From Bacteroides zhangwenhongii (GTDB lineage Bacteria; Bacteroidota; Bacteroidia; Bacteroidales; Bacteroidaceae): 64,000 nucleotides of DNA. Both the position numbers and the translations under genes were made by a program. Numbering within the stretch: the stretch's first letter is position 1; the number at the start of each line of letters is the position of its first letter. The stretch spans positions 3,968,001-4,032,000 of the forward strand of contig NZ_CP059856.1 in assembly GCF_009193325.2 (NCBI RefSeq). The letters run 5' to 3'. The notes beneath the pieces were generated by a model. That model worked only from the letters and a program-made list of their open reading frames with translations, did no database searches and had not been told where the DNA came from. Shown one piece after another: positions 1 to 64,000 of the stretch.

Positions 1-337
1 AAGAAAGAATAGTCGTCAACAAAGGAGCCGTGCAGATAAGGAAAGACACATTGGAAGCCTGCGTGATTCCTAATGCCGTATTTTCAGTAAAGAAATAAAG
101 TGACCCGCCAAAAATACCACCTGCCATCAGCCAAAATTCATCTTTCCAACGATTGGCAAACAAACGCTTGGGAGAAATTATCCAAATACCTGCGTAAGCA
201 ATCAAAAAGCGATAGAAAAAGATTTCCTGCGGAGTCAGCCCATAACCAATCAATACTTTGGTCGCTATAAAAGTCAATCCCCAAATTGATACAGTCAATA
301 TTGCAATCAAATGATAATACCCATGCTTCAATTCCAT
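1..337 (-). CDS. EamA/DMT-family permease, N-terminal part (cut by window edge)
   Basis: Reading leftward from the ATG at 335-337, the frame stays open to the window edge (about 112 codons). The protein begins MELKHGYYHLIAILTVSIWG and continues with several hydrophobic helices. The stretch GLTFIATKVLIGYGLTPQEI followed by FFYRFLIAY is typical of the first half of drug/metabolite exporters with two EamA repeats of five helices each. It should act in the inner membrane; the substrate cannot be read from sequence. The C-terminal half lies outside the window. It is divergent from the AAA-ATPase-like gene at 468, and a TATCTTTG box lies 30 bp upstream on its own strand. The family call is fairly safe. 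Confidence 0.75.
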   Translation of the reverse strand, partial: MELKHGYYHLIAILTVSIWGLTFIATKVLIGYGLTPQEIFFYRFLIAYAGIWIISPKRLFANRWKDEFWLMAGGIFGGSLYFFTENTALGITQASNVSFLICTAPLLTTILS

Positions 338-366
338 AGTGATGGTAATGTTTTTTTAATAGAGTG

Positions 367-374
367 CAAAGATA
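367..374 (-). promoter_or_regulatory. -7 box TATCTTTG for the EamA gene
   Basis: The plus strand reads CAAAGATA, so the minus strand has TATCTTTG, a match to the Bacteroides -7 consensus TAnnTTTG. It lies about 30 bp before the ATG at 337. No clear TTTG box is seen at -33. Confidence 0.5.
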
Positions 375-396
375 GCGAGAAGTTATGGAATGTTTG

Positions 397-428
397 TTTG
401 GAGAAGTAACAAAAAGCCCGTACCTTTG
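397..428 (+). promoter_or_regulatory. Full Bacteroides-type promoter for the AAA-ATPase-like gene
   Basis: TTTG at 397-400 and TACCTTTG at 421-428 are separated by 20 bp, matching the primary-sigma consensus TTTG-N19-21-TAnnTTTG. Transcription should start near 434-436, leaving a leader of about 33 nt before the ATG at 468. Confidence 0.7.
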
Positions 429-467
429 TTTATGTTCAAAGAAAGCTCCTAAAATAAGGAATAAGTT

Positions 468-2219
468 ATGGAAAAATATACAGCACCGGACAGAAAACGT
501 ATCCCCTATGGCATGATGAACTTTGCAGTAATCCGCCGCGACGACTGTTATTATGTAGACAAAACCCGGTTTATACCCATGATAGAAGAGGCGGACAAGT
601 TTTTCTTCTTTATTCGCCCGCGCCGTTTCGGCAAAAGTCTCACAGTAAGTATGTTGCAGCACTATTATGATATACTTGCCAAGGATAAATTCGAAGTGCT
701 GTTTGGCGACCTTTACATCGGAAAGCATCCTACGCGCGACCGGAACAGCTATCTGGTACTATACCTCAACTTCTCCGGAATAGTAGGCGAACTGCACAAC
801 TACCGCAAGGGACTGGACGCGCATTGCCAAACAATGTTCGACTACTTCTGTGACATTTACGCCGACTATCTTCCCAAAGGCATCAAGGAAGAACTCGACA
901 AAAAAGAAGGAGCTGTCGAACAATTTGAATACCTGTTCACAGAATGTAATAAGACCAACCAACGTATTTACCTCTTTATTGACGAATACGATCATTTCAC
1001 CAATGCCATTCTCTCTGATATAGAGAGCCTGCACCGTTATACGGACGAAACGCATGGCGAAGGTTATCTGCGTGCCTTCTTCAATAAAATTAAAGCCGGA
1101 ACCTATTCCAGCATCGAACGTTGTTTCATTACCGGCGTAAGTCCCGTGACAATGGACGACCTTACAAGCGGTTTCAACATCGGAACCAACTACTCGCTCA
1201 CACCGGAATTTAACGAGATGATAGGTTTCACGGAAGAAGAAGTCCGCCAAATGCTTACCTATTATTCCACCACCAGTCCATTCAGTCACAGTGTAAACGA
1301 ACTGATAGAAATAATGAAACCTTGGTATGACAACTACTGCTTTGCAGAAGAATGTTACGGTGAAACCACTATGTACAACTCCAACATGGTACTCTACTTC
1401 GTCAAGAATTATATTCAACGAGGCAAAGCCCCCCGGGATATGGTAGAAGACAATATCCGTATCGACTACGAAAAATTACGTATGCTCATTCGGAAGGACA
1501 AAGAGTTTGCACACGATGCCTCCATCATACAAACATTGGTGAGCGAAGGCTACGTCACCGGAGAACTGAAAAAAGGTTTTCCTGCCATCAATATCACCAA
1601 TCCTGACAACTTTGTGAGTCTGCTTTACTATTTCGGTATGCTCACCATTAGCGGCACGTATAAAGGAAAAACCAAACTCACCATCCCCAATCAGGTAGTC
1701 CGCGAACAAATCTACACCTATCTGCTAAGTACCTATAACGAAGCCGAACTTAATTTCAGTAGTTACGAGAAGAACGAACTTGCCAGTGCCCTTGCCTACG
1801 ATGGCTCTTGGAAAGCTTACTTCGACTATATTGCCAACTGTCTAAAACGCTACACTTCCCAGCGCGACAAGCAGAAAGGTGAATTTTTTGTCCATGGCTT
1901 CACACTTGCCATGACAGCACAAAACCGTTTCTACCGTCCCATTTCCGAACAGGACACACAGGCAGGCTATGTCGACATTTTCCTTTGTCCGCTACTGGAT
2001 ATCTATTCCGACATGAAGCATAGTTACATTGTGGAACTGAAATATGCCAAGTATAAAGACCCCGAAAGCCGCGTAGAAGAACTGCGACTGGAAGCTATTG
2101 CTCAAGCCAATCGCTATGCTGACACCGATACGGTGAAGAGAGCAGTCGGCACTACACAACTTCATAAGATTGTGGTTGTATACAAAGGAATGGATATGCC
2201 GATATGCGAAGAGGTTTAA
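468..2219 (+). CDS. AAA-ATPase-like / PD-(D/E)XK nuclease-domain protein
   Basis: A 583-residue protein of the widespread 'AAA-ATPase_like plus PDDEXK_9' family (formerly DUF1703). Visible parts are the N-terminal signature RIPYGMMNFAVIRRDDCYYV, a degenerate Walker A RPRRFGKSL (about 50-58), a Walker B-like hydrophobic run ending FIDEYDHF (about 170-178), and a C-terminal nuclease fold with D503 and E523-L-K525. Length is normal and the gene looks intact. The family is often multicopy in Bacteroides and its role is not established; defence or selfish functions have been suggested from its architecture. A truncated relative lies at 59364-59873. It has its own promoter and is probably monocistronic. 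Confidence 0.85.
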   Translation: MEKYTAPDRKRIPYGMMNFAVIRRDDCYYVDKTRFIPMIEEADKFFFFIRPRRFGKSLTVSMLQHYYDILAKDKFEVLFGDLYIGKHPTRDRNSYLVLYLNFSGIVGELHNYRKGLDAHCQTMFDYFCDIYADYLPKGIKEELDKKEGAVEQFEYLFTECNKTNQRIYLFIDEYDHFTNAILSDIESLHRYTDETHGEGYLRAFFNKIKAGTYSSIERCFITGVSPVTMDDLTSGFNIGTNYSLTPEFNEMIGFTEEEVRQMLTYYSTTSPFSHSVNELIEIMKPWYDNYCFAEECYGETTMYNSNMVLYFVKNYIQRGKAPRDMVEDNIRIDYEKLRMLIRKDKEFAHDASIIQTLVSEGYVTGELKKGFPAINITNPDNFVSLLYYFGMLTISGTYKGKTKLTIPNQVVREQIYTYLLSTYNEAELNFSSYEKNELASALAYDGSWKAYFDYIANCLKRYTSQRDKQKGEFFVHGFTLAMTAQNRFYRPISEQDTQAGYVDIFLCPLLDIYSDMKHSYIVELKYAKYKDPESRVEELRLEAIAQANRYADTDTVKRAVGTTQLHKIVVVYKGMDMPICEEV

Positions 2220-2350
2220 TACAAAAAAGGAACTCGCATTACAAGCGCATCATGCAAAAGAATCTTTCGAACGTGCGTATGATTATCCTGTATGGAAGTT
2301 ATGCGCAAGGTTGTCCCTCAATATGCTACACGAGTGAATATTTTCATTTC

Positions 2351-2484
2351 ATCTCTCATATCTCTCATAAAACATAGATAAAGCACATATTATCAGACAG
2401 ATAGTTTATGAGAGATATTTCCATAAGCCTGCATCTCTCATTCTTTTCCCGTTATCTCTCATAGTTTTTTCACTCATCTCTCAT
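2351..2484. repeat. ATCTCTCAT motif cluster with 14-bp inverted repeat
   Basis: The 9-mer ATCTCTCAT occurs at 2351, 2360, 2433, 2454 and 2476, and inverted (ATGAGAGAT) at 2408-2416. Two copies form a perfect 14-bp inverted repeat: ATATCTCTCATAAA at 2358-2371 and its complement at 2405-2418, with a 33-bp loop. The last three copies are spaced 21 and 22 bp apart. Confidence 0.8.
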
Positions 2485-2544
2485 ATTTTCTCCCTTCAAA
2501 TAGCCTTATACAACTCAACAAATATTGCTATTTCCATTCTCACC

Positions 2545-2793
2545 GAACGGTTATTGATGTATCAATGTACTTATATCTTTAGTATAAACGCCTATCATTT
2601 ACAGATAATCTTACCTACATAATAATCGTTCCACTAAAGTAAACAGAACAGTGCACTCCAGTAGAGAGATCTGTTCACTCTAGTGAACGGTTCATTGCAC
2701 TCTAGTGGAACGGTTATAATGCTTATTCAATCATACAGATATACTATTGAATAACAGATTATTATATACCAATTCACACATAAACAACCGTTC
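2545..2793. repeat. Dispersed GAACGGTT octamer, four copies in both orientations plus one variant
   Basis: GAACGGTT is at 2545-2552, 2685-2692 and 2708-2715 on the plus strand and at 2786-2793 inverted. A one-base variant, GAACGATT, is inverted at 2624-2631. The copies interleave with the CACTCTAGTG array. Confidence 0.65.
2632..2707. repeat. Four-unit 22-bp-period array with palindromic core CACTCTAGTG
   Basis: Ten-base cores start at 2632 (CACTAAAGTA), 2654 (CACTCCAGTA), 2676 (CACTCTAGTG) and 2698 (CACTCTAGTG), exactly 22 bp apart. The whole block from 2627 to 2712 is also an imperfect palindrome, beginning CGTTCCACTA and ending TAGTGGAACG. Units sharpen toward the right end. Confidence 0.85.
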
Positions 2794-2981
2794 GTCATCA
2801 AACAAGATAGCTTATGTCTATGCATACCACACCAGATATATGGTATTTGAGGTATAAAGATAATATACTCTCAATACTGTAAAAGGGAGAAAGTATGAAA
2901 TTACGTTAGATGAAAATCGGTTAAAGCTACTTAGGTAATGCATTTCAAATTATGAATATCCCTATCTGATTCAATCACAAA

Positions 2982-3015
2982 AATGGGCAAGAAACTGAGA
3001 AGTTTCTTGCCCATT
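2982..3015. terminator. Strong hairpin terminator at the end of the alpha-mannan operon
   Basis: AATGGGCAAGAAACT (2982-2996) pairs perfectly with 3001-3015 across a GAGA loop, giving a 15-bp stem. It lies about 190 bp beyond the GH125 stop on the minus strand, with a short T run after the stem on that strand. It is the last recognisable element of the operon. Confidence 0.75.
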
Positions 3016-3205
3016 CGTTATCCTTTGTTGTGCATTTTGCACATCCCACCTATTGAAATTATATAATCATATTCTCTATTTCCATTTTTATTTCCCCAAA
3101 TATAAGAATAAAAATGAAAAAGTCAATAGCAAAAGCTTATTTATGTCATATTTTGATCTTCAATATTGGTATTGACTTGTATTTAGGAGAAAAATTGGAA
3201 GAATA

Positions 3206-4669
3206 TTATTGTATACTATTCAATAAATCTACCTTTCCTTCATTAACCAACTTCAAAATCAGTTCACCAAAAAGAGTATTCTGCCAAGCGAACCATGCAC
3301 GGGTAAATTTCTTCGGATTATCCTTATGGAAAGATTCGTGCATAAAGCCCGTGTCGGCATCCGTATCCATCAGCATCTTGATACAGGTCTTGATTTCGGC
3401 ATCATTCTGACTGGTAAAGGCTTTCATCATAATACTCATCGGCCATACCATATCATAACCGATGTGCGGTCCGCCGATTCCTTCACCTGCCTTGCCTTTA
3501 AAGAAGTAAGGATTGTCTTCGCTCCATACAAAGCGACGGGTGTTCTGATAAATCGGATCGTTCACATTCACATCGCCCAGATAAGGCATCGCAAGCAGGC
3601 TCGGCACGTTGGCATCGTCCATCAGATGATGATTTCCAAAGCCATCCACCTCGAAGGCATAGATTTTACCATATTCAGGATGATTATATACCGCGTATTT
3701 CTTCAAAGCTGTTTCTACTTCCTGCGCCAGGTCTTTACATTCTTTAGACAAGGCGGTTTTCTTATTTACTTTCTCCAGAATCTCCGCAGCCTTACGCAAA
3801 GAAGACACGGCAAAGAAATTGGAAGGAACCAGGAATTGAAGAGTAGTGGCATCGTCCGAAGGACGGAAGCTGGAAACAATCAAACCGACAGGTTTCACCG
3901 GTGCTCCAAGGCCGTCATTGCTCACAGTATCCAGTGCACGTTCTGTTTTACGCTGGAATTTATAAGGGCCTACTCCTTCTTTGCGTTGCTGTTCCTTGAA
4001 GGTTTTCAGTACGTTAGTGATTGCCTGAATCCATTCTTCGGTGAATATGCTTGCATCTCCGGTAGTCTTCCAGTAGTGGTAAGCCAGACGCAACGGATAA
4101 CACAGGGAGTCGATCTCCCATTTGCGTTCGTGCAATTCCGGTTTCATATCCGTAAGGTCGCTCATCCAATGGCCGTTAGGAATGGCGCCGTCATTAAACG
4201 CATTTGCATACGGGTCGATATTGATACATTTGAACTGGCGGAGGATCACTCCTGCCAGCATTTCTTTCAGTTCGGGGTCCGAATTAGCCAGTTGCACATA
4301 AGGCCATACCTGCGCACCGGAGTCGCGCAGCCACATGGCATGAATATCTCCCGTGTATACGAATGTATCCGGTTTGCCATCGCTTCCCTTACGGAAATGT
4401 ACGGTAGTGTCCAGGGTATTCGGGAAACAGTTGGTAAACATCCATGCCAGCTTCGCATTCTTCAGAAGCTTCTGTACACGAAGAATCTCCTTTTCCACTG
4501 CATTCGAACGGAACAGGCGGTTGGATATTTCCGGGCGGTTATCTTTCTGAATGGCATCTGCCGGACATACATGCATTTCCGTCATACGGTTGGAAGCTTG
4601 CAGTTGGCCACCGCAGAGAAGCATACCCGCCAGCATACCTGCACTGATATATTTGATTTGTTTTTTCAT
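3206..4669 (-). CDS. GH125 exo-alpha-1,6-mannosidase
   Basis: A 487-residue glycoside hydrolase of family GH125 (formerly DUF1237), which removes terminal alpha-1,6-linked mannose by inversion. The N-terminal signal sequence ends near GGQLQAS. The (alpha/alpha)6-barrel motifs are FVYTGDIHAMWLRDSGAQVW (about 104-123), WEIDSLCYPLRL with D187 as likely general acid, and GFMHESFH with E445 as likely base, by analogy with the characterised clostridial enzyme. It is the last gene of the operon, only 2 nt after the GH92 stop. With the GH76 endo-mannanase at the other end of the operon it should finish debranched alpha-1,6-mannan, probably in the periplasm. Family assignment is strong; the exact substrate is inferred from context. 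Confidence 0.93.
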   Translation of the reverse strand: MKKQIKYISAGMLAGMLLCGGQLQASNRMTEMHVCPADAIQKDNRPEISNRLFRSNAVEKEILRVQKLLKNAKLAWMFTNCFPNTLDTTVHFRKGSDGKPDTFVYTGDIHAMWLRDSGAQVWPYVQLANSDPELKEMLAGVILRQFKCINIDPYANAFNDGAIPNGHWMSDLTDMKPELHERKWEIDSLCYPLRLAYHYWKTTGDASIFTEEWIQAITNVLKTFKEQQRKEGVGPYKFQRKTERALDTVSNDGLGAPVKPVGLIVSSFRPSDDATTLQFLVPSNFFAVSSLRKAAEILEKVNKKTALSKECKDLAQEVETALKKYAVYNHPEYGKIYAFEVDGFGNHHLMDDANVPSLLAMPYLGDVNVNDPIYQNTRRFVWSEDNPYFFKGKAGEGIGGPHIGYDMVWPMSIMMKAFTSQNDAEIKTCIKMLMDTDADTGFMHESFHKDNPKKFTRAWFAWQNTLFGELILKLVNEGKVDLLNSIQ

Positions 4670-4671
4670 GA

Positions 4672-6969
4672 TTACTTCTTCTTTTTGAATTCATTAGAGA
4701 AAGAGTAAGGGAAATCGCTTTCTTTCGTACCACGTTGCTGATTGGGTTTGGCATCCATCTTGAAAGAAATGGTGGCGCCATTCATCAGGTCCTGATGAGT
4801 CAGGTAGTTTTTGGTGTATTCCTTGCCGTTCAGTGTCATTGATGAAATGTAACGCTTGTCGTCTCCGTTATTCGGGGCGGAGATGGTTACTGTCTTTCCG
4901 TTTTCCAGATGCAGTTTCATCTCTTTGAAGTAAGGAGTACCCAGGACATACTCATCTGTACCCGGGCATACCGGATAGAATCCCATTGCCGAGAATACAT
5001 ACCAGGCAGAAGTCTGGCCGTTGTCCTCATCACCGCAATAACCGTCGGGAGCAGGAGTATAGAGTTTATCCATTACTTCACGAATCCAGTGCTGCGCTTT
5101 CCAGGGTTGACCGGAATAGTTGTACATATAAAGCATGTGCTGGATCGGCTGGTTGCCATGTGCATAGTTGCCCATGTTCATGATCTGCATTTCACGGATT
5201 TCATGGATAACGGCTCTGTAATAGCTCTCATCGAATATCGGAGGCAGAATAAATACGGAATCCATCATCTGGTTGAAGCCGTCTTTACCACCCATCAGGT
5301 CGATCAGACCTTGAGGATCGTGGAATACCGACCAGGTGTAATGCCAGCTGTTACCTTCTGTGAAAGCATCTCCCCATTTCAACGGGTTGAACGGAGACTG
5401 GAAGGTGCCGTCTTCATTCTTGCCACGCATCAGTTTGTGTTCGGGGTCATACAGGTTCCTATAATTCATTGCACGCTTGGCAAAGATTTCAATCTCTTTT
5501 TTCGGTTTCTTCAAGGCTTTGCCAAGTTGGTAGATACACCAGTCATCATAAGCATACTCCAGTGTGCGGGCTGCATTTTCATTAATACCTACATTATAAG
5601 GAACGTAGCCCAACTTATTATAATACTCATGTCCTAATCGTCCGGTAGAACCCACTTTCGGATGCACAGCATTCGCTCCGTGTTTCACGGCTTCCCACAA
5701 CGTCTCAATATCGTATCCTTTCAATCCTTTCAGGTAAGCGTCGGCAACTATGGAAGCAGAGTTGTTTCCAACCATACAACCTCTATGACCGGGGCTCGCC
5801 CATTCCGGCAGGAATCCGCTTTCCTTGTAGGTGTTCACCAATCCTTCCTGCATCTTTGTATTCATGGATGGATACATCAGGTTGAGGAATGGGAAAAGAC
5901 AACGGAATGTATCCCAGAAACCGGTGTCGGTAAACATATAGCCCGGAAGTACTTCACCGTTATAAGGGCTGTAGTGCATAACGTCTCCTTTGGCATCTAT
6001 CTCATAGAAGCTTCTGGGGAACAATACCGAACGATACAGGCAGGAGTAGAATGTACGCAAATGGTCGATATCATCGTCTTTCACTTCGATACGTCCCAGA
6101 ACGTCGTTCCATACCTTGCGACCTTTCGCTGCAATCTGTTCAATGTTGTCCGTACCCAGCTCTTTCAGGTTCAGTTCAGCCTGTTCGGGGCTGATGAAAG
6201 AAGAAGCTACACGCACATTTACCTGTTCGCCCTTGCGGGTTTTGAAACCGATCAGTGCGCCGGCATGGTTGTCCGTCACTTCCAGTTTGTTTGTGTCAAT
6301 CACACCACTGGCTACGGCAGCCGTATAAGTAAACGGTTTGTCGAATACCAGTACAAAGTAGTTTTTAAAGTTGGCAGGAACACCACCGCTATTTTTAGTA
6401 GTATAGCCGATGATCTTGTTCTCCGAAGGGATTACTTTCACAAACGAGCCTTTATCGAAGGCGTCTACCACTACATAAGAGTGGTCGTTTTCGGGGAAAG
6501 TGAAACGGAAAGCAGCGGATCTCTCTGTCGGAGCAATCTCCGTCACTACATCATGGTCGGCAAGATATACCTTATAGTAATAAGGGGTAGCCGTTTCAGC
6601 TTTGTGAGAGAACCAACTGGCACGCTGGTCCTGATTGAATACTGCTTCACCGGTGACCGGCATGATAGCAAATTGACCGTAATCATTGATCCAGGGACTT
6701 GGCTGATGGGTTTGTTTGAATCCTCTGATCTTGTCAGCGTCATACGTATAGGCCCATCCATCGCCCATTTTACCAGTCTGCGGAACCCAAAAGTTCATTC
6801 CCCAGGGTAACGCAATGGCGGGGTAAGTATTTCCGGTAGATAGTGCGTGCTTCGACTGCGTACCAACCAGCGGACTAACATAGTCCACTGGGCCGGTAAT
6901 CAATGCACTAACATTAACAAGATATACAAAGCATAAACCCAATAGCAACAAATATTTTCTTCTCATCAT
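4672..6969 (-). CDS. GH92 alpha-mannosidase (first of the tandem pair)
   Basis: A calcium-dependent exo-alpha-mannosidase of family GH92, about 765 residues. I chose the start at 6969 (Met-Met-Arg-Arg) rather than the longer frame to 7017: the longer one would overlap the preceding gene and hides the signal peptide MRRKYLLLLGLCFVYLVNVS. Family landmarks are TEGNSWHYTW with E538 (predicted general acid), NYAHGNQPIQHMLYMY, and GDEDNGQTSAW with D647/D649 (predicted base region). There is no lipobox, so it is probably periplasmic. It follows the GH92 at 6989-9208 by 19 nt and precedes GH125 by 2 nt. Linkage specificity (alpha-1,2, 1,3 or 1,4) cannot be read from sequence. Confidence 0.93.
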   Translation of the reverse strand: MMRRKYLLLLGLCFVYLVNVSALITGPVDYVSPLVGTQSKHALSTGNTYPAIALPWGMNFWVPQTGKMGDGWAYTYDADKIRGFKQTHQPSPWINDYGQFAIMPVTGEAVFNQDQRASWFSHKAETATPYYYKVYLADHDVVTEIAPTERSAAFRFTFPENDHSYVVVDAFDKGSFVKVIPSENKIIGYTTKNSGGVPANFKNYFVLVFDKPFTYTAAVASGVIDTNKLEVTDNHAGALIGFKTRKGEQVNVRVASSFISPEQAELNLKELGTDNIEQIAAKGRKVWNDVLGRIEVKDDDIDHLRTFYSCLYRSVLFPRSFYEIDAKGDVMHYSPYNGEVLPGYMFTDTGFWDTFRCLFPFLNLMYPSMNTKMQEGLVNTYKESGFLPEWASPGHRGCMVGNNSASIVADAYLKGLKGYDIETLWEAVKHGANAVHPKVGSTGRLGHEYYNKLGYVPYNVGINENAARTLEYAYDDWCIYQLGKALKKPKKEIEIFAKRAMNYRNLYDPEHKLMRGKNEDGTFQSPFNPLKWGDAFTEGNSWHYTWSVFHDPQGLIDLMGGKDGFNQMMDSVFILPPIFDESYYRAVIHEIREMQIMNMGNYAHGNQPIQHMLYMYNYSGQPWKAQHWIREVMDKLYTPAPDGYCGDEDNGQTSAWYVFSAMGFYPVCPGTDEYVLGTPYFKEMKLHLENGKTVTISAPNNGDDKRYISSMTLNGKEYTKNYLTHQDLMNGATISFKMDAKPNQQRGTKESDFPYSFSNEFKKKK

Positions 6970-6988
6970 ATATTCTTCTTTTCTACCA

Positions 6989-9208
6989 TCATTGCTTCGG
7001 AGTGGCCCCCATTTCAAAAACTAATTCACCACCAGCCATTATATCAGTGTACAAGATATAAGGTTTGGTATATTCACAGCCATTCAATGTAATTTTCCTT
7101 ATATATTTATTCAGGATAGAATTATTTTTCGCTATAAGAACCAGTTTTCCTCCAGGTACAGTTATTTCAACTCTATCGAACAATGGAGTTCCGAACCAGT
7201 AACGGGCACTCGCTGGTTCTACCTGATAGAATCCCAATGCAGAAAGTACATACCATGCAGACATTTGACCGACGTCTTCATTACCACATAAACCATCCGG
7301 AGCTGCGTGATAAAGTGAAGTAAGTACTTCTCGGACACGGGCTGCAGTTTTCCAAGGCTGACCAAGCATAGAGTAAAGATAAAGAATATGATGCCCCGGT
7401 TCATTGCCATGAGCATATTGCCCTATCAATCCCGAAATATCGGGAGAGCCCCCCGCTCCCACTATTTCGCTTAACACAAACAATGAATCCAGTTTTTCAA
7501 TGCATTTATCACGACCTCCAAAACATTCTGACAGTCCACTTATGTCATGGGGAACTAACCACGTATATTGCCAAGCATTCCCCTCACAATAATCATCCGC
7601 TCTGTGTTGGGATGCGAATGGATCAAAAGGTGTCCGCCAATTTCCATTACTGTCTTTTCCACGGACAAATCCAGTTGATTCATCAAAATAATTACGGTAC
7701 GAATGAGAACGTTCGGTGAAAAGACGATAGTCATCATCCTTTCCCAAATGATTGGCTGCAGCAGCGACAGCAGCATCCGCTATGGCATATTCCATATCGT
7801 AGGCAATAGCTTCTTGAAATAAATCACAAGGAATATAGCCATACTGCTTTCTAAGCGAACCACCACGTCCATCATGATTTGCCGTCATCTTTATAGCAGT
7901 GAAAGCACGTTCCATATCAATGTCTTTAAATCCCTTTACAATGGCATCTGCCACTACAGGTATAGCAGGATTCCCTACCATACAGTCCGTCTCATTCCCC
8001 CATAAGTGCCACACGGGTAGACGTCCTTGCTTATCATAAATATCCAGCATGGAATTGATAATATCCGGCATTCTGTCAGGATGAAGAATAGTCATCAATG
8101 GCATTGCCGCACGATATGTATCCCATAGTGAAAATGTGGTATATGCAGTATTTGAAGAATTAACATCACTGTAAATGGAAGGAGCTACCATCGTATGATA
8201 CAAAGCTGTATAAAATATCCGTAGATAACTTTTGCTTGCCGTATGAATACGTACTTTACCAAGCTCCTCATTCCATGCAAGATTAGCAGCTGCCACAGTC
8301 TTGTCAAAGTCCCATTCCGCAAGTTCCGCCAACAAATTTTTCTTTGCTCCTTCCACTGATACCGAAGATAAAGCTATTTTCAGAAGAATCTGCTCTCCTT
8401 TTTCCGTAGAGAACGAAGCACGACCATATCTGCCACTGTTTCCATGTAAATCAAAACTAGTGAAAGGTTTAGAAAATTGAGCAGCGAAATAGACATACTG
8501 GTCGCTTGCCCAACCTGTTGATCTACGATAACCCACCACCATATCTGTTCCTTCCACTGTCATAGATACCTCACGCACTTGGTCTGAACCGATACCGTTT
8601 TCCAAATCAATTACGATAGCTGCTTCCTGTGAATCGGGGAAAGTATAGCGATGAAAGCCTACACGCTTTGTGGCAGTAAGCTCTGCCAATACATTATAAC
8701 GGAGTAAAGGGACAGAGTAATAACCCGGATGAGTAATTTCCTTACTACGGTCGGCATACGACCAAAGCCCTGACGTCTGGTCGCTCGCCTTACCACGGGC
8801 GTATGTCACGTCACCAATCACCGGCATGACAGTGATGTCTCCCAAATCCCCGGCTCCCGTTCCGCTCAAATGAGTATGTGAAAAACCTATCACTGTATTG
8901 TCAGAGTCATGATAGCCAGAACACCAATCCCAGTCCGTCGGTATACTTGTAGGGCCTAGTTGCACCATACTGAAAGGAACATTAGCTCCAACAAAAACAT
9001 GACCATGTCCTCCACTACCGATTTTCGGATCAACGTATTGTGTCACTCCACCGGGGATTGCTTTCCATGCTTCACATTCTGCCAAATGGTTCATTTCAAC
9101 CCCTGTATCCGGCAGTATAGTCAGTTCTTCTACCGACTTCGAGTCCGAACACGCAGCAAACGTCAGAATGGCGGCCATTATTATCTTATATGTTTTCAAT
9201 CTTTCCAT
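6989..9208 (-). CDS. GH92 alpha-mannosidase, lipoprotein form
   Basis: A second GH92 enzyme of about 739 residues. The ATG at 9206-9208 (MERLKTYK) is preferred over an upstream TTG three codons earlier; AAGAGAAA lies 9-16 nt before it. The signal sequence ends in a lipobox, TFAAC, with the cysteine about residue 20, so it is a lipoprotein and may face the outside. The calcium/mannose-site motifs are canonical: YVDPKIGSGGHGHVF, CEGNAW with E542, QYAHGNEPGHHILYLY, and GNEDVGQMSAWY with E644-D645. It is divergent from its neighbour at 4672-6969, suggesting different linkages or cell locations. Part of the alpha-mannan operon. Confidence 0.94.
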   Translation of the reverse strand: MERLKTYKIIMAAILTFAACSDSKSVEELTILPDTGVEMNHLAECEAWKAIPGGVTQYVDPKIGSGGHGHVFVGANVPFSMVQLGPTSIPTDWDWCSGYHDSDNTVIGFSHTHLSGTGAGDLGDITVMPVIGDVTYARGKASDQTSGLWSYADRSKEITHPGYYSVPLLRYNVLAELTATKRVGFHRYTFPDSQEAAIVIDLENGIGSDQVREVSMTVEGTDMVVGYRRSTGWASDQYVYFAAQFSKPFTSFDLHGNSGRYGRASFSTEKGEQILLKIALSSVSVEGAKKNLLAELAEWDFDKTVAAANLAWNEELGKVRIHTASKSYLRIFYTALYHTMVAPSIYSDVNSSNTAYTTFSLWDTYRAAMPLMTILHPDRMPDIINSMLDIYDKQGRLPVWHLWGNETDCMVGNPAIPVVADAIVKGFKDIDMERAFTAIKMTANHDGRGGSLRKQYGYIPCDLFQEAIAYDMEYAIADAAVAAAANHLGKDDDYRLFTERSHSYRNYFDESTGFVRGKDSNGNWRTPFDPFASQHRADDYCEGNAWQYTWLVPHDISGLSECFGGRDKCIEKLDSLFVLSEIVGAGGSPDISGLIGQYAHGNEPGHHILYLYSMLGQPWKTAARVREVLTSLYHAAPDGLCGNEDVGQMSAWYVLSALGFYQVEPASARYWFGTPLFDRVEITVPGGKLVLIAKNNSILNKYIRKITLNGCEYTKPYILYTDIMAGGELVFEMGATPKQ

Positions 9209-9225
9209 TTTTATCAAATTTCTCT

Positions 9226-10995
9226 TTAGAAAGTTAATACAGGGGTGGGATCTTCTCCATAGTCCTTGTAACCTTTGCGGGCCGCTGATGCATCTTCGAT
9301 ATCGTATATTCCGTAATAACCTTTGCTATTGGTCACGTTTCTTTCCGTGCTTGTTCCCAAGTGTCGCCAATGATGGCTATCCCTTCTCCATAATTCTGCA
9401 TCGGAACATTCCTGAAGACGCTCTTTTATACCTATGTCATGCGCTTCGGCAACTGCTTCCATCTGCACTTTAGAACCCAGATACCAGCCACTAGTTCCTT
9501 CGGGGGCCGTCCGGATAGTATAGTTTGTAGCCCGGTAGATATGTGTATAGTTATCATCAGACAAGGTGATACCTTTTAATTTCGCATGATTCAAAATCAT
9601 TTTAGTATTTGCATAACCACACCAATCGTCAGGGTGTTCGTGCGTGCCAACCAATTCTTTCCGATAGTTCTCCGTACACCATTCTTTGATAGAGCCGAAT
9701 TGAATACCAGAAGGATCGGCAGCAAATACATATCCATGAATCTCTGTCAATTTACCATCATAGTCACTGATATTGTCACCTTGTCCTGCCCCCACATGGA
9801 AAATAATTCCCGAACAGTCATTCTTATCTCCGGTCAGATATTCGGAATAGGTATTATCTTTAAAATAAAAATCAAGGACATTAGGAGCCTTATTTTTCAG
9901 TTTCAAATTAGTATCCGAATCAATGCCTGTCAAGGAGCAGCAAAAATAGCCTTTTTTCTCTGTCACTTTCAAATCTTCGGAAACAGCCCCTTCCACAACG
10001 AATGCTCCTCGACTACAAGGTTTCTTATCAGCTGCAATTTTATATTTTACAGTGCACGCAGTCCCTACCCGATAGCACCCTTCGTCAAGAGATAAGACAT
10101 TTCCCGCCTCATCGGACACTGTAACATCAGTGTAGCAATCATCCTGTTCGATAGATAGTTCCCACAGGACTTTTACTTGCCCCAAGTCATAGATATGATT
10201 AGAGAGTGTCGTTTCCTTGAAATCAGACAAATTTTTCGTCAGCTCCGTACCATTACTCATTTTTAATATCAAAGTCACACCTTGTGAAAAGGTGACAGGA
10301 AGGGTTACAAAATAGTATACTCCTTTTTCCAATACAGCACCGTTGTTCTCAAGCGTAACCGTGCTTTTGCCATCAGTAACATTCTGCACCAACGATTCAT
10401 CGCCATCATTCCACCCGACAGTAAATTTACCTGCCAGTACTTCATTATTGTTACCTTTCAATGTGACAGACTTTATCCCAGCTTCTTTCAACTCAAATCT
10501 CAACAATGCGCATACATTCCTGAAAATAAAAGATTTCTTCTCCAAAGTCGTTCGGGATACCATGACACTAAGGTCTGTATCAAATCCATCCGCTACCGGT
10601 TTTTGAATATCCGGGAGCACGGTTGTGATATTCTTTCCATTCAGAGCGACATCTGCGTTATATGGATACAGCGAGTAATATTCGGCAACTTCGTCCGCTT
10701 TTCCTGTGAAGGTCACCGCTTCACCGCCCGAAGCGGTCATATATTCCTTGTTTTCATTTCCGTATAATACACTGATTCGGTCGCCTGCCACCCATTCTAC
10801 CTTTGTGCCGCCTGTCAATACGGTTCTTGAAAGATCATTACCTGTTTCGATACCGTTCAAAGTGGCTGAAAAAGTGACTTCACCGGAGAGAGTGGCATCG
10901 TCCTCCATCTCCTTCGTTGCATGGTCCGAGCAAGAAGCTGCCGCCATGGATACCATGGCGAACAGCAAACATTTCATATATTTCTTCATTATCAT
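9226..10995 (-). CDS. Fimbrillin-like lipoprotein, candidate surface glycan-binding protein
   Basis: A 589-residue lipoprotein (MVSMAAASC lipobox). Residues of about 35-280 resemble the Mfa/fimbrillin-like family: an early RTVLTGGTKVEWVAGDRISV motif followed by SLYPYN. The C-terminal 150 residues look like the DUF1566/FISUMP-type fold, with SGWYLGSKVQMEAV and the HWRHLGTSTERN region. It carries no hydrolase motif. Its place directly after SusC, SusD and a LamG lipoprotein suggests a surface glycan-binding role, which is inference. The start ATG overlaps the stop of the preceding gene in ATGA, so translation is probably coupled. An alternative start is two codons downstream. Confidence 0.65.
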   Translation of the reverse strand: MIMKKYMKCLLFAMVSMAAASCSDHATKEMEDDATLSGEVTFSATLNGIETGNDLSRTVLTGGTKVEWVAGDRISVLYGNENKEYMTASGGEAVTFTGKADEVAEYYSLYPYNADVALNGKNITTVLPDIQKPVADGFDTDLSVMVSRTTLEKKSFIFRNVCALLRFELKEAGIKSVTLKGNNNEVLAGKFTVGWNDGDESLVQNVTDGKSTVTLENNGAVLEKGVYYFVTLPVTFSQGVTLILKMSNGTELTKNLSDFKETTLSNHIYDLGQVKVLWELSIEQDDCYTDVTVSDEAGNVLSLDEGCYRVGTACTVKYKIAADKKPCSRGAFVVEGAVSEDLKVTEKKGYFCCSLTGIDSDTNLKLKNKAPNVLDFYFKDNTYSEYLTGDKNDCSGIIFHVGAGQGDNISDYDGKLTEIHGYVFAADPSGIQFGSIKEWCTENYRKELVGTHEHPDDWCGYANTKMILNHAKLKGITLSDDNYTHIYRATNYTIRTAPEGTSGWYLGSKVQMEAVAEAHDIGIKERLQECSDAELWRRDSHHWRHLGTSTERNVTNSKGYYGIYDIEDASAARKGYKDYGEDPTPVLTF

Positions 10996-12446
10996 TTATT
11001 AATAGGTTTCCAGGTAAAGTTTTCCGCACCACCTTTCAGAACAGCCGTATATCTGCCTGTCAGGTCTTTGAATTCTGTTTTTGTCATATCCCGATCTGTC
11101 TCGGAGATTACGAAATCCCAGGCGCAGACCAAATTCGGGTCAGCAGGATCGACTGTACAGTTTCCTTCCGCTGATGCTTTTATTTCGTCCGCAGTACGCG
11201 CTTTTTTCCAGATACGCATATATTTAATAGAACCTTTAAAATATTCCATACGGGTTCCGTCCGCTTTCAGACGGCAGAAAGCAGTCATAGGTATTTGAGC
11301 CTGATGGTAAGAGTCAGCTGTATATACCCAGCGGCGTTCATTCTGTCCGATACGGATGGATTTTCCCTTCTTCTCGCCATTGTAAAACATTCTAAAACGT
11401 TCGTCCTGATCTTCGCCCGGCACTCCGTCTTCAGCATATACGATGGCATAATGCATCCATGTCTTATACCCCAGTAAAGGAGCTCTGTAATACGGTTCCT
11501 CGAGTACGATTTTACCGTCTTCGTCAATAGGAATCGACGCCCGGATCAAGTCGTCACTTTCGCCCGTATGGAAACGGGAATAGATGCGCCATCCGCCCCA
11601 GGGCTCATCGTTGCACGCTGACAGATAAGTACTGTTATCCTCATGCTGCTTGGTGCAATATTCGTCGATTTTCACCCACAATTCAATGGTCAGAGCCGTA
11701 TGTTGTGTTTCACCGAAGTCGGCAAATTCCTTATGATAACCGAAATCAATATATCCGCCGTTGTTGCCGTCTACCACCAAGTTGTAGAATGTTTCGGTTT
11801 CAATCTGCGTCTCGCGGAACGAGTCAATCTCCGCATCCGCCTGTTGAATGGCTTCTTCTACCAAGGCGTTCGTCAGGGGGATGCTTCCCGAAAATGCTTT
11901 GTCGATCAGTTCCGTGAGTTCCCGGATGGCAGCGTTCAATATAGATTTGCTGCTTTCGGGATACGTGCCCGGTTCCGTGCCGTAGGTGGAAGTTTCCAGT
12001 ATATTCTGCAATTCGGAGAGTTTGTTCTTCAGTTGCTGCAAATTTCTCTGTTCCTCGGAAACATCGAGGATAACGGAGTCTTTAAACTTCTTCATGGCTT
12101 CTTCCGCTTTTTCGACAAGGGTGTCTACAGTTTGCTGGTCGGTAGTTTCCCCGTTGTTCAGGCGACTGACGAAATCATCAATTTCGGCTATGGTCGTTTC
12201 AAGAATCGCTTTACTCTTTTCAGGATAAGTACCCGGTTCTGTGCCGTAAGTAGAGTTTTTTAATAGATAATCCACGACATTCCGTTCTTCAGTCAGTTGG
12301 GTGATATACCGCTCGCGATTGTTATTTTCATCATCGTCCGAACATCCTGAAAACAGTATGCAAGAAACCATACATAGACAACCCAACAAAATTACCCATC
12401 CACTCATTCCGATTTGATTCAATACTTTTCTCATTTTATTTTTCAT
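10992..12446 (-). CDS. LamG/ConA-like lipoprotein with duplicated helical repeat (DUF4972-type)
   Basis: A 484-residue lipoprotein with lipobox LFSGC (Cys35). After an acidic linker come two helical repeats about 78 residues apart, each carrying STYGTEPGTYPE (near 65 and 143). From about residue 225 a concanavalin-like (LamG/Laminin_G_3) domain begins: FYNLVVDGNNGGYIDFG, ALTIELWVKIDEYC, YMRIWKKARTADEI. This arrangement matches DUF4972 proteins of Bacteroides SusCD loci. The lectin-like fold and position right after SusD suggest a surface glycan-binding protein, the helical repeats acting as a stalk. No enzyme motif is seen. It starts 8 nt after the SusD stop and overlaps the next gene by 4 nt. 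Confidence 0.75.
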   Translation of the reverse strand: MKNKMRKVLNQIGMSGWVILLGCLCMVSCILFSGCSDDDENNNRERYITQLTEERNVVDYLLKNSTYGTEPGTYPEKSKAILETTIAEIDDFVSRLNNGETTDQQTVDTLVEKAEEAMKKFKDSVILDVSEEQRNLQQLKNKLSELQNILETSTYGTEPGTYPESSKSILNAAIRELTELIDKAFSGSIPLTNALVEEAIQQADAEIDSFRETQIETETFYNLVVDGNNGGYIDFGYHKEFADFGETQHTALTIELWVKIDEYCTKQHEDNSTYLSACNDEPWGGWRIYSRFHTGESDDLIRASIPIDEDGKIVLEEPYYRAPLLGYKTWMHYAIVYAEDGVPGEDQDERFRMFYNGEKKGKSIRIGQNERRWVYTADSYHQAQIPMTAFCRLKADGTRMEYFKGSIKYMRIWKKARTADEIKASAEGNCTVDPADPNLVCAWDFVISETDRDMTKTEFKDLTGRYTAVLKGGAENFTWKPINK

Positions 12447-12454
12447 TTAAAAGG

Positions 12455-14359
12455 TTAAACATTAGCACTCCAACCTGGATTCTGAACCAGTTCTTTATCA
12501 ATATCAATGTCACCTTGCGGAATTGGGAAAAAATACATTTTCTTCTCAAATATTCTATTTTCAAACCAGGTACGTTTATAAAAGTCATTACCGTTTCCAT
12601 TCACATACATACCATAAAGTGGCATATTCTCTGTTTCTTCGGCAATACCCCAACGACGAACATCAAAATAACGACTGCTTTCGAAAGCTAGTTCCACTCT
12701 CCTCTCCGCTCTAATTGCCTCCCGCATTTCATTTTGGGTAGATGGAACAGGTAACTGCCCGACTTTAGACCCGTAAGTAGGAATTCCTGCTCTTTCACGA
12801 ATCAGATTCAAATAAGTCAGAATATCAGCATGGGTAGGTTCACATTCATTAAGTGCCTCTACATAATTAAGATAGACCTGAGCTAAACGCAACATAATAC
12901 AAATCTGTTTCCCCGTATTCCAAGCCCCCAAAGGCGCATTCTTCCTTACACAATAACCTGTCGGCGGGCATTCTCCACCATGTAATCCCGAATTTCCGTC
13001 GTAACTAAAGTCGGAATAGAAAGCGCCTTCTTCTGTATTTAGCCATTTCTGACCGGAGAAAGTTATATTTACATAAAAACGAGGTTCACGTCCCACCCAA
13101 GCTTTCAGTACTCCATTGGGAGCCAATATGGTTCCTGTTTCATCTACATAGCTTTCAGAAGAGAAACCACTATCCTCATAACCTGTATTAGGATTGAGAA
13201 CAGGCGTTTTACCATTGTCTGTATATCCACTAATAGGTAATTTACCATTCGCCATGAAAAAAGCATCCACCATCTGTTGGGAAGCGCCCAATCCGCCAGA
13301 TGCTCGGTAACCACTGCCTACGGCACCGGTATGTCTCGGAGTACGGTCATATTGCATCAATGAATAATCAGTGTTAATACGGTAGAATATCATTTCCGTA
13401 TTAGTGAAATCTTCTCCTCTCACAGCATCACGACAAGACAAATAGGCATTTAATACACCGTTTGTATAAACTTTGGTTAAATCATAATTTCCCGGAACGA
13501 ACCTATCAATGAATGCTTTGGAAGCTGTAGCAGCCCTTCTCCATTTCGCTTTCACCGCTTCATCCGAGATGTCTTCAGGAAAAAGTTTCTTTCCATCTTT
13601 ATTCCGTAGCTGGGCAACAAAGGAATTTTTTCCGTTATATAGGTCACTTGCAGCATATTGTAACACTTCTGCTTTAAAAGCCATCACAATGCTGTTGTCT
13701 ATTCTTCCACAATTGTAAGTAAGCGATTTCTCTGGCAGACAACCACTATCTAATACTTTATCAAATTCAGAAACAATATATTCCACACATTCCTCTACGC
13801 TGTTTCTAGGTAACTGTACTTTTTCTAAAGGAGCATCCATACTGATTGGATCATCAGACAAGATTGGTATCGGTCCATAGATACGTAGTAAGTAGAAGTA
13901 ATACATAGCACGCAACGCACGGGCTTCTTCAATCCATTGCGCCAACAGATTTTGTTCCATATCCTTACATTGGGGAGCACCCTGTATAAAACGTCCTGCA
14001 GCACTAATTCCTGCATAATATTTTTCCCAATAGGATGAAACTATAGACGATTTCGGAGTAATGGTATTGTTATTGACTAAATGTGATGGCACAAAATCCC
14101 AATAGTATTCAGCCTCATCACACCCGGCAGTCCATATGCCAGGAGTAGTATGCCTTCCATCCGCCGCCAAACGTTGGGCAAATTCATCTGGCAGATAGAC
14201 ATATACAGTAGCTAAAGCCTTCTCTGTAGAGGCTTTTGACTCAAACAAGTCATTATAAGTCAAACGGTCTGTCGGCATTTGATCAAAAAAATCCGAACAT
14301 GAGGTCTGACACACCAACATGATTGACAAACTTAATAAAGTAATATATTTCCTTTTCAT
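12455..14359 (-). CDS. SusD-family glycan-binding lipoprotein of the alpha-mannan locus
   Basis: A RagB/SusD outer-membrane lipoprotein of about 634 residues that partners the upstream SusC to import oligosaccharides. The start at 14359 (MKRKYITLLS) is chosen because it gives a proper lipobox (VCQTSC, Cys21) and lies 4 nt after the susC stop; the longer frame to 14422 would overlap susC. SusD hallmarks are CSDFFDQMPTDRLT, WIEEARALRAMYYFYLLRIYGPIP in the TPR region, MLRLAQVYLNYVEALNE, AIRAERRVELAFESSRYFDV and the C-terminal FPIPQGDIDIDKELVQNPGW. The protein is long for the family. The glycan bound is inferred from the operon. Confidence 0.95.
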   Translation of the reverse strand: MKRKYITLLSLSIMLVCQTSCSDFFDQMPTDRLTYNDLFESKASTEKALATVYVYLPDEFAQRLAADGRHTTPGIWTAGCDEAEYYWDFVPSHLVNNNTITPKSSIVSSYWEKYYAGISAAGRFIQGAPQCKDMEQNLLAQWIEEARALRAMYYFYLLRIYGPIPILSDDPISMDAPLEKVQLPRNSVEECVEYIVSEFDKVLDSGCLPEKSLTYNCGRIDNSIVMAFKAEVLQYAASDLYNGKNSFVAQLRNKDGKKLFPEDISDEAVKAKWRRAATASKAFIDRFVPGNYDLTKVYTNGVLNAYLSCRDAVRGEDFTNTEMIFYRINTDYSLMQYDRTPRHTGAVGSGYRASGGLGASQQMVDAFFMANGKLPISGYTDNGKTPVLNPNTGYEDSGFSSESYVDETGTILAPNGVLKAWVGREPRFYVNITFSGQKWLNTEEGAFYSDFSYDGNSGLHGGECPPTGYCVRKNAPLGAWNTGKQICIMLRLAQVYLNYVEALNECEPTHADILTYLNLIRERAGIPTYGSKVGQLPVPSTQNEMREAIRAERRVELAFESSRYFDVRRWGIAEETENMPLYGMYVNGNGNDFYKRTWFENRIFEKKMYFFPIPQGDIDIDKELVQNPGWSANV

Positions 14360-14363
14360 ATTC

Positions 14364-17300
14364 TTAGAAATTAAAGTTGATACCAATGGAATAAGTAGAA
14401 ATATTAGGATAGGAAGTACCATTATTGGTATTCAATTCCGGGTCCCATAACTTAAACTTACTAATCGTAAACAGATTTGTACCCATCGCATAGATAGAAG
14501 CACCTTTCAATAAGACAGCGTTTGTCCATCTTTTTGGGAGATGCCAAGTGATCTGCAAGGATTTCAGACGTAAGAAGCTAACATCTCTTTGCCACCAAGT
14601 ACTTGTCTTAAAATTATTTTCATTTTTATCCGAACCATAGGCAAGACGAGGATAGAAAACATCCTGTCGCGGGTTGTTCTCCGTCCAACGATCTTTGATA
14701 TTAGCATAAAGGTTACCTTCACCACCCGAACCGGAGAAAGGCTGTATTCCAAGTCCATTCAAACATCTGTCTGCTTGCGCTACTCCCTGAAAAAGGGTAC
14801 TAATGGCAAAGTTTTTATATTGAAGATTAAAACCAAATCCATAGACAATAGAAGGTACGTCACCACGTCCTATCTTTGTTTCGTCATAAACATCAATTTG
14901 TCCGTCTCCATTCAAATCACGGTATTTGATGTCTCCTGCATAGATTGTACCAAATTGTTTCGGAAAAGGTCGAGCTGTATTCTCTTTTTCCACAGCAGGC
15001 AATGCTTCCCATGCGTTGATTCGGTCAACTTCTTCTTGTGTATAAAGTCCATCAGCTATCAATCCCCAACGTGACAAAGTACTGTGCCCTCTTTTATCCA
15101 TCCACGGATATTGCTGGGTAGGCTGATCATTCTCTATCACTTCATTCTTGGCATAAGTAAAGTTACCACGAAGAGAGAGTGCCCAGTTCTTATTGAACTG
15201 TTTATTATATTCGAGATCAATTTCTATACCTTTATTATCTACAATCCCGAGATTACCAACAGGGGTAGAAGTGATTCCGATAAAACCGGGTACTGCTCCA
15301 CGGTCAAGAAAAATACCGGTACGATGTTCTTTGTACAAATCAAGAACCAATGAAAGGTCATCATTCAAGAATTTAAGGTCAAAACCTAAGTCCTGCTTGT
15401 GTGATTTTTCCCAAGTCACTTTTACAGCTTCGTTTTTCACCTTATAACCATCCACTTTACGTCGGTCAGTACCAAAAGTATAGCCGTAGCTACTATTGTA
15501 TTGAAGTGCTTCCATATACAAAAAACGGTTAGGTGTTGCTTGATTACCAATCATACCATTGGTGTAACGGACCTTAAAGAAAGAAATAACGGATTGCAAA
15601 GGTTTCCAAAATTTCTCATTGGAGAGTACCCACCCCACTCCGAAGGCAGGGAAAACTCCGTAACGGTTAGACGGATCAAAGTTTTCGGAGCCGTTGATAC
15701 CGATATTAAATTCCGCGAAGTAGCGATCATCCCATGAATAAGTGGCACGTCCGGCAAAACCACGGGAACGGTAAGGAAGTCCGGCTATCAGATCAATACC
15801 CTCGGTTGTTATAACTTTGTCTTCCTGATTAAACAAAAACAGCCCGCCTACGCGATGTCTTCCAAATGTACGGGAGTAATTCAGTGATGCTTCTAAGTAA
15901 TATTTTCTGTTACCAGAACTTTCAACAGCAAAATCCAACGTCTTTGATCCTTCATAAGTTTGCGACAAAATGGGAAACCCGTATTTGTCGTAAGGATTAT
16001 TTTTATCCACCCAATAATAGGTAGATTCTGCCTTCTTTTGTTTCACAGTACGTGAATTATAAGTATCAAAAGCAAACATACCTGTCAAACTCAATCCTTT
16101 CGTGATAAATCCCAAGTCTTGGGTTAAACGGAGATTAGAGTAAATTTGACTATCGGTAACAGTTCGAAATCCTCTTTTCGTAGCACCGACATAGGGGTTG
16201 TTAAATCCACTATTAGGCTGATTGTAAGGGATATAATCCTTTCCGTTAACATAGAACATGACTGGATAATCTACAGGTGAAGTAGTCATAGCTACGCGGA
16301 ATATATCAGAAGTAGATTCGTAAGGTTTCCTACCTTCGCCCAAATAACCTGACGCACCTATATCCAATTTAGTAGTCGGAGTAACATTAATATTCAGGTT
16401 AGTAGTGAAGTTATAACGAGTATATCCAATCTTAGAATCATAAGATTCATTTGGATCTGTCTTTATCAACCCTTTTTCGTTATAGTAGCTTGCTGATGCA
16501 TAGTAGTTCACATTTTGTCCACCACCTCTTACGTTAATGTTGGCACGGCGGTTGTGTCCAAAATCATCAAAGACTTCGTTCATCCAATCTACATTAGGAT
16601 AAAGCACAGGATCAGTTCCCAAACGAGTATTTATAACCTCAGCTTCAGAGTAAATGGGCTCGGATCCACGATTTCTGCGAGCTTCGTTCACGGCTTCCAT
16701 GTAAGAGGCTCCATCAGCCAATTTTGGAATTTTAGTAAGGCGTGTGACACTTTCATAATAGTCTACGCTGACAGAAGGTTTTCCAGCAATACCAGGTTTT
16801 GTCTTGATTAGGATTACTCCGTTAGCTCCCCGTACTCCGTAGACAGCAGTGGCTGAAGCATCTTTCAGAATAGTGAAAGATTCAATATCTTCCGGGTCTA
16901 TATTATTAAAAGAACGTTCTACCCCATCAACCAAGACTAAGGGAGAAGAACTTCCCATCGTAGAAATACCACGTATCCAAATATCGGCATTATCTTTACC
17001 TGGTTCACCTGAACGTTGTACGGCTACTACTCCGGCAAGACGTCCTGCCAATGAAGTGCTCAAGCTAGCAGTAGGCTGCTTAATATCACCTAGTTTCAGA
17101 TTGGATTGCGAACCAATAGTACTGATACGACGCTGGCTACCGTAACCCACTACTACCACTTCTTCAAGTTCCGATTTTGATTCTTTCAGTGTTACGTCTA
17201 TTACTGTGTTAGAACCAACAATTACCTCCTGGCTATCAAAACCAATATAAGAAAATTTCAGTGTCGAGCGACTATTCTTTACTGTTAATGAGTAGGTTCC

Positions 17301-17474
17301 TTCGATTCCAGTCAATGTACCGTTCTGTGTCCCCACTTCCATAATATTAACTCCTACCAAAAGCTCTCCTTTTTCATCGACTACACGACCTGTTATCTTT
17401 TTGGAAGATTGTGCAAATGTCATGATACACAGGTGAATAAGTATGAATGCAAACGCTAATCTTGTATTTTTCAT
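14364..17474 (-). CDS. SusC-family TonB-dependent transporter of the alpha-mannan locus
   Basis: A 1036-residue outer-membrane SusC/RagA barrel. I start it at 17474 (MKNTRLAFAF), 31 nt after the GH76 stop; the longer open frame has no plausible signal peptide. Order: signal peptide to about residue 21, carboxypeptidase-like domain (ITGRVVDEKGELLVGVNI), TonB-box-like EEVVVVGYGSQ, plug with ILKDASATAVYGVRGANGVI, then the barrel ending YSIGINFNF. There is no N-terminal STN domain, which fits control by the separate SARP-type regulator rather than by an ECF sigma/anti-sigma relay. It should import mannan oligosaccharides captured by the SusD just downstream. Confidence 0.95.
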   Translation of the reverse strand: MKNTRLAFAFILIHLCIMTFAQSSKKITGRVVDEKGELLVGVNIMEVGTQNGTLTGIEGTYSLTVKNSRSTLKFSYIGFDSQEVIVGSNTVIDVTLKESKSELEEVVVVGYGSQRRISTIGSQSNLKLGDIKQPTASLSTSLAGRLAGVVAVQRSGEPGKDNADIWIRGISTMGSSSPLVLVDGVERSFNNIDPEDIESFTILKDASATAVYGVRGANGVILIKTKPGIAGKPSVSVDYYESVTRLTKIPKLADGASYMEAVNEARRNRGSEPIYSEAEVINTRLGTDPVLYPNVDWMNEVFDDFGHNRRANINVRGGGQNVNYYASASYYNEKGLIKTDPNESYDSKIGYTRYNFTTNLNINVTPTTKLDIGASGYLGEGRKPYESTSDIFRVAMTTSPVDYPVMFYVNGKDYIPYNQPNSGFNNPYVGATKRGFRTVTDSQIYSNLRLTQDLGFITKGLSLTGMFAFDTYNSRTVKQKKAESTYYWVDKNNPYDKYGFPILSQTYEGSKTLDFAVESSGNRKYYLEASLNYSRTFGRHRVGGLFLFNQEDKVITTEGIDLIAGLPYRSRGFAGRATYSWDDRYFAEFNIGINGSENFDPSNRYGVFPAFGVGWVLSNEKFWKPLQSVISFFKVRYTNGMIGNQATPNRFLYMEALQYNSSYGYTFGTDRRKVDGYKVKNEAVKVTWEKSHKQDLGFDLKFLNDDLSLVLDLYKEHRTGIFLDRGAVPGFIGITSTPVGNLGIVDNKGIEIDLEYNKQFNKNWALSLRGNFTYAKNEVIENDQPTQQYPWMDKRGHSTLSRWGLIADGLYTQEEVDRINAWEALPAVEKENTARPFPKQFGTIYAGDIKYRDLNGDGQIDVYDETKIGRGDVPSIVYGFGFNLQYKNFAISTLFQGVAQADRCLNGLGIQPFSGSGGEGNLYANIKDRWTENNPRQDVFYPRLAYGSDKNENNFKTSTWWQRDVSFLRLKSLQITWHLPKRWTNAVLLKGASIYAMGTNLFTISKFKLWDPELNTNNGTSYPNISTYSIGINFNF

Positions 17475-17505
17475 ATTTTCTTTAATTACAATAGTTCTAC
17501 ACTCT

Positions 17506-19143
17506 CTATTTCTGAATAAGCGGAAGATTGACCGCAATGGATACCGCTGTAGAAGTTCCCCAAGGATCATTACTGTAGCGCACATCCTTATCGCTTGCTT
17601 TATACACAAAGTTTTCGGCAGACTTTTCTTCCCACACTGTCCATATGATACCTTTTGAATTTCGGTTATTATAGGCTTGCAGAGCACTTGCTTCCATCCA
17701 CGGAAGATATTGAGTATCGTTCATTATGTTAATGTACGAACGTAGATATCTCATCAATATTCCTTTAAATCCACGACGGTCATTGTCCGAACGTTCGTCC
17801 GGTGCATTCAATATTCCATTATCATCGCTGAAATGTTCTATAGTATAACGGGCCGTCATCTGTGCATTAGTTTTGTACAATGCATCTTTATAGTGTTGAT
17901 ACAGCATGAGGGAAGCACCTAGAAAAGTTCCCTGATTGTAGGTTGAAGCCCATTTCCAAGGAGAAAGACTAGTGAGCGTTACACAGTCGTACACCATACC
18001 AGTAGAAGATTCATAAAGATAGATTGACTGTTTTTCATACAAGTTTTTCGCTTTTTCATAATAGGTTGCATCTCCCGTAGCCTGTGCGAGATAACAAGAT
18101 GCAACCATTGCCGGACAATTAATGCAAGAATTGGTTTTATCACGTTCGGCTTCTTTTTCACACCAACGCAGTACACCTTCGGGCAGCATTAAGGCTCTTG
18201 CATACATTTGATCGAAATTTTCCTTGGCTACATCAAGATATTCTTGTGTTCCAAACAACAGATAAGCCCGTACACAAGCAATTACCATCCAAGTAATATC
18301 ATCATTGAAGGGATTATATAACCAGTTCTTCTGGTTCTCGTCTACAAAATTGATGTACAGTTGGTGAAACATTTCTTTATATGAAGGATCTTGAGTAGTT
18401 TCGTAGGCATCCAACACAATTTCAAACATTTCGGCGTCCTGCCATTGGTGGCTGGCGTTGTTCAACCGTTCAGCATCACTCAAGGTATAGCCCGCATTAT
18501 TTTGCGACTTTTTATAGTATTGTGCTTTCCAGGAACGAACTATTTCGTCACGCATCACCGAAGTAAATTTATTGGGCGCTTCCTGCACTCTTTCCAATTT
18601 CCATATCTGCTTATCGGCTTGGTCACCGGTTCTTTTGATATAGGACTGTATATTTGTACCATCCTCACCGCCTCCTATTTCCAAATAGAGCCTTTCACCA
18701 CTAGCAAGGGAAGAAGGACTTATGTAATAGCAATCCGGTCCGACTTGCTCCGCTTTGGTTATTGTCCATTTATAAGTATAATCATTTTCTTTCCCATATT
18801 GGCGCAAGCGTGCACCCAAGGAAACAGGTGATTGTATGTGTACAGACTTACCCGTGTATACGTTCGTCAAATAAAAATACACTCCAGTAGGATCTTTGGT
18901 TAGACGCCAACGTTGGGCATTCACTTTTGTATCAGTCCAAGCCACAATTTCTGTTCCCTCATCAAAAGAAGCGTTCCGAACGAACATACTTCTAGTTTCA
19001 TCGGAATAAGGAGATATTTTATAAACAGCTCCTGAAATAAGATCCGACGCCTGCGCTTCCTCTACCAGAGAAGATACTTCGCTAGCTGAGCATCCGGCCA
19101 ACATAGTCATGGCACTTAAAGCCCACAATGTGATTTTCTTCAT
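17506..19143 (-). CDS. GH76 endo-alpha-1,6-mannanase with N-terminal ricin-type lectin domain
   Basis: A 545-residue lipoprotein (lipobox MLAGC, Cys18) and probable cell-surface endo-enzyme. Residues of about 38-185 form a ricin-like beta-trefoil region with repeated QRWRL / YKWTI / KQIWKL motifs, likely a carbohydrate-binding module. The GH76 (alpha/alpha)6 domain follows, with the double-aspartate site in NPFNDDITWMVIA (D281, D282; one nucleophile, one acid/base by analogy with known GH76 enzymes) and NSCINCPAM. It should cut the alpha-1,6-mannan backbone outside the cell and feed the SusCD pair encoded downstream. It lies 39 nt after the GH92 stop. Lectin specificity is unknown. Confidence 0.92.
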   Translation of the reverse strand: MKKITLWALSAMTMLAGCSASEVSSLVEEAQASDLISGAVYKISPYSDETRSMFVRNASFDEGTEIVAWTDTKVNAQRWRLTKDPTGVYFYLTNVYTGKSVHIQSPVSLGARLRQYGKENDYTYKWTITKAEQVGPDCYYISPSSLASGERLYLEIGGGEDGTNIQSYIKRTGDQADKQIWKLERVQEAPNKFTSVMRDEIVRSWKAQYYKKSQNNAGYTLSDAERLNNASHQWQDAEMFEIVLDAYETTQDPSYKEMFHQLYINFVDENQKNWLYNPFNDDITWMVIACVRAYLLFGTQEYLDVAKENFDQMYARALMLPEGVLRWCEKEAERDKTNSCINCPAMVASCYLAQATGDATYYEKAKNLYEKQSIYLYESSTGMVYDCVTLTSLSPWKWASTYNQGTFLGASLMLYQHYKDALYKTNAQMTARYTIEHFSDDNGILNAPDERSDNDRRGFKGILMRYLRSYINIMNDTQYLPWMEASALQAYNNRNSKGIIWTVWEEKSAENFVYKASDKDVRYSNDPWGTSTAVSIAVNLPLIQK

Positions 19144-19182
19144 TATTCATTCTATTAAAGTTAAACATATCTATTTTTTAAA

Positions 19183-21462
19183 TCAGTGAGAAGTGGAAGC
19201 CAGAGGTTCGGCAGAAGGTGGGGCTGCCTCCAATGCAGCTCCCCATAACCTGTTTGCCTTGTTACCCATTACTAATTCTAACTTTCCACCTTTCATTATA
19301 TCTTTATGTTCGAACCACGGTTTATTCCATGGTTTACCGTTAAGCATTGCAGACTGAATGTATTTGTTCTCGTCCGAACAGTTTTCAGCTATGATTTCAA
19401 AGGTTTTCCCATTACCTAATGCTATCCTTACATGATTAAATAATGGAGAACCTATATTATAGGTTGGAGAGCCTGGAGTGACTGGATAAAAACCCATTGC
19501 TGAAAATACGACAAATGCACTCATTCCACCACCATCTTCATCACCTGGTACTCCCATCAAGTCGTTACGGAACCATTGCCTCATTAAAGAACGGATTCTT
19601 TTTTGAGTCATCCAAGGTTGACCAGCATAATTATAAAGATAGGGAATATGCAGACAAGGTTCGTTTGCCATTGAGAATTGCCCTACGTTTCCCGTATGAT
19701 CCGGAAGATGAGAATAGAAAGAAAATTTAGCTTCGCCTATTGGTTCTCTAAAAGTCTGATTCAGGTTATCTATAAATTTCTCGCGTCCACCCATCAGCGC
19801 GATCAAATCTGCCGGGTTGTGCTGTACATCCCAACGATAGATCCAGCCATTATTTTCTCCATAATAGTCACGTGCTCCCATACCACCGGAAAAACGGTAG
19901 TCAAAAGGGTAAATAAAGTCTCCTTTGTTGTCGCGAGGGTGGAAAAATCCAGTTTCGGCATTATATACATTGCGGTAGGAATAGGCAATTTTCATAAATT
20001 GTTCGTATTCGCCATTGTATCCGAATGTATGTGCTATTTGTGCCAGACACCAATTATCGTAACAATTACCAAGCATAACAGAGATAGCTTGGCGACGTTC
20101 GAAGCCATGTACACCTAAACATGTTTCTTCTTCACCCGGGTGGAGTGCAGGAAAATATCCGTATTGCTGATAGAAAGAATCGAGCTCTGTTAACGGCCCT
20201 TTCTGCCAAGGTAACAGGGTTTTCTCTGTAATAGCACCCTTACATGCTTTGTATGCTTGTTCTAAATCAATGTCTGTGATTCCCTTGCAGTAAGCATCCC
20301 ATATAGTAGCTACTGCATGATTTCCATTCATACGATGGCTGTCACCCGTTATTTCGGGGAAGGTGGGCATCCATCCGTTGGGCGATTGCTGTGCCATACG
20401 GATAAAAGAACTGACCATCGCACGTTCTTTTTCCGGTTCGATCAGAATCCGTAAAGGATGTACAGCACGATATGTATCCCAAATCCAGTCATCTGTATAA
20501 AAAGGAATTCCACCATCCATATGTATTTGATTGTCAAAAGCGCTGTAATAAGATCCGTCTTCGGATATGTTAATCATTCGTTCGTAAGTTCGATACAGCG
20601 AAGTGTAGAATATTACTTTTTGATCATCTGTCCCACCTTTTATTTCTATTTTTCCCAAAGTTTCGTTCCATATCTTCCGTCCGGTTTCTGCCACCTTATC
20701 TATATCGTACGTGTGGATTTCACGGCGCAGATTTTTCTTTGCTTGTTCTATACTGATAAATGAAATTCCGTATCGAAGAGTGATCTTTTTACAAGAACCG
20801 TAATCAAAGACTATAGCTGCATTTTCTCCGTCTACCCGTTGGCAAGCAGAATTCATTATTCCATTTTGCAAACCACCTTTGGAAATCGCTTCACAGTCTG
20901 ACTCCATAAAAAGATAGATTGTTGTTTTATCATCCAAATACTGACAACCACCTATTCCTTCATTATCTACGAATAAATAACCGTTCCGTGTGTTCAGTAT
21001 AATCTGGCTATTGGCTGCTCCTTCATAAGTAAAAGTATAAATACCGGACTGATAAGAAGGAGCAAAATCAACCAAAATATTATTTTCATCGAGGTAAACC
21101 TGATAATGATAGGGAGATATTTTCTCTCTGTCGTAAGAATAGTCCTGCACGGAAGAAATTCCTTCATTCAGTCCGCAAACAGGACTCAAGTTGAATGCCG
21201 AAGCTCCACGATGACTTGTCACTGCAATTGGAAGTCCATGACACAAATCGGAAGTGAAATCTTTCCGTTCAGGATATACACGCAACATTCCATTAGGCAA
21301 GTGAACTGTCGGATAAGTGGGAAACAATAAATGACTGATATTTCCCATATAAGGATTTACATAATCTACCGGTTCCGTCTTCTCCTTTGCGTAAGAAATG
21401 GATCCCAAAACAAAGAAAGAGAATACTCCAATAATCAACGCTGTCTTTCGTATGCTTTTCAT
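19183..21462 (-). CDS. Divergent GH92 alpha-mannosidase, first gene of the operon
   Basis: A third GH92 of about 759 residues, started at 21462 (MKSIRKTALIIG) to give a clean signal peptide ending near SISYA. It belongs to a different branch from the other two. The usual N-terminal glycine-rich pocket motif is replaced by YVNPYMGNISHLLFPTYPTV, the acid region is GENNGWIYRWD (E536 kept), HGNEP becomes MANEP, and the base region is GDEDGGGMSAF (D641/D643 kept, but Q and W of the common GQMSAW changed). Catalytic acids are present, so activity is expected, but the substrate pocket should differ. It is transcribed directly from the TACTTTTG promoter and SARP-like operator. Confidence 0.9.
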   Translation of the reverse strand: MKSIRKTALIIGVFSFFVLGSISYAKEKTEPVDYVNPYMGNISHLLFPTYPTVHLPNGMLRVYPERKDFTSDLCHGLPIAVTSHRGASAFNLSPVCGLNEGISSVQDYSYDREKISPYHYQVYLDENNILVDFAPSYQSGIYTFTYEGAANSQIILNTRNGYLFVDNEGIGGCQYLDDKTTIYLFMESDCEAISKGGLQNGIMNSACQRVDGENAAIVFDYGSCKKITLRYGISFISIEQAKKNLRREIHTYDIDKVAETGRKIWNETLGKIEIKGGTDDQKVIFYTSLYRTYERMINISEDGSYYSAFDNQIHMDGGIPFYTDDWIWDTYRAVHPLRILIEPEKERAMVSSFIRMAQQSPNGWMPTFPEITGDSHRMNGNHAVATIWDAYCKGITDIDLEQAYKACKGAITEKTLLPWQKGPLTELDSFYQQYGYFPALHPGEEETCLGVHGFERRQAISVMLGNCYDNWCLAQIAHTFGYNGEYEQFMKIAYSYRNVYNAETGFFHPRDNKGDFIYPFDYRFSGGMGARDYYGENNGWIYRWDVQHNPADLIALMGGREKFIDNLNQTFREPIGEAKFSFYSHLPDHTGNVGQFSMANEPCLHIPYLYNYAGQPWMTQKRIRSLMRQWFRNDLMGVPGDEDGGGMSAFVVFSAMGFYPVTPGSPTYNIGSPLFNHVRIALGNGKTFEIIAENCSDENKYIQSAMLNGKPWNKPWFEHKDIMKGGKLELVMGNKANRLWGAALEAAPPSAEPLASTSH

Positions 21463-21489
21463 TCTATTATAATTTATAAAATTGATAAG

Positions 21490-21497
21490 CAAAAGTA
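21490..21497 (-). promoter_or_regulatory. -7 box TACTTTTG of the alpha-mannan operon
   Basis: On the minus strand TACTTTTG matches TAnnTTTG. Transcription from it would start near 21484, giving a leader of about 22 nt before the GH92 ATG at 21462. No -33 TTTG is present, as expected of an activator-dependent promoter. Confidence 0.65.
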
Positions 21498-21507
21498 ATA
21501 TCAGCGT

Positions 21508-21536
21508 CTTAATCAGGTATTAATCACGACTTAATC
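21508..21536 (-). promoter_or_regulatory. Putative SARP-type operator: three GATTAA heptamers at 11-bp intervals
   Basis: On the minus strand GATTAAG (21536-21530), GATTAAT (21525-21519) and GATTAAG (21514-21508) are direct repeats separated by 4-bp spacers, an exact 11-bp period. The last one ends 10 bp upstream of the TACTTTTG box. Actinobacterial SARPs bind heptamer direct repeats with this period about 8 bp from the -10 box, and a SARP-domain regulator is encoded next door. Confidence 0.65.
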
Positions 21537-21677
21537 GACTAAATAAAAAGCTATAATAGGTTATATAAACATTTGAAAAACAACTTTTTAATTCATAATA
21601 TTTATTTTTAAAAAGAAAAGAAGATACTTCCTATACACAAAGATCCTACCTTTCTTTCTAACTATAATTTATTTCTG

Positions 21678-24212
21678 TTAATTGCCTATTATGTCAGTAT
21701 AATTAAAATCTGGTCTTACCCCAAGCACTCGAATATATTCTGCACAGAAATTTTCATAACATTGTTTTGCCAGACCTTTTTTACCTAAATGATAAAGAGC
21801 GTAACACTTATTTTGTATAGCAGTTTCGTCTGTCGAATCACAACTTAACATTGTTTCTGATAACTTCAGTAAAAGCATCAAGTCTTTGCTCTTTTTTACA
21901 AACTCATAAGCATCCAATAACACATCTGATAATAAAATCAGATATTCAGACTTAAATTTATCTGCCCATTCTTCTGTAATATCAGGTAATAACTCTCCTC
22001 TACTCCCTAATTCGGCAATTTTATTTAATAGTCCTACATTTATTTCACTGCCTTCCTTTACCATTCTCAGTAAGTCGCAAATCTCAATATAATCACAATT
22101 CACTGATGAATCTATTGTCATATACCAATAACTGTTCTTATAGGCAATATTGATTCCGCCAATTTCCTTTAATAACAATCGGAGTTTACTTATATTCACA
22201 TTTCTGTTATTAGTAGCATTACTCTTGTCCATATCCGACCAAAATATTTCATTTAGTTGTTCCGAGGTTATGCCATTAGCATTTTTATAGGAATATAACA
22301 ACATATATACAAACAAACTACGTAATATAAGAGTAAATCGAGAAGTTATATCATGCCCTTCCGAATCATTTACCTGAAAACCTCCCAATAAACGAATAAA
22401 AGAGGGCTGAATTAATTCTTTTTCCTTCACTTCTACAGTATAAAATGAGTTTTCATCTCTTCTTACAACATTTTTCTGCTTTCTCTTCCATAATATAACT
22501 AACACTGCCAATGTTCCCCCAATTCCAATAATCAAAATCAACCATATCCAACCTGTTGAATGCTTTTCAGGAACAGATTGAAGTACGTCTGATAAGTGCA
22601 AAACAGGATACCCTAATGTATATACCTCGACACAAGTTTTTCCGATGCCATCCTGATATGCTAAAACAGTAACTAATTCAGTGGTACCTTGATTATAAAA
22701 TAAAGTACAATAAGAACTGGTATCATGAAACTGATATGGTATAGAATCTGCCATATATGTTCGATCTGGTTTTTCAATTCCAAAACAGTTCAATCTGATT
22801 TGAGAAAATGCTCGATCATTAGCAAAAGAAAGTGCATAAATATGCTCTTTATCAAGATCTACTACCATTGCATTTCCAAATGCTTCCACCTTTGCATTAG
22901 AAAAAGTCCACAATTTTTGACTGCTCATCTTCTCAACATCTATGCAATGAAGATCATAATAATTCTCTGGGTTCCCTTCTTGTTTACCAGATTTGCTACC
23001 ATACCCTCCTAACAATAAAACCTTATTATTTCCCAAATATCCCATTGCCGCTAAATAACGAGGTTCAATCAAATGAGCAAGATCCTTTTGCTGCCAAGAT
23101 ATTGAATCAATGGAATGCATGAACAAGACCGAACTATAACGATAAAATCCATAGCCACCAAAAAGTATAACTTTTGCCAAATCAGGAATATAGCAGCTAC
23201 TATGATGCAGATACGAAAGAAGTATATCAGGAATAGCTCTTTCCCATTCATTTTTTTCAAAACTATAACGATTCAGTCGTTCTTGTTCTGCACTATAGGA
23301 AATCAACTCATCATGAACCGAATCATATACTAAACTGGAAGCAGCTGTAAAATAAGGATGCCCAGTATTTACAATAACAGTATCCAATCGTTCCCGTTCT
23401 ATGGAATATTGGTAAATAGTATCCTTTAAGGCTATAAACACCCCCCCATCTGTCGGACGTTGATATGGAGCAAATTGAAGAGAAGTCCCCGGTATAATAA
23501 ACGAAGCTTTTTTTCTCCACCGAATATGATGATCTATTTCCCAAATCCCATTTCGTACTGTAGCCCGGGAAGATTTAACCTCATCATAAACTTCATTATC
23601 TCCATGTTGTAATAAAGTCCATTTTCTCAAGAGTTCTCCTTTCAGATCTAAAATCCTTACATTACGCAAACTCATCGGAGCCACATCTGTACTTGGAAAA
23701 GATTGCCCGGTATGTAACCCAAAAGCTATACGAACATTATTCAATTGCGGCAACTTCACGGGAATACTCCATTCTTTTTCATTTAGAATACAGACAATTA
23801 ATTGCTTTTTATAGTTTAACTTAAGTTCTACTTGAAACCAATCCGAACTATTGAATTTAGGAATCGAATCTAAGTGTGATATATCTACCAGACTTTGATT
23901 TCCTTTCATCAAAAATAATTGGCTGTGGCTCCATCCTTTATTGGACAACAAGTCAATATTTAATGTATCATTTAAAATAACACGAACAATATACCCATAA
24001 TTATGCTCTTCATTGCGCAAATGAACATCAAAACCCAATGAAAAACCATCATGAAAAGAAAGTGGAGTATTCGGAGTTAAATTTAGCTCCGTCCGCTTTT
24101 CCGGAATCACTCTGTGAGCCTGGAAAAAGAGCCCTGTATTTGCCCTAACATACAGGACATTACATAAAAAAAATAACAGTAATATACAAACAATTGTACT
24201 TTTATTATTCAT
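21678..24212 (-). CDS. Membrane-spanning SARP-type regulator (ConA-like/Kelch-like sensor, TM, wHTH-BTAD)
   Basis: An 844-residue one-component regulator. Parts in order: signal peptide (1-24); lectin-like jelly-roll (about 30-200: FSLGFDVHLRN, VRIAFGLHTGQ); Kelch/galactose-oxidase-like propeller (about 235-530: VILFGGYGFYRYSS, VLLLGGYGSKSG); one transmembrane helix (about 553-575) followed by KRKQK; OmpR-type winged helix (about 604-705: FIRLLGGFQV, ITSEQLNEIFW, NVNISKLRLLLKEI); and a C-terminal helical BTAD (about 710-840). This is the DNA-binding plus BTAD layout of SARPs, so the protein probably senses glycan in the periplasm and activates transcription directly, without a kinase. It lies directly upstream of, and on the same strand as, the alpha-mannan operon. 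Domain calls are by eye; the N-terminal folds are less certain than the C-terminal half. Confidence 0.8.
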   Translation of the reverse strand: MNNKSTIVCILLLFFLCNVLYVRANTGLFFQAHRVIPEKRTELNLTPNTPLSFHDGFSLGFDVHLRNEEHNYGYIVRVILNDTLNIDLLSNKGWSHSQLFLMKGNQSLVDISHLDSIPKFNSSDWFQVELKLNYKKQLIVCILNEKEWSIPVKLPQLNNVRIAFGLHTGQSFPSTDVAPMSLRNVRILDLKGELLRKWTLLQHGDNEVYDEVKSSRATVRNGIWEIDHHIRWRKKASFIIPGTSLQFAPYQRPTDGGVFIALKDTIYQYSIERERLDTVIVNTGHPYFTAASSLVYDSVHDELISYSAEQERLNRYSFEKNEWERAIPDILLSYLHHSSCYIPDLAKVILFGGYGFYRYSSVLFMHSIDSISWQQKDLAHLIEPRYLAAMGYLGNNKVLLLGGYGSKSGKQEGNPENYYDLHCIDVEKMSSQKLWTFSNAKVEAFGNAMVVDLDKEHIYALSFANDRAFSQIRLNCFGIEKPDRTYMADSIPYQFHDTSSYCTLFYNQGTTELVTVLAYQDGIGKTCVEVYTLGYPVLHLSDVLQSVPEKHSTGWIWLILIIGIGGTLAVLVILWKRKQKNVVRRDENSFYTVEVKEKELIQPSFIRLLGGFQVNDSEGHDITSRFTLILRSLFVYMLLYSYKNANGITSEQLNEIFWSDMDKSNATNNRNVNISKLRLLLKEIGGINIAYKNSYWYMTIDSSVNCDYIEICDLLRMVKEGSEINVGLLNKIAELGSRGELLPDITEEWADKFKSEYLILLSDVLLDAYEFVKKSKDLMLLLKLSETMLSCDSTDETAIQNKCYALYHLGKKGLAKQCYENFCAEYIRVLGVRPDFNYTDIIGN

Positions 24213-24233
24213 AGATTTTCATTATAAGAGAAA

Positions 24234-24241
24234 CAAAAATA
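24234..24241 (-). promoter_or_regulatory. -7 box TATTTTTG for the SARP-type regulator
   Basis: Plus-strand CAAAAATA gives minus-strand TATTTTTG, 21 bp before the regulator ATG (24212). The predicted leader is about 15 nt. Confidence 0.45.
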
Positions 24242-24406
24242 TAGAATTATTTTTATATTAAATGTTAAATCATTCTTTTTCAAGGTAGCATTGCCAAATT
24301 TCATGTTTCTAGCTTATATGTACCATAAATTAAACCTCTTAAAATTATTAAAACAAGCCTTCCAGGAATACCCATATAAATATTAGGTAGTTTGGTACAA
24401 ATCACG

Positions 24407-24414
24407 TAAATTTG
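24407..24414 (+). promoter_or_regulatory. -7 box TAAATTTG for leuS
   Basis: TAAATTTG matches TAnnTTTG and lies 53 bp before the leuS ATG. A TTTG at 24391 is too close (12 bp) to be a normal -33 box. Confidence 0.45.
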
Positions 24415-24467
24415 TGCCTCAAATTGAAATAACAATATAAATCACTATAAATAAAAACTTTATCACT

Positions 24468-27302
24468 ATGGAGTACAATTTCAGAGAAATTGAAAAGAAG
24501 TGGCAGAAAAGGTGGGTGGAAGAGAAAACCTACCAAGTTAAGGAAGACGATTCAAAGCAAAAATTTTATGTACTAAACATGTTCCCTTACCCGTCAGGAG
24601 CCGGACTACACGTAGGACATCCGTTGGGATACATTGCTTCGGATATTTATGCCCGTTACAAACGACTGCAAGGCTTCAATGTACTCAACCCGATGGGATA
24701 TGACGCATACGGTCTGCCCGCAGAACAATATGCCATCCAGACCGGACAACACCCCGCTATCACTACTGTCAACAATATCAATCGCTACCGCGAACAGTTG
24801 GACAAGATCGGTTTCTCTTTTGACTGGAGCCGTGAAATCCGTACCTGCGATCCGGAATATTATCATTGGACACAATGGGCTTTCCAAAAAATGTTTAATA
24901 GCTACTATTGCAACGATGAACAAAAAGCACGTCCAATCGAAGAACTGGAGAAAGCTTTTGCAAGTCAAGGAACTGCAGGATTGAACGCTGCTTGCAGCGA
25001 AGAACTTAGCTTTACCGCTGAAGAATGGAATGCCAAGAGTGAAAAGGAACAGCAGGAAATCCTGATGAACTATCGCATTGCCTATTTGGGTGAAACGATG
25101 GTAAACTGGTGTGCCGAGCTAGGAACTGTATTGGCAAACGATGAAGTAGTGGACGGGGTCAGCGAACGTGGCGGCTATCCTGTCGTTCAGAAAAAGATGC
25201 GCCAATGGTGTCTGCGTGTATCCGCATACGCACAACGCCTGCTGGACGGATTGGACACTATCGACTGGACTGATTCACTGAAAGAAACTCAAAAGAACTG
25301 GATAGGCCGTTCGGAAGGTGCCGAAATACAATTCAAAGTAAAAGACAGCGATCTTGAATTTACTATCTTTACTACCCGTGCAGATACGATGTTCGGCGTT
25401 ACCTTTATGGTATTGGCTCCGGAAAGCGAACTGGTAGCACAAGTCACTACTCCCGAACAGAAAGCGGAAGTAGATGCTTACCTCGACCGCACCAAGAAAC
25501 GTACGGAGCGCGAACGTATCGCCGACCGTAGCGTTACCGGTGTATTCAGTGGAGCGTATGCCATCAATCCGTTTACCGGTGAAGCAGTACCTATTTGGAT
25601 CAGTGATTACGTATTGGCAGGATATGGAACAGGAGCCATCATGGCTGTACCCGCTCACGATAGCCGCGACTATGCTTTTGCCAAACATTTCGGATTGGAA
25701 ATCCGTCCGTTGGTAGAAGGGTGTGACGTTAGCGAAGAAAGTTTCGATGCAAAAGAAGGTATCGTCTGCAACTCTCCGCGCCCGGACGTAACTCCTTACT
25801 GTGACCTTTCTTTGAACGGATTGACTATCAAAGAAGCCATTGCAACAACCAAGAAATATGTGAAAAACCATAACTTGGGACGTGTGAAAGTAAACTATCG
25901 TTTGCGTGACGCTATCTTCTCACGCCAGCGTTATTGGGGAGAACCGTTCCCTGTCTATTATAAAGACGGAATGCCCTATATGATTGACGAAAGCTGTCTG
26001 CCATTGGAGCTTCCGGAAGTAGCTAAGTTCCTGCCTACCGAAACAGGCGAACCTCCATTGGGTCACGCTACCAAATGGGCGTGGGATACTGTAAACAAAT
26101 GTATCACAGAAAACGAGAAGATCGACAATGTTACCATTTTCCCGTTAGAATTGAATACAATGCCCGGATTTGCCGGTTCTTCCGCTTACTATCTCCGTTA
26201 TATGGATCCACGTAACCACAAAGCATTGGTTGACCCGAAAATAGACCAGTACTGGAAGAACGTAGATCTCTACGTAGGTGGTACCGAACATGCTACCGGA
26301 CACTTGATTTACTCTCGTTTCTGGAATAAATTCCTGCATGATATAAACATTTCCGCTGTAGAAGAACCGTTCCTGAAATTGGTAAATCAAGGCATGATTC
26401 AAGGACGCAGCAATTTTGTATATCGTATCAAAGATACCAATACATTCGTTTCTCTGAATCTGAAAGATCAATATGACGTCACTCCGATCCATGTCGATGT
26501 GAATATCGTATCCAACGACATTCTCGATCTGGATGCATTCAAGGCATGGCGTCCTGAATATGCAACGGCAGAGTTTATTCTGGAAGACGGAAAATACGTT
26601 TGCGGATGGGCAGTTGAAAAGATGAGCAAATCCATGTTCAACGTAGTAAATCCGGATATGATTGTAGACAAATACGGTGCGGATACACTTCGTATGTATG
26701 AAATGTTCTTAGGTCCGGTGGAACAATCCAAACCTTGGGATACCAACGGAATAGACGGGGTACATCGCTTTATCCGTAAATTCTGGTCATTGTTCTACAG
26801 TCGTACAGACGAATATCTGGTAAAGGATGAACCTGCAACGAAAGAGGAACTGAAGAGTTTGCACAAACTGATTAAGAAAGTAACGGGAGACATCGAACAG
26901 TTCTCTTACAATACTTCTATCAGTGCATTCATGATTTGTGTAAATGAGCTTTTCAATCTGAAATGCAGCAAGAAAGAGATATTGGAACAGCTTGTTGTCG
27001 TTCTTGCTCCTTTTGCTCCCCACGTTTGCGAGGAGTTGTGGGATGTACTCGGACACAAAACTTCCGTATGTGATGCCGAATGGCCTGCATACAACGAAGA
27101 ATATCTGAAAGAAGACACAATCAACTATACCATCTCTTTCAACGGAAAGGCACGTTTCAATATGGAATTTGCAGCAGATGAAACATCGGACGCTATTCAA
27201 GCGGCTGTATTGGCTGACGAACGTTCGCAAAAATGGATCGAAGGCAAGACACCGAAAAAGATTATCGTTGTCCCGAAGAAGATTGTAAACGTCGTACTTT
27301 AA
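24468..27302 (+). CDS. leuS: Leucyl-tRNA synthetase
   Basis: A 944-residue class I aminoacyl-tRNA synthetase that charges tRNA-Leu in the cytoplasm. The start [16 protein letters not shown] is typical. Signatures are HVGH at residues 48-51 (HIGH motif), [15 protein letters not shown], the CP1 editing domain ([19 protein letters not shown] and [17 protein letters not shown]), and KMSKS at 718-722. Length is slightly over the bacterial average, as usual in Bacteroidetes. It appears to head a rightward run with the YitT gene and rdgB, although a repeat hairpin separates leuS from the next gene. Confidence 0.98.
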
Positions 27303-27308
27303 TTTGTC

Positions 27309-27386
27309 TCACCACAGATTACACGGATTTACACAGATAAATCACGAATTAATAAATCTGTGATAATCTGCGGTAATCTGTGGTGA
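27309..27386. repeat. CACAGATTAC-type intergenic inverted repeat
   Basis: The left arm begins TCACCACAGATTAC and the right arm ends GTAATCTGTGGTGA, with internal copies of the GATTACAC/GATAATCT theme. The whole element folds into a long imperfect hairpin between leuS and the YitT gene. From memory, similar CACAGATTACACAGATT sequences recur between genes in many Bacteroides genomes. It could attenuate read-through. Confidence 0.75.
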
Positions 27387-27409
27387 AACTATCATATAAA
27401 TCTACTTTT

Positions 27410-28321
27410 ATGTATAAACTGGAAAAGGCGGAATTAATGAGAGAAGTGAAAGATTATATCTACATTACTCTCGGATTGATAAGTTATTCTTTGGGATGGG
27501 CGGCATTCTTACTACCCTACCAGATAACGACCGGTGGAACTACCGGTATCGGAGCTATTATTTATTATGCAACCGGATTTCCGATCCAATGGTCATATTT
27601 TATTATCAATGCAGTTCTGATGACATTTGCCATCCGTATGCTAGGTCCCCGATTCAGTATAAAGACTACATACGCCATCTTTATGCTGACATTCCTGCTT
27701 TGGCTTTTTCAGTTGATAGTCAACAATTATGTAGTGGCACCGGATATGACACTGGACGGCAAACCGTTATTGCTTGGACCCGGACAAGATTTCATGGCTT
27801 GTATTATCGGAGCAGCCATGTGCGGTGTAGGTTTGGGCATCACTTTCAATTATAACGGAAGTACCGGTGGAACGGATATCATTGCAGCCATCGTCAACAA
27901 ATACAAAGATGTATCACTCGGAAGAATGATCATGATCTGTGACGTAGTTATCATCAGTTCCTGCTACTTTATATTCCATGACTGGCGCCGTGTTATCTTT
28001 GGTTTTGTCACACTGTTCATTATTGGTGTCGTATTAGACTGGATTATCAACAGTGCCCGTCAATCGGTTCAATTTCTTATCTTCTCAAAAAAATACGATG
28101 AAATAGCCGACCATATCATAAAAGATACCAATCGTGGGGTAACGGTACTCGACGGCACCGGATGGTATAGTAAAGGCGATGTAAAAGTATTGGTGGTACT
28201 CGCCAAGAAACGCCAGTCATTAGACATCTTCCGCATGGTAAAACGTATCGACCCGAATGCATTTATCTCACAAAGTTCCGTTATCGGAGTATATGGAGAA
28301 GGATTCGACAAGTTGAAATAA
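27410..28321 (+). CDS. YitT-family membrane protein (DUF161 + DUF2179)
   Basis: About 303 residues. The ATG at 27410 (MYKLEKAELMREVKDYIYI) is chosen because the longer GTG frame starts inside the repeat hairpin. Five to six hydrophobic helices follow, including ITLGLISYSLGWAAFLLPYQ, the signature TTGGTTGIGAIIYY, and GLGITFNYNGSTGGTDIIAA. The C-terminal cytoplasmic DUF2179 domain contains ITKDTNRGVTVLDG-like IIKDTNRGVTVLDG and GWYSKGDVKVLVV. The family is conserved in bacteria, sits in the inner membrane and has no agreed substrate. It is followed 42 nt later by rdgB, so the two may be co-transcribed. Confidence 0.9.
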   Translation: MYKLEKAELMREVKDYIYITLGLISYSLGWAAFLLPYQITTGGTTGIGAIIYYATGFPIQWSYFIINAVLMTFAIRMLGPRFSIKTTYAIFMLTFLLWLFQLIVNNYVVAPDMTLDGKPLLLGPGQDFMACIIGAAMCGVGLGITFNYNGSTGGTDIIAAIVNKYKDVSLGRMIMICDVVIISSCYFIFHDWRRVIFGFVTLFIIGVVLDWIINSARQSVQFLIFSKKYDEIADHIIKDTNRGVTVLDGTGWYSKGDVKVLVVLAKKRQSLDIFRMVKRIDPNAFISQSSVIGVYGEGFDKLK

Positions 28322-28363
28322 TCAGTTGATTGTTATTGAATAACTCTATTGAAATAAAAAAGA

Positions 28364-28948
28364 ATGATGAAACGCAAACTTGTATTTGCCACTAACAATG
28401 CCCATAAACTGGAAGAGGTAGCAGCCATTTTGGGAGATCAAATAGAATTGTTAAGCCTGAATGATATCGATTGCCACACAGATATTCCCGAAACAGCCGA
28501 TACATTGGAAGGAAATGCGTTGCTGAAATCTTCCTTTATCTACAACAACTACGGTTTGAACTGCTTTGCGGACGACACCGGTCTGGAAGTGGAAGCATTA
28601 GGTGGAGCTCCCGGAGTCTATTCCGCACGTTATGCAGGTGGAGAAGGACATGACGCGCAAGCCAATATGCTTAAACTGCTCCACGAGTTAGAAGGAAAGG
28701 AAAATCGCAAAGCACAGTTCCGTACTGCTATCTCATTGATATTGGACGGTAAGAATTATCTTTTCGAAGGAATAATAAAAGGCGAGATAATCAAAGAGAA
28801 ACGGGGTGAATCAGGCTTTGGATATGATCCTGTCTTTCAACCGGAAGGTTATGACAAGACTTTTGCCGAACTAGGAAATGATATAAAAAACAAAATAAGT
28901 CACCGTGCATTAGCCATACAAAAGCTCTGTGAGTTCTTACAACGCTAA
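28364..28948 (+). CDS. rdgB: XTP/dITP diphosphatase (HAM1/RdgB)
   Basis: A 194-residue house-cleaning pyrophosphatase that hydrolyses non-canonical purine triphosphates (XTP, dITP) to monophosphates. Signatures are [15 protein letters not shown] at the N-terminus, [10 protein letters not shown], the active-site run [20 protein letters not shown] followed by ARYAGG, and GFGYDPVF. Length is normal. There are two adjacent ATGs at 28364 and 28367; either could serve. Confidence 0.96.
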
Positions 28949-29063
28949 TAATCCATATTCCAACAATATATAAAGCACAGTAATTCACTCTGCTTGCTCA
29001 TTAATTATATACTTCATACATCACGAAAAAGAAGTTTATAAATGCGGAGTTGGTAGTACAGCC

Positions 29064-29105
29064 AGTAAAGATAAAATAACCTGCAAAGACTATTTTATCT
29101 TTACT
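29064..29105. terminator. Bidirectional AT-rich hairpin between rdgB and the GH36 gene
   Basis: AGTAAAGATAAAATA (29064-29078) pairs perfectly with 29091-29105 around a 12-nt loop, followed by TTTT on the plus strand. The convergent genes rdgB and GH36 end on either side. Confidence 0.7.
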
Positions 29106-29124
29106 TTTAATATTCTCCTATATT

Positions 29125-31281
29125 TTATTCTGCTTTGATTTCAATAACACGACTATTCAACTGTCGTGTAGTGAAAACGTTCAAACCGACATTCATCAGA
29201 TATTCACCGGAGAAAAGCTGACCATTATCTTTCAAAGAAGAACTACTACCAGACATCATGTTAATTTCCTTCACACGATACATCTGATCCGAATTCAGTC
29301 CTTGTAAACGGACAGGTAATGTTTTTTCTCCATAACGAGGATGAATATCAAAAGCAAAAACCACGGCTGTTTTCTTATCTTTCCCCACATACATGGAAGA
29401 AGTATGGTTGCTGCCATAAGGAGAAACAAGACGATACAAATCACCATCAAGAATAACAGGCTTCAAGCGATTATAGTTCTTGACTGCCTGAACACAATAC
29501 AAGTGATCGCTCTGACTCATATCATCCAACTTAATATCAAATCCCAATTTACACATCATAGCAACATCCGTACGGAACTTAATGCTGGTTCCACGATTCC
29601 AAGTGGTAACATGAGCACACAGTGTTTTACTGGGAAATACCTGCGAAAATCCCCATTGAATAAAAAGACGTTCGATAGGATCAGTATTGTCGCTTGGCCA
29701 AAACTCTGTAAAATATTTCAAGGCTTCATAATCAGAACGTCCGCCACCACCGGAACACAACATCATAGGAAGATCAGGGTACTTCGCCTTGATTCTGTCC
29801 AACACTTTATAGAGTCCACGCACATAATCAATATACAAATGAGACTGGTTTTCTTTCAGATACATTGAATAAATGTTTGTAATAGGACTATTGCAATCCC
29901 ATTTGAAGAAAGCAATACCCGGATACTTGGTCATCAACTTATCTACCACGCCGAATACATGATCCTGCACTTTCGGATTACTAAGATCAAGCACCATTTG
30001 GTTACGGAAATAATATTCATCACGGTTAGGCAGATGAATCACCCAATCTTTATGGTTTTCATAAAGCTCGCTCTTGGGATTCACCATCTCCGGCTCTATC
30101 CACAAACCGAATTTAATGCCTTTCTTTTGTGATTCTTCGACAAGACGTCCGATTCCGTTCGGAAGTTTGTCTGCCGTTTCTTCCCAGTCACCCAATCCCT
30201 GACGGTCACTGCTACGAGGATACTTATTAGCAAACCAGCCGTCATCCAACAGAAACATATCCACTCCCAATTTGGTAGCCTCATCTATCAGACCGATCAG
30301 TTTATTTTCATCGAAATTAAAATAAGTCGCTTCCCAATTATTTAATAAAGTCATGCGTGTTTCACCACCCTTCTTTACCTGATGATTGCGTGCCCAATCA
30401 TGAAAACTACGGCTGGCCTCACCCTTACCCTGACAACTATAAGTGAAATAGAAATCCGGAGTACGGAAAACTTCGTTGGCGGGAAGTTTATATTCAGAAG
30501 CATACGGGTTAATACCACTGATGATGCGCAACTCGTTTTTATTGTCCACCTCGAAAATAAAACGGAAATTGCCTGTCCATCCCAAAGTACCTACAAGCAC
30601 TTCACCTGCATTCTCCTGTGAAGGATTACCTAAAGACAGTTGGAAGAAAGGAGAAACAAACAAATTGGCACGTGTGCCCAATTTTGTATCCACCACTTTC
30701 TTACCAAAATCCAGTTCCCTTTCAGTTATATTGGCTTCATGTGCCCAGTCACCGGAAAATTCAGTCAGAAAATATCTGCTACTATTCAGGTGCAGCATGG
30801 AAGAAGCGTATTTGCTGAGGATAACAGGTTTCTTCTCCTGATGGTTGATTTCACTGAAAGTACGGATGACATTCTCTTTGCCGTAAGCTATATAATGAAG
30901 CTTCACCGTAACGGGGTATTTATCATCCTTGAGTGTAATCACCGTCTCGTTGACTCCGTCACCTTTCGGTTCGTTCGAATGCTCCACATACTTAAGAAGC
31001 AATGAAGAGTTGTTATCATTATGCCGCATGTGGATAGCCGGTTCAAAGTAATCTTCCATACCATGAGTCAGATAAGCTTCGGTTCCCTGCGGAAGAAATT
31101 GTATATCAGAGTCATGGTTCAGTCTTTTACCAAGATACTTCTGATACAAACGCCCGTTATCCCCCACCTGATAGATCAGGCTGGTCCGTTCTGTTTCTAT
31201 CTTAATTAGAGGCCTATCGGAAGCCTGTAAAATAGAAACAGAACCCAATAACAAAAAAAATAAGAATGATTTTAGTTTCAT
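29125..31281 (-). CDS. GH36 alpha-galactosidase
   Basis: A 718-residue retaining glycoside hydrolase of family GH36 with a signal peptide (MKLKSFLFFLLLGSVSILQA), hence probably periplasmic. The (beta/alpha)8 core carries LLDDGWFANKYPRSSDRQGL, GLWIEPEMVNPKSELY, the nucleophile region FFKWDCNSPI (D462) and the acid/base region WPSDNTDP (D531). These are the standard alpha-galactosidase signatures, so the likely reaction is release of alpha-1,6-galactose from raffinose-type or galactomannan oligosaccharides. It lies 20 nt downstream of nadA on the same strand, an odd partner with no obvious metabolic link. No SusCD pair is adjacent. Confidence 0.93.
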   Translation of the reverse strand: MKLKSFLFFLLLGSVSILQASDRPLIKIETERTSLIYQVGDNGRLYQKYLGKRLNHDSDIQFLPQGTEAYLTHGMEDYFEPAIHMRHNDNNSSLLLKYVEHSNEPKGDGVNETVITLKDDKYPVTVKLHYIAYGKENVIRTFSEINHQEKKPVILSKYASSMLHLNSSRYFLTEFSGDWAHEANITERELDFGKKVVDTKLGTRANLFVSPFFQLSLGNPSQENAGEVLVGTLGWTGNFRFIFEVDNKNELRIISGINPYASEYKLPANEVFRTPDFYFTYSCQGKGEASRSFHDWARNHQVKKGGETRMTLLNNWEATYFNFDENKLIGLIDEATKLGVDMFLLDDGWFANKYPRSSDRQGLGDWEETADKLPNGIGRLVEESQKKGIKFGLWIEPEMVNPKSELYENHKDWVIHLPNRDEYYFRNQMVLDLSNPKVQDHVFGVVDKLMTKYPGIAFFKWDCNSPITNIYSMYLKENQSHLYIDYVRGLYKVLDRIKAKYPDLPMMLCSGGGGRSDYEALKYFTEFWPSDNTDPIERLFIQWGFSQVFPSKTLCAHVTTWNRGTSIKFRTDVAMMCKLGFDIKLDDMSQSDHLYCVQAVKNYNRLKPVILDGDLYRLVSPYGSNHTSSMYVGKDKKTAVVFAFDIHPRYGEKTLPVRLQGLNSDQMYRVKEINMMSGSSSSLKDNGQLFSGEYLMNVGLNVFTTRQLNSRVIEIKAE

Positions 31282-31301
31282 AGTATATTAGATTCTAAAT
31301 T

Positions 31302-32240
31302 TTATAATCCCAGCTTAGCCGAAATCTCCAACATCCGTTGAATCGGCTTCACAGCTTTCTTCGCTACCTCCGGATCCACCGTAATTTCCGGTGATTCATT
31401 CTTCAGACACTCATACAGCTTCTCTAACGTATTCAACCGCATAAAGCTACATTCATTACAGCCGCACGTACTATCATTCGGAGGAGCGGGAATAAACACT
31501 GTTTGCGGACACTTCTTCTGCATCTCATGCAAGATACCTGATTCGGTAGCCACAATATATGTATTTTCGGGATGATTCACGGCGTATTTCAACAGGGCAG
31601 CCGTAGAACCTACTACATCCGCCAGTTTCAGTACCGTACTCTTACATTCGGGATGTGCCAGCACCAATGCTTCGGGATGTTGTGCTTTCAGCTCCACAAT
31701 CTTTTCAACAGAGAACTGTTCGTGCACATGGCAGGCTCCGTCCCAAAGTAACATATTGCGGTTCGTAACTGAGTTGATATAATTTCCCAAATTCCTATCC
31801 GGACCAAAAATTATTTTCTCATCTTTGGGGAAGCTTTCCACGATCTGCTTCGCATTAGTGGAAGTCACCACTACATCCGTTACCGCTTTCACGGCAGCTG
31901 TCGTATTGACGTACGAAATAACGGTGTATCCGGGATGCTCTTTGACAAACTGCGCAAACTTATCCGCCGGACAACTGTCTGCCAACGAACAGCCTGCCGC
32001 CATATCGGGAACCAATACTTTTTTCTCCGGACAAAGAACCTTTGCCGTTTCACCCATAAAGTGAACACCGCACATCACGATGATGTCTGCTTTCGTTTTC
32101 GCCGCCCATTGGGCCAATGCCAAACTGTCACCAACGTAATCGGCGATATCTTGTATCTCACCCTTCTGGTAGTAGTGCCCCAGAATGATTGCATTCTTCT
32201 CTTTCTTCAGCTCGTTTATAGCTTTTATTAGTTCATTCAT
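31302..32240 (-). CDS. nadA: Quinolinate synthase NadA
   Basis: A 312-residue cytoplasmic enzyme that condenses iminoaspartate with dihydroxyacetone phosphate to quinolinate in NAD synthesis, using a [4Fe-4S] cluster. Signatures are NAIILGHYYQKGEIQDIADY, VGDSLALAQWAA, the cysteine region DMAAGCSLADSCP, FGPDRNLGNYI, and NDSTCGCNECSFMRLN near the C-terminus. The family's three conserved cluster cysteines appear to be present. nadB and nadC are not in the window. It is the first gene of the nadA-GH36 pair. Confidence 0.97.
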   Translation of the reverse strand: MNELIKAINELKKEKNAIILGHYYQKGEIQDIADYVGDSLALAQWAAKTKADIIVMCGVHFMGETAKVLCPEKKVLVPDMAAGCSLADSCPADKFAQFVKEHPGYTVISYVNTTAAVKAVTDVVVTSTNAKQIVESFPKDEKIIFGPDRNLGNYINSVTNRNMLLWDGACHVHEQFSVEKIVELKAQHPEALVLAHPECKSTVLKLADVVGSTAALLKYAVNHPENTYIVATESGILHEMQKKCPQTVFIPAPPNDSTCGCNECSFMRLNTLEKLYECLKNESPEITVDPEVAKKAVKPIQRMLEISAKLGL

Positions 32241-32752
32241 TATTATATTCTTTTTTCCTTCTTTTAAAAAAAATCCTTTGTTAGTGATGATAGCCTGTTA
32301 ATAATGTTAGCAAATAAATACGATTTTCCTTGCCTGATAAGTTATTAGTTCATACTTCTGCTTTATGAGTCCGTTATAAACTGAATAAATAAGAAGATAT
32401 CTTATCCTACTTGCTTTATTATCAATGGAAATATCCCCAAATTGAAGTTATATATTAACTCCCTGTTGATAAAGTGCAAAGTTAAAAACTTTATGGATAT
32501 AAACAGGCAGATAAGTGCTGAAAAATATGTTTATGTCTGTGTAGAAAGTTTAGAGTTTATTTTTTGGAATGTTCATAAAGAAGCCTCCTTATATCTTCTT
32601 TTGAATAATGCAAGAATTATTTTTCAAAATCTTTGCCGATAGTTTTGACAGGTTTTAAACCGTTATCAACATCTCTGTTAACAGAAAAGAGTTACCTTTG
32701 CGACAAGAACGCAATATAAAGGAAACAAGAACATCATATAAAGAAAAGACGT
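32241..32752. other. 512-bp intergenic region between divergent nadA and the RNA methylase gene
   Basis: No gene is supported; a 66-codon frame at 32442-32642 lacks coding character. CAAAGTTA at 32477-32484 would be a TAACTTTG -7 box on the minus strand, giving nadA a leader of about 230 nt, and TACCTTTG at 32693 serves the rightward gene. The sequence near 32643-32690 (TTGACAGG, GTTATCAACA) resembles units of the 22-bp array at 33387-33540. Confidence 0.5.
32693..32700 (+). promoter_or_regulatory. -7 box TACCTTTG for the SpoU-type methylase
   Basis: TACCTTTG followed by CG matches the Bacteroides -7 consensus. It lies 53 bp before the ATG at 32753. Confidence 0.55.
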
Positions 32753-33280
32753 ATGCGTAAACTAAAAATAACAGAGTTGAACCGTATTAGTGCCGAAGAG
32801 TTCAAACAAGCCGAAAAACTGCCTTTGGTAGTGGTGCTGGACGATATTCGTAGTCTGCATAATATAGGTTCCGTATTTCGTACATCGGATGCATTCCGTA
32901 TTGAATGTATCTACCTTTGTGGCATAACGGCCACTCCTCCACACCCCGAAATGCATAAGACGGCTTTGGGGGCTGAGTTCACTGTCGATTGGAAGTATGT
33001 TAATAACGCTGTTGATGCGGTTGATAACCTCCGGAAAGAGGGGTATGTTGTCTATTCCGTAGAACAGGCGGAAGGAAGCATTATGTTGGATAAGCTCGAA
33101 TTGGATAAGACCAAAAAATACGCCATTGTGATGGGAAATGAAGTGAAAGGAGTGCAGCAGGAGGTTATCAACCATTCGGATGGCTGTATAGAAATTCCCC
33201 AATACGGAACCAAACACTCCTTGAATGTTTCGGTAACCACCGGGATTGTCATTTGGGATTTGTTCAAGAAACTACGTTAA
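32753..33280 (+). CDS. SpoU/TrmH-family RNA 2'-O-methyltransferase
   Basis: A 175-residue SPOUT methyltransferase. The three family motifs are visible: motif 1 LDDIRSLHNIGSVFRTSDAF, motif 2 AIVMGNEVKGV, and motif 3 IPQYGTKHSLNVSVTTGIVI, which forms the knot and the S-adenosylmethionine site. There is no extra N-terminal RNA-binding domain, so it resembles compact TrmL/TrmH-like tRNA methylases. The exact target nucleotide cannot be assigned from sequence. The gene stands alone and is followed by the 22-bp repeat array. Confidence 0.9.
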   Translation: MRKLKITELNRISAEEFKQAEKLPLVVVLDDIRSLHNIGSVFRTSDAFRIECIYLCGITATPPHPEMHKTALGAEFTVDWKYVNNAVDAVDNLRKEGYVVYSVEQAEGSIMLDKLELDKTKKYAIVMGNEVKGVQQEVINHSDGCIEIPQYGTKHSLNVSVTTGIVIWDLFKKLR

Positions 33281-33386
33281 GAACACAATTCCGTATTGGT
33301 TAATAAATGGTTGATAACTGGTTTATTATTTAGTTAATTCTCTGATTATTAAAGGTTTTTATTTTGTTAATAACTATCCGGTAACT

Positions 33387-33540
33387 TTAATGTGAATAGC
33401 TGTTAGAACAGTTATTAATAAGTTGCTTGTCAGTTGTTAATAGCTGAGTTTTCAACTGTTAATACTTGACAGGTCAGTTATTAATACTTGAAAACTCAAT
33501 TATTAATAGCCGGCAATTCGGTTATCAACAGTTGAGTTAA
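33387..33540. repeat. Seven-unit, 22-bp self-complementary tandem array
   Basis: Units start at 33387 (weak), 33409, 33431, 33453, 33475, 33497 and 33519, each exactly 22 bp, sharing a TTAATA core preceded by CAGTTR-like and followed by TTGA-like bases. The array is also palindromic about GACAGGTC near 33467-33474: GAGTTTTCAA at 33446-33455 is the exact complement of TTGAAAACTC at 33488-33497. There are no spacers and no coding frame. Confidence 0.9.
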
Positions 33541-33568
33541 TAGCTTCTGTGAATTAGTGGATAATGTA

Positions 33569-34174
33569 TCAGATTTGTCCGTTCTCCACCATCAACACCA
33601 CACGTTCTGTTAGCTTGTCCTCTCCTTGCGGATCATATTCCTTTTTCAGGCTAGCACCGAACAATGCGGCAAATGCCTGATAGAATCCTGCTTTGAAAGG
33701 TCCCATAAATGCTTTCACCAGTTCATAACTGGTTTGGTTACTTTGGCGGTCTATTAGCTTTATCAACAATTTCCCTTGTGCGAAAGAGAGTTTTTTCATT
33801 CGGGCGGTATATTGCTCTTTCAACCCTTTTTCTACTCGTTTGATGTGTTTTTGGCGTGCTTTTTCATTGGGCAGAGTTTGAAGATATTCGTAAGTTTCGA
33901 TGATAGCCTGGTTGATTTCTTTAGAGATAGGATATACCTTTTTCACGTTGCGTATGAGGCGATAGTACTCTCTACGTTCTTTTTCATTCTTGAATTTCAG
34001 CGGACGGAAGATATACACAGTTCTTAACTGGACACATGGAATCGTATCTCCATTGTAGATACACATGGGAACCAAGTATCCATTGATGCTTTGCTTTTCC
34101 TGCGCCTGCGTTTTCAGCGAATAGCAAACGATGGCAAACAGTGTCATTACTACTATGTTAAGCCTTCTTTTCAC
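33569..34174 (-). CDS. DUF4294-family secreted protein
   Basis: A 201-residue protein with a signal peptide ending near LKTQAQE. The mature part is basic and helical, with VYIFRPLKFKNEKERREYYR followed by LIRNVKKVYP and a predicted coiled region, features of the Bacteroidetes family DUF4294 of unknown function. It is divergent from the helix-hairpin-helix envelope gene. The TATTTTTG box on its strand sits so close to the ATG (34174) that the mRNA would be almost leaderless; a later Met at 34147 would give a normal leader but removes part of the signal peptide. Confidence 0.85.
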   Translation of the reverse strand: MKRRLNIVVMTLFAIVCYSLKTQAQEKQSINGYLVPMCIYNGDTIPCVQLRTVYIFRPLKFKNEKERREYYRLIRNVKKVYPISKEINQAIIETYEYLQTLPNEKARQKHIKRVEKGLKEQYTARMKKLSFAQGKLLIKLIDRQSNQTSYELVKAFMGPFKAGFYQAFAALFGASLKKEYDPQGEDKLTERVVLMVENGQI

Positions 34175-34178
34175 GGTA

Positions 34179-34186
34179 CAAAAATA
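34179..34186 (-). promoter_or_regulatory. -7 box TATTTTTG for the DUF4294 gene
   Basis: Plus-strand CAAAAATA is TATTTTTG on the minus strand, only 5 bp upstream of the annotated ATG. The transcript would start at or within a few bases of the start codon. Confidence 0.4.
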
Positions 34187-34239
34187 GAACTAAAATTTTA
34201 TTATTTAGTCTTTTCACAAAGATGTTAACCTATTTAAAG

Positions 34240-34247
34240 TATCTTTG
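34240..34247 (+). promoter_or_regulatory. -7 box TATCTTTG for the helix-hairpin-helix gene
   Basis: TATCTTTG followed by CG, 46 bp before the ATG at 34293. It shows that the longer frame beginning at the TTG inside this box (34245) is not used. Confidence 0.6.
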
Positions 34248-34292
34248 CGCCCTTGTCTGCAAAGAAAGCAAGGAATAAAATACTTTTTATTG

Positions 34293-36341
34293 ATGAAAAC
34301 TACTCAACTAATCCGGTTGATAAGTATTATAAACAGCTTGTTCATAATTCCTGCTTGTAGTGCTCAAAACCCCACTGAAAGTCTTTTAGAGGATATTCTC
34401 GAAGATTTATCTGTTAATAATGATATTGATAACTCTGTGAATACCTTGAATTTGGAAAATGAATTGGAAGAACTTTCCAGCCGTTTGAAAGAACCGGTTA
34501 ATTTGAATATCGCCACTCGTGAACAACTTGAACAATTTCCTTTTCTGAGCGATATTCAGATCGAACATTTGTTGGCATATATCTATATTCACGGACAGAT
34601 GAAAACCATTTATGAACTTCAGTTGGTAGAGGATATAGACAGGCAGACTATCCAGTATCTATTGCCTTTTGTTTATGTAGAAGCTATTAACAATGAACCT
34701 GCTTTTCAGTGGAAAACCATGTTGAAAAGTGCAGCTAAATATGGTAAGCATGAAGTGCTAACCCGCATGGATATACCGTTTTATAAGCGTAAAGGTTATG
34801 AACATACCTATCTGGGACCTTCTGTTTATAACTCTGTGAAATATGGTTTTCGATATAGTGATCGGCTTTATGCGGGAGTGGTTGGCGAGAAAGATGCGGG
34901 AGAGCCTTTCGGAGCTTTGCATAATCGGTACGGCTATGATTATTATTCTTTTTATCTGCTGTTGAAAAACTGTGGTCGGTTGAAAACATTAGCTGTTGGT
35001 AACTATCGGTTAAGTTTCGGTCAAGGGCTAGTGGTTAGTACGGATTATCTGATGGGGAAAACGATCTATGCTTCTTCTTTCAATAATCGTAGTGGTGGAA
35101 TAAAGAAACACTCTTCTACGGACGAATACAATTACTTTCGGGGAGTGGCGGCTACGGTGAGTGTAGATAATCATTGGGATGTTTCCGCATTTTATTCACA
35201 TCGGAAAAAGGATGGAGTGCTAACCGACGGAGAGATTACATCTATTTATAAAACCGGACTGCATCGGAGCCGGAAAGAAGCGGATAAGCGGAACTTGTTC
35301 ACATTACAGTCGGCAGGTGGAAATATAACTTATCAACAGAACCGTATCAAGTTGGGTATCACCGGTATTTACTATGTTTTCAACCGACCGTATGAACCGG
35401 AATTAACAGGCTATTCCAAATACAATCTTCATGGGAATAACTTTTATAACTTGGGAGTAGATTATGCTTATCGCTGGCATCGTTTTTCTTTTCAGGGAGA
35501 GACGGCGATGGGAAAACAAGGTTGGGCTTCTTTGAACCGTTTGCAATATTCACCGGTTCAGAACACGATACTTATGTTGATACACCGGTTCTATTCCTAT
35601 AATTATTGGGCAATGTTCGCTCATTCTTTTGAGGAAGGAAGTACGACCCAGAATGAGCAGGGATATTATTTCGGGTTGGAAACCTCTCCTTTTGCCCGTT
35701 GGAGGTTTTTTGCTTCATTCGACTTGTTTTCCTTTCCGTGGAAAAAATACAGAGTCAATAAAGCTTCTCGTGGAGCGGATGTACTGCTTCAATCTACTTT
35801 TACTCCGCAAAATAATATTTCGATGGATTTGAAGTACCGTTATAAACGAAAAGAGCGTGACTGGACGGGTAGTAAAGGAGCATTGACACTTCCTGTCTTT
35901 CACCACCGACTTCGTTATCGTTTGAACTATTCTTTGAAAGAAGTGTTTAGCAGTCGTACAACTTTAGATTATAATCATTTTCATTTTCAGGACAGAGCTG
36001 CTAACATCGGATATCAGGTTACACAGATGATATCCTCCCAACTGCCTTGGGCCAGGCTGTTTGCTGACGTTCAAGGCAGTTACTTTTATACCGACAGTTA
36101 TGATTCGCGCGTATATGCATCCGAGAAAGGGCTGCTCTATACATTTTATACTCCTTCATTTCAAGGATGTGGATTTCGATATAGTATCCGGCTGAGATAT
36201 GAACCGAACAAACACTGGTTGTTCATAACCAAGTTCGGAGAGACGGTCTACCTGGATCGTAACGAGATAGGTTCCGGTAATGATTTGATACGCGGAAATA
36301 AAAAAGCAGATGTGCAAATGCAACTCCGTATTAAGTTTTAA
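34293..36341 (+). CDS. Helix-hairpin-helix envelope protein with predicted beta-barrel C-terminus
   Basis: About 682 residues; the ATG at 34293 (MKTTQLIRLIS) gives a signal peptide ending IIPACSAQ, possibly a lipobox. Near the N-terminus two helix-hairpin-helix (ComEA-like) motifs are seen: LNIATREQLEQFPFLSDIQI and MKTIYELQLVEDIDRQTIQY. The rest has regular alternating aromatic strands (SYNYWAMFAHSFEEGS, FYTPSFQGCGFRYSIRLRYE) ending in MQLRIKF, suggesting an outer-membrane barrel. Such proteins are conserved in Bacteroidales next to DUF4294 genes. The combination hints at DNA uptake or envelope binding, but function is unknown. Confidence 0.75.
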   Translation: MKTTQLIRLISIINSLFIIPACSAQNPTESLLEDILEDLSVNNDIDNSVNTLNLENELEELSSRLKEPVNLNIATREQLEQFPFLSDIQIEHLLAYIYIHGQMKTIYELQLVEDIDRQTIQYLLPFVYVEAINNEPAFQWKTMLKSAAKYGKHEVLTRMDIPFYKRKGYEHTYLGPSVYNSVKYGFRYSDRLYAGVVGEKDAGEPFGALHNRYGYDYYSFYLLLKNCGRLKTLAVGNYRLSFGQGLVVSTDYLMGKTIYASSFNNRSGGIKKHSSTDEYNYFRGVAATVSVDNHWDVSAFYSHRKKDGVLTDGEITSIYKTGLHRSRKEADKRNLFTLQSAGGNITYQQNRIKLGITGIYYVFNRPYEPELTGYSKYNLHGNNFYNLGVDYAYRWHRFSFQGETAMGKQGWASLNRLQYSPVQNTILMLIHRFYSYNYWAMFAHSFEEGSTTQNEQGYYFGLETSPFARWRFFASFDLFSFPWKKYRVNKASRGADVLLQSTFTPQNNISMDLKYRYKRKERDWTGSKGALTLPVFHHRLRYRLNYSLKEVFSSRTTLDYNHFHFQDRAANIGYQVTQMISSQLPWARLFADVQGSYFYTDSYDSRVYASEKGLLYTFYTPSFQGCGFRYSIRLRYEPNKHWLFITKFGETVYLDRNEIGSGNDLIRGNKKADVQMQLRIKF

Positions 36342-36343
36342 AC

Positions 36344-36351
36344 TATCTTTG
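36344..36351 (+). promoter_or_regulatory. -7 box TATCTTTG for the ECF sigma operon
   Basis: TATCTTTG begins 2 bp after the preceding stop codon and 42 bp before the sigma-factor ATG at 36386. Confidence 0.55.
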
Positions 36352-36385
36352 TCAATCGGAAAAACAATAAGAGACTACGATATTC

Positions 36386-36895
36386 ATGGAAGATAAAGCC
36401 ACTTTTGACAAAATGTTTAATGAATGGTATGCGCAATTTGTATATTTTGCATACTATTTCATCAATGATGCTGAAGTCTGTCGTGATATCGTAAGTGATG
36501 CCTTTGAGTATTTGTGGCGCAATTATGATAAGATAGAAGAAATTACGGCAAAGACTTATCTTTATACAATTATCCGTACCCGTTGTATCGATTACCTTCG
36601 TAAGCAAAACATCCATGAAGAATATGTGGAATTTGCTTCGCAGTTGGCAAGTCGGATCGTAGAATCCCATTCTCATGAGTCGGACAATCGTATTTTACTT
36701 ATTCGCAAAGCGATGGAAAAGCTGACACCTTATAATTGTCGGATTCTGGAAGCGTGTTACATTCAGAACAAGAAATATAAAGAAGTGGCGGAAGAACTGA
36801 ATGTCAGTGTAGCTGCTATTCATAAGAATATAGTGAAAGCTTTGCGTATTCTCCGTGAAGAATTAGGGCAAAAAGGTAACCAAGATGAACTTTAA
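36386..36895 (+). CDS. ECF-type RNA polymerase sigma factor
   Basis: A 169-residue sigma-70 family factor of the Bacteroides ECF expansion. Region 2 is about residues 10-75 (FVYFAYYFINDAEVCRDIVS, then DAFEYLWRNYDKI) and region 4 about 105-160, with the helix-turn-helix YKEVAEELNVSVAAIHKNIV. The FecR-type anti-sigma follows 31 nt later and a SusC with an STN domain after that. This is the known trans-envelope relay in which substrate binding to SusC releases the sigma factor to activate the susCD operon. Confidence 0.93.
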   Translation: MEDKATFDKMFNEWYAQFVYFAYYFINDAEVCRDIVSDAFEYLWRNYDKIEEITAKTYLYTIIRTRCIDYLRKQNIHEEYVEFASQLASRIVESHSHESDNRILLIRKAMEKLTPYNCRILEACYIQNKKYKEVAEELNVSVAAIHKNIVKALRILREELGQKGNQDEL

Positions 36896-36926
36896 ATCGT
36901 AAATATATATATCGAATAAATGATTT

Positions 36927-38096
36927 ATGGACACTAAAGATATAAATATAAGTAAGTCGGAAGAAGAAGCTCTGAAAATAATGGAGGATACTTCCAGTGT
37001 CACTTCCGGACAGATACAAAGTTTAAAGGAAGATGAAGAATGTATGCAGATATGCAGTGATATGGCGGAGCTTACCATAGAGATGCAGAAAGCGAAAAAT
37101 ACACTGGTAATTGATATACAGAAAGAGCTGGCTGATTTTCATCGTAAACATTCTGAAGATAATAAGCACAGAAAAAATACTTCTCTCTTTTGGATAAGTT
37201 TTGCCGGAGTGGCGGCAACGGTTATTGTTGTATTGGTTTTGCGTGGGATGTTATTTTCATCGGAACCGGAACATATTCAAGTCTTTCAGGCAAAAGCTTC
37301 CGCTCAGGAAGTCACTTTGCAGGTAGACGATGAAAAAGAAGCCAAGCCTCTGGAAGAAATTGTGCAAACATTTCCTTCTACCATTGCCCAAGTTTCTTCA
37401 AAAGGAGTGGGTTATCGCCCTGTGCAGACTGAAAACAAGGAAACAAGAAAGACTAAAGTTCAAATACACAGATTGAGTATTCCTAGGGGGCAAACATTTA
37501 CGGTTGTTTTGTCTGACGGCACCGAAGTACTGATGAACTCGGACAGCCGTTTGTGCTATCCTACGGTTTTCAAGGGAAAAGAAAGAGTGGTTACGTTGGA
37601 AGGTGAAGCTTATTTTAAAGTGGTTAAAGATACCGGACATCCTTTTATCGTAAAGAGCGGTAATACACAGGTTCGTGTGCTTGGGACCGAATTTAATGTC
37701 AGAAGCTATTCCCCTGCCGAAATTTGTGTCACGCTGATAAAAGGAAAAGTAGCAGTTAGCGATACTTGTGGAGTACATGCCGTAGAAATGAAACCGGGAC
37801 AGAGTGCGCAATTGTCTTCTGATGGAGCATACGTTGTGAATGAAGTTGATATAGAGTCATTCTTGTATTGGAAGGAAGGATTTTTCTATTTCGACGATGT
37901 TGCCTTAGTTGACATGATGAAAGAGATAGGGCGGTGGTATAATATAGATATAGAGTTCCGTAATAGCAAAATTATGGATTATCGGATGCATTTCTTTGCA
38001 AATCGTCACCAAGACATTTATCATCTGATCGAATTATTGAATCGTATGGAGAGCTTTACCGCTTCTTTGGAAACAGGAAAGCTTATTATTGAATAA
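36927..38096 (+). CDS. FecR-family anti-sigma factor
   Basis: A 389-residue inner-membrane protein: cytoplasmic N-terminus of about 85 residues (sigma-binding), one transmembrane helix (WISFAGVAATVIVVLVL, about 89-105), a periplasmic FecR domain (LSIPRGQTFTVVLSDGTEVL, LEGEAYFKVVKDTGHPFIV, VRVLGTEFNVRSY) and a C-terminal DUF4974-like domain (YWKEGFFYFDDVALVDMMKE, then WYNIDIEF). It should hold the ECF sigma factor inactive until the STN domain of the downstream SusC signals. Confidence 0.94.
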   Translation: MDTKDINISKSEEEALKIMEDTSSVTSGQIQSLKEDEECMQICSDMAELTIEMQKAKNTLVIDIQKELADFHRKHSEDNKHRKNTSLFWISFAGVAATVIVVLVLRGMLFSSEPEHIQVFQAKASAQEVTLQVDDEKEAKPLEEIVQTFPSTIAQVSSKGVGYRPVQTENKETRKTKVQIHRLSIPRGQTFTVVLSDGTEVLMNSDSRLCYPTVFKGKERVVTLEGEAYFKVVKDTGHPFIVKSGNTQVRVLGTEFNVRSYSPAEICVTLIKGKVAVSDTCGVHAVEMKPGQSAQLSSDGAYVVNEVDIESFLYWKEGFFYFDDVALVDMMKEIGRWYNIDIEFRNSKIMDYRMHFFANRHQDIYHLIELLNRMESFTASLETGKLIIE

Positions 38097-38161
38097 AAGA
38101 CGAGCAAAAAGACATAAATCTGAATAAAAGAGTATATTTCTGAAAAATAACTCCTTTTAAG

Positions 38162-38190
38162 GGTAACCATTCTTTTTTAAACTTCGTATA
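38162..38190 (+). promoter_or_regulatory. Candidate ECF-sigma promoter of the protease/SusCD operon
   Basis: GGTAAC at 38162-38167 and CGTATA at 38185-38190 are 17 bp apart, resembling the GGAAC / CGT layout of many ECF promoters. They lie 43 bp before the SusC ATG, and no TAnnTTTG box is seen here. Assignment to the sigma factor at 36386 is inference. Confidence 0.35.
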
Positions 38191-38232
38191 CAATTTAAAA
38201 AATGAAATATTACTTAACTATTATTCAGGCTT

Positions 38233-41200
38233 ATGAAAAAGAATCGGGCACAGAAGTTCATTGTTTTGTTCTTGCTTTCTCTTTTTGCATATTCGCTGCA
38301 TACGCAGGCGCAGGAAGAAAAAGGGAAGCAGATCACGATGGAGTTTAGAAACGAAGGGCTGCCTTCTGTTTTTAAACGTTTGGAGAAAATATCGGGATAT
38401 AAAGTACTTTTTATCTACGATGAAATCAGTTCTTACACAGTCACAGGCAAAGTGGAAAAAGCTACAATCGACGGAGCATTGAAGGTGATTATAGGAAAGC
38501 ACCCGTTGAAATATCACATCGACGGCCAGTTTATCAATATTACGAAAAAGACCGCTAAAGTGATACGGGAAGTAAAAGGAAAAGTGCTTTCCGAAGAAGA
38601 TGGCTTTCCGGTGATTGGAGCGACCGTTATGGTGGAGGATGCGAATATCAGTACCATTACGGATAATAACGGAAATTTTAAACTCTCCGATGTTCCACAA
38701 GATAATCAGGTCAGAGTATCGTATGTGGGTATGCAGACTCAGTTATTGAATCCCACTTCTTATATGTCGGTAGTGATGAAAACAGACACGAAAGCATTGA
38801 ACGAAGTAGTGGTGACCGGTATGTTCAGCCGCAAGAAAGAAGGTTTTACCGGTTCGTCTGTCACTATCAAAGGAGAGGATTTGAAGAAATACAGTACAAA
38901 TAATGTGGCTAAAGCATTGGCCGCCGTTGCTCCCGGACTGCGTATCGTTGATAATATAAACATGGGTTCCAATCCGAACAATTTGCCTGATATGCGTATG
39001 CGCGGCGGTGCCAATATGGATTTGGAATCAAGAGGTGCGGTTGATTTTAATTCGGCCAATAATGATGTTATTGCCGTTCAAGGTGAGTATGAAACTTACG
39101 CAAATCAACCGTTGCTGATCATGGATGGTTTTGAAATTGGTATACAGACACTAGCCGATTTGGATCCCGACCGCGTTTCTTCTATTGTTCTGTTGAAGGA
39201 TGCTGCCGCTACAGCAATATATGGTTCGCGTGCTGCGAATGGAGTAATCGTAATTGAAAGTAAAACTCCCAAACCCGGACGTATCTGGGTTACATACGGA
39301 GGTGAACTTCGTATTGAAACTCCGGATTTGACAGGATATAATTTGATGGATGCAAGAGAGAAACTGGATGCGGAATTGAAAGGAGGGGTTTATACGTATG
39401 GCGGGGAAACACTGGAAAAATGGAGACTTTATCAGTATAAATTGCGTGAAGTATTGGCGGGAGTAAATACATATTGGTTGGATAAGCCTTTACAGACTTC
39501 TATTCAACAACGCCACACTGTCACTTTGGAAGGAGGTGATGAGGCATTACGCTATCGGATGTATGTCGGATATAATAATTCTCCGGGTGTAATGAAAGAC
39601 AGTAAGCGTGATGTATTGACAGGTTCATTGGATTTTCAGTATCGTTTGAAGAAAGTATTGTTGAAGAATAGTATAACTCTTGATAATTCGGTTGCTAATG
39701 AGTCTCCGTGGGGAAGTTTCAGTGAATATACCCGTTTGAACCCTTATTTACGTCCTTATGGAGAAGATGGAGAAATTCAGAAACGTTTGGATAACTTTGA
39801 AGGAATAGGAGGTGATTCGAATTACTTGAATCCGATGTATAACACTACATTCAACAGTAAGGATCAAAGTAAGAATTTTGCTGTACGCGAGCTTTTTAAA
39901 GTAGAATACAATCCTACTGAAGAACTTCGTTTGGAAGGTGCGTTTTCGTTATCGAAAAGTGTAGGACATCGCGATATTTTCCGTCCTGCACAACATACTG
40001 CGTTTGATGATGTGACTGATCCTACTCTGAGAGGTGATTATCGCAGAAGCCAAAGTGAATCGGTTAGTTGGGGAGTAGATTTAACAGGAAGTTGGAATAA
40101 ACAACTGAGAGATCATTATCTGACAGCTAATGCCCGTATGAGTGTATTAGAGAATACTTCGGAAACTTTTGGTAACTATGTTACAGGTTTCCCGAATGAT
40201 AATATGGATAATTTATTATTTGGTAAAAAGTATAATGAAAAAGTAACCGGTTTGGAAAGCACCAGTCGGTCTATCGGTTGGGTAGCAGCCGGAGGATATT
40301 CATATAAATATAAGTATTCGTTTGATTTCAATATACGTTTGGACGGTTCTTCTCAATTTGGAAAAGATAATCGATGGGCTCCTTTCTGGTCGACTGGATT
40401 GCGCTGGGATTTAAAGAAAGAAAACTTCTTGAAAAACGTCTCTTTTATTTCCGACTTGATATTGAGAGGTACTTATGGTACTACCGGTTCACAAGGGTTT
40501 GACCCTTATCAGGCACATGGGTATTATACATATGCTAACCTGCTGCTGCCTTATTATTCATCAGATGCTACCGGTTCGGAGATTCTGGCAATGCACAATG
40601 AAAGTTTAAAATGGCAAACTACCAAAAGTACCAATTTAGCGTTGGAACTGGGACTATTTGACCAGCGTTTTACCGCTCGTATAGAATATTACCGTAAAAT
40701 AACCGATAATATGATTACTCAGGTTAGTCTTGCACCTTCCGTTGGTTTTCCCAAATATCCCGAGAACATCGGTAAGATAGAGAATAAAGGTTGGGAGATC
40801 AGTCTTTCTGCTATTCCTTATAAGAATACTGCCAAACAAGCTTATTGGACCATTATGGTGAACGGTTCGCATAATGCTGACAAATTATTAAAAATATCAG
40901 AAGCGATGAAACACATGAATGATCAGAATTCATTAAAGCTAAAAGATATGCCATTACCCCGCTATGAAGAAGGAGAATCTCTTTCCCGTATTTGGGTAGT
41001 GCGTTCGTTGGGTATTGATCCGGCTTCTGGAGATGAAATTTTGTTGAAACGCAATGGAGAAATGACAAGTGCTGTCAATTGGAATGCGAATGATGTAGTA
41101 CCAATTGGTAATACGGAACCTAAATGGCAAGGATATATTAATTCCTCTTTTACTTATATGGGATGGGGAGCCGATGTAAGTTTCAGATATCAGTTTGGTG

Positions 41201-41580
41201 GTCAGGTATACAATCAGACTTTACTTGATAAAGTGGAAAATGCGAATTTGAAATATAATGCTGACCGCAGGGTATCTCAACTCCGTTGGATGAACCCGGG
41301 TGATAAGGCACAGTTCCGTGCTATTAATTCTACGGGATGGGAAACGAAGGCTACTTCCCGTTTTATTATGGATGAAAATGTATTTCAGGGAAGTTCTTTA
41401 TCGGTCTATTATCGTATGGACCGTACGAATACCAAGTTTATCGGCCATTGGGGATTGAGTTCGGCTAAAGTATCCTTCAATATGGAAGATTTCTTCTACT
41501 TGTCTACTGTAAAACGTGAAAGAGGTTTATATTATCCTTATTCACGTCAGTTCACATTTTCTTTGAATGTAGGTTTCTAA
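38233..41580 (+). CDS. SusC-family TonB-dependent transporter with N-terminal STN signalling domain
   Basis: A 1115-residue outer-membrane transporter. Order: signal peptide ending HTQAQEE; STN domain (about 34-95: ITMEFRNEGLPSVFKRLEKI through LKYHIDGQFINITKK); carboxypeptidase-like domain (VKGKVLSEEDGFPVIGATVM); plug (LNEVVVTGMFSRKKEG, LKDAAATAIYGSRAANGVIV); barrel ending QFTFSLNVGF. The STN domain, absent from the SusC at 14364-17474, couples transport to the FecR/ECF relay encoded just upstream. The downstream genes suggest peptides or a protein-bound ligand as substrate rather than glycan. Confidence 0.95.
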   Translation: MKKNRAQKFIVLFLLSLFAYSLHTQAQEEKGKQITMEFRNEGLPSVFKRLEKISGYKVLFIYDEISSYTVTGKVEKATIDGALKVIIGKHPLKYHIDGQFINITKKTAKVIREVKGKVLSEEDGFPVIGATVMVEDANISTITDNNGNFKLSDVPQDNQVRVSYVGMQTQLLNPTSYMSVVMKTDTKALNEVVVTGMFSRKKEGFTGSSVTIKGEDLKKYSTNNVAKALAAVAPGLRIVDNINMGSNPNNLPDMRMRGGANMDLESRGAVDFNSANNDVIAVQGEYETYANQPLLIMDGFEIGIQTLADLDPDRVSSIVLLKDAAATAIYGSRAANGVIVIESKTPKPGRIWVTYGGELRIETPDLTGYNLMDAREKLDAELKGGVYTYGGETLEKWRLYQYKLREVLAGVNTYWLDKPLQTSIQQRHTVTLEGGDEALRYRMYVGYNNSPGVMKDSKRDVLTGSLDFQYRLKKVLLKNSITLDNSVANESPWGSFSEYTRLNPYLRPYGEDGEIQKRLDNFEGIGGDSNYLNPMYNTTFNSKDQSKNFAVRELFKVEYNPTEELRLEGAFSLSKSVGHRDIFRPAQHTAFDDVTDPTLRGDYRRSQSESVSWGVDLTGSWNKQLRDHYLTANARMSVLENTSETFGNYVTGFPNDNMDNLLFGKKYNEKVTGLESTSRSIGWVAAGGYSYKYKYSFDFNIRLDGSSQFGKDNRWAPFWSTGLRWDLKKENFLKNVSFISDLILRGTYGTTGSQGFDPYQAHGYYTYANLLLPYYSSDATGSEILAMHNESLKWQTTKSTNLALELGLFDQRFTARIEYYRKITDNMITQVSLAPSVGFPKYPENIGKIENKGWEISLSAIPYKNTAKQAYWTIMVNGSHNADKLLKISEAMKHMNDQNSLKLKDMPLPRYEEGESLSRIWVVRSLGIDPASGDEILLKRNGEMTSAVNWNANDVVPIGNTEPKWQGYINSSFTYMGWGADVSFRYQFGGQVYNQTLLDKVENANLKYNADRRVSQLRWMNPGDKAQFRAINSTGWETKATSRFIMDENVFQGSSLSVYYRMDRTNTKFIGHWGLSSAKVSFNMEDFFYLSTVKRERGLYYPYSRQFTFSLNVGF

Positions 41581-41596
41581 TTAAAAACATATTTGT

Positions 41597-43123
41597 ATGA
41601 AACATATTATATATATACTATTAACGACAATGGTGCTGGGGATTGTGTCCTGCAGTGATTGGTTGGATGTCTCTCCGAAAACTTCTATTCCTGCCGATAA
41701 GCAATTTGAATCGGAATCCGGGTTCAAGGATGCTCTTACGGGTATTTACTTAAAATTAGGAACAAGAGAGTTATATGCCGGAGATTTGACTTATGGATAT
41801 TTGGATGAATTGGCAGGTTTATATACAAATTATCCCGGTTATAATACGAATACCGTTTTTAATCAAAGTATTGTGTTTGATTATGAAAATCAGTTCTTAA
41901 GTAAAAAGAACGGGATTTATGCAGATATGTATACTATCATCGCCAATATTAATAATTTTCTGGAATATGTAGATAAGAATAAAGACGTATTGGTAACGGA
42001 ACGATTTTATGAAACTATGAAAGGAGAAGCTCTCGGACTCCGGGCTTTTCTTCATTTTGACTTATTACGTTTGTTTGGTCCGGTTTATAAAAAGAATCCT
42101 GCGTCTGAGGCTATTCCTTATCGTACAGCTTTCAATAAAGATGCTACTCCTATTCTATCAGCAGATGAAGTGGTAAACGCTATTTTGAAAGACTTGAATG
42201 AGGCTGAAAAACTTCTGAAAGAGAATGACCCGTGTGACTTTTTTACAGATCATGAAAATGAAGCATACAAAGATAAGAATCATTTTCTTGTGAATCGTGA
42301 GTTCAGGATGAATCTGTATGCTGTGAAAGCAATGTTAGCTCGTGTATATTGTTATAAAGGGGATGTGGAAAGCCGGAAATTGGCTGTGGAATATGCCAGA
42401 GAGGTAATTGGAGCTTCTAAATATTTTACTTTATATAAATCACAAACGGCTGCTAATTATAATTCCATACGATATGCAGAGCAGATTTTCGGAATAACAG
42501 TAAATGAATTTTCTAATTTACTTTCGGATAATGGTATGGATATGGAAAGTGTCAATACGGAATATCACTTCATGACTTCAAAAGAAAATTATGAATTATT
42601 TTATGAAACTGAAGGAGCCGGTAATACGGATTGGAGACGTTTGGCTGTGATGTTCACTGTCGTAAATTCTTCAGACGGAAGCGGAGTCGTTTTTAGTAGA
42701 AAGTATAATCAAAAGCCGCTGACAGTGTCTTATAACTATTCTGGAGCTAATGCGGTACCTTTGATTCGTCTGCCGGAAATGTATTATATCGTAGCGGAAT
42801 GTGCCACTATTCCTTCGGAGAGCGCCGAAGCATTGAATACAGTCCGTTTTGCGCGGGGCATTTCTTATAATGACGAGATTCTAACCGATGGCTATGATAA
42901 TGTTGATGCTGCTTCGGAAGAGAATAAGCAACAGACTAAGCGCGTCAATGAAATTATGAAAGAATATAGAAAAGAGTATTTTGCCGAGGGGCAACTTTTC
43001 TATTTCTTGAAAGCGCATGATTATAGTACTTATTATGGTTGTGGAGTAGAAGCTATGACCGATGCACATTATCAGGTGACTCTGCCGGATAATGAGTATA
43101 TTTTTGGAAATAACTCTAAATGA
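41597..43123 (+). CDS. SusD-family lipoprotein of the protease locus
   Basis: A 508-residue RagB/SusD outer-membrane lipoprotein (lipobox LGIVSC, Cys19) starting 16 nt after the SusC stop. Hallmarks are CSDWLDVSPKTSIPADKQFE, GEALGLRAFLHFDLLRLFGP and a C-terminal region with VNEIMKEYRKEYFAEGQLFY. It should cap the partner SusC barrel and bind the imported ligand. Like other proteins of these metalloprotease-associated loci, it diverges from classical glycan SusDs. Confidence 0.93.
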   Translation: MKHIIYILLTTMVLGIVSCSDWLDVSPKTSIPADKQFESESGFKDALTGIYLKLGTRELYAGDLTYGYLDELAGLYTNYPGYNTNTVFNQSIVFDYENQFLSKKNGIYADMYTIIANINNFLEYVDKNKDVLVTERFYETMKGEALGLRAFLHFDLLRLFGPVYKKNPASEAIPYRTAFNKDATPILSADEVVNAILKDLNEAEKLLKENDPCDFFTDHENEAYKDKNHFLVNREFRMNLYAVKAMLARVYCYKGDVESRKLAVEYAREVIGASKYFTLYKSQTAANYNSIRYAEQIFGITVNEFSNLLSDNGMDMESVNTEYHFMTSKENYELFYETEGAGNTDWRRLAVMFTVVNSSDGSGVVFSRKYNQKPLTVSYNYSGANAVPLIRLPEMYYIVAECATIPSESAEALNTVRFARGISYNDEILTDGYDNVDAASEENKQQTKRVNEIMKEYRKEYFAEGQLFYFLKAHDYSTYYGCGVEAMTDAHYQVTLPDNEYIFGNNSK

Positions 43124-43132
43124 TAAAGCATT

Positions 43133-43813
43133 ATGAAAAGAATTATATATTTTGCTTTACTGATTCTTATCAGTGGTGTATATATGGGGTGCAGTGAAAA
43201 TGAAATAGAGCTGTACAATCAGACACCTCGTATTAATTTTTATGGAAATACACATTTACGTATTCTTATTGATACGGATTATGTGAAGAAAGAACCTTAT
43301 TCAGTAGATAGTTTTACCGTACAGATTCAAGGGGATCTTTTGAAAGAAAGCCGTGATTTTTGTGTAAAAGTAACTCCGAACAGTAATTATAAAAATTCTG
43401 TAGATGTGTTATTGAACGATAAGTATACATATACTTCTTTGGATACTATCCATCAGGTCTTTTATTTTAGATTTACTCGTCCGGAAATGAAGAAAGGTAA
43501 GAATTTATATGGTTGTAATCTCGAATTTGATTTAGATAATTCTGCACATAAGTTTGATAAAGGGTTGGTAGAAAAGAATCAGATAATTTTTTCTGTGAGA
43601 TGGGAAATTGAACCTGATGAGTGGGATTGGGAATGGGGAGACTATAGTGATGCCAAATATATGTTTATGATGGATATATTGGGACATACATCGGAAGATG
43701 TAGAAGATATTGATGCTGATAAGGCTAAAGTTGTAGATGCTTATGCAAATTATAAAGCAGAAGGTAACCCTCCTATTTTGGATGAAGATGGAAATGAAAT
43801 AAGTTTTGAATAA
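43133..43813 (+). CDS. DUF4843-family lipoprotein
   Basis: A 226-residue lipoprotein (lipobox VYMGC, Cys20). The region TPRINFYGNTHLRILIDTDY and the DSFTVQIQGDLLKESRDFCV stretch match DUF4843, a family nearly always found between SusD and PKD-like lipoproteins in Bacteroidetes loci with metalloproteases. Its function is not known; position suggests a surface accessory subunit of the SusCD complex. The acidic C-terminal tail (EDVEDIDADKAK) is variable. Confidence 0.85.
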   Translation: MKRIIYFALLILISGVYMGCSENEIELYNQTPRINFYGNTHLRILIDTDYVKKEPYSVDSFTVQIQGDLLKESRDFCVKVTPNSNYKNSVDVLLNDKYTYTSLDTIHQVFYFRFTRPEMKKGKNLYGCNLEFDLDNSAHKFDKGLVEKNQIIFSVRWEIEPDEWDWEWGDYSDAKYMFMMDILGHTSEDVEDIDADKAKVVDAYANYKAEGNPPILDEDGNEISFE

Positions 43814-43830
43814 GATTAAAAGAAACTATT

Positions 43831-45504
43831 ATGAAAAAGTATATCATCTATATAATAAGTTTTGTTGTAGTAGCTTTGTTGCAGATAAGCTGCTATGATG
43901 ATAAAGGGGATTATGATTATCATGAAGTGAATTCAATGGAAGTCAAAATACCTGAAACAAAGTTACGTATGCCGAAAGACGAAGCGGTGGAAGTATCTAT
44001 TGTACCGGAGATTTCTCAAACGTTAGAGCAGAATGAAGCCAATCTTGTATTTCAATGGAAAAAGACCAAGAAAGGAGTAAAGGCCGGTTCGGAAAGAATG
44101 ATCGATTATGAAGATTATTCTGTAGGAAAAGAATGTAAGATAACGGTTGAACCCTATGAATCAGAAAATATAGGTTTAATGGTAGTGGTTACAGATAGGA
44201 AGAACGGAACAACTTGGTATCAGACTGGGGAAGTTGCTATTATTCGACCTTTAAATCCTTGTTGGTTTATATTACAAGAAAAGGAAGAAAGTGGTATATT
44301 AGGAGCTATCGAAGGTACTCCAGAGGGGTATTATGTTTATTCTGATGTATTTAAGTCGGAATTGAATCAGGCTTTTCCACTTAGTGGAAAACCTTTGGCT
44401 GTTAGTGCAAGAAAAAATTATGGAAATTCGAAGTTGAAAGATATGTTATCTTTTTTGGGCTTTAAGGTAATTCCGGCATTGATGTTAGTCACAGATTGTG
44501 ATTTGTCATTATTTACTCCGAGTACGTTGAAACCAATATACCGATCTGATAAAATACTTTTTGAACCGGTCAATGAGGGAGAATCTTTAAAGATTGAATT
44601 TTATAAAATGAGTACTCATGGCGAATTATTTGTGAATAATGGAAAGGCATATTGTGCTTTTATGGATGCTTTCTGCGTTCCATACTCAGTGAAAAGCGGT
44701 AACGAGTATCCTGCTATTTCCGCTTTTGGTTCTTATAAAGGTGGGTTGTTGTTTTTCGATAAAGTAAACCATTGTTTTCTTAATGCTTCTCTTCCTGGTA
44801 CTTTTGATTATATGGGGAATCAGGCTACACAAAATATACGTAAGTTTGGAACTCCTTGGAGCGACCAAAAGCCGGTGAGCATTTATTCAATGGAAGATGA
44901 TGCTAATGTTTTTGATCCGGATGCCATAGACCCGTCGTTACAAGTGAAAGATATAATTACCGGAGGAAGCTATGGCAATTATGCCTATGCTATCACTGCT
45001 CCTTTCAACGGAAAAGAACTCACGGTCTTTAAGTTTAGTGCGGATTGGGAAAATGAGGATCCTACTTGCGCTGCTAAATATACAATAGCTGTCCCTTCGG
45101 AGGTGGATGTAGAAACAGCTAAATTTGCTGCTTCTTATGCCTATACGGCAAATATCATATTTATGGCTTCCGGTAATAAATTGTATCGTATCAACCTTGA
45201 CCGTGGGCAAGTGACAGAACTTTATGCTTATGAAGTCGATTCATCGGCACAAATTGCTAGTCTTAAATTTAAGGATCCCGAAAGTGTGAGAGAAGAAAAT
45301 GATGGGGAAGCGGAGGGAGAATATAAGGAAAAATTAGGAATGTGTCTTGGGCTTGGTATCAATACAGGTGAGAAGGGGGTAGTTGTGGAAATACAGTTGA
45401 CAATGGCAGGTGATATTTCTCGTGAAGAGAGAAGTATTTGTGTTTACGAAGATCCTAATCAGCCTATTGGTAAGATAGTGGATATCACTTACAATTATGA
45501 ATAA
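43831..45504 (+). CDS. PKD-like family surface lipoprotein
   Basis: A 557-residue lipoprotein (lipobox LLQISC, Cys21). The N-terminal third resembles the PKD-like (PKD_2) Ig-type domain (MPKDEAVEVSIVPEI, LVFQWKKTKKG, LMVVVTDRKNGTTW). The rest is a beta-rich region with repeated hydrophobic strands, such as LNPCWFILQEKEESGILGAI and TGGSYGNYAYAITAP, possibly a propeller. It starts 17 nt after the DUF4843 gene and is followed 18 nt later by the metalloprotease. It is likely a surface substrate-binding partner; the ligand is unknown. Confidence 0.8.
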   Translation: MKKYIIYIISFVVVALLQISCYDDKGDYDYHEVNSMEVKIPETKLRMPKDEAVEVSIVPEISQTLEQNEANLVFQWKKTKKGVKAGSERMIDYEDYSVGKECKITVEPYESENIGLMVVVTDRKNGTTWYQTGEVAIIRPLNPCWFILQEKEESGILGAIEGTPEGYYVYSDVFKSELNQAFPLSGKPLAVSARKNYGNSKLKDMLSFLGFKVIPALMLVTDCDLSLFTPSTLKPIYRSDKILFEPVNEGESLKIEFYKMSTHGELFVNNGKAYCAFMDAFCVPYSVKSGNEYPAISAFGSYKGGLLFFDKVNHCFLNASLPGTFDYMGNQATQNIRKFGTPWSDQKPVSIYSMEDDANVFDPDAIDPSLQVKDIITGGSYGNYAYAITAPFNGKELTVFKFSADWENEDPTCAAKYTIAVPSEVDVETAKFAASYAYTANIIFMASGNKLYRINLDRGQVTELYAYEVDSSAQIASLKFKDPESVREENDGEAEGEYKEKLGMCLGLGINTGEKGVVVEIQLTMAGDISREERSICVYEDPNQPIGKIVDITYNYE

Positions 45505-45522
45505 TGATATGTATTACTTCTT

Positions 45523-47865
45523 ATGCTGAAAAGAATAATCAATATAGCAATGTCCGTCTTTGTTTGTACCTGTATGTACGGGCAGCAGCCGGACATTGCT
45601 GCTTTTCTTGAAAGAGAGTCATCTGCAAAAGATGACTTATCAACGGGAGAGAAATCTTCTGTGGAAGTCATTCCCGGTATGTTCACCACTTATCGCAATG
45701 GCGATCGCCTTTATTGGGAAGTACCCGATTCATTGCTGGGACGTGAGTTTGCTGTTACTACCACTATCTTGGCGGCTCCTGCCCGTCCCTATCGGGATAT
45801 GGAGAAGAAGTTCGGTTATGCAGGCGATATGATAGGTCCTGTTTTCTTCAGTCTCCGCAAGCAGGGAAATGAATTGTGGATGGTAGACCCATTGAATGAA
45901 AGAATAGTAGAAGGTACTGCGGGAACATACGCTCGTATCGCTGCCCAGCGAGGAAATGACAGGCTCTATAAAGCGTTGCCTATTCGGGCAAAAAGTGAAA
46001 GAAGTTCATTGGTGGAAGTAGGTTCAATATTGAAAGACTTTCCTTTGTTTACGCTTGATATCGTATCTTTCGATTTGTCGATCGGTTCGCGTCAGAGGGA
46101 TAAAGACCACATAAAAGAAATCACCGGTTATCGAGATCGTCTGTTGTTCCATATATCCCGTAAGTACGGAAGCTCATCGTTAAGACTGCCGGGACAGCCG
46201 GAAACTCCTTCTTATATAGGTGATTGGGATGCGGGATTGTGTATCCGTTTACTGTCCGAGCAACCTTTGGAGGCAGTCACGGCTGATGGCGGTTCTTATT
46301 TTGCTATTGGAAAAGAGGTCTTCGAGGGAGATAACCCTTCCCGTCGGAAAGCATTTATTAAACGGTGGCGGCTGGAAGTACGTCCCGAAGACAGAGAGAG
46401 GTATATGAAAGGGGAATTGGTGGAGCCTGTACAACCCATCATTTTCTATATAGACCGCAATACGCCTGAAAAGTATATTAACTGTATCGTTGAAGCCGTA
46501 CGCGACTGGCAACCGGCTTTTGAACAGGCGGGTTTTAAGAATGCGATAGATGCGTGTCTGGCACCTACGGCAGAAGAAAATCCGGAGTTTAGTATCTATG
46601 ACAGCAGCTATCCGTTCATTTCATGGAAGATATCCGGTCTGAACAATGCGTACGGCCCTACTCCTTGCGAATCCCGTTCGGGTGAGATTATCGCCTGCCA
46701 CATCGGCATTTTCAGTAGTGTCTTGAATTTGGTACAGAAATGGTACTTTGCCCAATGCGGTGCCAATGATCCTCAAGCATGGGACATCGTATTGCCGGAT
46801 TCTTTGCAATATGAACTTATCAAGCTGGTGCTGACTCATGAAGTAGGTCACACATTGGGACTGGAACACAACTTTCTGGGTAGTTCTCATTATTCCATAG
46901 AACAATTGCGGGATAATGAATTTCTGAACCGCAATGGGATAGGAACTTCCATCATGGATTATGTGCGTTGCAACTATGCGTTGCGGCCCGGCGATAAAGT
47001 CGACCTGAAGAACAGGCGTGTCCGTATTGGTAAATATGACAGATGGGCTATCGAATGGGGCTATCGGATATTTCAGGGAAAGGACGCTAGGGAAAGGGAA
47101 AAGAACAGAAGGTCATGGAATGAGAAACAGCAACAGAATCCTTTGCTACATTTTTCGGCAGGAGTAGATGTGGAGTCGCAGATGGAGGATTTAGGCAATG
47201 ATCATGTCGCCATTAATGCGCAGGGAATAGAGAATCTGAAGTATATCTGTGCGCAGCCGGAGGCTTGGAGAGTGGCGGATAAAGTCTCTTTACACGTGCT
47301 GCAAGGACGTTATCAGTCTATCGTCCAGCATTATACAGATTGGGTTCGGCATGTCTTGTCGCATTTTGGCGGAAAGCGCCTTGCCGGTTTGGAGAATGAT
47401 AATATCTACCTGCCGGAGAAAGCGGATTATAACCGGAAGGCTTTGAAGTTCGTGCAAACCTACTTCTTACAACCGCCAGTGTGGCTGTTTAACGAATCGC
47501 TCACTACTCCTTTGGAATTGAATGCCGCTAAAGAATTGGAACACTTTTATGAGGGACTGATGCCGGATTTGATACGTTCCCTTCGGAAAGTGGAGGAATC
47601 GGAGAATGCGTGTGAGGGTATGCTTTCGGTAGATGAATTTTTGCAGGGTGTACATGAGGGATTGTTTACGGAAAGGACGGACAGTACATCAGTGGATTCC
47701 GCTTTAGTGGATGCTGCAAAGCATAAGATACAGACACTGTATGTAAGTAGTTTGCTGAAACTGACGGAAAACCCGGAGAAGGTGCCTTCGTCCCGGTTAT
47801 TGATAGCCGCGAGGCAGGCATTGAAGAAAATTAATAATGAGAAAGGGATAGAAAGAGATTTATGA
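45523..47865 (+). CDS. Zinc-dependent metalloprotease (DUF5117/DUF4953 type), active site intact
   Basis: A 780-residue secreted gluzincin/metzincin-like protease with signal sequence MLKRIINIAMSVFVCTCMYG. N-terminal DUF5118/5117-like region: EVIPGMFTTYRNGDRLYWEV and YAGDMIGPVFFSLRKQGNEL. The catalytic domain carries HEVGHTLGLEHNF: H439, E440, H443 and H449 form a complete HExxHxxGxxH zinc site, followed by SIMDYVR with the Met-turn-like Met. It probably degrades protein at the cell surface or in the periplasm for the SusCD pair upstream. Its stop overlaps the next gene by 4 nt (ATGA). Confidence 0.9.
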   Translation: MLKRIINIAMSVFVCTCMYGQQPDIAAFLERESSAKDDLSTGEKSSVEVIPGMFTTYRNGDRLYWEVPDSLLGREFAVTTTILAAPARPYRDMEKKFGYAGDMIGPVFFSLRKQGNELWMVDPLNERIVEGTAGTYARIAAQRGNDRLYKALPIRAKSERSSLVEVGSILKDFPLFTLDIVSFDLSIGSRQRDKDHIKEITGYRDRLLFHISRKYGSSSLRLPGQPETPSYIGDWDAGLCIRLLSEQPLEAVTADGGSYFAIGKEVFEGDNPSRRKAFIKRWRLEVRPEDRERYMKGELVEPVQPIIFYIDRNTPEKYINCIVEAVRDWQPAFEQAGFKNAIDACLAPTAEENPEFSIYDSSYPFISWKISGLNNAYGPTPCESRSGEIIACHIGIFSSVLNLVQKWYFAQCGANDPQAWDIVLPDSLQYELIKLVLTHEVGHTLGLEHNFLGSSHYSIEQLRDNEFLNRNGIGTSIMDYVRCNYALRPGDKVDLKNRRVRIGKYDRWAIEWGYRIFQGKDAREREKNRRSWNEKQQQNPLLHFSAGVDVESQMEDLGNDHVAINAQGIENLKYICAQPEAWRVADKVSLHVLQGRYQSIVQHYTDWVRHVLSHFGGKRLAGLENDNIYLPEKADYNRKALKFVQTYFLQPPVWLFNESLTTPLELNAAKELEHFYEGLMPDLIRSLRKVEESENACEGMLSVDEFLQGVHEGLFTERTDSTSVDSALVDAAKHKIQTLYVSSLLKLTENPEKVPSSRLLIAARQALKKINNEKGIERDL

Positions 47866-49895
47866 AAAACAAAAGAGTACTATTCTTTATATTACTGTGT
47901 GTCGGTGCATTTGTGCAAGCACAGGAGACAGTCAGACCGTTTGAGGAGTTCTTCGTTGAAGGAATGAAAAAGATAGATGGAGTATTCCCCGTCTATGTGG
48001 CGGACGGAGAAGTATACTTGGAGATACCTTCCGAATATATCGGCCGTGAAATGCAAATCAGTGCGCAGATCGACAGAGGTTTTGATTTGCTCTGTCGTCC
48101 CGCCAATGGTTTGGGAGTGGTGCGTATCACCTCTCCTACTGAAGGAACTGTCTGCTTCCAGCAGCCGTTTTATATGGAACGTATACTAGATACGGAAAGT
48201 GTTTATCAGCAGGCTTTTTCATTGTCCAATGTACAGCCGGAGGGAATCAGCCATTCGGTAGTGTCCTATTCCGGAGAGCGGGGAGCTATCATTCGGATCA
48301 CGGAATATCTGCTGAATGGAGACGAATGGTTCAGTTATCAGTATAGTTTTATTCGTTCGCTCGTTCCCGCCTTGTCCGAAGTGGTGAGAATACATCCTTT
48401 TGATGAGGGAGTATCATTCACTGTAAAGCGCTATCATGGAGTGGAGGCGGAAAGATATATGTATTCTAGTTCGGCAATAGTACTGCCTGATGGCAGTATG
48501 CCTCTGGAAGTGACTTGTGTGCTCCGTCTGCTTCCGCAGAAGAAGGACAGGATTCGTTTGGCGGATAACAGAATACCTTACCGTACCTTACATTTTAAAG
48601 ATTATTCGCAAGATCCTTATTGTATGGTGGAAGACTCGTTGATTCTTCGTTGGGATTTGGCAAAGCCGCTAACCTTTTATGTGGACACGCTTTTCCCGCA
48701 AGAATATTTCAAGGCGGTGAAGTCGGGAGTAGAAGCGTGGAACGGAGCATTCCGCAAAGCGGGGTTACGTCATCCGGTTTTGCAGGTAAAATACGCTGAC
48801 CGTAGAGTTGTGTCGGCGGAGCAATCTGCCTTTATCTCTTATGACTTACGAATGCCGGGAGTGAAAAGTAGCTTGACTCATCATCCCCGAACAGGAGAGA
48901 TTCTCTCATGTCGACTGAACATAGGGCATGGTTTTATGAAGGGGCTGCTGGATAATTACCTATTGACGTGCGGTGCAACTGATTCACGTATTCGGACAGA
49001 CCGCTACTCAAAGGAAGTTGCAAAAGAGTTGTTGCAGAACGAAGTGGCCAAAGAGGTCGGGCACTTGTTGGGATTGAGTGAAGTACGTTCAAAAGCAGTG
49101 TGTAATGGACCTTTGAAAGTTGGAGAAGAAGATGAACGGGCTATTTATTTCGGTTATGTTCCTTTGAAAGGTACCGGGAATTGCTATGATGAGCGTGAGA
49201 AACTTCGTCGTTGGCTGGGAGATTTCCATGCTGTTGAGAGGCCGGAAGATTATGCAGTGAAGATCGTTCATCTACAGACGATACTTAGTCAGTTGGATAA
49301 GATTGTGTACAAAGAAAAAGTAGCTCGGAAAAGTAGCTCGTTACGCGAGCTTTATAGAAAAGCCATTCAGTTGTATGCTTCTTATTTGGCGGGGATTGCT
49401 GAAAATATCCGTGAGGGACAACCTGCTGAAGTACAACATCAGGCAATGATGAATTTAGACAAATATTTGTTCCATCCGACCCTTGAAATGGAGTGTGATT
49501 ATGTGAAGGCGAATTTGTTGGAAAACAGAAATGATTTGCTATATCCTGAGGTGAGGAAACTATTCAAACGGTTACTGCAAAAGAATTATATCCGATGTGG
49601 CTATCCGGAGTTTTTCCAAGACCTGTATAAAGGATTATTTAATGGATTCAATTCGGAGTTAACGATCAGTTATGCACAGTTGGATATTCAGTTGCTGTGT
49701 TTGGAAGCGTGGTTAGATGTTGTGCGTGGGGCTTCCGGTGAACATAAGTATGCGACTGGCTGTTTGGAGAATGAGCTACACGGCTTGTATGGCAAGTTAA
49801 AAGAACTTAGCGTTACTCATTCACAGATGGAAGTCCGTGAACTATATTTACTCTTTTTGCAAAGGATAGAGCAGTATTTTCGTTCCGTTTCGTAA
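47862..49895 (+). CDS. Tandem paralogue of the metalloprotease with degenerate zinc site (pseudoprotease)
   Basis: A 677-residue secreted protein (signal MKNKRVLFFILLCVGAFVQAQ) built like its upstream neighbour: VDGVFPVYVADGEVYLEIPS-like N-terminus (IDGVFPVYVADGEVYLEIPS in this sequence), a LRWDLAKPLTFYVDT region and the catalytic-domain equivalent. At the zinc motif it reads KEVGHLLGLSE (397-407): the first His is Lys, the third His is Glu, while Glu398 and His401 remain. It should therefore not bind catalytic zinc normally. The gene is otherwise intact and translationally coupled to the active protease, so a regulatory, binding or chaperone role is likely, not decay. Confidence 0.85.
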   Translation: MKNKRVLFFILLCVGAFVQAQETVRPFEEFFVEGMKKIDGVFPVYVADGEVYLEIPSEYIGREMQISAQIDRGFDLLCRPANGLGVVRITSPTEGTVCFQQPFYMERILDTESVYQQAFSLSNVQPEGISHSVVSYSGERGAIIRITEYLLNGDEWFSYQYSFIRSLVPALSEVVRIHPFDEGVSFTVKRYHGVEAERYMYSSSAIVLPDGSMPLEVTCVLRLLPQKKDRIRLADNRIPYRTLHFKDYSQDPYCMVEDSLILRWDLAKPLTFYVDTLFPQEYFKAVKSGVEAWNGAFRKAGLRHPVLQVKYADRRVVSAEQSAFISYDLRMPGVKSSLTHHPRTGEILSCRLNIGHGFMKGLLDNYLLTCGATDSRIRTDRYSKEVAKELLQNEVAKEVGHLLGLSEVRSKAVCNGPLKVGEEDERAIYFGYVPLKGTGNCYDEREKLRRWLGDFHAVERPEDYAVKIVHLQTILSQLDKIVYKEKVARKSSSLRELYRKAIQLYASYLAGIAENIREGQPAEVQHQAMMNLDKYLFHPTLEMECDYVKANLLENRNDLLYPEVRKLFKRLLQKNYIRCGYPEFFQDLYKGLFNGFNSELTISYAQLDIQLLCLEAWLDVVRGASGEHKYATGCLENELHGLYGKLKELSVTHSQMEVRELYLLFLQRIEQYFRSVS

Positions 49896-49915
49896 ATGTT
49901 TTGTAAGTTTTGAGT

Positions 49916-49923
49916 TATCTTTG
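49916..49923 (+). promoter_or_regulatory. -7 box TATCTTTG for the radical SAM gene
   Basis: TATCTTTG begins 21 bp after the preceding stop and 60 bp before the ATG at 49976, so the gene has its own promoter and is not part of the protease operon. Confidence 0.55.
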
Positions 49924-49975
49924 TCGTACTTAATGAAGTGAGTAGTAACTGAAAGAAGTAAATTATAACAGAAAG

Positions 49976-50749
49976 ATGACTATTATTTTTCCTTCACCCA
50001 TCTTCGGTCCTATACATTCCCGCCGCTTGGGTGTTTCTTTGGGAATCAATTTATTGCCGGATGACGGTAAAGTTTGTTCGTTCGACTGCATCTATTGTGA
50101 ATGCGGCTTCAATGCCGAACACCGTACAAAGAAACATCTTCCAACCCGTGAAGAAGTCCGTGCGGTTCTTGAAGAGAAGTTGAGGGATATGCAGGCAAAT
50201 GGTCCTGCGCCCGATGTATTGACTTTTGCCGGAAACGGAGAACCTACTGCGCATCCTCATTTTCCGGAGATCATAGAAGATACACTCGCACTTCGCGACA
50301 AGTATTTCCCAAATGCGAAAGTCAGTGTATTGAGTAATTCTACATTTATTGATCGTCCTGCCGTGTTCGAAGCATTGAATAAGGTAGATAATAATATTCT
50401 GAAACTGGATACAGTGGATGAAGAATATATCCATCTGTTGGACCGTCCTAATGGAAAATACTCTGTGAGAAAAATCATCGAAAAGATGAAAGAGTTCAAA
50501 GGAAACTGTATCGTACAAACGATGTTTCTGAAAGGAGGTTATCAGGGAAAGGACATGAATAATACATCTGATAAATATGTGCTTCCCTGGATAGAAGCGG
50601 TGAAAGAAATCGCTCCCCGTCAAGTGATGACTTATACGATTGATCGGGAAACACCCGACCATGATCTGCAGAAGGCTACACATGAGGAATTAGACCGTAT
50701 TGTGGCTTTACTGGAGAAAGAAGGGATTCCGGCAACAGCTTCTTATTAG
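49976..50749 (+). CDS. Radical SAM protein
   Basis: A 257-residue cytoplasmic radical S-adenosylmethionine enzyme. The cluster motif is C34-SFD-C38-IY-C41 (CxxxCxxC), preceded by PIFGPIHSRRLGVSLGINLL and followed by LTFAGNGEPTAHPHFPEII, the glycine-rich SAM-binding motif with the ExTxHP-like run. It resembles the YfkB/MoaA-like family of stand-alone radical SAM proteins in Bacteroidetes, whose substrate is unassigned. It has its own promoter and a perfect downstream terminator, so it is monocistronic. Confidence 0.88.
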   Translation: MTIIFPSPIFGPIHSRRLGVSLGINLLPDDGKVCSFDCIYCECGFNAEHRTKKHLPTREEVRAVLEEKLRDMQANGPAPDVLTFAGNGEPTAHPHFPEIIEDTLALRDKYFPNAKVSVLSNSTFIDRPAVFEALNKVDNNILKLDTVDEEYIHLLDRPNGKYSVRKIIEKMKEFKGNCIVQTMFLKGGYQGKDMNNTSDKYVLPWIEAVKEIAPRQVMTYTIDRETPDHDLQKATHEELDRIVALLEKEGIPATASY

Positions 50750-50768
50750 TGTTTTTTCAGACGTTTAC

Positions 50769-50836
50769 AGCCTACGTACTACGGATAATGCTTATAACTA
50801 TTTATTGCATTCATCCGTAGTACGTAGGCTTTTTTG
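50769..50836 (+). terminator. Perfect 18-bp stem terminator after the radical SAM gene
   Basis: AGCCTACGTACTACGGAT (50769-50786) pairs without mismatch with 50813-50830, followed by a run of T. It starts 20 bp after the radical SAM stop codon. Confidence 0.9.
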
Positions 50837-50975
50837 GGGGGGAATAGTGAAAAAAAGTAATAAGAATGAAGAATATTTAAAAAAAACGGTGTAAAGTTAG
50901 GGTTGCAAAGCAGAAGTGGGTATTTATCATTGTATAGCGGTAAGTAATCTTATGTCTAATTCTAAATGAGTAAAT

Positions 50976-53900
50976 ATGAAAAACAGCCATTCTCTCTGTT
51001 CGCGGTATCTTAGATTTATCGTATTGCTATCAGTCTTATATCCCATTTCCAGTCTTTCTATACAAGTATTCGGAAAGTCAGACAGAAATAATATTTCTCT
51101 TGCAAGTGTTCGGCAGACTTCGGGAATCCTTCGTGCGGAAAAGATGAATCCCACAACGGTAGATGTGTTGTTTGCCAATAATCAGCGGATGATAATCGAT
51201 TTTTATGGAGAGAATATCTTCCGTGTTTTTCAGGATAACTCCGGAGGCGTCATTCGTGATCCCGAAGCCAAACCGGAAGCACGGATACTTGTCGACCACC
51301 CCCGCCGTAAAGTTTCCGGTTTGACGGTAGACGAGAAAGAAGGCCGTATCATTCTTACTACAGGAAAAGTAAGGGTTGAACTGGACAAACAGACGGCTCT
51401 GATGAAAGTTTTTAATCTTGAAACGAACGTATGTGTCATTGAGCAAACTGCCCCAGTGGTATTCAGTTCGAAAGAAGTGACCGTAACTTTGAAAGGACAA
51501 CCGGACGAGTATTTTTATGGTGGCGGTGTGCAAAACGGACGCTTCTCCCACAAAGGCAAAGTGATAGCTATTGAAAACCAAAACAGCTGGACAGACGGAG
51601 GAGTCGCTTCCCCTTGTCCTTTCTATTGGTCGACAAAAGGCTACGGAATGATGTGGCACACCTTCAAAAAAGGACAATATGATTTTGGAGCGGCAGAAAA
51701 AAACGTAGTGAAACTATCTCACAATTCTTCTTACCTTGATTTATTTTATATGGTCAACGACGGAGCCGCTGCCTTGCTGAATGATTTTTACCAATTGACG
51801 GGAAATCCCGTGCTGTTGCCCAAATTCGGTTTTTATGAAGGACATCTCAACGCCTATAACCGCGACTATTGGAAAGAGGATGAGAAAGGAATTCTTTTTG
51901 AGGACGGAAAACGTTATAAGGAAAGTCAGAAAGACAATGGTGGCGTCAAGGAATCTTTGAACGGTGAAAAAAACAATTACCAGTTTTCGGCACGTGCCGT
52001 TATTGACCGTTACAGGAATCATGATATGCCGCTCGGCTGGCTGTTGCCGAATGATGGTTACGGAGCCGGTTACGGACAGACGGAGACGCTGGACGGCAAT
52101 ATCGCCAACCTGAAAAGCCTGGGTGAATATGCCCGTAGGAACGGAGTGGAAATCGGACTTTGGACACAGTCCGACCTGCATCCCAAAGAAGGCGTGAGTG
52201 CTCTGTTGCAACGTGACATCGTGAAGGAAGTCCGTGATGCAGGCGTACGCGTACTCAAGACCGACGTGGCTTGGGTAGGGGCCGGATACTCCTTCGGACT
52301 GAACGGTGTAGCCGATGTAGGACACATCATGCCTTATTATGGCAACGATGCCCGTCCTTTCATTATTTCACTCGACGGCTGGGCAGGAACGCAACGTTAC
52401 GCAGGCATCTGGTCCGGCGACCAGACCGGTGGTGTATGGGAATATATCCGTTTCCATATACCGACTTACATCGGTTCCGGCCTTTCCGGGCAACCCAATA
52501 TTTGTTCGGATATGGACGGTATCTTTGGCGGCAAAAATGAAACAGTCAATATTCGTGATTTCCAATGGAAGACATTTACCCCCATGCAGTTGAATATGGA
52601 TGGCTGGGGAGCCAATGAAAAGTACCCCCATGCTTTAGGCGAACCGGCCACTTCCATCAACCGAATGTACTTGAAGCTGAAATCCGAATTAATCCCCTAC
52701 ACATATAGCTTCGCCAAAGAAGCGGTAGATGGAATGCCGCTTATCCGCGCCATGTTCCTTGATTATCCGAATGCGTATACATACGGGCCTGCCACGCAGT
52801 ATCAATTCATGTATGGCACGGACTTCCTCGTGGCTCCCGTCTACCGGAACACTAAGGCGGATGGGAAAGGCAATGATATCCGTGACGGTATCTACCTGCC
52901 CGAAGGCATTTGGATTGATTACTTCACCGGCGAGAAGTATGAAGGTAACTGTATTCTCAACAACTTCGATACTCCCATTTGGAAACTTCCCGTGTTTGTG
53001 AAGCATGGTTCTATCATTCCGATGACTCATCCTCATAATAATGTCAGCGAGATAGATCCGTCTCTCCGCATCTATGAGTTCTACCCGAACCGTCATACCG
53101 CAACTGTGGAGTATGATGATGACGGTGTGACAGAGGCGTATCGGCAAGGAAAATCGGTATCTACCCTAATCGAGTCTAATGTAAACGCCAAGAAAGGCAA
53201 TCTTACGATTACCATCCATCCGTCATCCGGAAGTTTTGACGGTTTTGTGAAAGATAAAAGGACGGAGTTGCGTATCAACGTTACCGGGAAACCGAAGAAA
53301 TTGTCCGCCAAGCTGAACGGTAAGACGATTAAATTAAAAGAGGTAAGCACTGCCGGTGATTTTCTGAAGGGTGAAAACGTCTTTTGGTATGAGGAAACTC
53401 CGAATCTGAATAAGTTTGCCACAAAAGGCAGTGAATTTGAGAAAGTGGTTATTACCAAGAATCCGCAGCTACGTGTAAGATTGGCTGCTGCGGACATCAC
53501 TGCCAATCAGCTTGTAGTGAATGTGAGCGGCTTCTGTTATGAACCTATTGACCGCTATCGTGTAAGCATGGGAACCTTAGCTGTCCCGCAAAATGCACAG
53601 GTAACGGAGGAAAACCGAGAAGCTTACACATTGAAGCCTACATGGGATAAAGTAGCTAATGCCGACTTCTATGAAATAGAGTTTAACGGGATGCTTTATA
53701 CGACTATCCGCAACACTTACCTGCTGTTTGAAGGGCTGGAAGCCGAAACTCCTTATTCTTTCAAAGTACGTGCAGTCAACAAGGACGGTGTTTCCGATTG
53801 GGCTGAATTTAATACTACAACGAAGTCAAATCCTCTGGAATTTGCCATCCATGGTATTGAAGGTGAATGTACTTTCCCGGAACAGGAGGGATTCGGTGTT

Positions 53901-54857
53901 AACCGCTTGTTCGACTTTGCCGAATCTGGTGATAACTGGCATACGAAGTACAGTGCCAACGCTATTCCTTTGGATTTGATAATTGATCTCAAAACTGTTA
54001 ATCAGCTTGATAAGTTTCATTATCTGCCTCGTACGGATGCCGGAAACGGTACACTACTGAAGGGCTCTGTCTCTTACAGTATGGATAAGGAACATTGGAC
54101 GGAAGCCGGAGCGTTCGATTGGAAGCGGAATGGTGAAGTGAAAGTATTTGAATTTAGTACTCATCCTACCGCACGTTATATCAAAATCAATGTAACGGCA
54201 GGTGTGGGCAATTATGCTTCCGGTCGTGAACTTTATGTATTCAGAGTACCCGGAACAGCCAGCTATCTGCAAGGAGATATCAATAATGACGGTAAGATCG
54301 ACCGTAACGACCTTACTTCTTATATGAACTATACGGGTTTGCGTCGTGGGGATTCAGATTACGAAGGTTATATTAGTAAAGGAGATATTAACATGAATGA
54401 TTTGATAGATGCTTATGATATTTCTGTGGTAGCTACCCAGCTTGATGGTGGTATTGGCGAGAGAGATACGGTGAAAGTATCCGGTTCTCTATCCATCAGT
54501 ACTCCGAAGCGTTTGTATCAGAAAGATGAAATCGTGGAAGTCCGTGTGAAAGGTGATGGACTCCAAGCGGTGAATGCACTTAGCTTTGCATTGCCCTACG
54601 ACCAGAATGATTACGAATTTGTAGGTGTAGAACCATTGAACATGAAAGCGATGGAAAATTTGACTAACGACCGTCTCCATACCAGTGGGGTGAAAGCTCT
54701 CTATCCTACCTTTGTCAATATCGGTAAACAAGAGGTATTGAAAGGTTCGGAAGATCTCTTTATCCTAAAACTGAAGGCAAAACGTAAAGTGAAGTTTGAA
54801 TTAACTTTGAAGGACGGAATGTTAGTGGATAAACAACTGAGGACGTACCGATTTTAA
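50976..54857 (+). CDS. Multidomain GH31 glycoside hydrolase (possible alpha-N-acetylgalactosaminidase) with dockerin-like and cohesin-like parts
   Basis: A 1293-residue secreted enzyme. Order: signal region (about 1-33), GH31 N-terminal sandwich (DEYFYGGGVQNGRFSHKGKV), (beta/alpha)8 core with likely nucleophile D430 (RVLKTDVAWVG) and acid/base D482 (WSGDQTGG), GH31 C-terminal sandwiches, an Fn3-like domain (about 885-955), an F5/8C-like (CBM32-type) domain (about 965-1095), a dockerin type I-like pair of calcium loops (GDINNDGKIDRNDLTSYM and GDINMNDLIDAYDI, about 1100-1157) and a cohesin-like beta domain to the end. The KTDVAWVG-type core resembles the GH31 branch containing alpha-GalNAcases rather than alpha-glucosidases; that assignment is moderate. 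No lipobox is seen. No SusCD is adjacent; the downstream sialate esterase runs in the opposite direction. Confidence 0.8.
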   Translation: MKNSHSLCSRYLRFIVLLSVLYPISSLSIQVFGKSDRNNISLASVRQTSGILRAEKMNPTTVDVLFANNQRMIIDFYGENIFRVFQDNSGGVIRDPEAKPEARILVDHPRRKVSGLTVDEKEGRIILTTGKVRVELDKQTALMKVFNLETNVCVIEQTAPVVFSSKEVTVTLKGQPDEYFYGGGVQNGRFSHKGKVIAIENQNSWTDGGVASPCPFYWSTKGYGMMWHTFKKGQYDFGAAEKNVVKLSHNSSYLDLFYMVNDGAAALLNDFYQLTGNPVLLPKFGFYEGHLNAYNRDYWKEDEKGILFEDGKRYKESQKDNGGVKESLNGEKNNYQFSARAVIDRYRNHDMPLGWLLPNDGYGAGYGQTETLDGNIANLKSLGEYARRNGVEIGLWTQSDLHPKEGVSALLQRDIVKEVRDAGVRVLKTDVAWVGAGYSFGLNGVADVGHIMPYYGNDARPFIISLDGWAGTQRYAGIWSGDQTGGVWEYIRFHIPTYIGSGLSGQPNICSDMDGIFGGKNETVNIRDFQWKTFTPMQLNMDGWGANEKYPHALGEPATSINRMYLKLKSELIPYTYSFAKEAVDGMPLIRAMFLDYPNAYTYGPATQYQFMYGTDFLVAPVYRNTKADGKGNDIRDGIYLPEGIWIDYFTGEKYEGNCILNNFDTPIWKLPVFVKHGSIIPMTHPHNNVSEIDPSLRIYEFYPNRHTATVEYDDDGVTEAYRQGKSVSTLIESNVNAKKGNLTITIHPSSGSFDGFVKDKRTELRINVTGKPKKLSAKLNGKTIKLKEVSTAGDFLKGENVFWYEETPNLNKFATKGSEFEKVVITKNPQLRVRLAAADITANQLVVNVSGFCYEPIDRYRVSMGTLAVPQNAQVTEENREAYTLKPTWDKVANADFYEIEFNGMLYTTIRNTYLLFEGLEAETPYSFKVRAVNKDGVSDWAEFNTTTKSNPLEFAIHGIEGECTFPEQEGFGVNRLFDFAESGDNWHTKYSANAIPLDLIIDLKTVNQLDKFHYLPRTDAGNGTLLKGSVSYSMDKEHWTEAGAFDWKRNGEVKVFEFSTHPTARYIKINVTAGVGNYASGRELYVFRVPGTASYLQGDINNDGKIDRNDLTSYMNYTGLRRGDSDYEGYISKGDINMNDLIDAYDISVVATQLDGGIGERDTVKVSGSLSISTPKRLYQKDEIVEVRVKGDGLQAVNALSFALPYDQNDYEFVGVEPLNMKAMENLTNDRLHTSGVKALYPTFVNIGKQEVLKGSEDLFILKLKAKRKVKFELTLKDGMLVDKQLRTYRF

Positions 54858-54896
54858 AAGCTAAATCTCTTTTAGCGCTCTAATAGATAGAACTTT

Positions 54897-54954
54897 GAAA
54901 TGTTCTTTATAAAATCATTTTCCGTATGAGAGTGTGTTTTATAAAGAACATTTC
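54897..54954 (+). terminator. 18-bp perfect inverted repeat after the GH31 gene
   Basis: GAAATGTTCTTTATAAAA (54897-54914) pairs perfectly with 54937-54954 around a 22-nt loop, 40 bp after the GH31 stop. The T run behind it is weak. Confidence 0.6.
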
Positions 54955-55059
54955 TATATTTTCATTTATTCATAAGGTAGCATTCGTAGTTTCTTCTGCA
55001 TAGATTAATAACTTCTCCCCATCAGTTAATCAATTCTTCTATATGTATTCGTTGAATGC

Positions 55060-55130
55060 ACTTGAGCAGCTGTCTTGTTACATAAGTGCAACAAGGCGGC
55101 TGCTCAAGTCTGTTCGGGAGAATGCACAAG
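55060..55130 (-). ncRNA. Candidate small RNA or structured leader with a 20-bp stem
   Basis: A TATCTTTG box at 55144-55137 (minus strand) would start transcription near 55130. The first 70 nt include a stem formed by 55060-55079 and 55090-55109: 20 pairs, two of them G-U in one orientation, with a 10-nt loop. No gene lies downstream on this strand before the GH31 antisense region. The 3' end is not defined; this is a guess from promoter plus structure. Confidence 0.3.
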
Positions 55131-55386
55131 TGCAAACAAAGATATAAATATGGGGAGCAATATGCCAGTAAATAACATATTGCAAAAAATGCAGTTTTCT
55201 CACGGAAAAAAGCAAAAACAACCTATTGTTTTCTGTGAACTTTTCTTAAAATAAGGGCCTTTTTAGGGTTAAGTAATTGATTATTAGTTCTGTGACATTT
55301 TTGTTTTTCCCCCTATAATACTTAAAATAAGAGCAAAAATGTGGCGGATGGTTTTTCCTCCTTGTTTCACATAACTTTTCTGTTCT

Positions 55387-56820
55387 TTATTTCACATCAT
55401 CCCATGTATCTGTTCTGAATGGGAAAGCACTCAATCCGAAAGTATTCCGTAAGGTAATATTGCCTACATAATTGCGGAAAGCATATCGTACGGCTATCGG
55501 TTGAGAGACCTGTTCGCTTTGTACTTCTACCTTGTTGCTACGTCCTACAACCTTAGCTTTTGCCGGATAGAATTTTTTGTCAGCTCCTGCTATTTCGAAT
55601 CCTTCCAATTGTTCGAACGTGGGGAATAGTCCGGCACGAGCATTGTCGAATGCTACTATTGCTTTGCCGTCAGTATATTCCACGTTAGTCATCATAGGTC
55701 CGGTGGATGGCAGTTTGCGTACTCCGTAAGTTTGAGTTAATGCAAGAGTTGCAAGGCGGAGACCTACCGGTTCTTTTTGGGAAGGATGGATACAGAACTC
55801 ATTGCCGATATCTGTGGTAGGAACAATACCGGAGTTTGGGATTGTTTTCAATGCGTTCACTTGAGCTTCGCGCAGTAAGGCAGCTTCTATATCACGACTG
55901 TTCTTATATTTATAAGGGGCAATCTGAACGTAATAGAAGGGCATATCCGGTGCTTCCCATACATTACGCCAAAGCTGTACCATAGCTGTCATCATCGGAG
56001 CATAGAACTGATAGTTGGATATGTTCGATTCTCCTTGATACCAAAGGAATCCACGTGCAGTGAAATTCTTGACAGGCCATAACATCAAGTTGTATAAACA
56101 TTCCAAGCGTTGGCGTACATCCCGTTTCGGACTTTTGGCAGCTTCTATATTCATGCCTTCGATGGTACTTAATGTTTGTTCGTCCATCCATGCTTCGATT
56201 GCCGAACCTCCCCAACTGTTGATAACCAATCCTACCGGAAGATTGAGACTTTGGGTTAGCTGCTTGGCAAAGAAATAGCCTGTGGCACTGCAATCAATAG
56301 TTGTTTCCGGTGAAGATACTTCCCATTTTTTTCCTTCGAAATCTGTCCGCTTTTGAATGTCTTTGATTCTTGGTACGGTGATAAAGCGGATACGATCACG
56401 ATAGTTGCCTGCATTCAGAATCGTTTCGAGCGAGTTGTCAACAGGTTGTGCTGAATTTCCCATCATGCGCATTTCCATATTCGACTGGCCGGAGCAGATC
56501 CACACTTCTCCAATCAGTATATCCGAAAGAGTGACTGGAGTTCCATCACTGATTGTTATGGAATAAGGAGTATATCCTCCGGCAGGAGTGTCTACTTTTA
56601 CCAGCCAGTTTCCGTCTTTATCGGTAGATGTCCGATAAGTCCGGTTATTCCATGAAGTGGTGATAGTTACCTTTTTACCGTCTGCCCGACCCCATAGTTT
56701 TACGGAACTATTTTGTTGGAGTACCATGTGGTCTCCCATCATTGCAGGAAGTTTAACTTTACCTTGTGCAAAAGGGAGAAATAACAGTAGTAAGGCGGGA
56801 ATTAAAAGCTGTCTTTTCAT
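55387..56820 (-). CDS. Sialate O-acetylesterase-family SGNH hydrolase
   Basis: A 477-residue secreted esterase (signal MKRQLLIPALLLLFLPFAQG). The SASA/SGNH signature is clear: LIGEVWICSGQSNMEMRM with the nucleophile Ser in GQSNM, VGLVINSWGGSAIEAWMDEQ, and FLWYQGESN (block III). A late DIGNEFCIHPSQK segment supplies the catalytic Asp/His region. It removes O-acetyl groups from sialic acids or other acetylated sugars in the periplasm, making host or mucin glycans accessible. It starts 20 nt after the SulP stop on the same strand, so the two may be co-transcribed though functionally unrelated. Confidence 0.9.
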   Translation of the reverse strand: MKRQLLIPALLLLFLPFAQGKVKLPAMMGDHMVLQQNSSVKLWGRADGKKVTITTSWNNRTYRTSTDKDGNWLVKVDTPAGGYTPYSITISDGTPVTLSDILIGEVWICSGQSNMEMRMMGNSAQPVDNSLETILNAGNYRDRIRFITVPRIKDIQKRTDFEGKKWEVSSPETTIDCSATGYFFAKQLTQSLNLPVGLVINSWGGSAIEAWMDEQTLSTIEGMNIEAAKSPKRDVRQRLECLYNLMLWPVKNFTARGFLWYQGESNISNYQFYAPMMTAMVQLWRNVWEAPDMPFYYVQIAPYKYKNSRDIEAALLREAQVNALKTIPNSGIVPTTDIGNEFCIHPSQKEPVGLRLATLALTQTYGVRKLPSTGPMMTNVEYTDGKAIVAFDNARAGLFPTFEQLEGFEIAGADKKFYPAKAKVVGRSNKVEVQSEQVSQPIAVRYAFRNYVGNITLRNTFGLSAFPFRTDTWDDVK

Positions 56821-56840
56821 GTTATTATTAGATAAGATTA

Positions 56841-58520
56841 TTACTCTACAATTTCTTTCGCTCTGTCCAATGCTACATTGATATTCGGACAGATATTTTC
56901 CTCTCCCAATAGTTCATAGAACCCGGATTTCTCCAATACTTTATGAACTTTCTCGTTGACTCCGGAAAGGATAACGGTAATCTTCTCCTTCTGCGACATT
57001 TCACAAAGAGTGGTCAGGTTATGGATACCCGTAGAGTCGATAAACGGAACTTTACGCATACGGATGATACGTACTTTCGGACGGTCACCCAATTGCGCCA
57101 TCGTTTCTTCGAACTTCGTGGCGATGCCAAAGAAGTAAGGACCGTTGATTTCATATACTTCCACTCCTTTGGGGATTATCAGATTCTCTTCGTGTACAGC
57201 GATATCGAGCTCCGAGTTCGGATCAATCTCGTCCGTGATAACAGAAATCTCGGTAGTCTCCATAACACGCTTCATAAAGAGTACACAAGCGATGATAAGT
57301 CCGATTTCGATGGCAACTGTCAAGTCGAAGATAACAGTAAGGAAGAATGTGATCAGAAGTACCGTTACATCCGATTTTGGATTTTTCAGTAAAGCCTTGA
57401 ATACGCGCCATCCGCTCATATTATAGGAAACGATGACCAATACTCCGGCAAGGCATGCCATCGGGATATATTGCGCAAGCGGCATTAGGAAGAGAAGAAT
57501 CAGCAGCAGGACGACTGCATGGATGATTCCGGCTATCGGTGTCTTACCTCCGTTGTTGATATTTGTCATAGTACGGGCAATGGCTCCGGTAGCGGGGATA
57601 CCGCCAAACAAAGGAGCTACGATATTCGCTGCACCTTGTGCAATCAGTTCTGTGTTGGAATCGTGGCGGTCGCCTATCACACCATCGGCAACGGTGGCGG
57701 ACAACAGTGATTCGATAGCTCCCAACACGGCAATCGTGACGGCAACCGGGAATAAGTTTTTAATGGCTTCCCAATTCAATGTGGGTACAACGGCATCGGG
57801 TAGCTCGGAATTGATTGTAAAGCGGTCGCCAATGGTTGGGATGCAGTCAATTCCGCCGTACATCTTCATCAGGTAAACGACAACTGTCACCACGATGATA
57901 GCAATCAGTGAGCCGGGAATTTTCTTGGAAAACTTGGGTGAGATGGCGATGATGATGATACTGATAATGCTTACGATGGTATTCCACCAGTTCACCGTGT
58001 CGAAATGGCGGAAATAAATCAACCATTTTCCAATAAAGTCACCCGGAACTTTCTCGTCTCCAAACGACAGGCCGAAGATATCGGCTATCTGTGTGGTGAA
58101 GATGGTCACAGCGATACCACTGGTGAAACCTACGATAATCGGGTAAGGAATGAACTTGATAACGGCTCCTAGCTTGAATACTCCTAATAATATAAGGAGA
58201 ACACCTGCCATGAGCGTTGCTACAATCAGTCCGGCCTCTCCATATTGTTGGATGATTCCGTAGATGATGACGATAAAAGCACCTGTCGGTCCGCCGATCT
58301 GGACTTTGCTTCCGCCCAGCAATGAGACGATAAATCCGGCAATAATAGCGGTAATGATACCCTTTTCGGGTGATACGCCCGAAGCAATACCAAAGGCAAT
58401 GGCTAACGGCAACGCAACGATACCAACGATGATACCTGCCATCAAGTCTGCCATGAATGTTTCTTTTGAATAATTTTTTAGGCAAGAAACCAATTTAGGT
58501 TTGAATTCAAATAGTTTCAT
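56841..58520 (-). CDS. SulP-family inorganic anion transporter with STAS domain
   Basis: A 559-residue inner-membrane transporter of the SLC26/SulP family. The membrane domain (about 1-430) has the signature MAGIIVGIVALPLAIAFGIA, GSKVQIGGPTGAFIVIIYGI and ATGAIARTMTNINNGGKTPI. The cytoplasmic C-terminal STAS domain (about 445-555) includes VRIIRMRKVPFIDSTGIHNL. Substrate is an anion such as sulfate, bicarbonate or a dicarboxylate and cannot be fixed from sequence. Start MKLFEFKPKLVSCLKNYSKE is typical. A TAATTTTG box lies upstream on its strand. Confidence 0.94.
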   Translation of the reverse strand: MKLFEFKPKLVSCLKNYSKETFMADLMAGIIVGIVALPLAIAFGIASGVSPEKGIITAIIAGFIVSLLGGSKVQIGGPTGAFIVIIYGIIQQYGEAGLIVATLMAGVLLILLGVFKLGAVIKFIPYPIIVGFTSGIAVTIFTTQIADIFGLSFGDEKVPGDFIGKWLIYFRHFDTVNWWNTIVSIISIIIIAISPKFSKKIPGSLIAIIVVTVVVYLMKMYGGIDCIPTIGDRFTINSELPDAVVPTLNWEAIKNLFPVAVTIAVLGAIESLLSATVADGVIGDRHDSNTELIAQGAANIVAPLFGGIPATGAIARTMTNINNGGKTPIAGIIHAVVLLLILLFLMPLAQYIPMACLAGVLVIVSYNMSGWRVFKALLKNPKSDVTVLLITFFLTVIFDLTVAIEIGLIIACVLFMKRVMETTEISVITDEIDPNSELDIAVHEENLIIPKGVEVYEINGPYFFGIATKFEETMAQLGDRPKVRIIRMRKVPFIDSTGIHNLTTLCEMSQKEKITVILSGVNEKVHKVLEKSGFYELLGEENICPNINVALDRAKEIVE

Positions 58521-58569
58521 TTTCTATGAGTTGTTACGTGATCGTTTGTCTTTTGTAAAGTAGAGGTTG

Positions 58570-58577
58570 CAAAATTA
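58570..58577 (-). promoter_or_regulatory. -7 box TAATTTTG for the SulP/esterase pair
   Basis: Plus-strand CAAAATTA reads TAATTTTG on the minus strand, 49 bp before the SulP ATG (58520). Confidence 0.5.
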
Positions 58578-58696
58578 TATAAAATAATCGAAAGAAGTAT
58601 GTTTCTCGACATACTATTTGATTTTTGATAGGTTTTATCAATGAGGGCATAGATTTTATTAATGAGAAAAGTAGGGCGTTTTATGAACAAATAGCT

Positions 58697-58704
58697 TATA
58701 TTTG
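58697..58704 (+). promoter_or_regulatory. -7 box TATATTTG for the rubrerythrin gene
   Basis: TATATTTG followed by CG matches the -7 consensus and lies 62 bp before the ATG at 58767. Confidence 0.55.
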
Positions 58705-58766
58705 CGTTATAGATAATACGACAAGTTACGTGTGGTAATCAACCAATTTAAAATATAATAAGAATT

Positions 58767-59345
58767 ATGGCTAAGAGTATTAAAGGAACTCAGACAGAGA
58801 AGAATCTGCTGACTTCATTCGCTGGAGAATCACAGGCAAGAATGCGTTACACTTATTTTGCAAGTGTGGCTAAAAAAGAAGGTTACGAACAGATTTCGGC
58901 TATTTTTACTGAAACGGCCGATCAGGAAAAGGAACATGCGAAACGTATGTTTAAGTTCCTGGAAGGTGGTATGGTAGAAATCACTGCCAGCTATCCGGCA
59001 GGTGTAATCGGTACTACACTCGAAAATCTTCGCGCTGCCGCTGCTGGTGAACACGAAGAATGGTCGCTGGATTATCCTCATTTCGCAGATGTGGCAGAAC
59101 AGGAAGGTTTCCCGATGATTGCCGCTATGTATCGTAATATTTCTATTGCTGAGAAAGGTCACGAAGAAAGATATCTTGCTTTCGTGAACAATATCGAGAA
59201 TATGACTGTATTCGCTAAAGAAGGTGAAGTAGTATGGCAATGCCGTAACTGCGGTTATATCACTGTAGGTAAGGAAGCTCCGGAAGTTTGCCCGGCTTGT
59301 TTGCACCCGCAGGCTTACTTCGAAGTGAAGAAGGAAAACTATTAA
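58767..59345 (+). CDS. Rubrerythrin
   Basis: A 192-residue cytoplasmic peroxide-scavenging protein used by anaerobes. The N-terminal di-iron ferritin-like domain has FAGESQARMRYTYFA, ETADQEKEHAKRMFKFLEGG and AEKGHEERYLAFVNN, giving the ExxH ligands. The C-terminal rubredoxin-like domain has CRNCGY and CPACLHPQAYF, four iron-binding cysteines. Length is normal. It has its own promoter and stands between SulP and the nuclease-domain remnant. Confidence 0.96.
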   Translation: MAKSIKGTQTEKNLLTSFAGESQARMRYTYFASVAKKEGYEQISAIFTETADQEKEHAKRMFKFLEGGMVEITASYPAGVIGTTLENLRAAAAGEHEEWSLDYPHFADVAEQEGFPMIAAMYRNISIAEKGHEERYLAFVNNIENMTVFAKEGEVVWQCRNCGYITVGKEAPEVCPACLHPQAYFEVKKENY

Positions 59346-59363
59346 AAGAGGATTTCTGATTAG

Positions 59364-59873
59364 AAGATAGTTGGTTCCACGTCGGGAAGCTTTTCGTTTC
59401 CGGACGTGGAACTTTTTGTTCCGGTCTATCGGCGTTTTATTGACGACCGTCAGTTGGAACCTGTTATTGAGAACTATTTCAAGGAGTATCTCGGACAATT
59501 TCCTGCTCAGGTATTTGATAAGATCAATGAGAATTTCGTCCGTTGTTCTTGCTATGAGGTGATGAGTCGATATCTAAGCAATTGCTATACCTTTGCTTTG
59601 GAACAAAATTTGCCCAATGGGCGTGCAGACCTTGTGTTGACCGGTATTCCCGGCTCTACTTTCCATAATGATTGCCGTGTCGTTGAGTTCAAATATTTCA
59701 AGGCTAAAGATGCAAGTATGGTTGAAAGCTTGAATGCTCCACGCATGGAAGATGTGAAGCAGGTGGACAGTTATGTTGCTGATATTAATCACCAATTTCC
59801 CAACTACAGGATACGTACGTATGTCGTTTATCTGGCAGCAGGAAAGGTGTGTAAGATATGGGAATTAATGTAG
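59364..59873 (+). pseudogene. Truncated PD-(D/E)XK (PDDEXK_9) remnant of an AAA-ATPase-like family gene
   Basis: The frame is open from 59364, and the only start codon in good position is GTG at 59406, giving 155 residues. The sequence RRFIDDRQLEPVIENYFKEY and the nuclease motif GRADLVL with D75, then CRVVEFKYFKAKD with E94 and K96, match the C-terminal nuclease domain of the same family as the 583-residue protein at 468-2219. The whole ATPase part is missing, and the residues before the GTG (GSFSFPDVELF) continue the homology-like pattern without a start. It is most simply a 5'-deleted relic, though a free-standing nuclease domain is possible. No RBS or promoter is visible. Confidence 0.65.
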
Positions 59874-59922
59874 GGTATTAATAAGCTACGTTTGAAAATC
59901 TCTCTATAAGAAACAGGAAGAA

Positions 59923-59975
59923 ATTATTAATCCCTTTGTCCCGTATCAAATCAACGGAACAAAGGGATTAATAAT
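59923..59975. terminator. 17-bp bidirectional hairpin terminator
   Basis: ATTATTAATCCCTTTGT (59923-59939) pairs perfectly with 59959-59975. It ends the leftward SusCD operon (stop at 60013) and also follows the nuclease remnant on the plus strand. Confidence 0.75.
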
Positions 59976-60012
59976 AAATTAGGAAAAGCTGCTTTATTGT
60001 GCGCTCCTAGTT

Positions 60013-61254
60013 TTATTCTACTTTGCTAAAGTGAATACGAAGTGGAGCATCTTCCATAGAGCCCATAAATTCATAAATCATGGCTCCAAAATCTTCTCCT
60101 TGCGGTTCATAATCATCCAATGTGCATTCCAATACTTCTTTACTATCTACTGTGATTAGTCGGAAACCGACAAGGGCCGGACGGATGTCTTTGTAGGTAG
60201 TAGAGAAATTGACGTTTACATCAGGTATTTCCAGTATGGATACTTTTACCTTTGCACCTCTTTCTTCTTGGAACACCTTATTTCCTTCTTCTTTGAAAGT
60301 TATTTTACGGGGAGATGTCCCAAAATAATTCTTCAGATCTCCCGATAGATCGGGAGTGAATGTATATTCCAAGTAAGAATTACCTTTAAATGTTATTCGG
60401 TCTGAAGGTGTCCCTTTCGGTGCTTTGTCGATATCTTCCATATAGTCTGTGAACAAACTGAGATTTGTTATTTTATCAAACGCCCAAGTTCCGGTAAATA
60501 TATCCGGTCCGCTTATAGTGACAGTAAGTGTGCCGTTACTACCTATAGCATATCCGTCTTTATTAGCTAAACGGAGGATAAGTTTATCTTTCCCTTCTTC
60601 TTTCTTCAGGTATCTGATAGAGAAACTTCCTATATATTTGTTGATAGGAACAACAGCCTTGGCTCCGTTTACGAATTCATAATGTACCCCTTCTATTGCG
60701 GTAGAACTTTCATCTACTTCAATATCGAAGGTTGTCTCTACTTTTACCTTATATACTCCTCCTTTCATATTAGTCAGTTTGATAGAGAAGTCAGCACTGA
60801 ATCCAATTTTTCCTGTACTGTTCTCAAAGGACATTATGATTCCATTATTATTTAATAAGTTTACAGAAGCATAATTCATCAATCCCAACGAGAAACCTTC
60901 CGGAGCTTTTTGTAGATTAACATATAATTCTTTATTTTCATCACCGATATTTTCTTCAATACGGGTTAATGTAAAAGTAGCTTCTGTCTCACCTGCTTTC
61001 AGTAGGATGGATGATTCCGATGCAGTGAAATCTACACCTTCAACAGCCGTTCCAGCAAACAGAATAGGAATAGAGACATCCGTAGGAGGAGCTTGGTCAG
61101 CCTTTATTTTCAATTCTATACTCCCTTTGGCCAATGTATAGAATGGCTGGTCGATATAGATTTGAGGCAGGCGCTGGTTATCATCAGATGAACAGGAAGC
61201 AAGAATAAATGTCATGCTCATCAATATATATAGATAATGCCCTAATTTCTTCAT
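60013..61254 (-). CDS. Calx-beta-like surface lipoprotein, last gene of the third SusCD operon
   Basis: A 413-residue lipoprotein (lipobox ILASC, Cys21). The N-terminal domain carries a Calx-beta-like pattern (GTAVEGVDFTASESSILLKA, then GETEATFTL), followed by a second similar domain with TAIEGVHYEF. The C-terminal part is a beta-rich region (TGTWAFDKITNLSLF to the end) like those of DUF4929/DUF4843-type SusD-associated proteins. No catalytic motif is seen. It probably binds ligand at the surface. Nothing in the window says what glycan or peptide this locus handles. Confidence 0.6.
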   Translation of the reverse strand: MKKLGHYLYILMSMTFILASCSSDDNQRLPQIYIDQPFYTLAKGSIELKIKADQAPPTDVSIPILFAGTAVEGVDFTASESSILLKAGETEATFTLTRIEENIGDENKELYVNLQKAPEGFSLGLMNYASVNLLNNNGIIMSFENSTGKIGFSADFSIKLTNMKGGVYKVKVETTFDIEVDESSTAIEGVHYEFVNGAKAVVPINKYIGSFSIRYLKKEEGKDKLILRLANKDGYAIGSNGTLTVTISGPDIFTGTWAFDKITNLSLFTDYMEDIDKAPKGTPSDRITFKGNSYLEYTFTPDLSGDLKNYFGTSPRKITFKEEGNKVFQEERGAKVKVSILEIPDVNVNFSTTYKDIRPALVGFRLITVDSKEVLECTLDDYEPQGEDFGAMIYEFMGSMEDAPLRIHFSKVE

Positions 61255-61282
61255 AACATTTCTTGGTTTTTTGTGGTTATTG

Positions 61283-61501
61283 CTATTGATTTATACTGCT
61301 TTCATATTCTGCTTTTATCGCATTATATTCCGCTACTTCTTCAGTAGTCAACACAGTAGGATTGGGTAATTTATAGGTTTTATTTATGAAATTAGTATCT
61401 GATTGCGGTGGCAATTCATCTATATCTTCGCAAGCTGCGTAAATTGCTCCGGATAATGCGAGGGAGATCATAAATATCCCGCTATATATTTTCTTTTTCA
61501 T
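61283..61501 (-). CDS. Small lipoprotein or exported protein of the SusCD operon
   Basis: A 72-residue protein whose start is MKKKIYSGIFMISLALSGAI at 61501. A GGAGG Shine-Dalgarno lies about 8 nt before this ATG, one of the few real ones in the window; it lies inside the upstream alternative start MEDLN, which is therefore not used. The hydrophobic signal ends AIYAAC, a possible lipobox. The mature part is short and acidic (CEDIDELPPQSDTNF). Function is unknown; it sits between SusD and the Calx-beta-like lipoprotein. Confidence 0.65.
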   Translation of the reverse strand: MKKKIYSGIFMISLALSGAIYAACEDIDELPPQSDTNFINKTYKLPNPTVLTTEEVAEYNAIKAEYESSINQ

Positions 61502-61517
61502 ATTTAAATCCTCCATT

Positions 61518-62927
61518 TTATTTATTTTGTATCTCTTTATATCCAGGATTTTGTATCAATCCGTTCTCTAAATCCAAATCGTGCAAAGGAATTGGAAAAG
61601 TATACATATATTTCTCTGTCACATACTTTAGGCCATTGAGTGCTGTCCAATATTCCGGTGAGCCATTCCGTTTTTGCTCAAAGAAACGGTCTCCTTCCAG
61701 AAATAACTCTTTTCTGCGTTCTTGCAGAATGAATCCCATTAGTGGGGTTAGAGCATTACCCTCTACATCCGTTTTTATGACTTCTTTGTCTGAGAGAGCT
61801 GGTAGTTTGTCAACTGTCAGGTCGGTATAATTATTGATGCGATGCGCCCGCAGTTCGTTGATGGATTTCAGGGCTTTGTCTTCTTGCTTCATGTGATAAT
61901 AACATTCCGCTTCCATCAGCTTGAATTCGGCTGCTCTCATACCACAAAAGAAAATCTTTTTTGCTTGCCGTTCGGTATTTACCCAAAGTGCATAGCGGAT
62001 ATCGCTTGTTTTTTCTTCTTCGGAGAAAGTACTTAAAAAACGCAGGCTGACGGGGCGATATTTAAGGGTGGTATTTACTCCGGACAGATCGTCGCTGCCG
62101 GTGGCTGTGACAGCAAGATATGATTTTAAAAGCTGGTTGCCCGTCAATTCGTACGCGTTAGTCATCATGGCTTTGTATGCCTCACCTTCCAATAAGGGAT
62201 ATTTATTCAATAAGTCTTGGGCTATCGGAAGTGCTTTGCTCCATTGCCGTGTCCAGAAATACATACGAGCCTGATATCCTTTTACGACATCTTCCGTGAA
62301 ACGGTAGATCTTATCATTGATATGATATCCGGCAGCCTTTTGCAGATCAGATTCTATCTGATTGATAGTGGCTTGCATGGTACTGCGGAGTGGCTTTTCT
62401 TCCATATCAAATGTTGTCACAAGTGGAAGCCCGAGCTGTGTGTCAAATTCTCCCGTACGGGGTACTTCGCAGAATATCCGTAATAATTGATAATATGCCG
62501 CACCTCTTATGGCGTAGGCTGTCCCCCGAATTTTATTAGCTTCTTCCGTATCGTTTTCTTCCATTTCATTCAATACGATATTACAGTCGCGAATAAATTC
62601 ATAAAGAGATTGGTAGTAATTGGTGTATTGATTTTGGCGGATAATATCACCTACGTATGTTGCTAAAGCACGTGCGCCCGATCCGGTTAGACAAGTTTCA
62701 AAATTATCACCGCATACGGCATCCCATGTCATCCATTGATTGGCATTACCTACCAAATAGCTGTCTGAACCGGCGTCAATACTGTTAAGGCGTGTGTGAA
62801 TAAGTGCTGAGAACTCTTCTGCCGTCTTAGGGATGGTACGTCCGTAAGGCTTTATATCTAAATAGTTGCTACACGATACGCATAATAATGCTAGTATCGC
62901 AATACTTATTATATTTCTTTTCTTCAT
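61518..62927 (-). CDS. SusD-family lipoprotein of the third SusCD pair
   Basis: A 469-residue RagB/SusD outer-membrane lipoprotein (lipobox LLCVSC, Cys19). Hallmarks are CSNYLDIKPYGRTIPKTAEE, the TPR-like RGTAYAIRGAAYYQLLRIFC, FKLMEAECYYHMKQEDKALK, FILQERRKELFLEGDRFFEQ and the C-terminal FPIPLHDLDLENGLIQNPGY. It starts 12 nt after the SusC stop. No enzyme gene accompanies it inside the window, so its ligand cannot be inferred. Confidence 0.94.
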   Translation of the reverse strand: MKKRNIISIAILALLCVSCSNYLDIKPYGRTIPKTAEEFSALIHTRLNSIDAGSDSYLVGNANQWMTWDAVCGDNFETCLTGSGARALATYVGDIIRQNQYTNYYQSLYEFIRDCNIVLNEMEENDTEEANKIRGTAYAIRGAAYYQLLRIFCEVPRTGEFDTQLGLPLVTTFDMEEKPLRSTMQATINQIESDLQKAAGYHINDKIYRFTEDVVKGYQARMYFWTRQWSKALPIAQDLLNKYPLLEGEAYKAMMTNAYELTGNQLLKSYLAVTATGSDDLSGVNTTLKYRPVSLRFLSTFSEEEKTSDIRYALWVNTERQAKKIFFCGMRAAEFKLMEAECYYHMKQEDKALKSINELRAHRINNYTDLTVDKLPALSDKEVIKTDVEGNALTPLMGFILQERRKELFLEGDRFFEQKRNGSPEYWTALNGLKYVTEKYMYTFPIPLHDLDLENGLIQNPGYKEIQNK

Positions 62928-62939
62928 AGTGCTCTGTTC

Positions 62940-64000
62940 TTAAAATCCGATAGAAACTCCCATAGAGAAGGTACGTGGAGTAGGATAAACTGCTCCTGGG
63001 GTTTCGGGGTCAATACCGGAATAGTTGGTTATTATAAATAAGTTGCTAACACTGAATGACAATGCCAATGAACTGATACGTGCTCTTTTAAGCCATTCGT
63101 TTTCAAAGTTATAGCTTAATAATAATGATCCGAGTTTGAAATAAGATACTTTCTCCAACATCGAGGCACGAGTGATCTGGCTACTGATTGTCATGTAATT
63201 ATCCAGTCCGAGATATTCTCCATACGCATCAATGATACGTGGGTATCCATTGGTTATCGGGTTGTCTTTTGTCCAACGATTCACACGGTCTTTTGTTACG
63301 TTCAGGAAATTGGTATACAGGTCATTTTCTTGTGTAGGAATACTTTCAATGGGTGAGGATGATTCATTCAGCATAGTGTAGGATACCGGACAAGTGATAT
63401 TGTTCAGTATTTTTCCTCCTAAAGAATAAGAACCTCCTAAACTCAGGTTTATTTTCTTGTATGATAAAGAGATGGAATATCCTCCGTTGGTAGGTGCGTT
63501 ACTGGTTCCCAAATAGAAAGCATAGTTTTTAGCTTCACCACGGTCTGCTTCCGTAGACATTGTAACGTCCGGACGGGTGGCATAAGCATAAATTCCTAAT
63601 TTCTCATCAATGCCTATTACTTTTCCACTGACAATAGAACTTAATGGGTAGCCTACGTAGTTAGAATTGAAAATGCTTCCATTAGGCGAGGAATATTTTA
63701 GCAACTTATTACGGTTGTAAGCAATATTGGCAGTTAATGAAAGATTCCAATCTTTAGTTTTCAATACATTTGCGCTTATTGTCACTTCCGCTCCTTGATT
63801 CAGCAGCTCTGAGGTGTTATAACTTTGAGATGAAAATCCTGTAGTGTAAACCACCGGTACATTGGTCACGGCATCTCGTGTACGTCTGTCATAAAGTTCA
63901 CCTTGCAGGCGCAGACGGTCATTCAGAAAACCTATATCCATAGAGATTTTCATATCGCGTGTTTTTTCCCAGCGTAATTTGGCGTTCGGGGCATTCCGTA
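62940..64000 (-). CDS. SusC-family TonB-dependent transporter, C-terminal part (cut by window edge)
   Basis: The frame is open from the stop at 62940 to the window edge, about 353 codons; the first Met inside is not the true start. The sequence NAKLRWEKTRDMKISMDIGF at the edge and DRLRLQGELYDRRTRDAVTN are the typical outer-barrel segment after the family's WEKT motif. Further strands (WNLSLTANIAYNRNKLL) and the terminus FSMGVSIGF complete the barrel. The plug and TonB box lie beyond the edge. It pairs with the SusD that follows. Confidence 0.93.
   Translation of the reverse strand, partial: RNAPNAKLRWEKTRDMKISMDIGFLNDRLRLQGELYDRRTRDAVTNVPVVYTTGFSSQSYNTSELLNQGAEVTISANVLKTKDWNLSLTANIAYNRNKLLKYSSPNGSIFNSNYVGYPLSSIVSGKVIGIDEKLGIYAYATRPDVTMSTEADRGEAKNYAFYLGTSNAPTNGGYSISLSYKKINLSLGGSYSLGGKILNNITCPVSYTMLNESSSPIESIPTQENDLYTNFLNVTKDRVNRWTKDNPITNGYPRIIDAYGEYLGLDNYMTISSQITRASMLEKVSYFKLGSLLLSYNFENEWLKRARISSLALSFSVSNLFIITNYSGIDPETPGAVYPTPRTFSMGVSIGF

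Follow-up and report, generated by a model that had tools for sequence, protein, structure and literature searches.

An 11-bp array of TTAA-cored repeats before an alpha-mannan operon of Bacteroides zhangwenhongii as candidate operator of a membrane-anchored SARP-type regulator

Introduction

Which protein reads three direct repeats in front of an alpha-mannan operon of Bacteroides zhangwenhongii, and how might transcription start there from a promoter with no recognisable -33 box? The repeats lie in a window of 64,000 nucleotides (the whole stretch of DNA analysed here: contig NZ_CP059856.1, positions 3,968,001 to 4,032,000), and an initial annotation saw in them an operator of the kind bound by actinobacterial SARPs, to be recognised by the regulator encoded directly upstream. 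Among the papers listed by full-text searches of open-licence literature, a scope that leaves subscription papers mostly outside, no title or abstract opening deals with SARP-type operators in Bacteroides, where regulators of this kind have presumably been labelled SARP or OmpR. For the best matching actinobacterial protein, AfsR, published accounts describe two adjacent protomers on a pair of 11-bp repeats, with the upstream protomer overlapping the -35 element and sigma adapted to a poor promoter (PMC10936776; review PMC10972967). The -7 consensus of the Bacteroidota primary sigma factor is given as TAnnTTTG, and in Flavobacterium johnsoniae a -33 motif could not be identified at all (PMC7366714).

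Results

Read on the minus strand, the gap between regulator and operon holds GATTAAG-N4-GATTAAT-N4-GATTAAG at an exact 11-bp period with 4-bp spacers (Table 1), and 10 bp separate the proximal heptamer from TACTTTTG, a predicted -7 box that follows TAnnTTTG. Direct repeats of 11-bp period thus lie close to the -10/-7 element, as at SARP operators. TTG is absent from the repeats and from the 10 bp that lead on to the -7 box, and the TTTG of Bacteroidota primary-sigma promoters near -33 is missing from this promoter; by its distance from -7, the place of a -33 box would be overlapped by the middle unit. Array and box precede the ATG of the first GH92 gene at 21462. Sequence reading hence confirms the promoter as the initial annotation had described it, with three heptamers, an 11-bp repeat, 10 bp to a -7 box and no -33 box. 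Of all periods from 8 to 23 tried on the gap 21463-21677 (215 bp), 11 gives the highest score (19/21; runner-up 15), and 19 was reached by dinucleotide-preserving shuffles in 1/2000 cases at period 11 and in 48/2000 at any period from 8 to 22. Since the latter makes the periodicity of this single gap, taken alone, only suggestive and of moderate weight, it is the relatives that decide.

The genes behind the array bear out the alpha-mannan operon claimed earlier: a content of GH92, GH76, SusC, SusD, GH92, GH92 and GH125 marks an alpha-mannan locus, the enzymes pointing to the likely substrate. The DUF4972/Laminin_G protein is probably a surface glycan-binding protein. Past the operon end, an AAA-ATPase_like/PDDEXK_9 gene occupies window positions 468-2219 on the opposite strand.

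Table 1. Features of the promoter, regulator and mannan operon in the window
Feature	Coordinates	Strand	Basis and remarks
Distal repeat unit GATTAAG	21530..21536	-	Sequence; TTAA kept in B. congonensis and Dysgonomonas
Middle repeat unit GATTAAT	21519..21525	-	Sequence; alignment
Proximal repeat unit GATTAAG	21508..21514	-	Sequence; 11 bp from the end of its TTAA to the -7 box
Predicted -7 box TACTTTTG	21490..21497	-	Sequence; matches consensus TAnnTTTG (PMC7366714)
844-aa membrane regulator, proposed array binder	21678..24212	-	Directly upstream of the array, same strand as the operon
Kelch-type beta-propeller, residues about 233-534	22611..23516	-	Pfam and model; presumed periplasmic sensor
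Long hydrophobic helix, residues about 554-574, taken as TM	22491..22553	-	Sequence and model
Cytoplasmic SARP-type part, residues 604-844 (winged helix, TPR-like BTAD)	21681..22403	-	Predicted fold
GH92 gene, first of the operon	19183..21462	-	Annotation
GH76 gene with ricin-type lectin domain	17506..19143	-	Annotation
SusC-like TonB-dependent receptor	14364..17585	-	Counted from first ATG; the ORF itself opens at GTG, 17687
SusD-like protein	12455..14422	-	Annotation
DUF4972/Laminin_G protein	10992..12446	-	Annotation
589-aa protein, no Pfam/NCBIfam match	9226..10995	-	Family searches
Second GH92 gene	6989..9217	-	Annotation
Third GH92 gene	4672..7017	-	Annotation
GH125 alpha-mannosidase gene	3206..4669	-	Annotation

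In the regulator, Pfam Kelch_4 scores above its cut-off and the propeller matches many kelch proteins. A whole-protein model of moderate confidence (mean pLDDT 79.6, pTM 0.45, 14 sequences) runs from an N-terminal helix, probably a signal peptide, through a strand-rich part, the propeller, helix 554-574 and a low-confidence linker to the cytoplasmic domain, which suggests a single TM helix and a cytoplasmic C-terminal part. That part is predicted to fold as a winged helix followed by an all-helical BTAD, the SARP arrangement, with AfsR and EmbR as best matches, and the earlier claim of a SARP-domain regulator therefore stands by predicted fold but not by Pfam, where BTAD (PF03704) reaches 13.0 bits, below the curated cut-off of 22.1. 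With Pfam at E<=10 the 844-aa protein gives kelch-type families only, and not the HTCS layout of histidine kinase, receiver and AraC in one protein; the C-terminal piece yields the sub-threshold BTAD. Across the alignment of C-terminal domains (51 of 52 non-redundant ones, L017 omitted), BTAD is matched at E<=1 by 21/51 family members (best E 4.3e-6) and Trans_reg_C by 13/51 (best 9.4e-7), AfsR was found by profile only at E 1.6, and a sequence search of the PDB left the domain unplaced. We thus call the C-terminal part SARP-like by its modelled fold and remote by sequence. The genome encodes a second SARP-type regulator (G000:C1:208678-209382, L063) in a frame of about 490-500 aa, too short for the whole sensor; an array was looked for nearby and none was found.

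Orthologous promoters, whose comparison the initial annotation had proposed, keep three period-11 units and the 10 bp to the box in two of three cases. B. congonensis (regulator 85% identical) reads CGTTAAG-TTGT-GATTAAT-ACCT-GATTAAG-N10-TACTTTTG, and Dysgonomonas sp. BGC7 (54%), where GH92 is likewise the first gene downstream, reads TATTAAG-TCGT-GGTTAAT-CTTT-GATTAAT-N10-TACTTTCG. The stretch from array to box is near-identical in the two-way alignment, much of the remaining gap having drifted, and in the three-way alignment the conserved blocks are the TTAA cores and the -7 box. The third ortholog, Bacteroides sp. GM023 (68%), lacks the repeats; its gene after the regulator lies on the opposite strand, the neighbours differ and no such operon adjoins.

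Homologs of the regulator occur in 25/60 genomes of the genus, our own included, and we compared 69 loci: set A (40 fetched loci and the window) and set B (28 of 32 further loci; six from Dyadobacter). Set B omits L072 (footprint only) and L074, L087 and L098 (same places as set A loci), and short or fragmentary homologs in G044, G046, G021 and G012:C12 stayed out of the family counts. A first scan of 43 loci for three similar heptamers plus TAnnTTTG returned, besides the window, a single weaker case. Period-11 triples viewed without the box requirement exposed the common core of the relatives, which is TTAA with T or G mostly as the next base. The shared operator foreseen at the outset is consequently borne out in its 11-bp phasing near regulators and not in a common heptamer, the unit being a TTAA core that keeps phase with the -7 box.

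Lag-11 TTAA pairs number 84 in set A (about 11 expected) and 58 in set B (about 8); a shuffle check that dropped N-holding gaps (leaving 83 in set A) gave 141 at the 69 loci against about 19. Lag-11 triples amount to 48 (26 in set A, 22 in set B) versus about 0.3 in shuffles, while other lags from 6 to 25 give at most 3 in set A and, in set B, highest counts of 6 (lag 7), 4 (lag 14) and 3 (lag 22); random regions hold 7 pairs and 2 triples at lag 11. These family counts draw on related genomes and are non-independent, and the TTAA core was recognised partly in the same data later counted; partly separate checks come from the phasing to -7, the HTCS control and the tree label described below.

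Before boxes of the T[AT]nnTTTG type, TTAA gaps peak at 11, 23, 34 and 45 bp in set A and at 11, 22, 33 and 44 bp in set B, a series absent from random regions. At least two exact in-register units precede 58/438 boxes near regulators (56 different) and 2/177 in random regions, both in region L110. All 58 boxes with units face a gene, as against 260/346 without units. HTCS fragments L126-L155 supplied only 7.4 kb of intergenic sequence, so the HTCS control used 20 larger regions (12 of the own genome, 8 of one other), and in these two genomes neither a box with units (0/97) nor a lag-11 TTAA pair was found. The register rule labels 45/69 loci (27/41 in set A, 18/28 in set B) compared with 2/20 random regions and finds no array at the other 24/69. 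A matrix built without the locus under test, with near copies collapsed and near relatives in other species kept, and hence not fully independent, places 49/69 loci above 15.0 with 1/20 random regions passing; 20/69 loci score under the second best of the 20 random regions. In a divergent regulator clade (L069-L071), 11-bp phased TTAA runs stand without a recognised -7 box at 11 bp.

The arrays come in two registers, 11/22/33 (window, Dysgonomonas and others) or 11/23/34. The 11-bp heptamer spacing claimed for the window accordingly holds there and in the orthologs, but the first step is 12 bp, often with TTnnTTTG as the box, in most Bacteroides paralogs that bear an array. On a tree of 68 C-terminal domains, where 20 and 25 carry one or the other register label and 23 unlabelled rows were left uncounted, we count 5 label changes, where 300 shuffles average 15.0 (minimum 9); with ten hand-picked near copies dropped, the figures are 5 and 11.6 (minimum 7). 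Register follows regulator phylogeny, and this tracking of regulator clades links the operator with the regulator and not with promoters at large.

Array promoters seldom carry TTG at gap 17-22 ahead of the box, where a -33 contact would be sought (4/56 versus 18/63 control promoters), also in Bacteroides alone (3/40 versus 18/63, or 21/82 under the same box rule), and at gap 18-20, clear of the units, it is found in 0/56 array promoters and 13/63 controls. The depletion may be partly mechanical, because a TTAA unit fills the outer end of the tested interval.

Genome-wide, TTAA-N7-TTAA-N7-TTAA occurs in 16 genomes with 65 matches at 57 places versus 45 for the reversed control, so that the summed count is only modestly above the control, and the signal resides in location: 31/57 places have a homolog within 15 kb, and an exact triplet is found at no more than that distance from 16/36 listed homologs. 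At period 10 the TTAA triplet has 1 match versus 29 for the reversed control. A four-unit version yields 7 matches at 6 places (3 for the reversed control), five of the six no more than 15 kb away from a homolog, the other one inside a tandem repeat. The strict pattern of two TTAA at 11 bp plus TAnnTTTG stays at background level in 60 genomes (13 versus 11 for the reversed control), and the window match is the only one of the 13 that adjoins a known homolog.

Discussion

The scarcity of TTG at -33 and the second unit lying over its place lead us to propose that the membrane regulator replaces the -33 contact. Our data support the SARP-operator interpretation of the initial annotation, and in our judgement the window array is very likely the operator of the SARP-type membrane regulator encoded upstream, which would stand in for the missing contact; how it would bind, activate and respond to glycan we infer. 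The kelch-type part may sense a glycan in the periplasm, probably a mannan oligosaccharide, and the signal would cross one TM helix to the cytoplasmic SARP-type domain. Several protomers could then line up head to tail along a single DNA face, each on its own TTAA-cored 11-bp unit, the unit nearest the -7 box being 11 bp away from it. So bound, they would lie over the site where the -33 box is missing and would bring in RNA polymerase, and the lost sigma contact would be replaced as it is by AfsR in Streptomyces. Membrane topology, binding, activation, protomer number, ligand and polymerase contact are in this scheme what we infer. That it extends to a phylum-wide Bacteroidota class of transmembrane SARP regulators, which sense glycans through kelch-type parts and activate -33-less promoters as three to five protomers on -7-phased TTAA units whose first step, 11 or 12 bp, differs by clade, seems to us reasonably probable.

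The same site might instead serve repression, with protomers lying across the promoter and leaving upon glycan sensing. Units inside the promoter region, where bound protein could block polymerase, would fit this; the scarcity of the -33 TTG (4/56 versus 18/63), however, is as expected for activator-dependent promoters, and the closest fold, AfsR, is an activator (PMC10936776), which together make repression unlikely. To the idea that the repeat arose by chance in an AT-rich intergenic stretch, in whose favour the 48/2000 shuffles that attain its score at one or another of periods 8 to 22 might speak, we give next to no credence in view of the conservation of the array in B. congonensis and a Dysgonomonas and its recurrence across the family in phase with the -7 box.

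Phased tracts rich in A and T are able to bend DNA, and the phased TTAA could in principle be a promoter element (curved DNA, an UP-like element or an alternative sigma site) working independently of any SARP-type regulator. Such an element would account for arrays, register-12 ones included, that are far from any detected regulator, and the reversed pattern AATT is also commoner at period 11 than at 10 (45 versus 29). Yet the same -7 boxes are almost without arrays in random regions (2/177) and at the HTCS loci of two genomes (0/97), and register follows regulator phylogeny, which leaves a regulator-free element very improbable.

Taking the array as an activator's operator, the likeness to actinobacterial SARPs (AfsR, ActII-ORF4, DnrI, PimR) lies in the C-terminal fold predicted here, in 11-bp direct repeats just upstream of -10/-7 and in an upstream hexamer that is poor or missing. 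Unlike them, the window regulator is predicted to be membrane-bound and carries a kelch-type part, and its Bacteroidota host has a different primary sigma factor; the core is TTAA, many promoters have a 12-bp first step, glycan loci rather than antibiotic clusters are served, and the heptamer lies 10 bp from the -7 box as against 8 bp to -10 in the accounts of actinobacterial SARPs. OmpR/PhoB-type winged-helix regulators also bind head to tail at 11-bp repeats, as proposed here, and ToxR/CadC-like activators share the membrane-spanning one-component layout; differing from both, the window protein has a BTAD-like TPR domain, and a receiver domain was not found in it. HTCS and SusR-like Bacteroides regulators likewise control adjacent glycan operons, whereas the alpha-mannan HTCS motif comprises two 16-bp sites with a 5-bp spacer. 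Placing the TA of the box at -12/-11 would bring the leading T of the proximal and the middle TTAA to -27 and -38, positions contacted by AfsR according to PMC10936776. That paper also gives EmbR of Mycobacterium tuberculosis an extra C-terminal FHA domain (PMC10936776), unlike the window regulator with its N-terminal extra domains and TM helix.

A readable operator for this class of glycan-locus regulators would make regulons predictable and testable, distant targets included, and would extend a mechanism of actinobacterial antibiotic control to membrane-anchored sensors of another phylum; if true, the actinobacterial mode of activation would operate from the inner membrane as well, and together with another sigma factor. 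Besides the window's own, 55 genes adjoin arrays, and the 19 annotated ones comprise glycoside hydrolases (five GH92, two GH2, and one each of GH31, GH3, GH95 and GH99) together with an MGH1-like hydrolase, two sulfatases, an esterase-type protein, SusC, Laminin_G, DUF5703 and a protein with a secretion tail only. From this variety of enzymes the regulator class seems to serve many glycans.

Within its own genome the window shares the exact triplet with a single further place, before a GH99-like gene. This second array (G000:C1:4859088; L125:1500-1530) is of the register-12 type, with TTAA 11, 34, 45 and 56 bp before TTACTTTG, and lies upstream of a 326-aa ORF that has no Pfam match of its own and is 55% identical to a GH99-family protein. 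No SARP-type regulator was found in the 55 kb searched around it, and it may be either a target in trans or a relic; similar arrays occur in three other genomes (L168, L171, L172). Two near-identical register-12 arrays (L174; G057:C1:200714 and 203566) share their region with a TolB-like propeller gene, and every detected regulator is at least 225 kb away; a Prolixibacteraceae array before a GH99-family gene (L089:7414-8706) parallels the GH99-like case of the own genome.
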